DNA of 52,985 nucleotides from Parcubacteria group bacterium (GTDB lineage Bacteria > Patescibacteriota > Patescibacteriia > UBA9934 > GWF2-40-263): positions 1 to 52,985 of the forward strand of contig JABMNZ010000009.1 in the NCBI GenBank assembly GCA_013204395.1, given 5' to 3'. Within the stretch, counting starts at the first letter, position 1, and each line of letters opens with the position of its first letter. Made by a program: the position numbers and the translations under genes. Of this stretch, positions 1-52,985 are shown one piece after another. Under the pieces are notes generated by a model, which made no database searches, was not told where the DNA came from, and saw nothing but the letters and a program-made list of their open reading frames with translations.

Positions 1-1356
1 CATTTCATCTCCACCAAACACTTTAGCTCGTGCTTCTCTGGCAGCCCTGGTAAGAGGAGCCCTCTTCGCTCCGGCAGCAGCCAGTCCGGCCGCACCAACA
101 GCACCCTTAGCAAGAAGCGGGGCTGCAATTCCGACACCCTTTACTCCAAGACCACCTGCTGCCACACCACCTGACAAGACTTTTCTCCCAACTCCACCAC
201 CAATTCCCAATGTACCTATGGCGGCTGCACCACGTGTTGCCACATTTTTAAATGGTTGTTGCATCTTGCCGATCATCTTTCCAGACTTTCCTTCTGAACA
301 GACCTGGGATGCCGCGTCAAAACTTGCAAACACCAAAATAACTCCAATCAAGAAACTCATGAAGTTTTTTAACTGCAACCCGTCTGAAATAAAATCCGCA
401 CTATTACTCTCTGATGTGACATCAAAACCGGACTTCACTGCTATATCACCTGCCCCGGCCACGGCGAGAGTGAGCCAAAGAAAAAAAGTGAGTACGGGAC
501 CTATCGCAACCAAACATTTAAACTCGCCCCACCACTTTGCATACAAACCCGTCTTTACGATATCTTCCGCCCCCTTAGCGAACCAGGCCATTGGGGCAAG
601 AATAACCAATACCCATAAGCCAACAATTCTAAAGAGTAAAACACAGACAAGAAACAACAACACAACCAGCACCACCATCACCATAATGACGGATAAAACT
701 CCCGCCGCTAGAAAATCAAAAGCCGATCCTGCCCCACCACCACCTGTTGTAGATCCATCCATTGCGGAAGAGTCGCTTGAGATGCTGTGAAGTTGATTTA
801 GCCCAAAGAGTTGAATAATATTTCCTGCGGCAATTTCCCTAAGAGCATTGGCAAACGTAAGCATGACCACCTGACCAAAATCGATCATGATTCCACAAAG
901 GGTTTTTGAAAAGTTAATGACAATTGCAATAACCATCAAACGAGGTACCTGCTGTTGCCACTTGAATCTCTCGTTTCCAAAGATTGTTCCAAAGGCAATA
1001 ATAATGAGCACGACAACAAAAAACATGTTCACGGTATCGCGAACAATCGCCCAGCCTGCAGAGACAACCGCATTGTTCGTAAACGAGTTATAGGTCATTA
1101 CAGGAACCATCACATCAATAATCAGCACAATGGCTGTTGTGAAAATGGCGGCTATCTGAAACGCAAAGTCTGCCGCTGATTGTATGATCGAATCCATTTC
1201 TATAATCGCTGCGTGTGCCGGCATGGCTGTGACAAGAGCAAGGAATGTAAAAACCAAAACACCACCCGCACGGTAAAACCGGTGTGTTGCAACGTCACGT
1301 GCGCGCGCCTTTAGAGCGTCACGCAGCACGCGTAAACGGAGAAAAAGTCGCATCAT
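1..1356 (-). CDS. Polytopic membrane protein with N-terminal signal, TrbL/VirB6 (type IV secretion)-like; 3' end cut by window edge
   Basis: Manual minus-strand translation from ATG at 1356 is open to base 1: MMRLFLRLRVLRDALKARARDVATHRFYRAGGVLVFTFLALVTAMPAHAAIIEMDSII...; several TM stretches and a Gly/Ala-rich C-terminal part. Not in the ORF track, probably because there is no in-window stop. Confidence 0.75.
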   Translation of the reverse strand, partial: MMRLFLRLRVLRDALKARARDVATHRFYRAGGVLVFTFLALVTAMPAHAAIIEMDSIIQSAADFAFQIAAIFTTAIVLIIDVMVPVMTYNSFTNNAVVSAGWAIVRDTVNMFFVVVLIIIAFGTIFGNERFKWQQQVPRLMVIAIVINFSKTLCGIMIDFGQVVMLTFANALREIAAGNIIQLFGLNQLHSISSDSSAMDGSTTGGGGAGSAFDFLAAGVLSVIMVMVVLVVLLFLVCVLLFRIVGLWVLVILAPMAWFAKGAEDIVKTGLYAKWWGEFKCLVAIGPVLTFFLWLTLAVAGAGDIAVKSGFDVTSESNSADFISDGLQLKNFMSFLIGVILVFASFDAASQVCSEGKSGKMIGKMQQPFKNVATRGAAAIGTLGIGGGVGRKVLSGGVAAGGLGVKGVGIAAPLLAKGAVGAAGLAAAGAKRAPLTRAAREARAKVFGGDEM

Positions 1357-1418
1357 AACTGCTAAAATTATAGCACAGCACACATAACTTCGCGCAGAAA
1401 AATGGGGATAATAAAATA

Positions 1419-1458
1419 CCGCACAAGTCTCACACTGAGTGTGATCGATCTTGTGCGG
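1419..1458 (-). terminator. Putative intrinsic terminator of the 1580..3529 gene
   Basis: CCGCACAAG...TCACAC-TGA-GTGTGA...CTTGTGCGG nested hairpin; minus-strand side continues TATTTTATTA. Confidence 0.55.
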
Positions 1459-1579
1459 TTGCTGGTTGGGCTAGCCTCCCATGCGTCCTCCTGTCAGGGG
1501 CGCGTCCCCTGGACTAAGTGCACAGCGATGAAGTCCGTGCGGGTTACAGGAGAAGCCCAGAAGTCGGCCCCTCCCTTGC

Positions 1580-3529
1580 TCACAGCTGGCTGTTAGACGT
1601 GAATCCGTTGCCAGCACTCTCAAGGCCCGTTGTCGGGTCCCAACTCACTGAAATCAGCCATTCTTCCCAGCTGGTTCCATTGTCCTGCAGGTCGCACAGA
1701 TTCGACCCACCTGAGCAGAAGCCAGCGCCCTGCCACCAGTACCAGTTGCTCATGGTGCTGGTTGGCGCTCCCCCATCGGTTCCCATACTGGAAATCAATG
1801 AGAGGTCCGAGACACAATCTCCCCAGAAACCTGAGAAGTCGATCTGGTAGTACCCATCGCTGGTGTACATCAGATCCGACAGCGAAAGGACGCCGTCAAA
1901 GCAAGCGCCGTACGAGTAAACGAACGCCGGCATGCCATTGAGCGCCGTGGTGAGCCACAGGTCATCGGCCATGGCGAGTGTTTCGGCAACCCCATCCCCA
2001 TCAACATCTAGGATACAGGCATCCTGTTCACACGTCGTGCCAACCGTGGACTCCTCTTCCTCATCGTCGATGGGATCGTCGTCGACTGGATCTTCCTCAT
2101 CGGGAACATCCTCTTCTTCTTCGTCGTCGACCGGATCGTCTTGCACGTCCGTGGTGTCGTCGTCATCGCCGTCGTTTGGACCGCCAGCGTTGCCAGAACC
2201 AAGATCCAATCCGCCACCACAGGTGGTGACAGCATCCTGATCGATGCAACCTACATCAGCCGAGCAGCTACCAAGCGTGTGGAGCTGACGCACCAGACCA
2301 TCGTCAACCGTCATGACCGTCCGCTGGGCAAAACCCATCATCAGGTACACGTCCCAACTGAAGATCGGGAGCGCATCATCGCCAGAAATCGCGTAGACGT
2401 CTGAGCTAGAAGCTTCGGTGACCAGCGTGCCGCTGCGCAGGCCGGCGTATCCATCCACAACGGACCCGCTAAGGCTGCTGCGGGTAGGTGGTGGGTTACT
2501 GTATGTGTAACCCAGCCCCCAGGAGGCCAGCACTTCTTGCCAACCAATCTCCTGTACGCGCTGTCGGTACTGATCAGAATCGCCGTCATGACCCACGACC
2601 AGCCAGCGCTGACCGCTCTGATCTTCCGCCGCATCGATGCGTGTTTCGCCATCGAAAGCCGCCGTCTGACCGTAGCAGTCAAGCTCCTCGTCGGAAACGA
2701 GTGTCAGCTGATCAAAGTCGTAATTGAACGACCAGAACACGCTTTCGTCTTGAATCCAGCGGGTTTGCCCATCCTCAAGCGCGTAAACGCGAGCATTACC
2801 AGGCGTCTTGACCAGCGTCCCATTGGGATGCCACATGGGCACCGGGAGCGCCGACTCATAGAAGTGCCCCTGTACAGGGTCCCCTTCTGACACGAGTCCA
2901 CAGATAAAGTCCGTGGAAGAAATCGTCTGGGGAGTCCCGTAGGTGGTCGCGTCTGCGGCCAAATAGCTCACTTCGATCGACGCTCCTTGCGCAGCGTCCT
3001 GTGCGGCGCTTCCCTCGTGGAGCCCCACATGAACGTGATCACCAGAGCAATTCCCCGTGCAACCTTCGTAGCCGATCAGCTGACCCACAGAGATTTCCTG
3101 GCCACTGACAATGAAGATGTCGCTGAAATGCCCAATCACCGCGTACTTGCCTCCCCCTACGTCGATGTTGACGTGGTAGCCAAAGCCGCTGGTGGCTGAG
3201 TTCATGTGGACGTACGCGACCCCACCAATGGGGGCGTAAATCTCTTCGTTGACGCTGTTGCTCGTATCCAGATCGATGTCGAACTTGGTGGAGTCAGAGC
3301 TGTGAGAGAAGGTGCCGTGAGCCCCTTGCGTACACTGCTTTTCCACTCCCGTAGGAAATGGAAGTTGCAGAACGATTCCGTCACCACCCTGGTTGGATGT
3401 GCTGCCGTCGCCGTCGGGCGATGAAGGGAACATTTCGTCGGGCGTGCAGCCCGTCAGGATCACCATCAGGGTGACCACGATGAACATCAGGACCAAATAG
3501 ACTCTGCTCGCAGTTTGGTTGAAGGACAT
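1580..3529 (-). CDS. Secreted lipoprotein with M23/LytM-like peptidase domain and long Asp/Glu-rich linker
   Basis: Lipobox-like LTGC; M23-like segment KFDIDLDTS...GYHVNIDVGGGKYAVIGHFSDIFIVSGQEISVGQLIGYEG...GDHVHVGLHEG; DDDDTTDVQDDPVDDEEEEDVPDEEDPVDDD linker; RBS AAAGGAGG upstream of ATG. Confidence 0.8.
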   Translation of the reverse strand: MSFNQTASRVYLVLMFIVVTLMVILTGCTPDEMFPSSPDGDGSTSNQGGDGIVLQLPFPTGVEKQCTQGAHGTFSHSSDSTKFDIDLDTSNSVNEEIYAPIGGVAYVHMNSATSGFGYHVNIDVGGGKYAVIGHFSDIFIVSGQEISVGQLIGYEGCTGNCSGDHVHVGLHEGSAAQDAAQGASIEVSYLAADATTYGTPQTISSTDFICGLVSEGDPVQGHFYESALPVPMWHPNGTLVKTPGNARVYALEDGQTRWIQDESVFWSFNYDFDQLTLVSDEELDCYGQTAAFDGETRIDAAEDQSGQRWLVVGHDGDSDQYRQRVQEIGWQEVLASWGLGYTYSNPPPTRSSLSGSVVDGYAGLRSGTLVTEASSSDVYAISGDDALPIFSWDVYLMMGFAQRTVMTVDDGLVRQLHTLGSCSADVGCIDQDAVTTCGGGLDLGSGNAGGPNDGDDDDTTDVQDDPVDDEEEEDVPDEEDPVDDDPIDDEEEESTVGTTCEQDACILDVDGDGVAETLAMADDLWLTTALNGMPAFVYSYGACFDGVLSLSDLMYTSDGYYQIDFSGFWGDCVSDLSLISSMGTDGGAPTSTMSNWYWWQGAGFCSGGSNLCDLQDNGTSWEEWLISVSWDPTTGLESAGNGFTSNSQL

Positions 3530-3884
3530 GGCATCCTCCTTTTTTTAAGAGCGTTACTGAGTTAGAAGACGAGATAGTCAACCTTCCCGGCCGACACACC
3601 AGGCCTTGTGTGTCGCGCCGTGACCGTTGACTGTAACGGTTCGATTCATAGGTGCGTCCCCCTTTACGCTCCCACAGATCGGATCGTGATCTTTGACAGC
3701 CGCATCAGCGAATGAACTGTGTCCTGGGCGTTATCCCACTGATGTCTCACAGATGTTCGCTTGAGGTAGCCGTGTTTGATCTACCTCCACAAAACCAAAA
3801 ATCCTTCGCATGGTCAAACGCTTTTTCGCTAAAATATGGGCTCATTTTGTAAAGGTCAGAGTGACATGACAAATCTGTTAATCA

Positions 3885-3914
3885 AAAACATCCTGATTTT
3901 TCAGGATGTTTTTA
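3885..3914. terminator. Bidirectional intrinsic terminator downstream of serS
   Basis: AAAAACATCCTGA-TTTTT-TCAGGATGTTTTT perfect hairpin with T tract. Confidence 0.85.
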
Positions 3915-3958
3915 TGTTCTGTTGATCAAGGAATCCTAAATGTGGGTAACAAGCGAAT

Positions 3959-5221
3959 TTAACCTCTTTTTTCAATACGATCTTTTCCAAGATACCCACG
4001 CAATACTTCAGGAACAACGATTGACCCATCAGCCTGTTGATAATTTTCCATGATCGCGATGAGGGTGCGACCAATCGCAAAGGCGGTTCCATTCAGCGCG
4101 TGAGCCATCACATTTCCACCCTCACGACGAATGCGCGTATTGAGTCGACGTGTTTGAAAGTCTGTCGTGTTAGACGTTGAACTTGTTTCGCGATAAGAAC
4201 TCTGTCCCGGCATCCACGTGTTGATGTCATAGGTCTTTGAAGACGGGCTACCAGTATCACCAGAGCTCAAGATCATAACTTGGTGCGGCAAGTTCAATCC
4301 CTGCATGAGCTTCTCTTGAATAGAAAGGATCAACTCATGTTCCTTTTCAGAATCCTCAGGGGGGACAAAAGAGAACATTTCTACTTTATCAAATTGATGA
4401 ACACGCAAAATACCACGTGAGTCCTTGCCGTAGGTGCCCGCCTCACGACGGTAGCAAGGAGAGAATCCTAAGTAGCGTAGTGGAAGTTTTTTTTCATCGA
4501 GGATTTCTCCCATGTGCATCGGACCAATGGATTGCTCTGAAGTACCAATGAGAACCATGTCGTCATTTTTAAGATGATAAATCTCTTCTTCCCCACCATG
4601 CTCAAGGTACCCCATGGCCCCCATAGCCTTTGTGTTCACCATATGCGGAGGTATCACAGGAATGAATCCCTCTGCCATGGCCACACTCATGGCATATTGT
4701 ATGAGAGCAAACTCTAGTAATACAGCATCTCCTTTGAGATAAAGGAATCGTGAACCAGAAATCTCCGTGGCGCGAGACATGTCAATCAAATCAAGAGCCT
4801 CACCAAGATCTAGATGATCTTTTGGCTCAAAGTCAAACACAGGAGGCTCACCAAAACTGCGGAGTACAACATTCGTAGACTCGTCAGGACCCACGGGAAC
4901 TCCTTCTTGTAATAGGTTTGGATATCGATGCAGTTCAGTAGCAAGATCGGCCTCTACCTGCGAAAGTGTGGTTTCAGCTTCTTTAACCTTTGTTTTTATT
5001 TCCTTACCCTCCGCAATCAAACCATCGCGATCATCGCCGGCTTTTGGGATCTGGGCAGCAATCTCATTTCCACGCGTGCGCAAAACCTGCACAGCCTCAA
5101 TATTCAACAAACGCTTTGAATGCAGCTCCGTGACAACAGCAATATCTATCTGTTTACCGCGATTTACATTGTTTTGTGCCACAAGCTCTGGGTCTTCAAG
5201 GATTTGCTTGATATCAATCAT
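3959..5221 (-). CDS. serS: Serine--tRNA ligase
   Basis: MIDIKQILEDPELVAQNNVNRGKQIDIAVV...; class II motifs (LIGTSEQSIGPMHMGEIL, PCYRREAG, HQFDKVEMF). The ORF track start at 5284 is probably too long; ATG at 5221 fits SerS. Confidence 0.95.
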   Translation of the reverse strand: MIDIKQILEDPELVAQNNVNRGKQIDIAVVTELHSKRLLNIEAVQVLRTRGNEIAAQIPKAGDDRDGLIAEGKEIKTKVKEAETTLSQVEADLATELHRYPNLLQEGVPVGPDESTNVVLRSFGEPPVFDFEPKDHLDLGEALDLIDMSRATEISGSRFLYLKGDAVLLEFALIQYAMSVAMAEGFIPVIPPHMVNTKAMGAMGYLEHGGEEEIYHLKNDDMVLIGTSEQSIGPMHMGEILDEKKLPLRYLGFSPCYRREAGTYGKDSRGILRVHQFDKVEMFSFVPPEDSEKEHELILSIQEKLMQGLNLPHQVMILSSGDTGSPSSKTYDINTWMPGQSSYRETSSTSNTTDFQTRRLNTRIRREGGNVMAHALNGTAFAIGRTLIAIMENYQQADGSIVVPEVLRGYLGKDRIEKRG

Positions 5222-5293
5222 ACAGGGAACAGTTTGCCCGAAAAGAACCAAAAAGAAAAGAGTCTCAAAACCAAGTCGTCGCAAAAATATCGC

Positions 5294-5347
5294 GCATTAA
5301 ATGCATGAATCTCCGCTAAAATTAGTCTCGAATCACGCATTCAATGC
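5294..5347 (+). repeat. Left-end imperfect palindrome of the RAYT-like element
   Basis: GCATTAAATGCATGAATCTCCGCTAAAATTAGTCTCGAATCACGCATTCAATGC; arms pair at 15/18 positions. Confidence 0.75.
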
Positions 5348-5394
5348 TCATAACATGACTTGACACATCAGATTTAAAATGATGTGTTATGTGT

Positions 5395-5426
5395 AGCCCC
5401 CTTGATTACTATTAATCTAGGGGGCT
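5395..5426 (+). promoter_or_regulatory. RBS-sequestering hairpin upstream of transposase ATG
   Basis: AGCCCCC (5395-5401) pairs with GGGGGCT (5420-5426); ATG at 5428. Confidence 0.6.
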
Positions 5427-5427
5427 T

Positions 5428-6054
5428 ATGTTTTCACGAACTTTTTTCACAGATGAGATCTATCATGTTTACAATCGAGGTGTTGATAAGCGAACAATAT
5501 TTGAAAATGATAACGACCGAGAAAAGTGGCTTTCAAACATTATCCGATTAAACGACAATCATAATCATCTGTATCCATCCCGTAGAGATCGTGCCACCAA
5601 ACCATCAGACGCGCCTCTTGTTGATGTATTGGCCTTTTGTCTAATGCCAAACCATTATCATTTACTGATTCGGCAAAAACAAGAGGGTGGAATTAGTAAA
5701 TTCATGCAAAGAATGGGGAACGCCTATACCTTAACCTTTAATAATAGACATGGTCGAAGTGGGAGATTGTTTGAATCAACCTATAAGGCCACCTGGATCT
5801 TCAATGAGCCACAACATCAGTATATAACGAAATATATTCACCTTAATCCACTCAGTTTAATTGGCGTCGACTGGAAAAATCTTAACCGAAACTTATCAAC
5901 TGACGAAATTGATTATCTCATCAATTACCAATGGTCCAGCTTTTCAACGTACCTTGGCCGATCGAATAGATATTCCTTCTTAAATCTGGAACTTCTAAGT
6001 TCCTTCACAGATAATAATGATTATCTAAGCTACATATCAGCATTCAATGCATGA
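5428..6054 (+). CDS. Y1_Tnp / REP-associated tyrosine transposase (HUH family)
   Basis: IYHVYNRGVDKR, LMPNHYHLLI (HUH), FMQRMGNAYTLTFNNRHGRSGRLFESTYKA, YITKYIHLNPL. Confidence 0.92.
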   Translation: MFSRTFFTDEIYHVYNRGVDKRTIFENDNDREKWLSNIIRLNDNHNHLYPSRRDRATKPSDAPLVDVLAFCLMPNHYHLLIRQKQEGGISKFMQRMGNAYTLTFNNRHGRSGRLFESTYKATWIFNEPQHQYITKYIHLNPLSLIGVDWKNLNRNLSTDEIDYLINYQWSSFSTYLGRSNRYSFLNLELLSSFTDNNDYLSYISAFNA

Positions 6055-6093
6055 TTCGTCACTAATATTAGCCATGATTCATGCATTGAATGC
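6040..6093 (+). repeat. Right-end palindrome of the RAYT-like element; overlaps the transposase stop codon
   Basis: GCATTCAATGCATGA...TCATGCATTGAATGC, 15-bp perfect stem; centre ACTAATATTAG resembles left-end GCTAAAATTAG. Confidence 0.8.
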
Positions 6094-6100
6094 GTGAATA

Positions 6101-6126
6101 AAAAAGACGAGGTGTAAAACCTCGTC
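6101..6126 (-). terminator. Intrinsic terminator of the kinase operon
   Basis: Minus strand GACGAGGTTTTACACCTCGTCTTTTTT. Confidence 0.85.
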
Positions 6127-6156
6127 GTCGTATGCTTGGGGGGGCAGACCGTGTGT

Positions 6157-8022
6157 CTACTTGATCCCAGAGCACTGTTTGAAACGGACATTGCAGTTGA
6201 TCTTCACCGAACCGCCTTCCGTAACCGTAACCGTTCCCTCTTGAGGGGTGTCTCGGCCCTCCATGGTTGCGAGCGCTGAGTAGGTACCGGGAGGCACCGC
6301 AACGGACTGACCAGGCCTTGAGAGTGTGTAGGTTCCACCTGGGCCTGTGAGTCTCACCGTGGCGATGGTCCCACCTGGCAAACCGAGTGTGACATTCACC
6401 TTGGCAGATACCACTTCGGCCACAAGGACCTCGGGCTCCACCTGAACGACAGCTGGTGTTGGATGTTCCATCACGCCTGTGGGCTCTGGAACCCGAGTAG
6501 GTTCTTTCACCACTACTGGCAATGGAGTTGTCACAGGCTCGGGAGTTGATTCCACTGGTTCGGACGTAGCCTCTACCACAGGTTCCACAATCGACGGCTC
6601 GACAGCGACCTCGGAAGTAGGAAACTCTTCCTCACCTACTGAAACTGGTTCAGCACTGATGATCACCCACATGAAGAAGAGCCCAACGCTCGCCAAGACA
6701 ATGACTAGGGCCCCAAAGCCCATGAGCGCCTTCTTTTTCTCCGCTTGGATGCTTGCAACACGGGCCGCGTGCTGTTCGTCGCTTTCGAAGACCCCTTCAT
6801 GCAGCGTCCCCATGGGGAAACCGCCTTCTGCCCTCGTGTGTCCCACTCCACCATCTGTGTCCCACGGGAGATTGGTCTCCCCTGCAGGTTGAACAGGTGG
6901 CGGCTGAGTGAATCCTGGCACGGAGCTCACATGAGACATGAGCCCACCGTGTGCTGGCAAAGCTCCTGGCATCGCTCGAGTGGGCCCAGGCCCATCCTCG
7001 ACCAGCGGTGCGATTGTTCCTCTCACTTGCATCTCGCCGACCCCAGAGCCAACCATGGCACCTGGCAGAACCTCGATGGACGAAGTGTCCTGAAAGCTCC
7101 TTCGTCGGAGCTCCTTTGGAGCGGATCCCAGAACTGGCAGACCTTCTGGATCCTCCGGAAGACCATCCATCTGCTGGCGAAGTTCTTCCATCATCTCCAT
7201 CGCACTCTGGTAGCGCGATTCCGGATCCTTGGCCGTAGCCAGAAGGAGCACACACTGCAGCAGATCGTCGATCCCCTCGAGGATCGCACCATCTTCAGCG
7301 TGCTGGAAGTAGAAGTCGTTCCCCGAACGGGGATACTCTCCCTTGAGAAGGCACCAGAGCATCACACCGACGGCATGAAGGTCCGCACGGTGATCTGCGC
7401 TAGAAGCGTCTGTTTTCTGCTCGGGAGACATGAACGCAAGCGTTCCCATCGCCGTCCCGGCACGAGTCAGGTTGACCGTTCCCTGCTCAAGCTTGGCAAT
7501 GCCGTAGTCGGCCACTTTGACCACACCATGGACATCGATGAGAACGTTCTCGGGCTTGATGTCACGGTGGTAGACCGGTGAAGGCTCTCCCGTTTCCGGA
7601 TCCACGAACGAATGTCCGTAGTGAAGAGCACTGAGCACATCGATGATCACTCGGGCGGTCTGTCGAGGGCTCAATGGCCCAAACACCTCCATGTGATCCT
7701 TGAGAGTACCACCAGGGCAGTACTCCATCATGATGTACGGCGTCGTGCCGACTTGATCGACGTCATGAACAGTCAGAACATGCGGACTGGAGAGCATCGC
7801 CATGATGCGCGCCTCCCGCGTGAACCGATCTCGCATGACTTGCGACCGAAGGTACGGACCGTGAACGAGCTTCATGGCTCGCAAGGTCTTGAGTCCCGTG
7901 TGCTGTACCAGCACGACGAATCCCGCTCCACCCGCTCCCAGAACCTTCTTGACCCGGTAACGCTTGAGCGGATCGATGATGAGCTGCAATTCTGCAATCG
8001 CAGCTCTTTCCTCAGCGTCCAT
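6157..8022 (-). CDS. Ser/Thr protein kinase (PknB-like), single TM, C-terminal PEGA-like domain
   Basis: YRVKKVLGAGGAGFVVLVQ, YHRDIKPENVLID, VKVADYGIAKL, GTLAFMSPEQ; TM ALMGFGALVIVLASVGLFFMWVII. Start MDAEERAAIAEL at 8022 with GGAGG RBS preferred over 8157. Confidence 0.88.
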   Translation of the reverse strand: MDAEERAAIAELQLIIDPLKRYRVKKVLGAGGAGFVVLVQHTGLKTLRAMKLVHGPYLRSQVMRDRFTREARIMAMLSSPHVLTVHDVDQVGTTPYIMMEYCPGGTLKDHMEVFGPLSPRQTARVIIDVLSALHYGHSFVDPETGEPSPVYHRDIKPENVLIDVHGVVKVADYGIAKLEQGTVNLTRAGTAMGTLAFMSPEQKTDASSADHRADLHAVGVMLWCLLKGEYPRSGNDFYFQHAEDGAILEGIDDLLQCVLLLATAKDPESRYQSAMEMMEELRQQMDGLPEDPEGLPVLGSAPKELRRRSFQDTSSIEVLPGAMVGSGVGEMQVRGTIAPLVEDGPGPTRAMPGALPAHGGLMSHVSSVPGFTQPPPVQPAGETNLPWDTDGGVGHTRAEGGFPMGTLHEGVFESDEQHAARVASIQAEKKKALMGFGALVIVLASVGLFFMWVIISAEPVSVGEEEFPTSEVAVEPSIVEPVVEATSEPVESTPEPVTTPLPVVVKEPTRVPEPTGVMEHPTPAVVQVEPEVLVAEVVSAKVNVTLGLPGGTIATVRLTGPGGTYTLSRPGQSVAVPPGTYSALATMEGRDTPQEGTVTVTEGGSVKINCNVRFKQCSGIK

Positions 8023-8953
8023 GCGAAACCTCCGTCTGTGGGGTTGGTGGAGAAAGAATGACGGTAGGCTTACCCTGACCGTCCTTGCCGAAACGCGCGT
8101 GCATCCCGATTCCAAAGCCAGTGAACACCACAGCGGCGCCTCCAGCGATAGCCGCACCCGTCCCGAACCCGTTGGCGTTACTCTCGTAACGAGCGAGATC
8201 CGTGTCTGGTGTGAGGGGGTCTTGGTACTGAGCTTTTTGGCTCATCGCGATTCCGTAGAACACGCCCGCAGTGAGCGTCGCTACGCCGGCAGCAAGGAAC
8301 CACGGACGTGGGTCCTTCAACACCACAGCGCGAGACACGCCGAGATCTTCGGCTGTCAAACCCATGGGGTTGTCGCTCCACTTGGGGAGGGCTTGTCCCG
8401 GCTGGATGTAACGCGTCTCCATGAGCAAATCCCCAGGTCCGTAGACCTGGACAATGGCAGGGGTGTCGCTGTAGCGCGGCGCATTGCGCACACCAGAGAC
8501 CATCACGTAACCACCGATGGGTGGGTACACTGGCTCAGCATCCCCATCGGGAGCACTGGCGGCGGACTCGTAGAGCGCGAGCAGTGGATTGCCCGAGTCA
8601 ACGATCGTTTCAGGGAAATTGTATCCCGGATCCAAACGAAGACTCGAGTGAAACTCTGCAATCGCTCGTTCGTCGTTGCCGTTGATGAACGCTTCCATGG
8701 CCATCAGGCGATGGAAAGCCGCTGCCTGTTGGCGAGTGAGCTTCTCACTCACACACGGAAGGATGTCCATTCGCACCTTGCTCGCCTGAGTGAGCAGGGT
8801 GTCTGTGTCCAGCCTTCCGAAGGCTTCGACTCCGATGTCGATCGCCTGCTCGAGCTGCAGGGTCGTGGTGTTCTCTTGGCAGGCCGCGTGGCCCATCTGT
8901 GGGACCATCAGGCTCAGCGCGATAATCGCGCACCAAAGAATCGGCTTCATCAC
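8012..8953 (-). CDS. Secreted TPR-like protein of unknown function, operonic with the kinase
   Basis: Signal peptide MMKPILWCAIIALSLMVPQMGHA; GGAGG RBS; 3' end overlaps the kinase start by 11 nt; one TM-like segment (AAIAGGAAVVFTGFGIGM). Confidence 0.7.
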   Translation of the reverse strand: MMKPILWCAIIALSLMVPQMGHAACQENTTTLQLEQAIDIGVEAFGRLDTDTLLTQASKVRMDILPCVSEKLTRQQAAAFHRLMAMEAFINGNDERAIAEFHSSLRLDPGYNFPETIVDSGNPLLALYESAASAPDGDAEPVYPPIGGYVMVSGVRNAPRYSDTPAIVQVYGPGDLLMETRYIQPGQALPKWSDNPMGLTAEDLGVSRAVVLKDPRPWFLAAGVATLTAGVFYGIAMSQKAQYQDPLTPDTDLARYESNANGFGTGAAIAGGAAVVFTGFGIGMHARFGKDGQGKPTVILSPPTPQTEVSHGR

Positions 8954-9178
8954 GTCCTCCGCGTTTCTCTTTTACTTCTCAGGAGTATAACCCCTGAAAA
9001 AAGGGCATGGGTATCGTCCGAACATATCCGAACGAGGCAGTTTTTTAGCATTAATCTGCCACAAGGTCAATATAACACTATGGAGAAAGATGTGCAGAAA
9101 AGGATCATTTTTATCCACATTCCGTCTCTGTAAAAGAGCTTTTTTTAAGTAAAAAGGATCAATTCTGTCTGACTGCCA

Positions 9179-9207
9179 TTGACAAAAACCAAATAAATGC
9201 GTCTAAT
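9179..9207 (+). promoter_or_regulatory. Candidate sigma70-type promoter for 9284..9985
   Basis: TTGACA (9179-9184), 17-nt spacer, TCTAAT. Confidence 0.4.
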
Positions 9208-9283
9208 ATAGGCAGTAGCTCTTTCTGAGATCAACCCTCCCGCACTTCACTGAGGTGGAGACGGGGCAAAAAAGGAGTCAGGG

Positions 9284-9985
9284 ATGACCCGCTTCAAGAC
9301 CGCTATCCTGAGCCTGTGCCTCCTCCCCCTGCTGATGCTGTGGGGATGTGACGAACTCCCGGGCAACTGCCCGGACGGTGATTGCACCGGAGTCTGCGAC
9401 GGTGGCACCTGTGCCGACGACGACGATACCGGAGCAGACGACGACGACACCGGCGGCTTCGAGACGGTGACGCTGCACATCCAGTCCCCCACCGTGGCGA
9501 CCCGCCCCGACTACATGGAGGGCGCGCCCGAGGACCTGGACTGGCGCGGCGAGTTCCGAGTCGAAGGTCAGCTGACCCACGAGAACGCGTCCGAGTGCGT
9601 CTATGAGGTCGACGAGCCGGTCACCGACCTGCGTGTCACTCTCGACGGAGAAGGCTTCCGCTGCGCCCCCAACTTCGCAACGGTGAGCTCTGAGGACAAC
9701 GGCGCAGAGCTGGACGTCCTCTGGGACAGCCCGTACACCTGCGCCACCGACCCCGACGGCGAGTACGGCACGTACGACGTGTACACAACCCTCAACGACG
9801 ACGGTCAGGTCGAGATCCGGATTGGCATCTACATGCCCGCCCCAATCGTGGGCAACGAGTTCTACGCTGAAGATGGTGACCAGCTCATGGAAGGAACGGT
9901 CTCGTGGGACCTCTCCGAGATCTACTTCCGCACCATCACTCCGGCCGGCAACGAGACGGAACGCACGGTCTACCGAAACGACTAG
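9284..9985 (+). CDS. Small lipoprotein with Asp-rich linker
   Basis: Lipobox MLWGC; CTGVCDGGTCADDDDTGADDDDTGG; RBS AAAGGAG; GC-rich codons. Confidence 0.75.
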   Translation: MTRFKTAILSLCLLPLLMLWGCDELPGNCPDGDCTGVCDGGTCADDDDTGADDDDTGGFETVTLHIQSPTVATRPDYMEGAPEDLDWRGEFRVEGQLTHENASECVYEVDEPVTDLRVTLDGEGFRCAPNFATVSSEDNGAELDVLWDSPYTCATDPDGEYGTYDVYTTLNDDGQVEIRIGIYMPAPIVGNEFYAEDGDQLMEGTVSWDLSEIYFRTITPAGNETERTVYRND

Positions 9986-10001
9986 AACGAGTCGTTTCCC
10001 C

Positions 10002-10027
10002 CCCAGCAACACGCTGGGTTTTTTTAT
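10002..10027 (+). terminator. Intrinsic terminator after 9284..9985
   Basis: CCCAGC-AACAC-GCTGGGTTTTTTT. Confidence 0.88.
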
Positions 10028-10043
10028 TGAACTACCTGAAACT

Positions 10044-10073
10044 AAAAAGACAGGCTTAACACCTGTCTTTTTT
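10044..10073 (-). terminator. Intrinsic terminator after the giant protein gene
   Basis: AAAAAGACAGG-CTTAAC-ACCTGTCTTTTTT. Confidence 0.85.
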
Positions 10074-10083
10074 AATCTTGTTT

Positions 10084-13000
10084 CTACTCGGGGATCACAG
10101 AAATCGTGCCACCCCAATTTATCCACGGATTTGCAACACCTCCTAAGAAATATTCTGTTTCGCAATCTTCGGATCCTCCACCAGGACAGTCTTCAATATT
10201 ACACTCATCAATCCCTGCACCAGCACTATCCAACCCCGTGAAACACTCCTCACCTGTATCAGCACTCTCACTATCACAGAACCCAGTACACCAACCCCAG
10301 TTGTCCATGACGTGAATGCGTGGTTGGAATACACAAGCCTCACTCGCGACACATGGGGAGTTTACCAAACGTCCATCGTCTTCAAAATTACAGTTTCTTC
10401 CGGCGGCGGTTAGATCTGATACTTGCCCTGGAGTACACGTGTAATCATGCGTATAAGTCAGGTAACTTGATGAACAGGCTCTTGGACTATCTCCAAACTC
10501 ACCCTCAGAACCGTCCGTACAGATATCCTGTTTGGTCACTGGATTTACCCCACGATGATTCTTATAGAAGTTATCTGTAGCATTAGAACCACTTTGTGAC
10601 CCTGTTGACCAGGGCTGATCTCCTGTAAGAGCCGTAAAGTCATCACCCCAGTCCACCACAATTCTTCTAATCGGCATGTGATCGGTATCGGCATAGGCAA
10701 AGAAACTTGCAGATGCTCTGTAACTTGCTTCGGCCTCAATACTCCCGCTGGTGGACTCATCTATCGTGAAGGAATCCTCAGCTCCCTCCTGACAATCAGA
10801 TCCATTACACGAACCTACAGCTGCAATGTGCGGAACATCACCATCGTTATCGTATCTATTATTCCAAAACCAATCACCTTGCCCCTGTGAAGTTACATCA
10901 GGTAAATCGTAAGGAGTCCAGTTTTCCCTAGGGTCGTTGTTAAACTTTGTAATCATTTGACTAATGGTCCAATCAGCCAATCCGGCATAACCATCATTGT
11001 CAAACACCACCATACCGTAGAGTTTTCCAAATATCTGTGATAGCCGGTCGATAACTGCTGCCTCGTCAGAACCTCCATTTAGTGCCCATCCTGGAGGTGT
11101 GTCACTATCCAACATACAAGTTGCGCTCACGAAATAACCTGTTTCAAAGTCTGCTACACCAAAACAAGTATTAGATTCACAATCATCATTAGAATCACAA
11201 GTCGTAGAAGAGTTACCGTCTGGTCCAACTCCACCTTTCCCATTATAAAGACCACCGTCACACACCGCACCTGCACAATAATCTCCAGGTGAAGAACTGC
11301 AATCAATTTCATTATAAGAAGGAGTGCCATCTTCTAAGAAAACATTGTTATCAAGAGAACAAGGCAAGAAACTAGGAGAACTGGCACCGTCGTCACTGAC
11401 AGTACATAAACCCGCATGAGTAGGTCCTCCACACTCGATAAGCCTGTTATTATCCCATGAGCACCAATCATAATTTCTATTTGTACCATCCAAACAACTA
11501 CAATCATTTTCCTTGCAATAATCTACACCACCAAATACGGGGAAGCCTATTGAAGTGTCTTGATAAGCACGTGCATCATCACCAGTACTTGATGTGATTG
11601 AACCAGATGAACAACTAACGGTAGGATCTGCCGGAGCAGGATCTTTGGACAAACCTTCTGAACACATGACAACCCTATTTGGAAATGGATCAGGTAAATC
11701 CTCCATTATCTGATAATCCGTAGCTTTCCCAAATTGCGCTTGCCCCGTTGAGTTTGAATACCCAAAGAAATTAGTGTCGTCACCTCCAATTGTGTACCTG
11801 TCTTCGCCTGTCTGCCAAAGTCTGTCTGTAAACGCCGCATTATAAGTATCGAACGGAAGACTATCATCTCCCCCGAGCGTTTTTGTGGAAACCTGAACCA
11901 GGGATGTACAAACAGCTTCTGGATTGAAACTGTACGTCAAATTTCTGAAACCCTCACCACTGAATATACTTCCAGATTCAATATAGCCCGGTAGATCCTC
12001 AATGGAATTTTCGGGTGAAAAGAATTGATCTAGGTGACCACCATTTGATGTTGTTGGCAAAACACCTCTTGCAAGACAATCATTATAATAGTCATATGCC
12101 TCGCTAAATAGGTCTTTTTTCATGACATAAAACCGTGCCTCTGTCTCATGATTTTGATTATACTGATGCCAGTAACCCGTAGAATTTGCCCAATGATCAT
12201 ATACATCCTCAACGGCATAGTAAAAATTACTTGAATCATCTGTCAAACTCCAATCCCAGTTGCTCCAACCTGGTACCTGAGTCGGTGGCAGACATTTGGC
12301 ACCCACATCTTCACTTACATCTGTTTTATAAGACAGCTTCGGAACACAGACATATGGACAATCCCAATCCCCACCAGAACACATTGTTCCATCATCAGGA
12401 GCTTGCTCTCCACAACCAGTCATTACACCAAAGTACCCATCGGGACACCACGCACCCGCAATACAATCATCTTGCCCTCCCGAATTCAGATTACTCGCCT
12501 CTTCTTTAAAATCCTCCCAAGATCCGTCATTACACAAATTATCCTGTACCTCAGCACATGCTATCTGTGTTGTTCCGACGTTATATGCCATGTCAATTTC
12601 CGCGCAGTAATAGGTGTCCTGTGGGGAATATCCTGCGCTGGTGAACTTAGCATATAGATCTGTTGCTCCTGCTAGCTGGTCAATTGGAAGCCATGATAGA
12701 CATGCTTGGTCTTCATTATTTGGTGACCCCTTAGTTTGAATGGAGGTATCGCGTTCAATACAATATCCACTCCATCCGTACATAGTAGATATTTGTGAAA
12801 GAGGTTCACACTTAACTTCCGTGTCTCCCGCCACAAAGCAATCAGCATCATCAAGACAGGCAATACCTGTAAATGCCCCCGCGGCACAAATACCTTCTGG
12901 GATCACTCCATCCTCATCTGAAGGAAACTCACTTCCTAAAGGAAAATACTTAATGCCAGCCGAACCCTGGTTTCCGAATTCCACCTTATCGTAAGAACAC

Positions 13001-16000
13001 TCACAGTCGACTGGATTTCCATCGTTATCCAAAGAACACACCAGCGCATCTTGGAATCCATTTAAGAATGAATATGGGGAAGACGACTGGCTTAAGTTAT
13101 TGACGGCATCATCTTCTGTAAACGAAGAGTACTCAGGGGAAACACCATCGTCACCAATTTTTTCAACATTTGTATATATTTTCCACGAACTAACGACATC
13201 TACTGGGAACGGAGAATCAAATTCTGGATAGCCTCTGCAGGCTTCACTACGTGCATCACCCAAATACAGTGGATCTGCCAAACCATTACCATCACTGTCA
13301 GTAATGTCCGTTAAGCACTGATTATTGAAACAGCTACCCACAACAGATGTTGAAGCTGGAACACAGACCTGCTGTGATCCACAAGCCTCTTCTCCATCCC
13401 CGTCAATATCATCAGTGTCGACACAGGCATCACGATTAGCCTCATCACTTGTAAGCACATCTACACAAACGTACTGTCGCGGATCACAAATTGGCGTAGA
13501 AACACTCCCAGCCGTAGCCCCCACACAGTCTGTATGAACATTGCCAGTATAACTATCAGGATTGCAGGAACAATCTGCGTTCGCAGGACACGTATCTGCT
13601 TGAGCCTGACAGTACCCGACTACACATTCTTCTGGATCTCCATTAGGACGTGTTCCACAATCATCGTTATCAGCACATGAAGTGCTACCACCGTCGCAAG
13701 ATCCAACGCGACAGGACCCACCGTTTCCAACACCCCCTCTATCCACAATTCCATCAAGATCATCATCTATAGGCTCAGATGAATCGCACTCTCCTGCTTT
13801 ATATACAAGACGGTAATCGGTTTCTGTTGAGTTTTCACAGGCATAAAAACATTTACCTGACCCACCCGTTGCTGCTTCATCACAACCACCATATCCAGCG
13901 GCCGTACACGCACTATCAACCGTACATGTAGGAGATGTTAAATCAATTTCACAGTCAGTGAACGAGTCGCAGGCCTCTGGAAGATAGTTATCATTCTCAC
14001 GTGGTTCTCCATCCGTATCTACGCAGTAAGCGGCGGCCTGTACATTAAACTGATTATAAGATTCAATTGGCAACTGGTTTGGGATGGTGTTTCCGGAGTA
14101 TTCGAAACCGCTCCAGGTTACGTCACGGGAAGCGTAATCTTCTGTGGTGAGAATCTCAACGTCGCGTGGCTCCCAATTTGTACAGATGGTTTCTTCTCCT
14201 TGGAGTTTTCCTTCAATACACAAATCGATAGAGTCACAAATCCTGTCATAGGTATTTGTGGAAGAGTTCCAACTGGTTTTTGAGCTGTCGCAAGCAAGCC
14301 AAGCACTACAAGACCTGTCTCTATTCACCTTCAAAATTTCATTGGTGTCGTTACCGAGCTTGTATTGTGTCGTAGTGGAGTAATTAGAGGCACCGAGCAG
14401 GATAGGGGGTATAACATCAAATGTGTCGGGCACTTCCCACACGTTGGTACAAACTCCAGAAACCTCTTCACCCTCATATGTTGTAAGAACGGGGCAATCT
14501 GTATTACCCAAACAAGATCGTTCCAAATAAACATCGTTTGGGTTAGATATCAGCGGATCTCCATCAATAAACAACTCCGATGTTGAAGTCTCAATGTAAT
14601 CACTCGAATCAACCTCATACCCACATCGGCGCATACATAGGTCCACCGTATCCTCTAGTCCTGTTCCAAGCCCGGCCTCCAATCCGTAGAACTCGGCATC
14701 TGACTCAGAGATCTCAAAGACTCCTGCTCCCTCGACTTCACAGGTGATCGGATCCACAAGATCATTTTCTTTTCCACCAAAGAAGATATCTGCATGAACA
14801 GACGTGACGTAACTGGCGCCGGCGTTATAAGAGAGATCTGAATTTGTTGTGTTGTAGAAAAGTGCACAAGCCTGCTTTTGGCTTACACGTCCTTCACAGC
14901 GCTGAGACTCGCGCACTGCTTCATCTGCAAGGAGCTCATTATTTGTAAAGTAATAACTTTGTCCATAAGAATAAGCCGCACTTGTGTCGACAACATCAAT
15001 AAACTCGGTACAAAGATTATATTGAGCGTCACACTGGGCTACCCAACCATCATATCCAGGGTCTCCATTACGCCATGCCTTAAAGGTATCTCCATCCTCA
15101 ATAATGGAGGAGTCTTCACCGATATCAAACTCACCATCGGCATTCTCATCGGTCCAATAACAAGGTTCTGTTGTTCCAGATCGGAACCAACCTAAGTACG
15201 ACTGATTCCCAAGTGGAACACCATTTTTATATTCACAGAACTTAGCCAGAGGGTGCTTGAAGTAGAAGTTACCACTCTCTTCAGAGGCCCACTCTTCACA
15301 GAATAGGGCTTGTTGATCACAGAGAATCTCATCGTAACTTGCCGGTAAATCTATGTAATACTTGCTTTCAAACTCTGTCACTTCTGTTTGTGTTTGGTTA
15401 TACGTAGGCTCTCCAAACTCGGTACAACCCATTCCAACAGGTTCACACGCAACCCCATCGTTCACAATCATGTACACGGGGCTATCAGCGCGAACAAACC
15501 GTGTTTCAGGTCCGTAGACGATACCAAAGTTTCCTTCTATAGGCAGTGGTGTTTCAAATGTTTTTTCCGCGGTGAACGTACAGTAAGAGGTGCCAACAAT
15601 AATCGTACAGAGTGTTTGTCCACCAACTTCACAATCTGTGTTTGTCAGGGCTACTTCTCCGTCTGTTAAATCATTTGGCGTGTCTGTTGTATACACACAG
15701 CGAGCGTTGAAAACCTCGGCAGACTCACTTGCTGAATTATGTGTGTTAAAGAATCCTTCACAACCAACAACTTCTTCACTACAAATATTTGTGAATTGAT
15801 ATAGGTCTGCATCATTCCCATTGTGATCTGTGTAGGCTTCACAACCAAGGTAGTACTGATCTGAATCTGCACCCGCTGGTGTTTGATCACAAACAGAAGG
15901 AACTACCCAGGAATCTTTAATGAGTGTGACATTTTCCTCTGCCTGCTTGAGAGTAATGTTATCGATGTAGAAAAGATCGGGACCTGCGTCCATGTAGAAC

Positions 16001-19000
16001 CGCAAAATGGCGTTTTCATCAAAATCATCAAAAGCACTGGTATCCAATGGTCCAATACTATAAAGACTCCATCTACCAGAAAGTTCTATCGTGTCATCAA
16101 TCAAAGGATCTGAAAGAGGATCAACCATGTTGTGAACTAGTCCACCACCCCCCTCTTCAACAAATTCGACGGAAAGTTCTCCATCTCCCTTTGCCCAGAA
16201 ATCTAGAACAAACGTTTTTCCAGCAACTATTGTGTCAGTTAGCGTTCCACAACTTTCTTGTCCATCAGCAATTGTACAGCTCATATCAGCTACGAGGTCT
16301 GCGTCAACAAGCGTCTCCACCTCACAACCAGCATCCGTCACAGTTCCTCCAACAGAGGTGCAAGTTGCGGTTGCATCTTCATCGTACGTAGCCGTTGTAT
16401 CTGTGGCGTTTAGATAAATCTGTACTGTCTCAAATCCCGGGCTGGTTCCAGTGGTATTTGTGACAGAAAGCGAATGTCCATCTGTGGCAACAGACTCGTT
16501 TGAGATAGCAAGATCTTCATTTTTTAGCGGGCCAATGAACACGTAGTCCTCATACGTACCCCCCTCAAAGTTCTCGTCCAAAATAGTGGTGGCATTGCGT
16601 CCTGATCCACCCGTGTACTCTCTACAACCACTCTGACTCTCAGAACACGACGTTGATTCACTTGAAAGGACGTAATAACGACAGAATCCTTGATTTGCCC
16701 AGAACCCACCTGAAGCCTGACAATCTGTTTGGTTGGAATTGTCCATTCTGTATGGAGTACACGCATCATCCACAGAAACAGTCATTGAGTGCAGACGATA
16801 GTGAGGTTCTCCAGCGGGGTCAAAGTACTCACGACAGTCAGGGTTATCAAAAATATCATCATGCTCATCACACTCATCATTCCACCAGACGTCGTTTATC
16901 ATTTCTGTACCAGAACCTAAGTTGTCATCACAAACAATAACATTCTCAGAAGTCATTAAGACATGAGTACAAGGTGCATTTTCTGCGTCTACCTCTGTAA
17001 AACCAGAATAGTTGAACGTTGATGAGTATGTGCTGGAATCATAATTAGATGAAAGTAAGTACCACGTCATCAGCTGATAACCAGCATTATCTGATCCCTC
17101 CCATGTATAAAATGTGGCTGGAGTGTTATTTCTCGCTGTCCCGTCGGCAATGGCCTCAGTCAAACAAGATCTTGTATCTGTGAAATACTCCGTCCCCTCT
17201 CCCCCTTCTCCAGCCGCAGCAAGAGATGTGAATGCATCACATCCAACATTCTGTTCACTACAAGTAGAGGCACTTGTAGCAATGAAGTAAAGCGGGAAAC
17301 TTTCTGATTCACGATCTGTTGCCTCTTGCTTGTAAGTTGTATATCCAACACAGGACGAAGGACATTCATCTAGTGAGGAAATGATGGCTGGAACGGAAGG
17401 ATCTCCATCCTCTGGAGAGTAAAGGCTACAACCAACTTCTTGGGCAGTACATGCCTGAGCATAATCCCCACAAGCGACTGGATCCGACGCCCTACCCGTA
17501 CATCCCAAGTACTCAGGTGCCACTTTGTAATAAGCGAGCTGGGAGTTGAGGCTATATCCTTGTGTGAATCCATTTGCATCTTCCCCCAGCTCAAGCTGGA
17601 AGGCATCCAGATAAATATTTGGTGAATACACAACTACCTGAAGTAGATCTGTGTCAGCTGGTGTAGTGAATGTACATTCAAAACGAGCCCACTTCCCCGT
17701 AGGAAACTGTACTGGGTCAGATGGATCCAAGGTAACTACATACTTGCTATTTCCTAAATCTTGCGCACAATCTCCCGCATAGGAAGTACCAGAAATGTCC
17801 ACTGCCACACCATCCTCATCGTAAAGAAACACCGACACTAACGTATCTGCAGCAGTTGCATTATCAACCTTTGCGTAAAAACTGAACGTATAGAAATTAT
17901 TCCCCGTTACGTTAACAAATTGCTGAAGAAAACTGCCATTCGTTAAAAATGAGTTGCTTCCATAATTTGACTGGACGGTTGTTATCGCTTGTGTGGAAGA
18001 GCTCCCTGAAAGATTGTTCCAATCGTCTGGGAATCCATCCGAATCTTCATCGTCTTCAAAACTTGAATTCATTATTGAGTTGAGGACAAGGTTGTCTGTA
18101 AATTCATACAACTGTGTACATCCCCCATTATCCTCATCACACTCTACCGCATCGTGTGTAAGATAAATTCGATCTTCGTAAGCAAAATTGCTGTAAGTAT
18201 TTGTCAGGGACGTGCCAGAAGAATAGGAATACGTAGCACGAGCAGCTGCGTCTGTTGTGGTAGCGTCTAGGTAAGCCCAATCGTCATCCCGGTCAGCAAC
18301 AATGTAATTATCCCCTGTTGGCAACCAAACATACTCATCGTCTGATTCATCATTTTGTGTACCCGCATCATCAAAATACTTCTGTGTTCGATACCACCTA
18401 CACCCAGCATTATCCTGACCACACACACTAAAGTCTACGGTGTTTACAAGAAAATCTACCCCTTCACCCGTATTGGTATTTTCAAAACTTAAACATGAGG
18501 CAAACTGCTCTGGACATTCATCACCCCTAAAACGCCAAGTGTTCTTTTCTTCTACACAGTAACCGTATCCATCTGAACAATTTCCGTCATTATCTTCCCC
18601 AATACAACTTGGAGCATCTGCACAATAGGTCAGTCGTCCATTCGTCTGAGGGCTAAGGCGGATTTCACCATTGACCAGAGCACGACACTGGGCATCTGGA
18701 TATTTCAACACCCAGTTTGGATCAATAAGGTGACACCACTGTGTACTGGTACCCGTTGGTCCAATGTCTCCACTTTGTGAACAAGTATCAAATCCATCGA
18801 TAATATCCTGAAGTGTGGCGGCCCCATTGGCATTTCTAAAAGCTGCCAGCTCCCATCCAATTGGAATCACACGAGCCTTTCGAAGCTTTACGAGGTTTCC
18901 ATAACAAAACCCGTAGTTGAAACAATTTAGATCCTGGTTTGTTGCAAACTCGTCTGGTCCAATCAATTTCCAATCACCACTGATAAACCCCTCATCAATT

Positions 19001-20295
19001 GCCTCTTGGACGGTCAAAGGTGACCCTGAATTTCCTCGCACGACTGCGGCAAGGAAATTTGAATCCATGACACAATTATAAAGTCCCCTATTACTCACCC
19101 CCTGCGGTGGACACACCACAAACTCAGAAAGCGCATTGAATTCTGTTGTTTGAATTGGATTGGTAGCCAATATATCCGCAAATCTAGCTTGTGCTGACTC
19201 CCTACCAGTCCCAGATAGCCCCTCCAAGTTAAACGGATCGAACTCATCATCATTATCATCAAACAATCCTGTGTAGATCTTGTTCATGAGCTGAGAAAGA
19301 AGCGTATTGGCAAATGTCGATGCGGTAGTAAGTGCCAAACCTCCAATCAACTCCTCGGCATTGACCAGCTCACCAACATTAATTTGTGATTGATCTCCAT
19401 CAACATCCTCGAGGCTGTTTTCAAAATCTTTCTGAAGCGTATCCGATGGCGTCTTTACATTTCCAGAAACGAAATCAGTAACATTTTTATAATCAGATTC
19501 ATTCCTCTGCATGAACTGTAGCAACTTCTGCTCCTTTACTTCCTGATCCACGGCAATGTTCATGCGCAGTGTGGCGCCAAGCTCATTTTTTCCAGGCTTA
19601 AGGGATTCAGCAAATTTTCCTAAAATGGCCGCCTGCCTTGCCTCTGGATCTGTAATGGTTGTAATTGCGCCTCCAATAAACCCTTCCCAATTTGCTCCAA
19701 CCTCTAGGATGTCACACTTAGGTTCTTCTGGCTGGTACTTTTGTTTGATCCCAATGGACATAGCAAGACCAACCAATGGATCGCCTGCTGCTGGATCACA
19801 CAGGTTAAATTTCAAACCCAATTCGTCAGACCCAAGCTCAGAAAGTTGACCAACAGCTTCACCGGCAATCTCAAGACCCAAATTAGCAAAAGCATCTGCT
19901 GGTTCCGTCTTATAGAACATGGAATCTTGTCCACTACCACCTGAAGCAATGGCTACAGCAGCCTCATAAGCAATGCGGTTCAAAACAAACTGAGCAAGGT
20001 TCAAAAGGGCCGTAATAAGAGCGATACGGAAAACAGGTGATAGAATTTTCTCACCAACCGTTTTCAAGGCATTTTTTGCTCCTGTTGCCGGACATACATC
20101 TGTTCCAGGAGATACTCCAACACAAGCTCCTTCAGCAGCCCCAACACCAACTTCAGCAGTCGCAGTAACGAGCTCGGTATCCGCTAATACCTCGTTTGAA
20201 ATACCAAAAAGGCCAATAGAGACAAGGCCCATGACAAACACTGCCATGAGCATGACGGAAATACCTCGTTTGGTTTTATAAGTGCTGTTAATCAT
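10084..20295 (-). CDS. Giant (3403 aa) secreted Cys-rich multidomain surface protein
   Basis: Single uninterrupted ORF; N-terminal signal/TM; conserved-looking segment LLNLAQFVLNRIAYEAAVAIASGGSGQ; two jelly-roll/CBM-like segments; C-terminal PKD-like segment; many Cys pairs. Confidence 0.85.
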   Translation of the reverse strand: MINSTYKTKRGISVMLMAVFVMGLVSIGLFGISNEVLADTELVTATAEVGVGAAEGACVGVSPGTDVCPATGAKNALKTVGEKILSPVFRIALITALLNLAQFVLNRIAYEAAVAIASGGSGQDSMFYKTEPADAFANLGLEIAGEAVGQLSELGSDELGLKFNLCDPAAGDPLVGLAMSIGIKQKYQPEEPKCDILEVGANWEGFIGGAITTITDPEARQAAILGKFAESLKPGKNELGATLRMNIAVDQEVKEQKLLQFMQRNESDYKNVTDFVSGNVKTPSDTLQKDFENSLEDVDGDQSQINVGELVNAEELIGGLALTTASTFANTLLSQLMNKIYTGLFDDNDDEFDPFNLEGLSGTGRESAQARFADILATNPIQTTEFNALSEFVVCPPQGVSNRGLYNCVMDSNFLAAVVRGNSGSPLTVQEAIDEGFISGDWKLIGPDEFATNQDLNCFNYGFCYGNLVKLRKARVIPIGWELAAFRNANGAATLQDIIDGFDTCSQSGDIGPTGTSTQWCHLIDPNWVLKYPDAQCRALVNGEIRLSPQTNGRLTYCADAPSCIGEDNDGNCSDGYGYCVEEKNTWRFRGDECPEQFASCLSFENTNTGEGVDFLVNTVDFSVCGQDNAGCRWYRTQKYFDDAGTQNDESDDEYVWLPTGDNYIVADRDDDWAYLDATTTDAAARATYSYSSGTSLTNTYSNFAYEDRIYLTHDAVECDEDNGGCTQLYEFTDNLVLNSIMNSSFEDDEDSDGFPDDWNNLSGSSSTQAITTVQSNYGSNSFLTNGSFLQQFVNVTGNNFYTFSFYAKVDNATAADTLVSVFLYDEDGVAVDISGTSYAGDCAQDLGNSKYVVTLDPSDPVQFPTGKWARFECTFTTPADTDLLQVVVYSPNIYLDAFQLELGEDANGFTQGYSLNSQLAYYKVAPEYLGCTGRASDPVACGDYAQACTAQEVGCSLYSPEDGDPSVPAIISSLDECPSSCVGYTTYKQEATDRESESFPLYFIATSASTCSEQNVGCDAFTSLAAAGEGGEGTEYFTDTRSCLTEAIADGTARNNTPATFYTWEGSDNAGYQLMTWYLLSSNYDSSTYSSTFNYSGFTEVDAENAPCTHVLMTSENVIVCDDNLGSGTEMINDVWWNDECDEHDDIFDNPDCREYFDPAGEPHYRLHSMTVSVDDACTPYRMDNSNQTDCQASGGFWANQGFCRYYVLSSESTSCSESQSGCREYTGGSGRNATTILDENFEGGTYEDYVFIGPLKNEDLAISNESVATDGHSLSVTNTTGTSPGFETVQIYLNATDTTATYDEDATATCTSVGGTVTDAGCEVETLVDADLVADMSCTIADGQESCGTLTDTIVAGKTFVLDFWAKGDGELSVEFVEEGGGGLVHNMVDPLSDPLIDDTIELSGRWSLYSIGPLDTSAFDDFDENAILRFYMDAGPDLFYIDNITLKQAEENVTLIKDSWVVPSVCDQTPAGADSDQYYLGCEAYTDHNGNDADLYQFTNICSEEVVGCEGFFNTHNSASESAEVFNARCVYTTDTPNDLTDGEVALTNTDCEVGGQTLCTIIVGTSYCTFTAEKTFETPLPIEGNFGIVYGPETRFVRADSPVYMIVNDGVACEPVGMGCTEFGEPTYNQTQTEVTEFESKYYIDLPASYDEILCDQQALFCEEWASEESGNFYFKHPLAKFCEYKNGVPLGNQSYLGWFRSGTTEPCYWTDENADGEFDIGEDSSIIEDGDTFKAWRNGDPGYDGWVAQCDAQYNLCTEFIDVVDTSAAYSYGQSYYFTNNELLADEAVRESQRCEGRVSQKQACALFYNTTNSDLSYNAGASYVTSVHADIFFGGKENDLVDPITCEVEGAGVFEISESDAEFYGLEAGLGTGLEDTVDLCMRRCGYEVDSSDYIETSTSELFIDGDPLISNPNDVYLERSCLGNTDCPVLTTYEGEEVSGVCTNVWEVPDTFDVIPPILLGASNYSTTTQYKLGNDTNEILKVNRDRSCSAWLACDSSKTSWNSSTNTYDRICDSIDLCIEGKLQGEETICTNWEPRDVEILTTEDYASRDVTWSGFEYSGNTIPNQLPIESYNQFNVQAAAYCVDTDGEPRENDNYLPEACDSFTDCEIDLTSPTCTVDSACTAAGYGGCDEAATGGSGKCFYACENSTETDYRLVYKAGECDSSEPIDDDLDGIVDRGGVGNGGSCRVGSCDGGSTSCADNDDCGTRPNGDPEECVVGYCQAQADTCPANADCSCNPDSYTGNVHTDCVGATAGSVSTPICDPRQYVCVDVLTSDEANRDACVDTDDIDGDGEEACGSQQVCVPASTSVVGSCFNNQCLTDITDSDGNGLADPLYLGDARSEACRGYPEFDSPFPVDVVSSWKIYTNVEKIGDDGVSPEYSSFTEDDAVNNLSQSSSPYSFLNGFQDALVCSLDNDGNPVDCECSYDKVEFGNQGSAGIKYFPLGSEFPSDEDGVIPEGICAAGAFTGIACLDDADCFVAGDTEVKCEPLSQISTMYGWSGYCIERDTSIQTKGSPNNEDQACLSWLPIDQLAGATDLYAKFTSAGYSPQDTYYCAEIDMAYNVGTTQIACAEVQDNLCNDGSWEDFKEEASNLNSGGQDDCIAGAWCPDGYFGVMTGCGEQAPDDGTMCSGGDWDCPYVCVPKLSYKTDVSEDVGAKCLPPTQVPGWSNWDWSLTDDSSNFYYAVEDVYDHWANSTGYWHQYNQNHETEARFYVMKKDLFSEAYDYYNDCLARGVLPTTSNGGHLDQFFSPENSIEDLPGYIESGSIFSGEGFRNLTYSFNPEAVCTSLVQVSTKTLGGDDSLPFDTYNAAFTDRLWQTGEDRYTIGGDDTNFFGYSNSTGQAQFGKATDYQIMEDLPDPFPNRVVMCSEGLSKDPAPADPTVSCSSGSITSSTGDDARAYQDTSIGFPVFGGVDYCKENDCSCLDGTNRNYDWCSWDNNRLIECGGPTHAGLCTVSDDGASSPSFLPCSLDNNVFLEDGTPSYNEIDCSSSPGDYCAGAVCDGGLYNGKGGVGPDGNSSTTCDSNDDCESNTCFGVADFETGYFVSATCMLDSDTPPGWALNGGSDEAAVIDRLSQIFGKLYGMVVFDNDGYAGLADWTISQMITKFNNDPRENWTPYDLPDVTSQGQGDWFWNNRYDNDGDVPHIAAVGSCNGSDCQEGAEDSFTIDESTSGSIEAEASYRASASFFAYADTDHMPIRRIVVDWGDDFTALTGDQPWSTGSQSGSNATDNFYKNHRGVNPVTKQDICTDGSEGEFGDSPRACSSSYLTYTHDYTCTPGQVSDLTAAGRNCNFEDDGRLVNSPCVASEACVFQPRIHVMDNWGWCTGFCDSESADTGEECFTGLDSAGAGIDECNIEDCPGGGSEDCETEYFLGGVANPWINWGGTISVIPE

Positions 20296-20297
20296 GT

Positions 20298-21026
20298 TTA
20301 TTGTGTTACCTCAATCTCTGCAGAGGTCGTGTCCAAAGGAACTTGATCAATTAACTCCTCAAACGCCCCTGAGTCATTTGCATCATCTACAACCGTATAG
20401 AAAAACTCTTGCAATGTTTCATCATCAATTTCACTCAACTCCACCTCTGACATACCTGAATCAACAAGAGCGGAACGAATTTGTTCTATCGTCGCTTGCT
20501 TAAAAAAGTTTTCAACATCTGCTTGACTATCAAATTTTACAGCTCCTGCGGCAAGAATACTATCTTCACCAAGCCCACCAATGAGTCCTGCGGCAACGCC
20601 AGTTTGACCATCCACGTTCTCTGACGCCCCACTGGTAGTAAAGCAATCTGTTCCCGTTGGACAGTTTGGGTTGTTTCCAGAGAAGACCTCTGACTTATCA
20701 TCAAACCCGTCTGAATCTGAATCTGATAGATAGGGCGACGTCTTATACACATACAACTCATCGTAGTCCACTAGTCCATCGCCATCTGTATCCTTTGATT
20801 TGGATTCTTCTAATTCGCGTGCCTCACGATCCGAGCTCGTCAAAAATTCTTGCCCGGTATACATCTCGGCAATTTGTTTTTGGATGGGTCGATCTAGGTT
20901 TGCGCCGAATGAAAAAAATCCTAGAACCACTCCTCCAAACCCAAGAAACATCAAAATCGCAAAAGCAACCTTCTGCTCCGCGCTAAGCGTCGCTGGTGGA
21001 CGATGTTTCACTCTTTGTGTGGGCAT
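20298..21026 (-). CDS. Membrane-anchored protein with thrombospondin type 3-like Ca-binding repeats
   Basis: TM VAFAILMFLGFGGVVLGFFSF; DTDGDGLVDYDELYVYKTSPYLSDSDSDGFDDKSE; 2-nt gap to the giant gene ATG (TAA-ac-ATG). ATG at 21026 preferred over upstream TTG at 21038. Confidence 0.75.
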   Translation of the reverse strand: MPTQRVKHRPPATLSAEQKVAFAILMFLGFGGVVLGFFSFGANLDRPIQKQIAEMYTGQEFLTSSDREARELEESKSKDTDGDGLVDYDELYVYKTSPYLSDSDSDGFDDKSEVFSGNNPNCPTGTDCFTTSGASENVDGQTGVAAGLIGGLGEDSILAAGAVKFDSQADVENFFKQATIEQIRSALVDSGMSEVELSEIDDETLQEFFYTVVDDANDSGAFEELIDQVPLDTTSAEIEVTQ

Positions 21027-21048
21027 AATCGTTCCCAAATATTATAGC

Positions 21049-21078
21049 AAAACGCCCAAGGAAACCCTAGGCGTTTTT
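21049..21078 (-). terminator. Putative terminator of the rsmA operon
   Basis: AAAACGCCcAaGG-AAA-CCcTaGGCGTTTTT hairpin. Confidence 0.5.
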
Positions 21079-21829
21079 AACTTTTATTCTTCAAATTGTG
21101 GGTAAGTTCAATCCAATCGTTTACCGTGAGTTCCTGTGCCCGGATCTTTGGATTGAGCTCCGTGGCTTCCAAAGCCTCTTTTCCCTCCTTTCCAAGATTC
21201 TTTTGAAGCTGTTTTCTTCGTGCGGCAAACCCCCTCTTAGCCACAGAAATGACTTCCTCAGGATGATAATCGCTTTTTGACAGATCTAATCGTTCTAGTA
21301 CAACAATAGCAGAATCTACCTTCGGAATGGGACGAAACGCTCCCGCTGGAACACTCCCCGCCCTTGAGCAGGTTGCATACAGCTGACAAACGATTGATAA
21401 CAGGCTCATTTCAGGTGGGTGAGCAATAATTCTATTTGCCACCTCTTTTTGTACAAGGAGCACCAAACGCTCTGGGCCAGGGTTTATGGTGAGATAACGC
21501 CGAAGAATGTCTGAAGTGATGCTGTAAGGAATATTGGCCACAAGCTTATACCGTGACATGGATGGGGTAAAAGAAAGGGCATCGCCTTCAATGAGCTCAA
21601 TCTGATCACCAAATTCTTCTCGCAGTGGTTCTATCAAAGAGGCGTCTGTTTCTATGGCCGTCACCTTAGCCCCCGCCTCTACAAGGGCACGAGTGAGTAT
21701 TCCCGTCCCAGGACCAATCTCAAACACACTCTCCCCAGGCTTAATGTCGGCAGCTGCGACAATTTTTTTGATCGCCGTTGCATCAACCAACCAGTTCTGT
21801 GAATAAGATTTTTTAGCCTTTGGTAACAT
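21077..21829 (-). CDS. rsmA: 16S rRNA (adenine-N6,N6)-dimethyltransferase
   Basis: QNWLVD, VFEIGPGTGILTRAL, KLVANIPYSITSDILRR. Confidence 0.93.
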   Translation of the reverse strand: MLPKAKKSYSQNWLVDATAIKKIVAAADIKPGESVFEIGPGTGILTRALVEAGAKVTAIETDASLIEPLREEFGDQIELIEGDALSFTPSMSRYKLVANIPYSITSDILRRYLTINPGPERLVLLVQKEVANRIIAHPPEMSLLSIVCQLYATCSRAGSVPAGAFRPIPKVDSAIVVLERLDLSKSDYHPEEVISVAKRGFAARRKQLQKNLGKEGKEALEATELNPKIRAQELTVNDWIELTHNLKNKS

Positions 21830-21832
21830 AAT

Positions 21833-22411
21833 CTAGATCTCAATGGATCCCTGACGAATCACCTCTGGATACCCATAATCATCCACCGTCACAATCGTCG
21901 AGGGTGGCTCTGGTGTAAGCTCCCCTGCATCAAGATACAAATCTGGCTCATCACCAAGCTGCTCTTTCACGCAAGCAATGGAATAACAGACACCCGCCCC
22001 GCTTCTGTTGGCGCTCGTCGATACAATGGGAGCTCCCAAGCCCTTGGAAAGCGCCTGAGAAACTGCATTGGATGATATCCGAACCGCAACCGTACCATCA
22101 CGAACAACCCCCATAGATAGCTCTTCTCCGATTACGGGGAGGATCATGGTCAATGCCCCGGGCCAATGGACCTGAGCAAGTCCAGCCAAACCGCCAGGTA
22201 CACCCGCAATAGCCTCGATCATCTCCATATCAGCCGCAATCACTGGAAAAGCCTTGGTCTGCTCACGTCCCTTTATATCCCTAACCTTTTCTACCGCCTC
22301 AGTATTTGTCGCATCAGCCGCGAGTCCATAAGCCGTCTCCGTAGGGAAAACAACCACACCCCCACCACGAAGGACGTTAACCGCTTCTTCAATGTCTTTT
22401 TCAGTAATCAT
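21833..22411 (-). CDS. tsaC: Sua5/YciO/YrdC/YwlC-family L-threonylcarbamoyladenylate synthase
   Basis: GGVVVFPTETAYGLAADATN, WPGALTMILP, VAVRISSNAVSQALSKGLGAPIVSTSANRSG. Confidence 0.88.
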   Translation of the reverse strand: MITEKDIEEAVNVLRGGGVVVFPTETAYGLAADATNTEAVEKVRDIKGREQTKAFPVIAADMEMIEAIAGVPGGLAGLAQVHWPGALTMILPVIGEELSMGVVRDGTVAVRISSNAVSQALSKGLGAPIVSTSANRSGAGVCYSIACVKEQLGDEPDLYLDAGELTPEPPSTIVTVDDYGYPEVIRQGSIEI

Positions 22412-22527
22412 ATATCTTTTTCATTTCAACGTTGTCGCGCATCTTGAACACCTATTGAAGATGCGTGCCATTTTTTCTCCCCCCTCACGGTAAACTCATC
22501 TCTCTCTTTTCCCCTCCCATCACACCA

Positions 22528-22630
22528 GTTGACCACGACGAAAGACGTTGGCGACAAATTTTAGTCGGCCCCCTGTTCAGCCGATCTCAAATTTAGTCCC
22601 GACGGCTGTTCGTCCAATACTCAACTCACC
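22528..22630 (-). repeat. Structured intergenic element, copy A
   Basis: Shares CCACGACGAAAGACGTYGGCGACAAATTTTAGTCGGC...GCCGATCTCA and CGTCCAAYACTCAACTCACC with copy B. Confidence 0.75.
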
Positions 22631-22645
22631 CACCACTCAACTCAC

Positions 22646-23575
22646 CTACCCCCTCTCATACCACTTAATCGTCTTTTTCAACCCATCATCAAACTTCACC
22701 TTTGGTTCCCACCCAAGAAACTTCATTGCTTTTTTATAACTGAGTGCTGAGCGCATCACCTCCCCTGGCGCAGCTGCAACGTGACGCTCTGGAAGTTGAT
22801 AACCAATAATCTTAGCCATCTTCTTGAAAAGTGTGTTCACGCTTGTTTCTCGTGACGTACCAATATTAAACTCTCCGACAACATTTCTATTCATGGCCGC
22901 CATATTTGCCCTGACCACATCCCCAACATACACAAAATCCCGTGTCTGCTTTCCCGTACCGGTGATCATTGTTGGCTGCCCCTTGAGCATTCTTTCAGCG
23001 AAAATTGAAATTACCCCAGCCTCCCCCTCAGCATTCTGACGAGGTCCATAGACGTTTGCGTAACGAAGAGCTACGTAGGGCATCCCATGGACATGATAGG
23101 CATAGTTAAAATACATCTCTGCACTTCGCTTTGAAATTCCGTAGGGGGAAATCGGTGCTGGTGGGGTCTTTTCTGAATATGGAATCCTGGCACCCTCTGG
23201 ATACATCGGACCACCAGTGGACGTATACACAATCTTCTTCGTCCCAAGTTTTCCACATTCATGAGCGATCGTAATGCTCCCCATGACATTAATCCGAGCA
23301 TCTCCCGGGGGATCCACGACGCTTTGGCGTAAATTAACCTGAGCGGCGAGATGAAAAACAATATCTGGATTTATCTTCTTAAGTAACTTTGGAAATAGCG
23401 GACTCAAAATGGACATCTTTGTAAAATGCGCATTAGGATTGATATTTTTCTTTACCCCAGTAGATAGATCATCCACCACATACACCTTAATGCGACGCCT
23501 AATAAGCGCATCAACGATATGAGAGCCAATAAACCCGGCCCCTCCTGTCACTAAAGCTGTCTTGTATTTTGGCAT
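22646..23575 (-). CDS. NAD-dependent epimerase/dehydratase (extended SDR, UDP-sugar epimerase-like)
   Basis: VTGGAGFIGSHIVDALIRRRIKVYVVDDLSTG; SPYGISKRSAEMY; ALRYANVYGPRQ. Confidence 0.92.
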   Translation of the reverse strand: MPKYKTALVTGGAGFIGSHIVDALIRRRIKVYVVDDLSTGVKKNINPNAHFTKMSILSPLFPKLLKKINPDIVFHLAAQVNLRQSVVDPPGDARINVMGSITIAHECGKLGTKKIVYTSTGGPMYPEGARIPYSEKTPPAPISPYGISKRSAEMYFNYAYHVHGMPYVALRYANVYGPRQNAEGEAGVISIFAERMLKGQPTMITGTGKQTRDFVYVGDVVRANMAAMNRNVVGEFNIGTSRETSVNTLFKKMAKIIGYQLPERHVAAAPGEVMRSALSYKKAMKFLGWEPKVKFDDGLKKTIKWYERG

Positions 23576-23646
23576 AACTTTTTATTACGTCCTAAAATCC
23601 CAACAGGTATTAAATGATACTCCATCCCCCCGCCACCCAACCATCA

Positions 23647-23732
23647 GAGCGAACGAGCGCTGAGACAACTTTGAGTCGGAAATATGCGCCCGATCTCACA
23701 AGTTCGTCCCAGTGATCGGTTCGCTTCACACC
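23647..23732 (-). repeat. Structured intergenic element, divergent copy C
   Basis: GACAAcTTTgAGTCGGaaatatgcgcCCGATCTCACAAGTT matches A/B core; different stem sequences keep pairing. Confidence 0.55.
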
Positions 23733-23738
23733 AAAACC

Positions 23739-24855
23739 CTACTCTTGATTAGCCTCCTCAAACCTGTCTGAGTCTTCGAGTCTTTGCCTTAGATAGGCCT
23801 CCATAAATGGTTCTAACGCGCCATCTAACACACCAATAGCATCTGACACTTCAAAATTCGACCGATGATCCTTAACCATCTTATAAGGATGGAGTACATA
23901 TGACCGAATTTGATTGCCCCATTCAGCACTTTGATAATCACCTCTTAGATCTTGCTTCTGTTGTGCCAGATTATCAAGTTGAATCTTGTGAAGCTTTGAT
24001 TTGAGGATCTTCATGGCCGTCTCCTTGTTCTGTTGCTGCGATCTTTCGTTCTGACAAGAAACAGAAATTTTGGTTGGAAGATGAACGATGCGGACCGCAC
24101 TGTACGTGGTATTCACGCTTTGCCCTCCTTTACCAGAAGATAAGAATGTATCAATGCGTAAATCCTTTGGATCAATCTCGACTTCCTCCACGTCGGCAAT
24201 TTCTGGAATCACCTCTACAAGAGCGAATGTCGTGTGTCGCATCTTCTCTGCATCAAATGGTGATATGCGCACAAGACGATGCACGCCATGTTCACTTTTA
24301 AAATATCCATAGGCCCAGCGCCCATCAATGCGAACCGTCACACTCTTGAGCCCCACATCCTGAGCTCGAGACTCATCGAGAATTTTCACATCCCAATTTT
24401 TTCCCTCAGCAAAACGCAGGAACATGCGCAACAACATCTGAGTCCAATCCTGCGCTTCTGTTCCACCAGAACCAGCGTGAATCGACAGAATCGCGGGATC
24501 CTTGTCATAGTCCCCATTAAACAGCGTGGCAAACTCCATGGTTAAGAATTGTTTCTCAAATCCCTCCAACTTGTGAGTGAGCTCGTCTTGGAGCTCCTCA
24601 TCTTCAAGCTGTGCCAATTCCAATAGGTCACCAAGGCTTGCCTGAATAGCTTCCCACGTTTCCAGTTCCGATCGTAAATCTGCCGCCTCCTTACTCACAC
24701 GTTTAGCCGTGTCTTGATCAGACCAAAAATCCTCTCCCCCCATCTCCACTTCCAAAGCCTCAACCTGCGTCCTTACGGTATCGAGGTCAAAGTAACCTCC
24801 AGGCTTCAGTGATCTTTGCCTGGAGGGCTTGAATTTGATTAATAAGCTCTTTCAT
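23739..24855 (-). CDS. prfB: Peptide chain release factor 2, expressed by programmed +1 frameshift at 24787-24792
   Basis: ATG at 24855: MKELINQIQALQAKITEAWRLL then in-frame TGA; +1 shift at CTTTGAC gives DLDTVRTQVEALEVEMGGEDFW... continuous with the 338-aa ORF; GSGGTEAQDW, SGKGGQSVNTTYSAVRI. Confidence 0.94.
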
Positions 24856-24857
24856 AA

Positions 24858-25187
24858 CTACAATTTTAGATTCTTGGCATACTTGCCTAAAATCGGCATG
24901 TTCCACATTTTTCCATCAATAGCATTTACCATTCCAAGAATAATGAGGATAACGAGAACGATTGAACCTAAGGAGAAAACAATTTGACCAAGAATTGGGA
25001 CAATATTTCCTATCCATAGAACAACCCACGCAATGAGCAATACAAGCCCCTGTTTTCCATGGTGCTGAGCAAACGCTGATTCCTTCTTTAATAAAAGTGG
25101 GATCAAACAGAGAATCCCAAGGTAACCAATCGCGGCGATAAGGCGATCATCAGGAAGATCGCTCTGTGGTGGAAGGTGATCATTCAT
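24858..25187 (-). CDS. Small membrane protein, DUF4870-like
   Basis: MNDHLPPQSDLPDDRLIAAIGYLGILCLIPLLLKKESAFAQHHGKQGLVLLIAWVVLWI... Confidence 0.7.
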   Translation of the reverse strand: MNDHLPPQSDLPDDRLIAAIGYLGILCLIPLLLKKESAFAQHHGKQGLVLLIAWVVLWIGNIVPILGQIVFSLGSIVLVILIILGMVNAIDGKMWNMPILGKYAKNLKL

Positions 25188-25220
25188 ATGAGGGTATGGT
25201 AGCAGATCGCCACCTGTCAG

Positions 25221-25249
25221 CAAACAAAACAGGGCCCTCACGGACCCTG
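25221..25249 (-). terminator. Intrinsic terminator of the groESL transcript
   Basis: Minus strand CAGGGTCC-GTGA-GGGCCCTGTTTTGTTT. Confidence 0.75.
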
Positions 25250-25281
25250 AATCTTCCATCCCCCCCCACACACCATAAACA

Positions 25282-25400
25282 GTTAACCACGACGAAAGAC
25301 GTCGGCGACAAATTTTAGTCGGCTCTCTGTTTTAGCCGATCTCACAAGTTTCCGGCGGAGCCGGACCCGGCTCCGCCGGGCGTCCAACACTCAACTCACC
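25282..25400 (-). repeat. Structured intergenic element, copy B, with inserted 13-bp GC palindrome
   Basis: Same core as copy A; additionally CCGGCGGAGCCGG-AC-CCGGCTCCGCCGG at 25352-25379. Confidence 0.75.
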
Positions 25401-25406
25401 TCCCCC

Positions 25407-27336
<1,930 letters not shown>

Positions 27337-27382
27337 AGTGATAGGTTATTAATTGATTAAAGAATTTATCGAAAAAAACACG

Positions 27383-27409
27383 TTAGCAGTCCCCCTTCAA
27401 GAGTGCTAA
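27383..27409. promoter_or_regulatory. CIRCE operator (HrcA site) upstream of groES
   Basis: TTAGCAGTC-CCCCTTCAA-GAGTGCTAA; one mismatch to the TTAGCACTC-N9-GAGTGCTAA consensus. Confidence 0.95.
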
Positions 27410-27416
27410 CGCGAGT

Positions 27417-27444
27417 ATTGTAGGCGATTGTATAGACGTGTCAA
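27417..27444 (-). promoter_or_regulatory. groESL promoter
   Basis: Minus strand TTGACA-N16-TACAAT directly upstream of CIRCE. Confidence 0.85.
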
Positions 27445-27450
27445 GTTCCT

Positions 27451-28818
27451 TTACGATGCAGCTGGAAACTCCTGTAATAGCGCCAATGTTTCCTCAGGGA
27501 CCTCAAGACCAACCTGCTTTGCCATGCCACGAATATGCCCCTCAAGCTCTCTGACAAACTTGTCATCATTAAGAAAATCCCCAGTCATTTCTTTGGTTGT
27601 TCCCTCTTCCATTTTCACCTGCTTGGTAAGGGTCTGTGTTATCCCCATCTCACGCCAACGTTTCACGCGCTCGACAGCTGGTGTCTGTGGTTGCAAAAAG
27701 TCATAAATCCACTGAATGAATTCTCTGTGCGCACCGTCAATACCCCGTCCATCGAAATAGGAGGAAGCTTCCGCTGGGTCATTTAAGTTTGGTGTGTTGA
27801 AGAATCGTCCTTCTCCAATAGCTTCTATCATCGGCAGCACACCACCTGTAATTTGATTTCGTTTAAGAAATCCTAACACCTCTCCCACCGCCACCATCGC
27901 CCCCCAATAATCTCGCATTCTGAGATCCACATCTCTTCCAACCCAGGCTTCCGTAGGGACATACAGCGGAGTCCCTATCTTGGTCGTTCCTCTTTGAATA
28001 CGAACATTTCCTATACGCTCAGCAATCCCCATATCAATGAGACGTGTTAATGACTCCTCACCGTCTTTTAGGTTGAAAAGCGTATTTCCTGATTTTACGT
28101 CGCGGTGCACCCACCCAGCACCGTGCATACGACGAAGTTGATGAACCATGCCCCTAAGAGCCATTGAAAACTTGTAGGTCATCTTGGTGTCGTGCACTGG
28201 TGGATTATTTCTATCAATCTGAAGATACAAATCCTCTCCATCCACCCCCTCATGACGCTCCATAATAACAGCTGCCCACACACTATTCTTTTCTGTCACA
28301 ACTTCTGTACCCACAAAATCTCCACTTGCCATCGCAGCTCCAACTTCATTCCATAGATTCTTTTTTTCATTCTCCGTATCAGCAATCAGGATTTTTACAA
28401 TTCGTTTTTTCTCTTCTTTTCCTTCATGAGAAATTTCAAAAACTTTCCCCTGATACCCTTCAGCCAATAACTTCCCAAGGTTCCACTTAATCCCATTGGA
28501 AAAAATCTGATCCGGTTGCGCCATTGCACCTCGCTCCATAATTGGTGGGGGTGGGGCGTTCTCTTTCCTAGCTTTCGCTACCCCCTCTGGAGGAATCGAT
28601 GCGAGTTCTTTTTGAATCTTTGCATTAAACACATACCCCTCATGTGCTTCAACATTAAGTATTGCATCGGCAACAATTCTTTCTTTCCATGCCTCATCTG
28701 TCATCTTTGAATGCTGCTGACGCCTCTCTCGCGACCTTGGGCCAAGATAATCTTTTGGTACGGGCATGAACGGTTTTCTGTCTGGTCCTCGTAAATCTAA
28801 ATTCATAATATTATTCAT
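27451..28818 (-). CDS. Eukaryotic-like protein kinase
   Basis: KRIVKIL, WVHRDVKSGNTLFNL, TRLIDMGIAERI, TKIGTPLYVPTEAW; 5' end overlaps O-antigen-ligase-like gene. Confidence 0.8.
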   Translation of the reverse strand: MNNIMNLDLRGPDRKPFMPVPKDYLGPRSRERRQQHSKMTDEAWKERIVADAILNVEAHEGYVFNAKIQKELASIPPEGVAKARKENAPPPPIMERGAMAQPDQIFSNGIKWNLGKLLAEGYQGKVFEISHEGKEEKKRIVKILIADTENEKKNLWNEVGAAMASGDFVGTEVVTEKNSVWAAVIMERHEGVDGEDLYLQIDRNNPPVHDTKMTYKFSMALRGMVHQLRRMHGAGWVHRDVKSGNTLFNLKDGEESLTRLIDMGIAERIGNVRIQRGTTKIGTPLYVPTEAWVGRDVDLRMRDYWGAMVAVGEVLGFLKRNQITGGVLPMIEAIGEGRFFNTPNLNDPAEASSYFDGRGIDGAHREFIQWIYDFLQPQTPAVERVKRWREMGITQTLTKQVKMEEGTTKEMTGDFLNDDKFVRELEGHIRGMAKQVGLEVPEETLALLQEFPAAS

Positions 28819-30076
28819 TACTCCATCTTAGGATACACCCGAAGCTAAACGCCCCCAAGGCCAGCCCTGGCCAAAGTGTCCATAAATAATGATCAAATAA
28901 AGCGATAAAAAGAACGGTGGTACCCAATGATAAGGCAAGCATGCCACCAGGTGTTTTCCATGCCCTATGGGCCATAACATCTATTCGGTAGATCCACACA
29001 ACAAAAAAGAAGAACCCAATAACACCTAGCTCTGCAAGGATAAGCAAAGGGGTATTGTGAATAGGTTGGTAAGCCCACACCTGATGTCCTGGATCTTGAC
29101 CAAGGAGAGTAAAGGTATAGGCCGCTGGCCCAACACCAACCACAGGAGCGCTTAAAAACACATCGTCCCAAGCACTGTATTGACCGACCCTCTCCTCAAT
29201 AGAGATTGCTTCAACAGAAATCGTTGGGGTGAAACGTGCCAGTACCTGTGGCCAGAAAATGACAATCGACAGGAGAACCGAAGCTAAACCAAGATAGAGG
29301 ATCGGCATGGCCTTTGATGGTAAAAGACGTTTGTGCCAATACATAAGTCCCGTCAGGACAAAAAGTCCTGCTAATAATCCAAACCAGCCAGATCTAGAAA
29401 AGGTAATGATAAGTGTAGATCCCAGTAGTGCCGCGCCAACAAGTAACAAGACTGAGTCTCTACGAGATGTTGCAAAACGCGTAAACCAAGCCAATGCCAC
29501 AGTTCCTACAGCAAGATATCCACCGAAAATATTTGGGTGTGGGAATGTGCCATACCCACGTAGTGTGCGACCAACGTCAGATTCCACAACGGCAACCCCA
29601 GCTCTTTTTGCCTCCTTCGCCGCCATACCAAGCAAGGTTGAGTCAGGAGAAGAACCTTGAATAACTTGCCCCCACGCGATCGAAATAGGAACGATAAGCC
29701 CTAAGAGGAAAGCTGAAACAAGTTTCCGCATATCTGTACGATGATCCGTGATCATGAGAAAAAAACCGCCAGCTGTCATGACATGAAGAAGCAGGAACCA
29801 ACCCACCTGGTCTATTCCGCTGAATCCCAGTGAAAGAAACGCTGCGGCAAAAAAATAATACAGCGCCTGATGTACACGTGCCGTTTCAAGTAGCACCTGT
29901 GGCCGACCACGCAAAACCAATGCTGTAATAATCAGTGCCTCCGTAACAAAGAGGGCAAAAATGCCGTACTGGGATGGCTCTCCCCCCACAAGGGCTCGAT
30001 CAAAGATCACCTGCGTCTGCCATGGTAAAAGAAAGACGGCGGCGAGAAGTAAGTTGTTGGCTATTCGATCTCTCAT
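28811..30076 (-). CDS. O-antigen ligase (Wzy/WaaL)-family membrane protein
   Basis: Polytopic; GYGTFPHPNIFGGYLAVGTVALAWF; VGVGPAAYTF...HNTPLLILAELGVIGF. Confidence 0.88.
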   Translation of the reverse strand: MRDRIANNLLLAAVFLLPWQTQVIFDRALVGGEPSQYGIFALFVTEALIITALVLRGRPQVLLETARVHQALYYFFAAAFLSLGFSGIDQVGWFLLLHVMTAGGFFLMITDHRTDMRKLVSAFLLGLIVPISIAWGQVIQGSSPDSTLLGMAAKEAKRAGVAVVESDVGRTLRGYGTFPHPNIFGGYLAVGTVALAWFTRFATSRRDSVLLLVGAALLGSTLIITFSRSGWFGLLAGLFVLTGLMYWHKRLLPSKAMPILYLGLASVLLSIVIFWPQVLARFTPTISVEAISIEERVGQYSAWDDVFLSAPVVGVGPAAYTFTLLGQDPGHQVWAYQPIHNTPLLILAELGVIGFFFFVVWIYRIDVMAHRAWKTPGGMLALSLGTTVLFIALFDHYLWTLWPGLALGAFSFGCILRWSNE

Positions 30077-30987
30077 AAGTGTCGCTCTGCAAGCGCCTCA
30101 AATTTGTCACGAAAATGTTCACGCCTGTCATTCACATGAAACTTCAAGACATCGTCACTGACGATCACACGCGTATCTTTATTAGCCATCTCTCTTAGAT
30201 CGACGGGAAGACGGCGGCGCTGTACTGATCTAAAAATCGGCTCAAGAACTCTCGGTTGAAAAATGGGTGAAGGGAGATTCATTGGAACATGTCTGTGATG
30301 GATCTGCCTAACAGGAGCGTTTGGTAAAAAAGTTTCCACCCACCTGTTTTCTTGATGCAACCTATCTAGACTTCCGTCTTTATCTACCACCGGGACGAGA
30401 GACTTTATCCAGTAAGCCATGTACAGATCTCTTTCAAGGCACAACCCTTCCATCTGCAACGCATTGGTTGTTACAAAAAAACTGAGACAAAATGGATTAG
30501 ATTTTCCTGTGTGTGGACGACGTCCCAAGAGGGCAAATGGTAATACCGACCAAAATCTCCCAGACCAGATGGCTCCCGGCTCTGTCACGACAAACAAATC
30601 GATATCACTTTCAACATTTGTCCCCCACCAAGCGAGCGTATTACCTGCCGCCACCGCACGTACCCCAGGTAGCAAGTGAAAAATAAGAGCCCAACGACGA
30701 AGTGATTTGAATTTTCTCTCAGCGTCAATAAATCTCCTTTGACGATGAGTGATCATTTTTTTGATTGGAAGCTGACCTTTAAGAGCATACATCCCTTGTT
30801 CTTTTTGAATCTTCTGTTGTAGATATTCACTATGATCAAGCGCCCTGATCACCTGCCCCATCTCATACTTGTGTTCAGGTTCAAGCATCCACTTATGAAC
30901 CTCCAGCGCGGTTACAGGGTGATCTGTCAAAGAAAACCAAATCAAGGTCCTCACAATGGCTCGCTCCAAATCCGTAGGCACATTCAT
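30073..30987 (-). CDS. Nucleotidyltransferase-fold-like protein
   Basis: AAGNTLAWWGTNVESDIDLFVVTEPG resembles the nucleotidyltransferase G-x-D-x-D pattern; ATGA overlap with the next gene; start MNVPTDLERA. Confidence 0.6.
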   Translation of the reverse strand: MNVPTDLERAIVRTLIWFSLTDHPVTALEVHKWMLEPEHKYEMGQVIRALDHSEYLQQKIQKEQGMYALKGQLPIKKMITHRQRRFIDAERKFKSLRRWALIFHLLPGVRAVAAGNTLAWWGTNVESDIDLFVVTEPGAIWSGRFWSVLPFALLGRRPHTGKSNPFCLSFFVTTNALQMEGLCLERDLYMAYWIKSLVPVVDKDGSLDRLHQENRWVETFLPNAPVRQIHHRHVPMNLPSPIFQPRVLEPIFRSVQRRRLPVDLREMANKDTRVIVSDDVLKFHVNDRREHFRDKFEALAERHL

Positions 30988-31034
30988 ACCCCAGCATCTT
31001 ATCGACCCTTTGCCTCCTTGTCCTGTGGACAACA

Positions 31035-31061
31035 AAATAGACCGCATGGCGCGGTCTATTT
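31035..31061 (-). terminator. Intrinsic terminator downstream of yidC
   Basis: AAATAGACCGC-ATGGC-GCGGTCTATTT, 11-bp stem. Confidence 0.75.
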
Positions 31062-31094
31062 ATCTTGTTTTACTTGATGAAGTCATGAAACAAC

Positions 31095-31841
31095 CTAGAC
31101 GTCCAAAACTTTCTTCTTATCAATATCCATCTTTGAAAAGACAAACTGTTGTTGCAAAATGCTCACAATGTTCACGGTCACCCAATACAAGGTAAGTCCA
31201 GCTGGTAATGTTGCCCCGATCACAACCGTAATTACTGGCATAAACATGAGCATGGATTTATTCATGGAAGCCATCATGGTCTCATCCTTTGCCTCACCCT
31301 TACCAGCCACTTCCTTTGGTGGTCTTTTTGAAATCATCATGCGTGTCTGCATAAACTGGAAATACCCAGCAAGCACAGCAAGATAAATACTTACCTGTGA
31401 TAAATCAATGGCCCCAAGGAAGATGTGGTTAATGAAACCAGGGTTTGGAACAAAGACATATAACATTTCCAACGTTCCAGCCTCAAATCCTCCTAACAAG
31501 ACCCGATACAATGCAATAAGAATTGGCAACTGAATCAAAACTGGTAAACAGGATGAAAGTGGATTCACCTTCTCCTCTGCATACAATTCCATCATGGCCT
31601 TTGCCAGACCCTCACGATCATCTCCGTGGGTCTTCTTCATGTCTTCTATCTTTGGCTGAAGGGTTTGAAGGGCCTTTTGTGATCGCAGCGACTTGCTCAT
31701 CAACGGCCATAAGGCGACTTTGATAAGCACCGTAAGCGCAATAATAGCGAATCCAATATCTGCACCTGGAATCACTCCGTAAAGGAAGATTAGCAGGTTA
31801 AAGATTGGTTCGATCAGAATGGTTCGAAAAAACTCTCCCAT
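31095..31841 (-). CDS. yidC: YidC/Oxa1-family membrane insertase
   Basis: DIGFAIIALTVLIKVALWPLMSKSLRSQKALQTLQPKIEDMKKTHGDDRE...LPVLIQLPILIALYRVL. Confidence 0.92.
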   Translation of the reverse strand: MGEFFRTILIEPIFNLLIFLYGVIPGADIGFAIIALTVLIKVALWPLMSKSLRSQKALQTLQPKIEDMKKTHGDDREGLAKAMMELYAEEKVNPLSSCLPVLIQLPILIALYRVLLGGFEAGTLEMLYVFVPNPGFINHIFLGAIDLSQVSIYLAVLAGYFQFMQTRMMISKRPPKEVAGKGEAKDETMMASMNKSMLMFMPVITVVIGATLPAGLTLYWVTVNIVSILQQQFVFSKMDIDKKKVLDV

Positions 31842-31843
31842 AT

Positions 31844-33247
31844 TTATTCTACTGTTTCATCAGTTTCCTCCTGTGACTCAGTCGCAGCCGCTTCTTCTTT
31901 TTCCCCATCAATAACCTCGGTCACTTCCTCAACCTTTTTTTCTTCTTCTGCAACAACTTCCTCGGTGGATCCGGCTTCTGCCACAGTTTCAGCCACAACC
32001 TCAGACACGTTTTCTACCGTTGTTTCATCTATCACCTCTTCCACCACACCTTCTTCACCAGATTCTCCCTCCACACTCTCCTTCTCCTCACCAGAAATAT
32101 TAATCTTCCAGCCAGTCAATCTGGCCGCAAGACGTACATTCTGACCCCCTTTACCAATGGCCAGTGACAACTGATCTTCATCAACTTTTACAAATGCTGA
32201 CTTGTCCTCTTCTTTTAAAACAACGGAGAGAATCTTTGCTGGTGAAAGTGAGTTAACAATAAACGTCTCATCATTATCACTCCACTCAACAATATCAACC
32301 TTCTCACCACCAAGCTCACTAATAATCGTTTGAATGCGAGATCCACGTTGTCCAATACAAGCTCCAATAGGATCGATGTTGCTGTCATCTGTAGAAACAG
32401 CCACCTTTGAACGAGAACCCGCCTCACGAGCAATTCCCTTGAGCTCAACCAATCCATCTTGTACCTCAGGAATTTCAAACTCAAAAAGTTTGCGAACCAT
32501 TTCCTCTGTTGTGCGAGAAAGCAGAATTTCAGGCCCTTTAGTAGTTAGTCCAACCTCTCGTACAAATACTTTAATTCGATCTCCTGGATTGTAACGCTCA
32601 TTTGGATTCTGATCTTCAGGACGCATCACTCCAGTTGTCCGTCCCATATCCACAAGCACAATGCGGCCCTCACGACGCTGAACTGTTCCGTTAAGAATCT
32701 GTCCCTCATGCTCCTTGAATTCAGCGAATACAACCTCACGCTCTGCTTCTCGAAGCTTCTGAGTAATAACCTGTTTTGCCGTCATGGCTGCCATGCGACC
32801 AAACTCCCCTGGTTCTGGAAGTTCAGTTCGAAGAATATCACCCAACTTTGAAGTCATCTTAAGTACCATGGCCTCAGAAAGCATGATTTCCGTCTTTGGA
32901 TTGAAACGCTGACCCATGTCATCTTCAATACTAATGGCTGGAACAGATTCTCCTCGAAGACGTGCCTCTTTAACCTGATTGACCAAAGTCTCTAAACGAA
33001 CTTTTCTCTCTTCATCAAGACGATCAAGCTCCTCAAGATCCATATCCTCCACAACAGTCTTTACATCAAAAATCTTGTTCTCTGCCGTCGCGGGATCAAA
33101 CTCGACTTCAATGTTCTGATTTTTATCGCCGAAATCTTTTCGATACGCCGCTGCAAGAGCAGACTGAATCGCGTCGATAACAGACTCGTACGCCAAACCC
33201 TTTTCTTCACAAATTTGACGAATGGCTTGTTCAATTGGTGAGGCCAT
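31844..33247 (-). CDS. nusA: Transcription termination/antitermination factor NusA with long acidic tail
   Basis: IEQAIRQICEEKGL; S1 region; KH motifs IDPIGACIGQRGSRIQTI and LAIGKGGQNVRLAARLTGWKI. Confidence 0.96.
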   Translation of the reverse strand: MASPIEQAIRQICEEKGLAYESVIDAIQSALAAAYRKDFGDKNQNIEVEFDPATAENKIFDVKTVVEDMDLEELDRLDEERKVRLETLVNQVKEARLRGESVPAISIEDDMGQRFNPKTEIMLSEAMVLKMTSKLGDILRTELPEPGEFGRMAAMTAKQVITQKLREAEREVVFAEFKEHEGQILNGTVQRREGRIVLVDMGRTTGVMRPEDQNPNERYNPGDRIKVFVREVGLTTKGPEILLSRTTEEMVRKLFEFEIPEVQDGLVELKGIAREAGSRSKVAVSTDDSNIDPIGACIGQRGSRIQTIISELGGEKVDIVEWSDNDETFIVNSLSPAKILSVVLKEEDKSAFVKVDEDQLSLAIGKGGQNVRLAARLTGWKINISGEEKESVEGESGEEGVVEEVIDETTVENVSEVVAETVAEAGSTEEVVAEEEKKVEEVTEVIDGEKEEAAATESQEETDETVE

Positions 33248-33336
33248 ACATTCTGATTATTATTACTATGATTGCGTTTTTTATATCTATCTAACAAAGA
33301 GACCCGTCATATCGACAGGCCTTCAGCGCCTCCAAA

Positions 33337-33711
33337 CTACCAATATTGCTCTGGAATGTCAATGGCTTGAATGTGGGTAATTGTTGGTGGCTCTGTATGA
33401 TATTCAATGGCAACCACATCAATACGCCATGGGGAGTCCTGTAAATGATGCTTATTTAAATAGGACTCTCCAACTTTTAAAATATGACCTATCTTCACTG
33501 GAGTGACCGCCTGCTCAGGATATCCATACTCACTACTCGATCGAGATTTCACTTCAATAAAAACAACCTCATCACCATCTTGGCATATGAGGTCGATCTC
33601 ACCGAATGTTTTTTTAAATTGACGAGCGAGTACACGGTATCCATTCTTTTCCAAATAGCGAGCAGCTAAGGCCTCCGCGCTATCACCAAGCAGTCGACGT
33701 GCATCTATCAT
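33337..33711 (-). CDS. YraN/UPF0102-family endonuclease-like protein
   Basis: GDSAEALAARYLEKNGYRVLARQFKKTFGEIDLICQDGDEVVFIEVKSRSS. Confidence 0.92.
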   Translation of the reverse strand: MIDARRLLGDSAEALAARYLEKNGYRVLARQFKKTFGEIDLICQDGDEVVFIEVKSRSSSEYGYPEQAVTPVKIGHILKVGESYLNKHHLQDSPWRIDVVAIEYHTEPPTITHIQAIDIPEQYW

Positions 33712-33713
33712 AA

Positions 33714-34145
33714 TTATCGACGCTTCTTTTTCTTGTGACGCTTTTTTGACTTTGGCAAATAAGCACCAGCAGCGATACGACTTGCCATCCGTTCCTTTAC
33801 GGCAGGGATCTCAACTCGGATGTATTTCACAATGTGATACGCCCACACACCAGCAATGATCAACCAGGCAGGATACCAGAAACGAGCGCCAAAAAATTGA
33901 ACTCTCTCAAAGCTAAAAAAGAATAGTAGAAGTCCAAGAAAACCCATTGAGATAAGAAGGGTTGAAATTCTGCCTCCGATCTCACGCTTAAATCTATCTT
34001 GTTCCTTTCGATCAGTCACAATCCGTCCGACTATACCAAGCACCAAACAAAGGACGAAGAGAATAAATACGACGGTCCCTAGAGCACCTGTAACCTCTGG
34101 AGACTGCATGGTGAGCCAATAAGATGGTTGAAAGAAGTTCATCAT
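33714..34145 (-). CDS. Hypothetical membrane protein with basic C-terminus
   Basis: Hydrophobic segments; LPKSKKRHKKKKRR tail. Confidence 0.6.
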   Translation of the reverse strand: MMNFFQPSYWLTMQSPEVTGALGTVVFILFVLCLVLGIVGRIVTDRKEQDRFKREIGGRISTLLISMGFLGLLLFFFSFERVQFFGARFWYPAWLIIAGVWAYHIVKYIRVEIPAVKERMASRIAAGAYLPKSKKRHKKKKRR

Positions 34146-34191
34146 ATAATCAGGAGCCTATCAAAGAGTTCGTGGTCCAGCAAGTAAAAAG

Positions 34192-34452
34192 TTAACACCC
34201 GGATACATGTGCCAAAAGACATCCAAAATCTTTAAGCCAAGCATTAATCACATTGGTTGCTATGGCAGCGCCCAAGAAGACAAAAAGAACACCGAGAAGT
34301 TTATAGAATAAATAGGTTCCGCCACTGCCAAACTTATTCTCGGCAAACGGAATACGTCCAAACCATGTGATGAATACACCACTTTTGCTTACCATGTAAA
34401 AACCAATCACCATGATAATAAGCCCCAATGGAACACGAAGAAATATAGACAT
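34192..34452 (-). CDS. Small membrane protein
   Basis: MSIFLRVPLGLIIMVIGFYMVSKSG...; TACAAT -10 sits 8 nt upstream of ATG. Confidence 0.65.
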   Translation of the reverse strand: MSIFLRVPLGLIIMVIGFYMVSKSGVFITWFGRIPFAENKFGSGGTYLFYKLLGVLFVFLGAAIATNVINAWLKDFGCLLAHVSGC

Positions 34453-34516
34453 ATAGGAATATTGTAGCACCCCTCTTGCCAAGGTGTGAAATTCCCGTTA
34501 GCATAGTCAACGCTTG

Positions 34517-34593
34517 GGGCGTTTAGCTCAGTTGGTTAGAGCGGCTCGTTTACACCGAGTAGGTCGGGGGTTCGAATCCCTCAACGCCCACCA
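34517..34593 (+). tRNA. tRNA-Val (anticodon TAC), CCA encoded
   Basis: Full cloverleaf GGGCGTT/AACGCCC, GCTC/GAGC, GCTCG-TTTACAC-CGAGT, GGTTCGAATCC. Confidence 0.95.
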
Positions 34594-34627
34594 AAAAACA
34601 CCCCCGCGTTGCGGGGGTGTTTTTTGT
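34592..34627. terminator. Intrinsic terminator after tRNA-Val
   Basis: AAAAAACACCCCCGC-GTT-GCGGGGGTGTTTTTT. Confidence 0.92.
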
Positions 34628-34635
34628 TTGGTTAT

Positions 34636-36432
34636 TTATTTTACAGTGAGTAACAATCGGCCAAAGAGAGTATGAAGTTCTGGTTTATCATCAATGAGTT
34701 CACCAAAGAGACTCTCAACTATGAACATTGCTTTTACTTTGTCAGTCTCAAATGCAACTGACGCATCCTCTCGTGAAACATCTGTCCGCTGAAAATCCTG
34801 CCCTCTTGTAATCAGATCAGTTAGATCTATCAGTGCAATTAGCTCACCTTCTTTGGTGAGTTCAAGTCCCCACCCATCATCAGTTACATCAAGACCAAAA
34901 GTTTGATCTCCAATTTGAAACTCCTCATTCACCCCACTCATGTCTCGTCCAACATCAATCATGTACTCATAACCATCTATACTCGTAACAGATGTTTTTG
35001 ACGAGTCAACAAAAAGCGCAATAGACTTCTCACCCTCACCTAGGTACCGATTCTCGTAATTATATCGTGTTTCAATACCAAACTTTAAATTAATAACCCT
35101 CTCAGCTCGCTCCCAAGGTTCCGTTCCTATAGCATCTAAATCTTCTCCACCAAACCACGACTCAATTCCATCTAAACCATGATTCTGTGAAAGATATCGA
35201 ACGATTTCATTGATCTGAACTTCATCCTCATTAGTAAGTTCTGAACTTGCTTCTACAAATAGACCATCCTGCAACATACCATTGCTGACAAGGATTCCCT
35301 CAAGGCGATTGATTTGCGACCGCTCTGCCACATAGAAAGCTCCCCATGGCCCAACAGATGCAACTACCGCGATGAGGAAAACCGTAATTGGTATAACACG
35401 AATATCTTTTACTCTGGAAACAAGATAGTAAATCGCCATGCCCATAAGCCAAAATCCAAACACTAGGACAAAGTAACGATTCTCAGTAAAACCATAATCA
35501 CGGAGCCTAAACGATAGCGCCAAGAAGAGCATTCCGGTCTGCGGGATCATCGCTACGAATAAACCAGTCCCGAAGTGACGGACCCAGTCAGTCTTCTCTC
35601 GAAGTGGATAGAGGGCTAAATATGTGAGCACGCCCAAGAACGAGAACCCAAGGATCATCCATGCAAGCTGCCCCTCTGGCCAAGATGTCGAAATCAAAAT
35701 CCGAGCTGTATACGCGTATAAAATCAGGAAGTACATCGTAACGAGTGGAACAAGTACAAACTGAGAGAAAAGTCGAACCTCTTTAGGGTATGGTTTCTTT
35801 GAATCAAGAGCATGTGGATTCTCTGGAAGTCGATGTAAGAAAAACAAAGAAGAAAACATCCCAACAAGCACCACCCAAATCTCAGCATAACGATCTGAGT
35901 CAATAGTGATATCAAACAAGAAATCAATTGAACCTAAGGCAATGGAAATACCGGCCATAAGTGCCCCAGCCCAAACACCAGTCAATGCAACAGTAAAAAT
36001 TAGACCACGGTTGTACTGCCAGAAACGATGTATGGCCGTTGCACCTTTTTGATACACAAAAGGAATAAACGTAACAACAAGCACAAATCCAATCACCCAC
36101 ATGACATGACGAACATACAGTTCACTCACACCAACACCTGGATCAGGAAGGAGGAGATAGTAACCAACCAAGAAAGCAAGGATTGCTCCATGCATTCCCC
36201 AGTAATATTTTTGTGAAAGTTTCTTTATCTCCGCAAACAAGATTGCCCCGACAAACAATGGAGCTGCAAACGTAAGTGTTAACATGAAATTTACGTATGG
36301 CTCAGGATCATCAACGTGAATGAGTGTAATCCCAATAACGGTACCGGCCAAACATGCCAGCATGGCTAATGGAAAGCGTCGGACAACACGCTGAGCTCCG
36401 GCAAATATTGCTGTAATAGAAAGAAGTTTCAT
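34636..36432 (-). CDS. Polytopic membrane protein, DUF4153-like
   Basis: Many TM segments, soluble C-terminal part; TACTAT -10 8 nt upstream of ATG. Confidence 0.65.
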   Translation of the reverse strand: MKLLSITAIFAGAQRVVRRFPLAMLACLAGTVIGITLIHVDDPEPYVNFMLTLTFAAPLFVGAILFAEIKKLSQKYYWGMHGAILAFLVGYYLLLPDPGVGVSELYVRHVMWVIGFVLVVTFIPFVYQKGATAIHRFWQYNRGLIFTVALTGVWAGALMAGISIALGSIDFLFDITIDSDRYAEIWVVLVGMFSSLFFLHRLPENPHALDSKKPYPKEVRLFSQFVLVPLVTMYFLILYAYTARILISTSWPEGQLAWMILGFSFLGVLTYLALYPLREKTDWVRHFGTGLFVAMIPQTGMLFLALSFRLRDYGFTENRYFVLVFGFWLMGMAIYYLVSRVKDIRVIPITVFLIAVVASVGPWGAFYVAERSQINRLEGILVSNGMLQDGLFVEASSELTNEDEVQINEIVRYLSQNHGLDGIESWFGGEDLDAIGTEPWERAERVINLKFGIETRYNYENRYLGEGEKSIALFVDSSKTSVTSIDGYEYMIDVGRDMSGVNEEFQIGDQTFGLDVTDDGWGLELTKEGELIALIDLTDLITRGQDFQRTDVSREDASVAFETDKVKAMFIVESLFGELIDDKPELHTLFGRLLLTVK

Positions 36433-36460
36433 ATAAATCTATAGTAGCCCCCATTCTGAA

Positions 36461-36497
36461 AAAGAAAAAGGCCTCAGCATTAGCTGAAGTCTTTTTC
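36461..36497 (-). terminator. Intrinsic terminator after tRNA-Leu
   Basis: Minus strand AAAAAGaCtTCAGC-TAAT-GCTGAgGcCTTTTT. Confidence 0.8.
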
Positions 36498-36584
36498 TGG
36501 TGCACGAGAGAGGACTCGAACCTCCACGCCCATAACAGGCACCAGCCCCTCAAGCTGGCGTGTCTACCATTCCACCACTCGTGC
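36498..36584 (-). tRNA. tRNA-Leu (anticodon GAG), CCA encoded
   Basis: GCACGAG...CTCGTGC acceptor, CCAGC-TTGAGGG-GCTGG anticodon arm, long variable arm, GGTTCGAGTCC. Confidence 0.94.
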
Positions 36585-36627
36585 ATACCGCGCCGATCAT
36601 AACTGATCGATGCAAAATGTTCAACCC

Positions 36628-37368
36628 TTAAAAGACCCTACTCTTACCTGTAATCACCTTTAGCATCATTGGCTCAATACCGATATCAAACCGAGTTGAC
36701 GTCATCTCCTCACCATCAACAAACAACGAGATTGGTTTGTCTGATCTAATGGCAAGCGAACTCATTGGTAATATCGTCTCTTTCATTTGTGTGCGGCCAA
36801 AGACCCCCCAACCAATTTTTACCTCCGCCCTGATAATCGCTTCAAATTGTCCGTCACGAGGATCGGTCACCTCAGCAAGATTCCGAATCTCAAGCGCCGC
36901 CTTTCTTGCAGTAGGAAAAATTCGGTACTTTCCCTCACAAGTAAGCTCAGCGTGAAACTCAGGCATAGTGAGCCCTGTCACAAAACGTCGGCCATTTACG
37001 ATTCCAATATCAATCGTTTCAATTCTACGAGCACTCAACACATCGCAAGCAGCTATCCCCTCAGGGATTCCCATCATGCGTGCTAATTCATTTTTTGGAC
37101 CAATGGGAATAATCCCAAGGGCCACATCCGGGGCATCAGCCACCACATCAATCACCTTACGAACCGTCTCATCATTTCCTAATACAACAACCGTTGAAAC
37201 TCCCCTCTCTATCTCGTCACGAATCATCTCTTCAGCATTTCTAAATAAAGCAAGCCGCGAAATCTTCCCAGCAAGCCCAAGGTCCGTCAAACGATTCTCA
37301 ATATTCAGGAGGTCTCTTTCGTATCGTTTGTTCCCTTGGATGTATTCATCGTAGAGATAACAGTACAT
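36628..37368 (-). CDS. Diacylglycerol/lipid kinase catalytic-domain-like protein
   Basis: VVVLGNDETVRKVIDVVADAPDVALGIIPIGPKNELARMMGIP; start MYCYLYDEY at 37368 next to the bactofilin stop. Confidence 0.75.
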   Translation of the reverse strand: MYCYLYDEYIQGNKRYERDLLNIENRLTDLGLAGKISRLALFRNAEEMIRDEIERGVSTVVVLGNDETVRKVIDVVADAPDVALGIIPIGPKNELARMMGIPEGIAACDVLSARRIETIDIGIVNGRRFVTGLTMPEFHAELTCEGKYRIFPTARKAALEIRNLAEVTDPRDGQFEAIIRAEVKIGWGVFGRTQMKETILPMSSLAIRSDKPISLFVDGEEMTSTRFDIGIEPMMLKVITGKSRVF

Positions 37369-37369
37369 T

Positions 37370-37765
37370 CTATTCCTCTTCAGACGCTTCATCCTCTTCA
37401 GGTTCTGATACAGCACCCATTGAGAGCTTGCCATTAATCTGCGCTCCGGCTGCCACAGAAATTCTTCCAGTAGTGATATCTCCGTCCACCTTTGATGTCG
37501 AGAGGAGTTCGAGCATCTGATCCACTACAAGATTACCTTCAACCAACCCAGAGATAACAGCATTCTGTGCATGCACATCTGCTTTTATTCGAGCCGTCTC
37601 ACCAATCCGAAGTGATTTTGCTGTTTCTACTGATCCAGAGACTTCGCCATCAATAACGACGTCCCCGTTTGAATGAAAATCCCCCTCAACTTTAACCCCC
37701 TGAGCGATGATAGTCTCGCCCGCGGCTGCATTTGGCATAGGGCTTGCTTTTTTATCTTTGAACAT
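37370..37765 (-). CDS. Bactofilin (polymer-forming cytoskeletal protein)
   Basis: TIIAQGVKVEGDFHSNGDVVIDGEVSGSVETAKSLRIGETARIKADVHAQNAVISGLVEGNL. Confidence 0.92.
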   Translation of the reverse strand: MFKDKKASPMPNAAAGETIIAQGVKVEGDFHSNGDVVIDGEVSGSVETAKSLRIGETARIKADVHAQNAVISGLVEGNLVVDQMLELLSTSKVDGDITTGRISVAAGAQINGKLSMGAVSEPEEDEASEEE

Positions 37766-37800
37766 ATTAGTTTATCTTCACCTGGATCTTATCGGAGGTT

Positions 37801-39513
37801 CTACATCTCATCAATGGTATGCATCCCCAGGATACCCAGACCCCCCTTAAGCACTTGAGCAACAGATGTGATCAAGGTTAATCGCTCTCCAAGAGACTCA
37901 TCTTTTGCTGTTAACACAGGGACATTCGCATAAAACTCAGAAAATTGCTTTGAAAGATCAAAGAGATACTGAGCCAAAATCGAAGGCTGCATCTTTCCTG
38001 TCGCCTGAAAAATTATCTCGGGATAACGGGCCAGGGTTACAAGCAGAGTATGGCTATGCGACTGTGTAAGAGTTGCGGCGCTGTAAACAGGCTTAATCTT
38101 ACCGGCTTTTGCAAGAAGACTCTGGATACGAGCATACGTATAAAGCAGATATGGACCTGTATACCCCTCAAAAGAAAGGACTTCGTCAAAATCAAATACG
38201 ATCTTTTTTGCGATATCTTGCTTGAGCATTCCAAAACGCATAGCTCCAAATGCCACAGCCTGAGTTGTGGCATTAATCTGTTTTTCCTTCCAGTCCCCAT
38301 GGCGACTTTGAGTCTCCATACGAGCAGACTCAAGCAGTTGATCACGAACGGTTTCATACCGAATCACGTTCCCTTTTCTCGACCCCATGGCCCCATCTGA
38401 GAGCGTAACGAACTCATAAGATAAGTGTTCCATCTCCCGCTTGAATCCCATTCTTCTCAAGGTTTCAAATAACTGCCCTAAGGCATGGGACTGCCTTTCG
38501 TCTACCACATAGACAGAACGTGCAGGGTGATAATCATCCTCCTTCTTATAGGCGAGCCCAAGATCTTTTGCGTTGTACAGAAGTGTGCCATCCGATTTAA
38601 TTAAAAGATTTACTCCAAGATCTACATCTTGCAAATCCACAATCCACGCACCTTCTGACTGGACCACAAGCCCATCTTCAATCAGTTTGTCGATAATCTT
38701 TTTAGTTTTTCCAATCACCTCACTCTCAAAATACCAGTGGTCAAGTGTGAGCTCTAGCTCGTCGTACACCTGGGTTAGATATTGAATAGACCATTTTCTT
38801 GTTGTCTTCCAAAGAGTAAGTTCATCAGACTTTTTCTGTGCCTCGAGTGTTTGGAAAATTTGTGACACCTGAGTCTTAAGACTCTCATCTTCTTTTAGGG
38901 CCTTGTTCCCTTCGACATAGACATCTCGTAAAAAATGAATTCTCTGTTCGCCCTCAGGGAGATCCTCCCCCTTATGGAACGTTTGCATGGCCCATATAGA
39001 CTGCGCTACATGGGTCCCAAGATCATTGATATAGGCCACCGGAATAACATCGTAACCCGACGCATTTAAAAGATTTACAATCGTCTGACCAACAAATAAG
39101 TTACGAAGATGCCCGATGTGAACATCTTTATGAGTGTTCAAATTGGCAAATTCAACCATTACCCGCTTTTCATTTCCCACCTTACTGTAACCATACTCTT
39201 CTCCCCGCGTTTTAATCTCTTCAAATACAGCTTCCCCAAAGGCCTTTGAGTCCAAGAAAACATTCACATAGGGCCCAACCGCCTTTACGCTCTTTATAAA
39301 TTCCTTTGGTCCAATCTTTGCGGCAATCTCCGTAGCTATCTCATTGGGATTACGTTTCATTTTTTTTGAAAGCCCAAAACACGGATACGCCAAATCACCA
39401 AGAAGTGAATCTGGTGGCGTCTCTAGTTCTTCTAAGGACGGCGAAAAGCCTTTTGGCCCAGCCTGCTTAAGCTCTCGAAGAACCTGTTGTTTTGCTTTCT
39501 GAATCGTATACAT
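37801..39513 (-). CDS. argS: Arginine--tRNA ligase
   Basis: VEFANLNTHKDVHIGHLRNLFVGQTIVN; SDGAMGSRKGNVI; TGPYLLYTYARIQSLL. Confidence 0.95.
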   Translation of the reverse strand: MYTIQKAKQQVLRELKQAGPKGFSPSLEELETPPDSLLGDLAYPCFGLSKKMKRNPNEIATEIAAKIGPKEFIKSVKAVGPYVNVFLDSKAFGEAVFEEIKTRGEEYGYSKVGNEKRVMVEFANLNTHKDVHIGHLRNLFVGQTIVNLLNASGYDVIPVAYINDLGTHVAQSIWAMQTFHKGEDLPEGEQRIHFLRDVYVEGNKALKEDESLKTQVSQIFQTLEAQKKSDELTLWKTTRKWSIQYLTQVYDELELTLDHWYFESEVIGKTKKIIDKLIEDGLVVQSEGAWIVDLQDVDLGVNLLIKSDGTLLYNAKDLGLAYKKEDDYHPARSVYVVDERQSHALGQLFETLRRMGFKREMEHLSYEFVTLSDGAMGSRKGNVIRYETVRDQLLESARMETQSRHGDWKEKQINATTQAVAFGAMRFGMLKQDIAKKIVFDFDEVLSFEGYTGPYLLYTYARIQSLLAKAGKIKPVYSAATLTQSHSHTLLVTLARYPEIIFQATGKMQPSILAQYLFDLSKQFSEFYANVPVLTAKDESLGERLTLITSVAQVLKGGLGILGMHTIDEM

Positions 39514-39515
39514 AC

Positions 39516-40571
39516 TTATTTTTCTAAGTGTACTGACATCTGTGGGTAAGGAATAACGATCTTTTCTTTTTCAAAAGCAACCTTTAAAGCCTTAATAAAT
39601 TCATGTTTCACGACAAATTGATCAAGATACTGTCCCACTGGCATGAATACTTTCATCTCAATGGACGAATCGTCAAATCCACCAAAACGGACGAATGGGT
39701 CTGTAGCACCGGTTGCATCAAGTTTCTGTAAAACTTCATTTGCAACCACCATAGCGATCCGTTCTGCACTTTCAAGATCAGCGTCGTAACTAACGCCAAC
39801 CGTTACCTTTAAAGAAAACCCGGCACCAGGCATGAAGGTATTGGTGATCACCATATCAGCCAATCTCTTGTTTGGAATAATCACCAGTGTATTCTGAAAC
39901 GTCTTGATGCGCGTAGATCGCATTGAAATGTCCTGAACGAATCCCTCCGTGCCACCTTCAAGCTGAATGAAATCCCCTGGACGCACTGGCTTATCCATCG
40001 CTAGACCAACTGCAGAAAATAATCCAGAAAGAGTATTTTGAAGAGCCAGAGCCACAGCAATACCTGCAATCCCAAGTCCAGCTATTAAAGCACTGATATC
40101 AACACCGACTTGATTGAGAATAAATGCTAAGGCCACCCCCCAAATCAACATGGTTACAATCGTATTTAAAAACCCAAACGACTCATGTTCCAATCCACCA
40201 GGACCATCATTACGCGCTTCATTTTCGTGCCATTTAACAACCCCTCGGATAACTCGATCTAAGGTATAAGCCCCCCACATGATTAGAAGTATCGGAATCG
40301 ATTCACTAAATCCGAACCCCTGATAGGTCATATTCGGAAATAGATAGTGAAGGGCAAGAACAATTCCAACGAGTTGAAATCCGAAATGTACTGGTCTGCC
40401 AATGAGCTTAATGAGCGTATCGTCAAAAGTGGTCTTTGTTCGTGAAGTAAGGAACTTAGATCTCTTAAAGACCATCATGATAATAACTGAGACGAGCCAT
40501 GCCCCCACCAATATACTAGCAGCCGCTAGGAGCTGAGTGTGTGACGGGATAATAAAAGTAAAATCGGTCAT
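39516..40571 (-). CDS. Mechanosensitive ion channel (MscS family)
   Basis: ALIAGLGIAGIAVALALQNTLSGLFSAVGLAMDKPVRPGDFIQL; VIIPNKRLADMVITN. Confidence 0.93.
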   Translation of the reverse strand: MTDFTFIIPSHTQLLAAASILVGAWLVSVIIMMVFKRSKFLTSRTKTTFDDTLIKLIGRPVHFGFQLVGIVLALHYLFPNMTYQGFGFSESIPILLIMWGAYTLDRVIRGVVKWHENEARNDGPGGLEHESFGFLNTIVTMLIWGVALAFILNQVGVDISALIAGLGIAGIAVALALQNTLSGLFSAVGLAMDKPVRPGDFIQLEGGTEGFVQDISMRSTRIKTFQNTLVIIPNKRLADMVITNTFMPGAGFSLKVTVGVSYDADLESAERIAMVVANEVLQKLDATGATDPFVRFGGFDDSSIEMKVFMPVGQYLDQFVVKHEFIKALKVAFEKEKIVIPYPQMSVHLEK

Positions 40572-40572
40572 A

Positions 40573-43206
40573 TTAAAGAGCGTTTAGTTGATCCTCAAGA
40601 AGGGTAAGTTTAGCCTTTGCCTCATCAAGATTTTGTTTCATTGTGTTTACGATTTTCTCTGGAGCTTTTGAAGTGAATGTGTCATTAGCAAGTTTCTCAG
40701 TAAGAGAAGTGCAATAAGCAGCTGTCATGTCTCGCTCTCTGGTAAGACGCACTGCCTCTACTTTCTTATCAACGAGACCTTCAAGTGAAACATGAACCTG
40801 AATTACACCAACCACGGCCGTGGCAATCTCCCCCTCCGGCTTTGATCCAAACGTAAGCGTCTGTACGCGTCCAAGCCCACACATCACATCCCGCTGGCTA
40901 TCAAGGCTCTCTACACCAGTCAATACGACGTTTACTAGGGTCTTAGGGGCAACATTGTATTCGCTTCGCAAGTTGCGGATAGCGGCAATAATCTCCTGTG
41001 TTTTTTCAAACTCTGCTTCTGCTTCCTTATCGAGATGATCCTGTGCTGCCATGGGCCACTCATGAATCATAAGCATTGTCTCTGGATCAATCTGCTTCCA
41101 GATCTGTTCTGTTACAAACGGCATAAACGGATGCCAGTAGGTAAGCAGGCGCTCTAGAATATACAGAAGGATGTCCTGTGTGGATTTTCCATCCTGGACT
41201 TTCGCAATCTCCAGGTACCAGTCCGCGAATTCACCCCATGTAAAATTCCGCAACTTCTCCCCTGCTTGCGAGAACTCAAAAGCCTCAAGGTGATCTGTCA
41301 CCTCACTTTGAAGTGTGTGGAATCGAGAAAGAATCCATCGGTCCGCAAGGGTCTGTGGAGACAAATCTGTTTCAGCTACATGCCCCACCACTTCAACCTG
41401 CCCCAACACAAATCTAGAGATGTTCCAGAGCTTGTTCACAAAATTACGTCCACCCTCAAGTTTTTCTGGATAAAACCTTGAGTCGTTGCCAGGAGAAATT
41501 CCCAAAAGCAAACTGATGCGCAAGGCATCTGCTCCAACCTCCTGAATGACATCTATTGGGTCAATACCGTTTCCAGCAGATTTGGAAAACTTCTTTCCAT
41601 CTTTGTCTCGAAGCATTCCATGGATATAAGCATCCTTAAATGGAATCTCTTCTTGTGAGTAAGTGCTCATCAAAATCATCCGCATGAGCCAGAGATAAAG
41701 AATCTCATATCCCATCTGCATCCAAGCTGTTGGGTGAAACTTCTCAAGATCCTTTGTCTTGTCTGGCCACCCCAGTGTTGAAAATGTCCATGAACCAGAA
41801 CTAAACCACGTGTCTAGTGTATCTGGATCACGCTGCCAGCCATCACCTTCCGGAGCTTCCGTTCCCACAAATACCTCGTCACCTTTGTACCAGACGGGAA
41901 TTTGATGACCCCACCAAATCTGGCGTGAGAGACACCAGTCTCTCAGTGAGTCCACTCTATCAAGATACAACTTTGTAAATCTGTCTGGAGTAATTGTTAC
42001 TTTCTGTGACTGGTCACCATTCAATCCAGTTGTGACAGCCTCACGCATGAGCAGACGGAGGCTCTTGCCCCGCCCTGGGATCTCTTTATTCATGTCCAGC
42101 CACCACTGCGTCATTGGAAGTGCCTCAATCACATCCCCATACCTGTCAGAAGTCCCAACGTTCTGCATGATCTCTTCTTCTTTCTCCAACAAACCTTCAC
42201 TTGAAAGCCATTCAACAAACTTTGCTCGAGCGTCCTCTACACTCATCCCCGCATAGGAACCTGCCTCTTCTGTCATGTTCCCGTCCTTTCCAATAACAGG
42301 AATGATCTCGATCGGATTTCCCTGAGCTTTTTGTTTCTCGTACATCAAAAAGTCTATCTGACTATGTGCAGGAGTAACCCCTAAGGCCCCTGTTCCAAAC
42401 GCAGGATCAACTTCTTCGTCTGCAATTATTTTTATCTCAAGAGGATTTTTAGCCCCAACATCAACCGTAAATGTTTGACCAATGAAAGACTTATAGCGCT
42501 CATCAGTTGGATGAACGGCGACAGCTGTATCACCAAGTTTTGTTTCCGGTCTTGTCGTCGCGATAGTAATGGGAAAGTCCTTGCTGTATTTGAAAGTATA
42601 AAGCTTAGCCTCTCGCTCAACATGTTCGATTTCGTCATCAGACTGCGTTGACTGTCCTTTCACAGACCAATTCACAACTCTGTACCCCCTATAGATCAAA
42701 CCGTCGTTATACATGCGCGTAAACAACTCATTCACGGCCTTGTTACGAGGCTCATCAAAAGTGTATGCCAGACGTGACCAATCACAGCTCGTTCCCATCT
42801 TTCGGATCTGACCAAGGATGGTCGCCATGGACTCATCTGCAAAAACTCTTATTTTTTCGACAAGTCCATCTCGCCCAAACTCTTCACGTGGATTCTCATG
42901 ACCCTCATCAATTAACATCTTCTCAACCTTTGCCTGTGTGGCAATAGCAGCATGATCTGTTCCAGGAACAAGCAAAACACTCTTTCCGCGAAGTCGCTGA
43001 AAACGCGCCATGGTGTCCATGAGCGTATTTTCAAGAGCATGACCCAAATGTAGAATCCCCGTGACATTGGGTGGTGGCATCATGATGACGTAGGGGTCAC
43101 CATCTTGGGTGTCTGGGTTAAAAAAGCCGCTTTGCTCCCAGGAAGCATAGATAGCGTCTTCGTAGTCTTTGGCCTCGTAGGCCTTTGGCATGTCAGGTTT
43201 TTCCAT
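40573..43206 (-). CDS. valS: Valine--tRNA ligase
   Basis: MMPPPNVTGILHLGHALENTLMDTMARFQRLRG; DGKKFSKSAGNGIDP. Start MEKPDMPKAYEAKDYED at 43206; the ORF track start at 43818 runs antisense over the MopE gene. Confidence 0.96.
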   Translation of the reverse strand: MEKPDMPKAYEAKDYEDAIYASWEQSGFFNPDTQDGDPYVIMMPPPNVTGILHLGHALENTLMDTMARFQRLRGKSVLLVPGTDHAAIATQAKVEKMLIDEGHENPREEFGRDGLVEKIRVFADESMATILGQIRKMGTSCDWSRLAYTFDEPRNKAVNELFTRMYNDGLIYRGYRVVNWSVKGQSTQSDDEIEHVEREAKLYTFKYSKDFPITIATTRPETKLGDTAVAVHPTDERYKSFIGQTFTVDVGAKNPLEIKIIADEEVDPAFGTGALGVTPAHSQIDFLMYEKQKAQGNPIEIIPVIGKDGNMTEEAGSYAGMSVEDARAKFVEWLSSEGLLEKEEEIMQNVGTSDRYGDVIEALPMTQWWLDMNKEIPGRGKSLRLLMREAVTTGLNGDQSQKVTITPDRFTKLYLDRVDSLRDWCLSRQIWWGHQIPVWYKGDEVFVGTEAPEGDGWQRDPDTLDTWFSSGSWTFSTLGWPDKTKDLEKFHPTAWMQMGYEILYLWLMRMILMSTYSQEEIPFKDAYIHGMLRDKDGKKFSKSAGNGIDPIDVIQEVGADALRISLLLGISPGNDSRFYPEKLEGGRNFVNKLWNISRFVLGQVEVVGHVAETDLSPQTLADRWILSRFHTLQSEVTDHLEAFEFSQAGEKLRNFTWGEFADWYLEIAKVQDGKSTQDILLYILERLLTYWHPFMPFVTEQIWKQIDPETMLMIHEWPMAAQDHLDKEAEAEFEKTQEIIAAIRNLRSEYNVAPKTLVNVVLTGVESLDSQRDVMCGLGRVQTLTFGSKPEGEIATAVVGVIQVHVSLEGLVDKKVEAVRLTRERDMTAAYCTSLTEKLANDTFTSKAPEKIVNTMKQNLDEAKAKLTLLEDQLNAL

Positions 43207-43404
43207 AGATGAACCTAGTTTAGGGAAAAACCTGTCGTTTTGCAACTGGAAATGGCTGGGGTAAGATGTGGGTGTGGGGGTTGACGTACCCCCGTTTTTA
43301 TTGAAAGATACTCTTCTAGTTCTTTTCAAAGTGGCCTCAGACTTCAGATTACTTCCATGATTTGAATTCTGCGGCCACAACACTCTTATTGGAGGGACAA
43401 AACC

Positions 43405-45729
43405 ATGAAGCAGACACTGATGGCGATCCTGATCGTCCTGATGGGACTGACGAGCGGATGTGACAAGATCTCTCCGTTCGTTGATGAAGCATTGCGGGTA
43501 ACCGTATGCGATCGCGATGGCGATGGCTTCATGCGAAGCGGCGAGTACTGCGCTGGCACCGACTGCAACGACGGCGACAACAGCATCCTGGACGCCAGAG
43601 GTTGGTTCCAGGACGTCGACCGCGACACCTACGGTGCCGGAGAAATCGAGTACCATTGCAGCCAGCCTGAGGGCTACGTGCCAGAGGGTGGTGACTGCGA
43701 TGACACCGAAGAGCTTGTGAATCCCGCTGGGATCGAGTCCTGCAATGAGGTAGACGACGACTGCGACGGACAGACCGATGAGGAGAACATCCTCACCTGG
43801 TACCTGGACGCGGATCACGATACCTACGGCAACCCCGAGGTCTCGCAGATGATCTGCATGCAGCCTGAAGGCTACGTCGTCAACACTCTGGACTGCGATG
43901 ACACCGACAACACGATCAACCCAGATGGCATCGAAGTTTGCGACGACGAGATCGACCAGGACTGCAATGGACTAGTCGACGACGCCGATGGCTCACAACT
44001 CTGGTTTGCAGACGTGGACATGGATAGCTTCGGCGATCCTGGTGTCCGGTTCTACTCGTGCGAAGTGGAAGTTGAAGGCTACGTGCTCAACGACATGGAT
44101 TGCGACGACGCAGACCTGGACATTCATCCTGATGCAAGCGAAGCATGCAACGACGGAATCGACAACGATTGCGACGGAGAGGTGGATACCGACGCTGTGG
44201 ACACTAACTGGTACCGCGACGAGGACGGTGACGGCTATGGCGATGAGGACCAGGTTCTCCTCGACTGCTCTCCCCCTGAGGGCTACGTCGGGAACACTGG
44301 GGATTGTGAGGATACACTCGTAGACGTGAACCCTCTGGGAACCGAGATCTGCAACGACTGGCTCGACAACGACTGCGATGGAACATCCAATGGATGCGAT
44401 CCGAGCGGGGAAATTGCGATCACGGACGCAGACCTTGTGTTCACAGGGAATGCTTTCGCTGATGAGTTCAGCACTGCTTCATGCACCGCTGACTTCAACG
44501 GTGATGGTACGTTTGATCTTGTAGTCACTGCTCCAAAAACTGACATTCCAGACGCATTCAGTGGAGCTGTCTACGTGTTCCTGGGTCCAATCACAAGTGG
44601 AGTCACTGCTGCAAACGCAGACATAACCATCGATGGCCCACCAGGCTCAGCGCTTCTTGGAACAGGTCTGGCCTGTTCTCAAGACGTAACCGGAAACGGT
44701 GTGAGTGACCTGATCATCGAAGCACGTGGAGTGGGCTCTGTGCACATCGTCGAAGGTGCGAGTCTTTCTCCGGGAGAGTACGGGATAGACGACGTCGCCA
44801 CTTACACCATCACAGTCAATGGATTGACGGATTTCGGAATCGCCGTCGCACCAGACTTGAATAGTGATGGATTGGGAGAGCTTCTCATTGGTGCAGGTGA
44901 AAACGACACCACATTCACAGACGCAGGTGCTGTGTTCCTGATCCTCTCATCTGACCTTGTTCCTGGTGAACAAGCCGCAAGCACGATCGCCTACGCGACC
45001 TACATCGGCGAGGCTGCGTCCGACGCCTTGGGCCAGTCGATCTCAGTCATGGAAGACATCGACGGAGATGGTCTGCAAGACCTCCTCCTTGGAGCTCCTG
45101 GTAACGACGAATCAGCAAGCAACGCTGGAGCGGTATACCTGATCTTGAGTAGCTCTCTGACAGATGGTGTACAAAGCGTGGAAACGGCAACCTTCGCCAA
45201 GTTCATTGGAGCCGCTTCGGGAAATGCTCTTGGAATGACGGTCTTCAATGCTGGTGACACAGACGGAGACCTACTCAGCGAAATTGGAGTAGGTACATCA
45301 AGTGCCGGAATCTACCTCATATCTGGTTCCACTGTCACAGGTGGAACTCAAGGTGTGGCAGCAGCTTCAGTCACTCAGCTGACAGGCGAAACAAGTGGAG
45401 GCAACATTGGATCTGATCACTTCGGAATTCATGGTGACCTCAACAGCGACGGCTTCAGCGATCTGCTCATCGGATCGACTTCAAGCGACTGGGTCGATAC
45501 AAACGCAGGTTCCTGCTACCTGTTCTATGGACCACTGCCTACCGGAAGCATCAGTGTAGGAAATGCTGACCTGATCATCCGCGGACAAACCAGCTTCGAC
45601 GAGTTGGGCAACTTCGCCTCATTCTCTCCTGACCTAAATGCTGATGGGTATGACGAACTACTCGTGAGCAGCATTTACTCGCCAACAAATAAAGGGTCTC
45701 TGGAGATCTTCTACGGCGGCGGCTACTAG
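43405..45729 (+). CDS. Lipoprotein with MopE-like Cys/Asp repeats and FG-GAP (integrin-alpha-like) repeats
   Basis: Lipobox LTSGC; repeats such as WYLDADHDTYGNPEVSQMICMQPEGYVVNTLDCDDTDNTINPDGIEVCDDEIDQDCNGLVDD; APDLNSDGLGELLIGAGEND; RBS GGAGG. Confidence 0.88.
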   Translation: MKQTLMAILIVLMGLTSGCDKISPFVDEALRVTVCDRDGDGFMRSGEYCAGTDCNDGDNSILDARGWFQDVDRDTYGAGEIEYHCSQPEGYVPEGGDCDDTEELVNPAGIESCNEVDDDCDGQTDEENILTWYLDADHDTYGNPEVSQMICMQPEGYVVNTLDCDDTDNTINPDGIEVCDDEIDQDCNGLVDDADGSQLWFADVDMDSFGDPGVRFYSCEVEVEGYVLNDMDCDDADLDIHPDASEACNDGIDNDCDGEVDTDAVDTNWYRDEDGDGYGDEDQVLLDCSPPEGYVGNTGDCEDTLVDVNPLGTEICNDWLDNDCDGTSNGCDPSGEIAITDADLVFTGNAFADEFSTASCTADFNGDGTFDLVVTAPKTDIPDAFSGAVYVFLGPITSGVTAANADITIDGPPGSALLGTGLACSQDVTGNGVSDLIIEARGVGSVHIVEGASLSPGEYGIDDVATYTITVNGLTDFGIAVAPDLNSDGLGELLIGAGENDTTFTDAGAVFLILSSDLVPGEQAASTIAYATYIGEAASDALGQSISVMEDIDGDGLQDLLLGAPGNDESASNAGAVYLILSSSLTDGVQSVETATFAKFIGAASGNALGMTVFNAGDTDGDLLSEIGVGTSSAGIYLISGSTVTGGTQGVAAASVTQLTGETSGGNIGSDHFGIHGDLNSDGFSDLLIGSTSSDWVDTNAGSCYLFYGPLPTGSISVGNADLIIRGQTSFDELGNFASFSPDLNADGYDELLVSSIYSPTNKGSLEIFYGGGY

Positions 45730-45754
45730 CCCCGCAAACCACCAATCAACGGCT

Positions 45755-45797
45755 GACCCACTATTAGCTCTTACGGAGCGAAGGTGGGTCTTTTTTG
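45755..45797 (+). terminator. Intrinsic terminator after 43405..45729
   Basis: GACCCAC...GTGGGTCTTTTTT. Confidence 0.8.
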
Positions 45798-45909
45798 TTG
45801 ATAAGTTAGCCCTTGACGATATGTCGAATTCCTTGTAGTTTAGCCCCTTACCCCTGCTTGTTGTCGGTAAGTAACACATTTAAAACTTACACGATTAGCA
45901 ACCCAAAAC

Positions 45910-47046
45910 ATGGCCCTTAAAGAGTCACAACAGCTACTAGAAGCCATTAAGCGGAGCTCTCGCCCGCTTATTTGTGTTCCATCAGCGGGAGGTGCAGATG
46001 CGTATGCCTCAGCAATTGGATTGTCTCGAGTTTTAAAGAAGCTTGAGAAGAATCCAGTGATCGTGGCAGCAGATGGTGCAGCTCCACAAAACCTACATTT
46101 TCTTGATGGCCATGAGGAGGTTCAGCCCAAGTTAGAAAACCTTCGTCAATTTGTCATTGAGCTAGACGCCAGCAAAACGAAAGTTGATGAGCTCACCTAC
46201 GAGCACAAAGACGACAAGCTCTTTGTCTACCTCTCTCCAAAAAAAGGTTTCTGGGATAAGAATGATGTTCGCACCAGCGCCAGTGGATACCGCTTTGATC
46301 TAATCATCTGCATTGGATCTCCAGACTATGAATCCTGTGCGCAGCTTTACTCGGACAACGCAGACTTCTTCTACCGCACACCTGTTATCAATATCGACCA
46401 CTCCCCTGACAATGAGCACTACGGTCAAATCAATTTGGTGGACCTGACTGCTAGTGCCTGTGGTGAAGTGTGTCATGACCTCATCGAATCAATCGAGCCA
46501 GGCCTGATTGACGACGAGGTTGCAACAGCTTTTTTGACCGGCATGATCGCAAAAACAAAATCTTTCAAAACTAAAGGGGTCACTCCCAAGACACTTCAAA
46601 CAGCCAGTAAGCTGATTGCCAAAGGAGCTAAGCGTGATGAGATCGTTGGACGCCTATACCGCACGCGCTCCATCCCAACACTGCGCCTATGGGGACGTGC
46701 GCTAGCAAGACTTAAAGTTGACGAGAAAGCTAAGATTGTCTGGACACTCCTTTCCCAGCAAGACTTTCTTCACGCAGGAGCGAGTGAAGATGGTCTCACA
46801 GATGTTATTGATGAGCTTATTGCCTCCTCACCGGACGCTAAGGTAGTTGTCCTGATCTACGAGATGGCTGACAGAAACATTTGTGCCATTGTCCGTACAG
46901 AAAGGCCCATGGACGCTATAGCCCTCACTCGAGGCTTCAGTGCGTCAGGAACAAGAGAGGAGGTACGACTGTGCTTCACAAAGAAAACCGTTGTCCAAGT
47001 AGAGGAAGACTTGCTCAATAAAATAAAATCTCATATAGCAAAATAG
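45910..47046 (+). CDS. DHH-family phosphoesterase-like protein with degenerate motifs
   Basis: PSAGGADAYASAIGLSRVLKK; NIDHSPDNEHYGQINLVDLTASACGEVCHDLI; C-terminal DHHA1-like part. Confidence 0.75.
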   Translation: MALKESQQLLEAIKRSSRPLICVPSAGGADAYASAIGLSRVLKKLEKNPVIVAADGAAPQNLHFLDGHEEVQPKLENLRQFVIELDASKTKVDELTYEHKDDKLFVYLSPKKGFWDKNDVRTSASGYRFDLIICIGSPDYESCAQLYSDNADFFYRTPVINIDHSPDNEHYGQINLVDLTASACGEVCHDLIESIEPGLIDDEVATAFLTGMIAKTKSFKTKGVTPKTLQTASKLIAKGAKRDEIVGRLYRTRSIPTLRLWGRALARLKVDEKAKIVWTLLSQQDFLHAGASEDGLTDVIDELIASSPDAKVVVLIYEMADRNICAIVRTERPMDAIALTRGFSASGTREEVRLCFTKKTVVQVEEDLLNKIKSHIAK

Positions 47047-47070
47047 CCCCGTGTTGCGGGGCTATTTTTG
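47043..47070. terminator. Bidirectional intrinsic terminator
   Basis: ATAGCCCCGTGTTGCGGGGCTATTTTTG. Confidence 0.88.
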
Positions 47071-47078
47071 TTTGTCTC

Positions 47079-49592
47079 TTATTCTGTCACTTCTTCTTCT
47101 GCGGCAGGCTCTTCATCCACCACTTCATCTGTTGTCTCTTCTGCCGGAGCTTCTTCGACAACCTCCCCTTCATCAACCTGCGTTGCTGTTCCCTGTCCAG
47201 CCTGGATTGGCTCAGGAATAGTGGTGGTCAACTCTCCGTTTAACATTCGCTGCAGACGAGTCTTAGCCACTTCGTTTTCAGGATTCAATTGCACGACACG
47301 TCTGACGGTATCAATCGCAGCATCCTGCTTGTCAGAAATCTCATACATTGACGCGAGGTACCAAAGGGCATTTGAATAATTTGGATTGAGTTCAACAATA
47401 CGAGCCAACTCAGATGTTGCTGTCTCATACTCACCTAGACGAATGAGTAACTGAGAAAGCTGGAACGCTAAACCTGTATCAGCTGGATTATTGTTACGCA
47501 AGGCAACTAATCGTCCCAACGCTTGGTCAAGACGACCCTGACGCTCGTACGTAGCCGCTAGATAGTAATGAGCTGGTAGATAGTCTGACTTGAACTGAAT
47601 GGCTGTGGTAAATGCCTGCTCTGCCGTAGCGAGAAGATTTGCTTCTTGCTGTGCAGCTGCGGCAGCTGTGTCTGGATCCTCAGAAGCCTTAAGAGACCTA
47701 GCACGATCAGCTACGGTCAAATACACACGCCCAAGGTTTGTTCTGTGCACAGGGTTTGTGCCTTCAAGTTGAATCGTGTTCAAAAAGGCTTGTGCCGCTA
47801 GATCCTCTGCCCCTTGAGCAAAACTCATAAGGTCGCGATACATGGAACCTTGAACCACCCAGTTTGAAACGTAATTTGGTTCAATGTTTGTTGCCCTATT
47901 TGATGTCTCAATGGCCTTGGTCACGATATCAATCACCACCTGTGTCTGCTCTGTTGTGAGCTCGGCGCCTTCTGCGGCAGCTATCGTCTCACGAGCCTGT
48001 CTGAGATAGGCAGAGCTGAGATTTCTGTTATACGCATCTGAGTAAGGATTCAATTTTACTGCTGTGTTTAATTCTGCAATCACTTCTTCAATCCCAACCC
48101 CCTCTTTATCTAATTCAACAGCATTGGCAAAGGCAACTTCTGCAGCGAATCTAGATCCAGTTATGAACAAAGATCCAAGAACCGCGACAGCTACCACCAC
48201 AAAGGCAAACGATGTTGCCAAGCCAAGTTTTGGAGATCGAGCAAAATCGCTCTTCCAAACCTTCAGTGTTACCTGTGAGGCAAGAAGGCCGGTGAATCCC
48301 CAAAGCATGAACGACATGGTCATGTTTGAGGAATATAGAATGTGAGAAAGAAGTAGAACGGCCCAACCAATAAACATGACATAGGTCATTTTCCACTCTT
48401 CATGGTCTCGCTCGAGGATTAGGCGTCCAAGGGCTTTTACAGCCACCCATCCCATAAGAACGAGCCAAAGCACTGTTCCAACAAGACCAATACTTGCAAC
48501 CATGGTCATCAGAGCGCTCTTTGCTCGGTCAAATCTTAGAGTCCAAAATTGAGAAGCATTAACTTCTGCTGGTTTGTAAGCCAAGTAGTCATACAACCAA
48601 GTTCCGGGTCCAGATCCAAACAGAAGCTGTCCTGTACTTACATTTAATGTCTCTTTTGAAATGTCCCAACTTGTTCCATAACTAGGAGAAACAACAATTG
48701 GCAAACTTAGGTTCAATGGAGAACGTAGGAAAAGGAAAAGAATACTGACCAACAGCACGACAAGCGGGAGTGCGAACCTACGTGGGTTCGGAAACTCTTG
48801 CGATTGGATAAAGACGAATACACCAAGAAGGATCACTCCTACAATGTTGATAATCCAGAACAAACCAAAATCAATGGCAATAAGAGCAATGAGGTTCACG
48901 ATCGTCACAAAAACGATCATTCCACGCATCACGTTTCCCAGTGTGCCCAATGGAATAACTCGATCACGTCCCTGCTGTGATACAAGCCACATGGCCATAC
49001 CAACAAACATCATGGTAGACATGAATGTGATGAACCCGTTAATAGTTCCAACAGTGTTGAATCCACGAGACTGTGCGAAATCAAACGGCAAGTGCACTAG
49101 ATCAAACATTCCAAACAATGCGATCAAACCACCAATTGAAGAGGAAAGAAGCAGTGCAAAGAGGATGTTGCGCTGTACCAATGTTGAGCTAAAACCGTTC
49201 ATGAGCACATAGAAGAGCAAAACGAACATTGTCATGGACAGGAAGCTTGTGTACTCCTGTGACGCTTGCCCTACCCATGTCTGATAACCAGCAATCGACA
49301 TGATTGAGGAAACCAACATAGCTAGAAAAAACAGGCCTGGTACAACATTTAACCATCCTGACTTAAACGTGAGCCTTTTGCTCAACACCATCTGTCCAAG
49401 CCAAGCAACTAGCCCGACCGCGGTTAAGATGACTAAAAGCATCTGCTTATTTACCTCAAGTGCATTAGTTGTCCATGGTAGGAAGAATAGTGGGACCAGG
49501 AAAAATAGTAGGTAGGTCGCCCATCTTGTTACCATGGAGAACACGTCTTGTGCCTCCTTTGCTCGGCTTGTAGCCGTAGAAACCGTTGGCAT
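47079..49592 (-). CDS. O-antigen ligase-like polytopic protein with C-terminal TPR repeats and acidic tail
   Basis: N-terminal TM segments; LLFGSGPGTWLYDY; TPR units e.g. ARIVELNPNYSNALWYLASMYEI; EEAPAEETTDEVVDEEPAAEEEVTE tail. Confidence 0.85.
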   Translation of the reverse strand: MPTVSTATSRAKEAQDVFSMVTRWATYLLFFLVPLFFLPWTTNALEVNKQMLLVILTAVGLVAWLGQMVLSKRLTFKSGWLNVVPGLFFLAMLVSSIMSIAGYQTWVGQASQEYTSFLSMTMFVLLFYVLMNGFSSTLVQRNILFALLLSSSIGGLIALFGMFDLVHLPFDFAQSRGFNTVGTINGFITFMSTMMFVGMAMWLVSQQGRDRVIPLGTLGNVMRGMIVFVTIVNLIALIAIDFGLFWIINIVGVILLGVFVFIQSQEFPNPRRFALPLVVLLVSILFLFLRSPLNLSLPIVVSPSYGTSWDISKETLNVSTGQLLFGSGPGTWLYDYLAYKPAEVNASQFWTLRFDRAKSALMTMVASIGLVGTVLWLVLMGWVAVKALGRLILERDHEEWKMTYVMFIGWAVLLLSHILYSSNMTMSFMLWGFTGLLASQVTLKVWKSDFARSPKLGLATSFAFVVVAVAVLGSLFITGSRFAAEVAFANAVELDKEGVGIEEVIAELNTAVKLNPYSDAYNRNLSSAYLRQARETIAAAEGAELTTEQTQVVIDIVTKAIETSNRATNIEPNYVSNWVVQGSMYRDLMSFAQGAEDLAAQAFLNTIQLEGTNPVHRTNLGRVYLTVADRARSLKASEDPDTAAAAAQQEANLLATAEQAFTTAIQFKSDYLPAHYYLAATYERQGRLDQALGRLVALRNNNPADTGLAFQLSQLLIRLGEYETATSELARIVELNPNYSNALWYLASMYEISDKQDAAIDTVRRVVQLNPENEVAKTRLQRMLNGELTTTIPEPIQAGQGTATQVDEGEVVEEAPAEETTDEVVDEEPAAEEEVTE

Positions 49593-49608
49593 AAAATCTG
49601 TGAATCAG

Positions 49609-50067
49609 TTAGTTACTAGACTTGTATTGATTAATAGCTTGAACGACTTTTGAGTCGTCCTTCATATCTTCGATAAAGAGAATGTGTTCAGGATTGATCA
49701 TCATCTTGTCCGTAGGTCCATGAGCCTCATTACCTAATTTTACAAGAGCAAGATTTGATGTTTGATCTATAGCCACTCCACCAGACTGTAGGTAGAAGAC
49801 ATCTGTAAGAGTGTAGAAGCCCCCCGTGTCCATATCAAGTTCTCCAAAATAGACTTGGCCATTATCTACAAAAATTGCTTGATACTGACCTGAGGCGATT
49901 GGCCCTGAAGCATTGCTTCCACCCCCACCATAGACGTACCAAGCGCCAGCAAGAAGAGCTAGCAAAATCAGCACACCTGCCCAGATCCATCCCTGATTTT
50001 TTTTAGACGATCCTCCGCCAGAAACCCTTCCTATTGGTCCGCGATTCATTTTTGAATCTATTGCCAT
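49609..50067 (-). CDS. Hypothetical single-TM protein
   Basis: TM WIWAGVLILLALLAGAWYVYGG; extracytoplasmic part of unknown family. Confidence 0.65.
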   Translation of the reverse strand: MAIDSKMNRGPIGRVSGGGSSKKNQGWIWAGVLILLALLAGAWYVYGGGGSNASGPIASGQYQAIFVDNGQVYFGELDMDTGGFYTLTDVFYLQSGGVAIDQTSNLALVKLGNEAHGPTDKMMINPEHILFIEDMKDDSKVVQAINQYKSSN

Positions 50068-50180
50068 AAAACTGAAAATCCAAGATTAACGATGCTTATG
50101 TTACCGCATGATTCTAGTAGTGACAAGTGAGTTACGGACAAGTTTTGCACAGTAATTAGGCGTAGAAGTTCTCCAAAACC

Positions 50181-50214
50181 CAAAGACGAGACCCACTTGG
50201 ATCTCGTCTTTTCT
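50181..50214 (-). terminator. Intrinsic terminator of the giant beta-repeat gene
   Basis: AAGACGAGA...TCTCGTCTT hairpin. Confidence 0.75.
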
Positions 50215-50228
50215 ATTACTGATTTTGT

Positions 50229-52985
50229 CTAGAGGGCAGCTTCTTCAGCAGCTGGTTCCTCTACTGTAGCTTCAGCTACCACTTCTTCGACAGCAGCCTC
50301 TTCGACCACTACCTCTTCGACAGCAGCCTCTTCGACCACTACCTCTTCGACAGCAGCCTCTTCGACCACTACCTCTTCGACGATAACCTCTTCAGCTACT
50401 ACAGCAGCACCTGCCTCAGCAGCCACGTCACTTGTAACCGTTACCGTAACCTCTTCTACTGTTCCGTCTGATACGGACACCATTGCTTCTTCAACACCCA
50501 CGGCAATCCAGTTGAGCTCGATGTCAAAGTCTGTGGTTGATCCAGCAGAATGGTTGAGAGTAAATCCAGTTGTATCCTCATCACTTACCCAGATTCTTCC
50601 TGGGATGTACTCATCTGTACGCAATGAGAAGTTTACGATTGGCAAGAACTGATATGCAGTCTCGAAGTTCACACGAACAGCAGTTGCACCAGCGGCGAGC
50701 CGGGCTCGGCCAGCCATGTCACGTGAACCATACAAGTGCTCTGCCACGCTGACAGATCCAGAGAAAGAGTCTGAAACTACACTTATAGTTGTTGTAGATT
50801 CTGTGGCTGCTCCAGATGACAGCATTCCTCCAGTACTTGTTCCACCCTGTAGGTTTGATCCACTGTTACGTGAGACCAATCCTTGAATACGTCCAGTTCC
50901 TGACTCAAGGGTTGTGAGAGCCACAGCAACGGTTGGGTCACCATTTTCAGCTCTCATACCTACACCAGGTGTGGAGGATGAAGTGATGTAGTCACCCACA
51001 GCAATTGGACCATTTTCATCATTTACATTCACAGGAACCTGTCCCATGAAAGCGATTGGAGCAACTGCCTCTGATTGTGTTCGGAGATCGTTGTTTCCAA
51101 GTACGCCAGGCTTTGTGGAAACGATACCCACAAGACCAGCGTCAGTTGCAGAGCTTGATCGCACAACAGAATTTAATCCATTTGTGTCGATTGAGACAAG
51201 TTCACCACCACGTAAGTCACCAGATCCATCTAGCATCAATTCAGCGTAGTCAGCACCACTAAGGGAAGATGAGTCAGCGTAAATCGTTCCAGATGCATCG
51301 ACTGCGAATAAGTCACCTTCGTTATTTCCGGCAGTAGTTTCAGCGATGAGGAATACGAGTCCGGTATTACCTGCACTTCCATCAGCACTAATTTCATTCA
51401 ACAAGAACTCATCAACATTTCCAGGTCCAAAGACTGCCTGATACGAGTCTGTGGCAGTATCCGCCTGAAGCATGATCACTTCGCCAAGGGAGGCATCTAG
51501 CCTTAGTCCATCATAATTTCCAGAAGTAACGTCTGTATATGCACTTTGCAAGTATGTAATGTGAGCATCTCCACCAGCATTGTCACCGAAAGCTATATGT
51601 TGTGTGCTTGTTGCATCCCACTGCATGGATATACCAACATCCATAACGTGACCAGTGTTATCGATCTGGATTCCTGTTTCACTTCCTCCTGAAAGGGTTG
51701 TCGTTGAGTTATCAATGAGAAGTCCAAATATGTTTGAACTTGAATTGTCAGTGAGTACTCCATCAATGGAAATGGCCATTCCAGTTGCAGTCTTACCACT
51801 TGTCAATGCGGTTGCCACATCAAGATCTAGATCAAAACCTATAACATTAGCAGCATTTACATCAACATCCATGAGCATAAGGTCACTCGTTCTGTCTGTT
51901 GTTCCACCATCTACTAAAATGCTTCCAGTTGCCGTTGATGGTCGTAGCACAATGGTCTGTCCAGCTGCACCACCCACAAGAGTAACACTTCCTGATGATG
52001 CAATCTGCGCATTTCCTGATCCCGCATAGAGATCCAGGAATGAAGTTCCACTATTAGCTCCGATTGTTATGTTTGAGTTCTGACTATCATTAACACCAAT
52101 GTTAATGACAGAACCACCACCAGTAGCGTCAATGTTTACGTTACCAGCAACATCCATATCGAATCCAGTTGAGTTCAAGTCATATGAACCTGAGTTCACG
52201 ACCATTGTTGTGAACGTTCCAGTACCAAGAGTCAATGTCTTTGCACCACCAGTAGCGATGTTAATGGCTCCGTTCAAGAGATCTGTTCCAAGTCCGACAA
52301 CTCCACCGTTGGCATTCATATCAAGACCTCCGGTAGAGGCATCGATTTGAATTCCTCCACCGTTAGTTGTTGCGATCAATCGAAGAGCGTTAAGCGTAGT
52401 TCCTGTCGAAGTGATATCTAGCCCACCAGTTCCAGAGTTAATTGCTGTAACCGATGCTCCGTTTGTAGATCCAAGTGCAACAGTCTGTGTATTGGCACCA
52501 GTACCAATGTTGATTGTTTTCTGGTTACCACTTACACCAAGGTTAATCGTTTCATCCTGAGAATCCGTTCCGATGTTAATAGTTCCAGTTGTTGATGAGT
52601 CTAGAGTCAAGGCTGTTCCGGCAGCAGAACGAATTGTTAATGCACCACCAGCCTCGATTAGAGTGGCATTGGTCGAGATAGTTCCAGCTGTTGTGTCCAA
52701 AATAAGGTCACCAGCAGCACTAATATCTAGGTTACCAGCACTTGTTGACCAAGTGGCAGCAACTGCAGATGTAAGTGTTAGTGCTCCAGCTGATGTTGTG
52801 AAGTTTGAAGCTGCAGCTGAATCCAATGAGATGGTTCCAGTTGCATCAAATGTTAAGTCATCGTCTGTTGAAACGGTGAAGTCACCAGCTGTTGCACCGT
52901 TTGCCACGAAGGCGAAGGCTCCAGCAGAGCTATCAAAGTTTCCAGATGTGACGTCTACGTCTAGGTTTGTTGCATTAAGGTCAAC
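50229..52985 (-). CDS. Giant beta-solenoid-like surface protein, C-terminal part only (5' end outside window)
   Basis: Frame open to window end (VDLNATNLDVDVTSGNFDSSAGAFAFVANGATAGDF...); repeats GTINIGTDSQDETINLGVSGNQKTINIGTG; C-terminal DYAELMLDGSGDLRGGELVSID...GLVGIVSTKPGVLGNN. ORF track start at 52907 is an internal GTG. Confidence 0.85.
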   Translation of the reverse strand, partial: VDLNATNLDVDVTSGNFDSSAGAFAFVANGATAGDFTVSTDDDLTFDATGTISLDSAAASNFTTSAGALTLTSAVAATWSTSAGNLDISAAGDLILDTTAGTISTNATLIEAGGALTIRSAAGTALTLDSSTTGTINIGTDSQDETINLGVSGNQKTINIGTGANTQTVALGSTNGASVTAINSGTGGLDITSTGTTLNALRLIATTNGGGIQIDASTGGLDMNANGGVVGLGTDLLNGAINIATGGAKTLTLGTGTFTTMVVNSGSYDLNSTGFDMDVAGNVNIDATGGGSVINIGVNDSQNSNITIGANSGTSFLDLYAGSGNAQIASSGSVTLVGGAAGQTIVLRPSTATGSILVDGGTTDRTSDLMLMDVDVNAANVIGFDLDLDVATALTSGKTATGMAISIDGVLTDNSSSNIFGLLIDNSTTTLSGGSETGIQIDNTGHVMDVGISMQWDATSTQHIAFGDNAGGDAHITYLQSAYTDVTSGNYDGLRLDASLGEVIMLQADTATDSYQAVFGPGNVDEFLLNEISADGSAGNTGLVFLIAETTAGNNEGDLFAVDASGTIYADSSSLSGADYAELMLDGSGDLRGGELVSIDTNGLNSVVRSSSATDAGLVGIVSTKPGVLGNNDLRTQSEAVAPIAFMGQVPVNVNDENGPIAVGDYITSSSTPGVGMRAENGDPTVAVALTTLESGTGRIQGLVSRNSGSNLQGGTSTGGMLSSGAATESTTTISVVSDSFSGSVSVAEHLYGSRDMAGRARLAAGATAVRVNFETAYQFLPIVNFSLRTDEYIPGRIWVSDEDTTGFTLNHSAGSTTDFDIELNWIAVGVEEAMVSVSDGTVEEVTVTVTSDVAAEAGAAVVAEEVIVEEVVVEEAAVEEVVVEEAAVEEVVVEEAAVEEVVAEATVEEPAAEEAAL
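50286..50375 (-). repeat. Three perfect 30-bp tandem repeats (10 aa, Val/Glu/Ala-rich)
   Basis: (TTCGACAGCAGCCTCTTCGACCACTACCTC)x3 read on the plus strand. Confidence 0.95.

Follow-up and report, generated by a model that had tools for sequence, protein, structure and literature searches.

Little is known of how Patescibacteria hold on to their hosts and exploit them. Genetics in the sole species tested has found their T4SS to be essential but has not revealed its role (PMC10633639, PMC11665869). The system shares ancestry with the MPF-FATA class of T4SS; a survey of the Patescibacteria systems reported no PrgB-like adhesin or homolog (PMC12102498). In F-like conjugation, mating pairs are stabilised by TraN, an exported, adhesin-like, cysteine-dependent member of the T4SS with 20 conserved cysteines (PMC7555446). 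Absconditicoccaceae and Apilactobacillus have giant surface proteins (Giant1-5), thousands of residues long, which are described as exported and are thought to mediate cell contact (PMC13059738, PMC12863079).

The window analysed here, a stretch of 52,985 nucleotides from a Parcubacteria group bacterium, encodes a giant protein (Table 1) that shares features with each of these systems. Like the PrgB-type adhesins of Gram-positive conjugation (MPF-FATA), it is a large, probably surface-exposed protein encoded with a monoderm T4SS, for which cell contact is expected, but there is no sequence match between the two. Neither the wall-anchor signal nor the adhesin domains of PrgB were found in the giant. 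TraN resembles it in being exported and cysteine-rich with conserved cysteines, whereas TraN is an outer-membrane protein of diderms of only ~600 aa; no Pfam match to the TraN family was found in the giant at E 0.1, and we know of no C-x6-C series in TraN. For the Absconditicoccaceae and Apilactobacillus proteins, in contrast, fibronectin, calcium-stabilised and other adhesion domains are described, with no T4SS link or cysteine module reported in the text consulted (PMC13059738, PMC12863079).

In the N-terminal domain of the giant, residues ~72-295 are homologous to T4SS-locus proteins of other Patescibacteria classes, namely L187 (280 aa), L195 (544 aa) and L196 (886 aa). A class-wide HMM of the domain recovered L195 with 3e-20 and L187 with 1.5e-9, and hhalign gave 98.0 and 96.7%, respectively. 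Both the C-x-P...P-x-C pair of the giant and its K-T-P element are kept in L187. All three proteins are encoded upstream of virB6, but they are several-fold shorter, contain few cysteines and lack the C-x6-C series together with the rest of the ectodomain. No name for proteins of this type was found in the literature searched.

Table 1. Features of the giant protein and its neighbours in the window
Feature	Residues of giant	Positions	Strand	Basis or remark
Giant secreted protein of 3403 aa with 152 Cys and all ten C-x6-C modules		10084..20295	(-)	ORF
N-terminal signal/anchor, KTKRG-hydrophobic-EVLA	1-39	20179..20295	(-)	hydropathy
N-terminal conserved domain	60-450	18946..20118	(-)	alignment
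Module 1, CPEQFASCLSF	594	18484..18516	(-)	homolog Cys conservation, spacing
Module 2, CGQDNAGCRWY	625	18391..18423	(-)	homolog Cys conservation, spacing
Module 3, CDEDNGGCTQLY	719	18106..18141	(-)	homolog Cys conservation, spacing; aromatic at +4
CBM_4_9-type carbohydrate-binding domain	739-892	17620..18081	(-)	Pfam, Foldseek
Module 4, CTAQEVGCSLY	949	17419..17451	(-)	homolog Cys conservation, spacing
Module 5, CSEQNVGCDAF	1012	17230..17262	(-)	homolog Cys conservation, spacing; model: Cys-helical turn-Cys-strand
Module 6, CSESQSGCREY	1217	16615..16647	(-)	homolog Cys conservation, spacing; model: helical turn
Module 7, CSEEVVGCEGF	1505	15751..15783	(-)	homolog Cys conservation, spacing
Module 8, CEPVGMGCTEF	1617	15415..15447	(-)	homolog Cys conservation, spacing
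Module 9, CDQQALFCEEW	1659	15289..15321	(-)	homolog Cys conservation, spacing
Module 10, CDAQYNLCTEF	1755	15001..15033	(-)	homolog Cys conservation, spacing
Partner gene, 246-aa single-TM protein, TSP3-like (DxDxDGxxD) calcium motifs		20298..21038	(-)	directly upstream of giant
VirB6/TrbL-like polytopic membrane protein, cut by contig end		1..1383	(-)	same strand as giant
M23 peptidase-domain protein		1580..3529	(-)	directly upstream of virB6; Pfam Peptidase_M23 1.5e-12

The giant gene is near-universal in its class and specific to it. Homologs were found in 56 of 60 relatives and in 258 of 287 class genomes; the gene is single-copy, 236 of the 256 good genomes of the class carry it, and it is essentially absent outside this one class of Patescibacteria. 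Moreover, it sits with T4SS genes. Downstream DNA of 2.5 kb or more is available in 44 class loci, and in 35 of these a VirB6-like gene follows on the same strand. A VirB6-X-PrgI-TrsD-VirB4 cassette follows the giant in five of eight extended loci (a sixth is cut at the locus end) and also in genome G132; VirB4 is on the contig of the giant in G132 and G037. In the window, the giant and virB6 are separated by six genes (~8.7 kb); virB6 continues via a 99-base overlap inside the gene on contig C23 of the same genome, and this contig carries PrgI (1e-7), a TrsD-like protein and VirB4 (1e-28). Homologs of VirB6, VirB3/PrgI and TrsD are thus present in order with VirB4 nearby, as in a Patescibacteria T4SS locus. 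The M23 protein, homologs of which are encoded near the giant gene in eight relatives, may have a VirB1-like role. The calcium-motif partner has a homolog in 20/20 order loci and 57/60 class loci, and it is also found in the T4SS loci L197, L198 and L199 of other classes. That the giant belongs to a T4SS locus had been overlooked in the original prediction. PADLOC gave no match to a defence system, and contamination as the source of the high-GC stretch at 6157-9985 was rejected, since relatives have homologs of its genes in the same place.

Since the giant gene sits with the T4SS genes, its product may be the missing host-contact part of the machine. On sequence grounds it is a near-universal, class-specific, presumably exported protein that is encoded with the T4SS and has relatives among the T4SS-locus proteins of other classes in the phylum. 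We propose, with a probability of roughly 0.6, that the giant is an enlarged, external component of the T4SS in this class: a surface rod with disulfides as braces and a domain of carbohydrate-binding type, which probably serves contact with the host. An adhesin of this kind had not been reported before for a Patescibacteria T4SS. Alternatively, the giant could be a general envelope protein, for instance a wall scaffold or a coat resembling an S-layer, with disulfides as braces, and its adjacency to the T4SS could reflect shared chromosomal stability near rsmA. The gene rsmA and other housekeeping genes flank the giant, and rsmA is near the T4SS in other classes, too; the strong conservation would fit a structural protein. 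Against the T4SS reading speak the six genes between the giant and virB6 in the window and the class loci that have no virB6 adjoining the giant. VirB4 is present in 18/20 class genomes where the giant was not found, which also favours an envelope role. However, in all ten giant-less genomes with a plus-strand VirB4, this gene is no more than 9 kb from the start of its contig, and the giant could be lost in an assembly gap. The occurrence of the N-terminal domain upstream of virB6 in classes without the giant ectodomain and of the calcium-motif partner in T4SS loci across classes also argues against a mere coat, as does the architecture, one large protein with a CBM and variable inserts being unlike a repetitive S-layer lattice protein. 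We consider an envelope role unlikely.

Export is suggested by the N-terminus, which has a typical signal/anchor with a hydropathy peak of 2.5 over residues 9-38 and, as read from the sequence, a signal-peptidase-like A/D junction, in line with the secreted protein predicted originally. Together with the exported-protein cysteine chemistry, this Sec-type signal speaks against another reading of the T4SS linkage, in which the giant is a substrate that the machine passes to the host cell or that is released there, and not one of the machine's fixed parts. Its large size and the carbohydrate-binding-type domain would suit a substrate, but no catalytic or enzyme domain was recognised and the giant is more conserved and universal than usual effectors, which makes this reading quite improbable. 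The carbohydrate-binding-type domain gave the only match of the giant in Pfam and NCBIfam (CBM_4_9, E 1.2e-5, 26.2 bits and thus barely above the cut-off of 25.9), and no known adhesin family was matched. Foldseek with residues 739-892 retrieved CBM16, CBM4 and CBM22 folds with E down to 6.7e-8 and a TMt of 0.75 to 2zew. Unlike in CBM_4_9/CBM16 modules elsewhere, the domain is only an insert here, and it appears to be missing from some class members. No solved fold was matched outside the CBM region, and a Foldseek search with the second half of the giant retrieved nothing.

The most conserved part of the giant is the C-x6-C motif. A repeated C-x6-C-x2-aromatic motif in at least nine copies had been predicted, and all nine peptides quoted were located in the 3403-aa ORF. 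Eight of them have the constant spacing; in the ninth, CDEDNGGCTQLY, the aromatic residue is at +4, not +3. Since an exact copy, CPEQFASCLSF, had been overlooked, there are ten modules, nine with the aromatic at +3 and one at +4, and they span residues 594-1762 (window 15001-18516). The range of 15290-18430 given for them before was too narrow and left CDAQYNLCTEF outside. With cysteine making up 4.5% of the residues, some C-x6-C pairs are expected by chance, but C-x6-C-x2-[FYW] occurs nine times, whereas 5,000 shuffles of the protein that kept its composition gave 0.72 on average (maximum 6; 0/5,000 reach 9), and x6 is the sole enriched spacing, with nine matches versus at most two for each of the alternative spacings between 1 and 24. 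In the DNA itself, the pattern was found 19 times versus 7.9 ± 2.8 in dinucleotide shuffles (0/100 reach this count). Furthermore, 20/20 motif cysteines are kept in 60/60 homologs sampled class-wide, at 26-34% identity, and the exact six-residue spacing is present at each of the ten sites in 89-94 of 92-94 sequences. A by-product of cysteine-rich composition is therefore refuted, with next to no probability left to it. Absence of the motif from homologs had been named as grounds for giving up the prediction; every class homolog that could be read through this region has the motif.

That the copies are genuine repeats is shown by profile-profile comparison of the ten module windows, which gave a mean probability of 48, compared to 2.6 for control windows. 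They are also new: the module had no match in Pfam, NCBIfam or PDB, the module region matched none of the known disulfide repeat families in Pfam (EGF, TSP1, sushi and others), and outside the class a 38-residue module profile retrieved only three marginal single matches in short ORFs, which were taken as noise. Of the disulfide-stapled repeat in a secreted protein suggested originally, the repeat, its novelty and the signal/anchor thus stand, and the DsbA/VKOR-type oxidases to be looked for are encoded by the genome (two VKOR and three DsbA-like Thioredoxin_4 genes); the disulfides themselves are probable. Cysteine pairs at fixed spacing can also bind metals. However, a metal-binding or redox-active role of the pairs was rejected as very improbable: the protein is predicted to be exported, the genome encodes oxidases of the VKOR and DsbA-like types, the x6 spacing with Gly-Cys differs from the CXXC redox or zinc-ribbon pattern, and the modules have no conserved His.

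In AlphaFold models of the giant, the second of which had a mean confidence of 58 and of which the secondary structure is usable, two fairly well modelled copies have the order Cys, one helical turn, (Gly)Cys, with a beta-strand next in one of them. This geometry would suit a local staple, and the two cysteines of a motif may pair with each other. Covariation is silent on this pairing, since the motif cysteines are invariant. Elsewhere in the protein, the local cysteine pairs 166-194, 458-464, 932-942, 2353-2433 and 2420-2431 are lost together across the class (phi 1.0); fewer pairs survive on aligned, ungapped positions alone, and therefore part of the co-loss signal is loss of whole segments.

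If the giant is the external component of the T4SS, it would be exported by its N-terminal signal and kept at the membrane by the conserved N-terminal domain, beside VirB6, with which it may be in contact, and the calcium-motif partner. VKOR and DsbA-like oxidases would then oxidise ~70 cysteine pairs outside the membrane, which implies heavy oxidative folding in cells with genomes near 1 Mb. The modules would be structural repeats in the ectodomain of this Sec-exported, membrane-anchored protein, each C-x6-C closing a short turn with a beta-strand after it. They would brace a rod that is long, rigid and resistant to proteases and that is broken up by beta-sandwich inserts, one or more of them of carbohydrate-binding type. 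The rod would project from the epibiont, bind host surface glycans and hold the two cells together, so that the chromosomal T4SS can work. A further step is tentative, at somewhat less than even odds: the class, probably ABY1, may have built a 3,000-aa external arm, with ~70 disulfides and a module found nowhere else, from a small T4SS-locus protein that occurs phylum-wide, the arm replacing the pilus or adhesin of other T4SSs. For imaging and genetics the giant is a concrete target; it also offers a class marker and a candidate new disulfide repeat.

The 26,141-aa open frame in genome G135 was discarded as an artefact of a 72-kb N stretch. Beyond the C-x6-C motif, the giant has many further cysteines, ~150 in all and mostly conserved, which had escaped notice before: in an order-level alignment of 33 homologs, ~150 cysteine columns are mostly near-invariant.

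The original prediction of a repeated cysteine motif in the giant protein proved sound. C-x6-C-x2-[FYW] occurs nine times (residues 594, 625, 949, 1012, 1217, 1505, 1617, 1659 and 1755), as against a mean of 0.72 in 5,000 composition-preserving shuffles, none of which reached nine, and a scan of spacings from 1 to 24 found enrichment at six only. A tenth C-x6-C, at residue 719, has the aromatic residue shifted one position later. The span first assigned to the repeats, 15290-18430, was the right region but slightly narrow: the repeats run from 15001 to 18516. Secretion, also proposed, is supported by an N-terminal signal/anchor.

The window corresponds to contig C6 of an assembly of 31 contigs totalling 1.1 Mb, and 56 of 60 relatives have a homolog of the giant. 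With a profile built on residues 540-1240, the protein was detected in 258 of 287 genomes of the same Patescibacteria class and in 236 of the 256 of good quality. In a sample of the phylum it matched 23 genomes, all of this class; outside it, just two weak matches were obtained, both in the carbohydrate-binding (CBM) region. Since the only named homolog lies on a Candidatus Uhrbacteria contig, the class is probably ABY1; this is supported by a comF-like gene, typical of ABY1 type IV secretion system (T4SS) loci according to a survey (PMC12102498), which lies beside virB4 in the window genome. Complete open frames of homologs range from about 2,400 to 4,600 aa; an apparent frame of 26,141 aa (G135:C8, loci L164-L168) was rejected as an artefact of a 72-kb N stretch.

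Most cysteine columns are 90-100% cysteine in 33 order-level homologs. Far from being absent in homologs, all 20 motif cysteines were present in 60 of 60 class-wide sequences at 26-34% identity and exactly six residues apart in almost every one; alignment guided by cysteines can inflate such counts, a bias that does not touch the constant six-residue gap seen at each of the ten sites. Pooling the copies gives the consensus C-[SP]-[AE]-x-x-[VA]-G-C-x-x-[YF]. In profile-profile comparison of windows around the ten copies, the 41 motif pairs averaged a probability of 48 and the 90 control pairs one of 2.6. Most of the shared stretches span some 20-47 columns and keep the register; therefore, the module is about 20-40 residues long and consists of a hydrophobic stretch, C-x6-C and a strand with an aromatic residue. 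An AlphaFold model (mean pLDDT, 68; a second, weaker one, 58) renders copies 5 and 6 fairly well and predicts a single helical turn between the two cysteines, with a strand after the second one in copy 5. When a 38-residue module profile was searched, it matched ten times in the window genome, all inside the giant gene, and in the nine other genomes of the class listed with hits it matched the giant gene only; elsewhere in the phylum just three short ORFs gave a hit, each single and marginal.

The module was called new, in line with its absence from Pfam, NCBIfam and the PDB. Residues 739-892 match Pfam CBM_4_9 just above the cut-off, Foldseek matched them to CBM16, CBM4 and CBM22 modules, and the C-terminal pattern DWGD...YTHDY...DNWG appears PKD-like by eye, with no Pfam model matching it. 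The rest gave no further match of note in Pfam, NCBIfam, PDB sequences or folds.

Co-loss of several cysteines outside the motif is seen across the class, with phi of 1.0 for 166-194, 458-464, 932-942, 2353-2433 and 2420-2431 and over 0.9 for 395-408 and 1192-1205. Of 33 reciprocal best pairs, 19 join cysteines that are adjacent in the sequence of cysteines (0.5 expected), a signal inflated by kinship and loss of whole segments; at ungapped positions, 5 of 15 still do (0.3 expected). The oxidases expected for disulfide formation are encoded in the window genome (two VKOR and three DsbA-like Thioredoxin_4 genes). VKOR was found in 36 of 40 relatives and, in a phylum sample, in 12 of 16 class genomes and 71 of 176 others.

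Directly upstream of the giant gene lies a partner gene whose product has one TM segment and DxDxDGxxD (TSP3-like) motifs, with homologs in 20/20 order loci and 57/60 class loci. On the other side, 35 of the 44 class loci with enough DNA have a VirB6/TrbL-like gene downstream in the same orientation, and in five of eight extended loci it is continued by X-PrgI-TrsD-VirB4 and a 200-aa protein; genome G132 has the same VirB6-X-PrgI-TrsD-VirB4 continuation. Since window positions 1-99 are identical to the first 99 bases of contig C23 of the same genome, inside the VirB6-like gene, the two contigs join, and C23 carries PrgI, TrsD-like, VirB4, a 198-aa membrane protein and a ComF-like gene. The 198-aa protein, given its weak NTF2-like match, is a candidate VirB8, and an M23 peptidase gene just before virB6 is a candidate VirB1. 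Of 20 class genomes without a detected giant, 18 have VirB4, which counts against a T4SS role of the giant; in all ten of these that carry VirB4 on the plus strand, the gene is no more than 9 kb from the contig start, and there an assembly break ahead of the giant may be the explanation.

Coordinates of features in the window and in T4SS loci
Feature	Position	Strand	Remarks
VirB6-like gene	1-1383		cut by window end
High-GC region	6157-9985		54-58% GC vs about 45%
Giant ORF	10084-20295	minus	3403 aa, 152 Cys
Second kinase-like gene	27451-28818		Pfam Pkinase, 7.5e-12
O-antigen-ligase-like gene	28811-30076
Valyl-tRNA-synthetase-like ORF	40573-43818	minus
774-aa ORF	43405-45729	plus	local GC 56%
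198-aa single-TM protein	L157:6659-7252		after virB4; weak match (0.057) to NTF2-like, the VirB8 fold
Cysteine-rich protein	L171:4927-8979		1351 aa, 61 Cys
Cysteine-rich protein	L171:10688-14026		1113 aa, 47 Cys
Cysteine-rich protein	L172:7495-11289		1265 aa, 61 Cys
Cysteine-rich protein	L175:6890-11176		1429 aa, 40 Cys

Searched against T4SS loci from other classes, an HMM of the giant's N-terminal 390 residues matched a stand-alone 280-aa protein in genome G346 (1.5e-9; hhalign, 96.7%) that shares C-x-P...P-x-C and K-T-P with the giant. Seeding a genome search with this protein yielded a further five weak hits. Every one sits in a locus that has virB6, accompanied in four cases by PrgI, TrsD and VirB4; in the fifth the contig stops early. 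A 544-aa protein among the five scores 3e-20 against the giant HMM and an 886-aa one reaches 88.6% in hhalign; the giant profile gave no support for the remaining three. The HMM of the calcium-motif partner matched in three of these other-class loci. Judged by these matches to its N terminus and partner, the giant therefore looks like a class-specific enlargement of a T4SS-locus protein. Four large cysteine-rich proteins in three other-class loci have no detectable homology to it, and exported proteins rich in cysteine may recur among Patescibacteria T4SS loci.

The giant is likely to be an exported, anchored, disulfide-braced arm that would act with the T4SS at host contact, both T4SS contact and host binding being putative. 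In its way of working it would resemble TraN of F conjugation, an adhesin-like protein with 20 conserved cysteines (PMC7555446), and PrgB of Gram-positive systems, but it belongs to neither family. The Patescibacteria T4SS survey reports no PrgB-like adhesin, and the parts consulted mention no giant protein (PMC12102498); no description of the giant was found in the literature searched, which left out most subscription papers and preprints.

The high-GC region looks foreign, yet relatives have homologs in the corresponding position; it holds genes for a Ser/Thr kinase and a 313-aa exported protein as well as an Asp-rich lipoprotein-like gene. A second kinase-like gene lies close to groEL and adjoins the O-antigen-ligase-like gene. 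The 774-aa ORF and the beginning of the valyl-tRNA-synthetase-like ORF, on opposite strands, share about 400 bases, and one of the two may have a wrong start.
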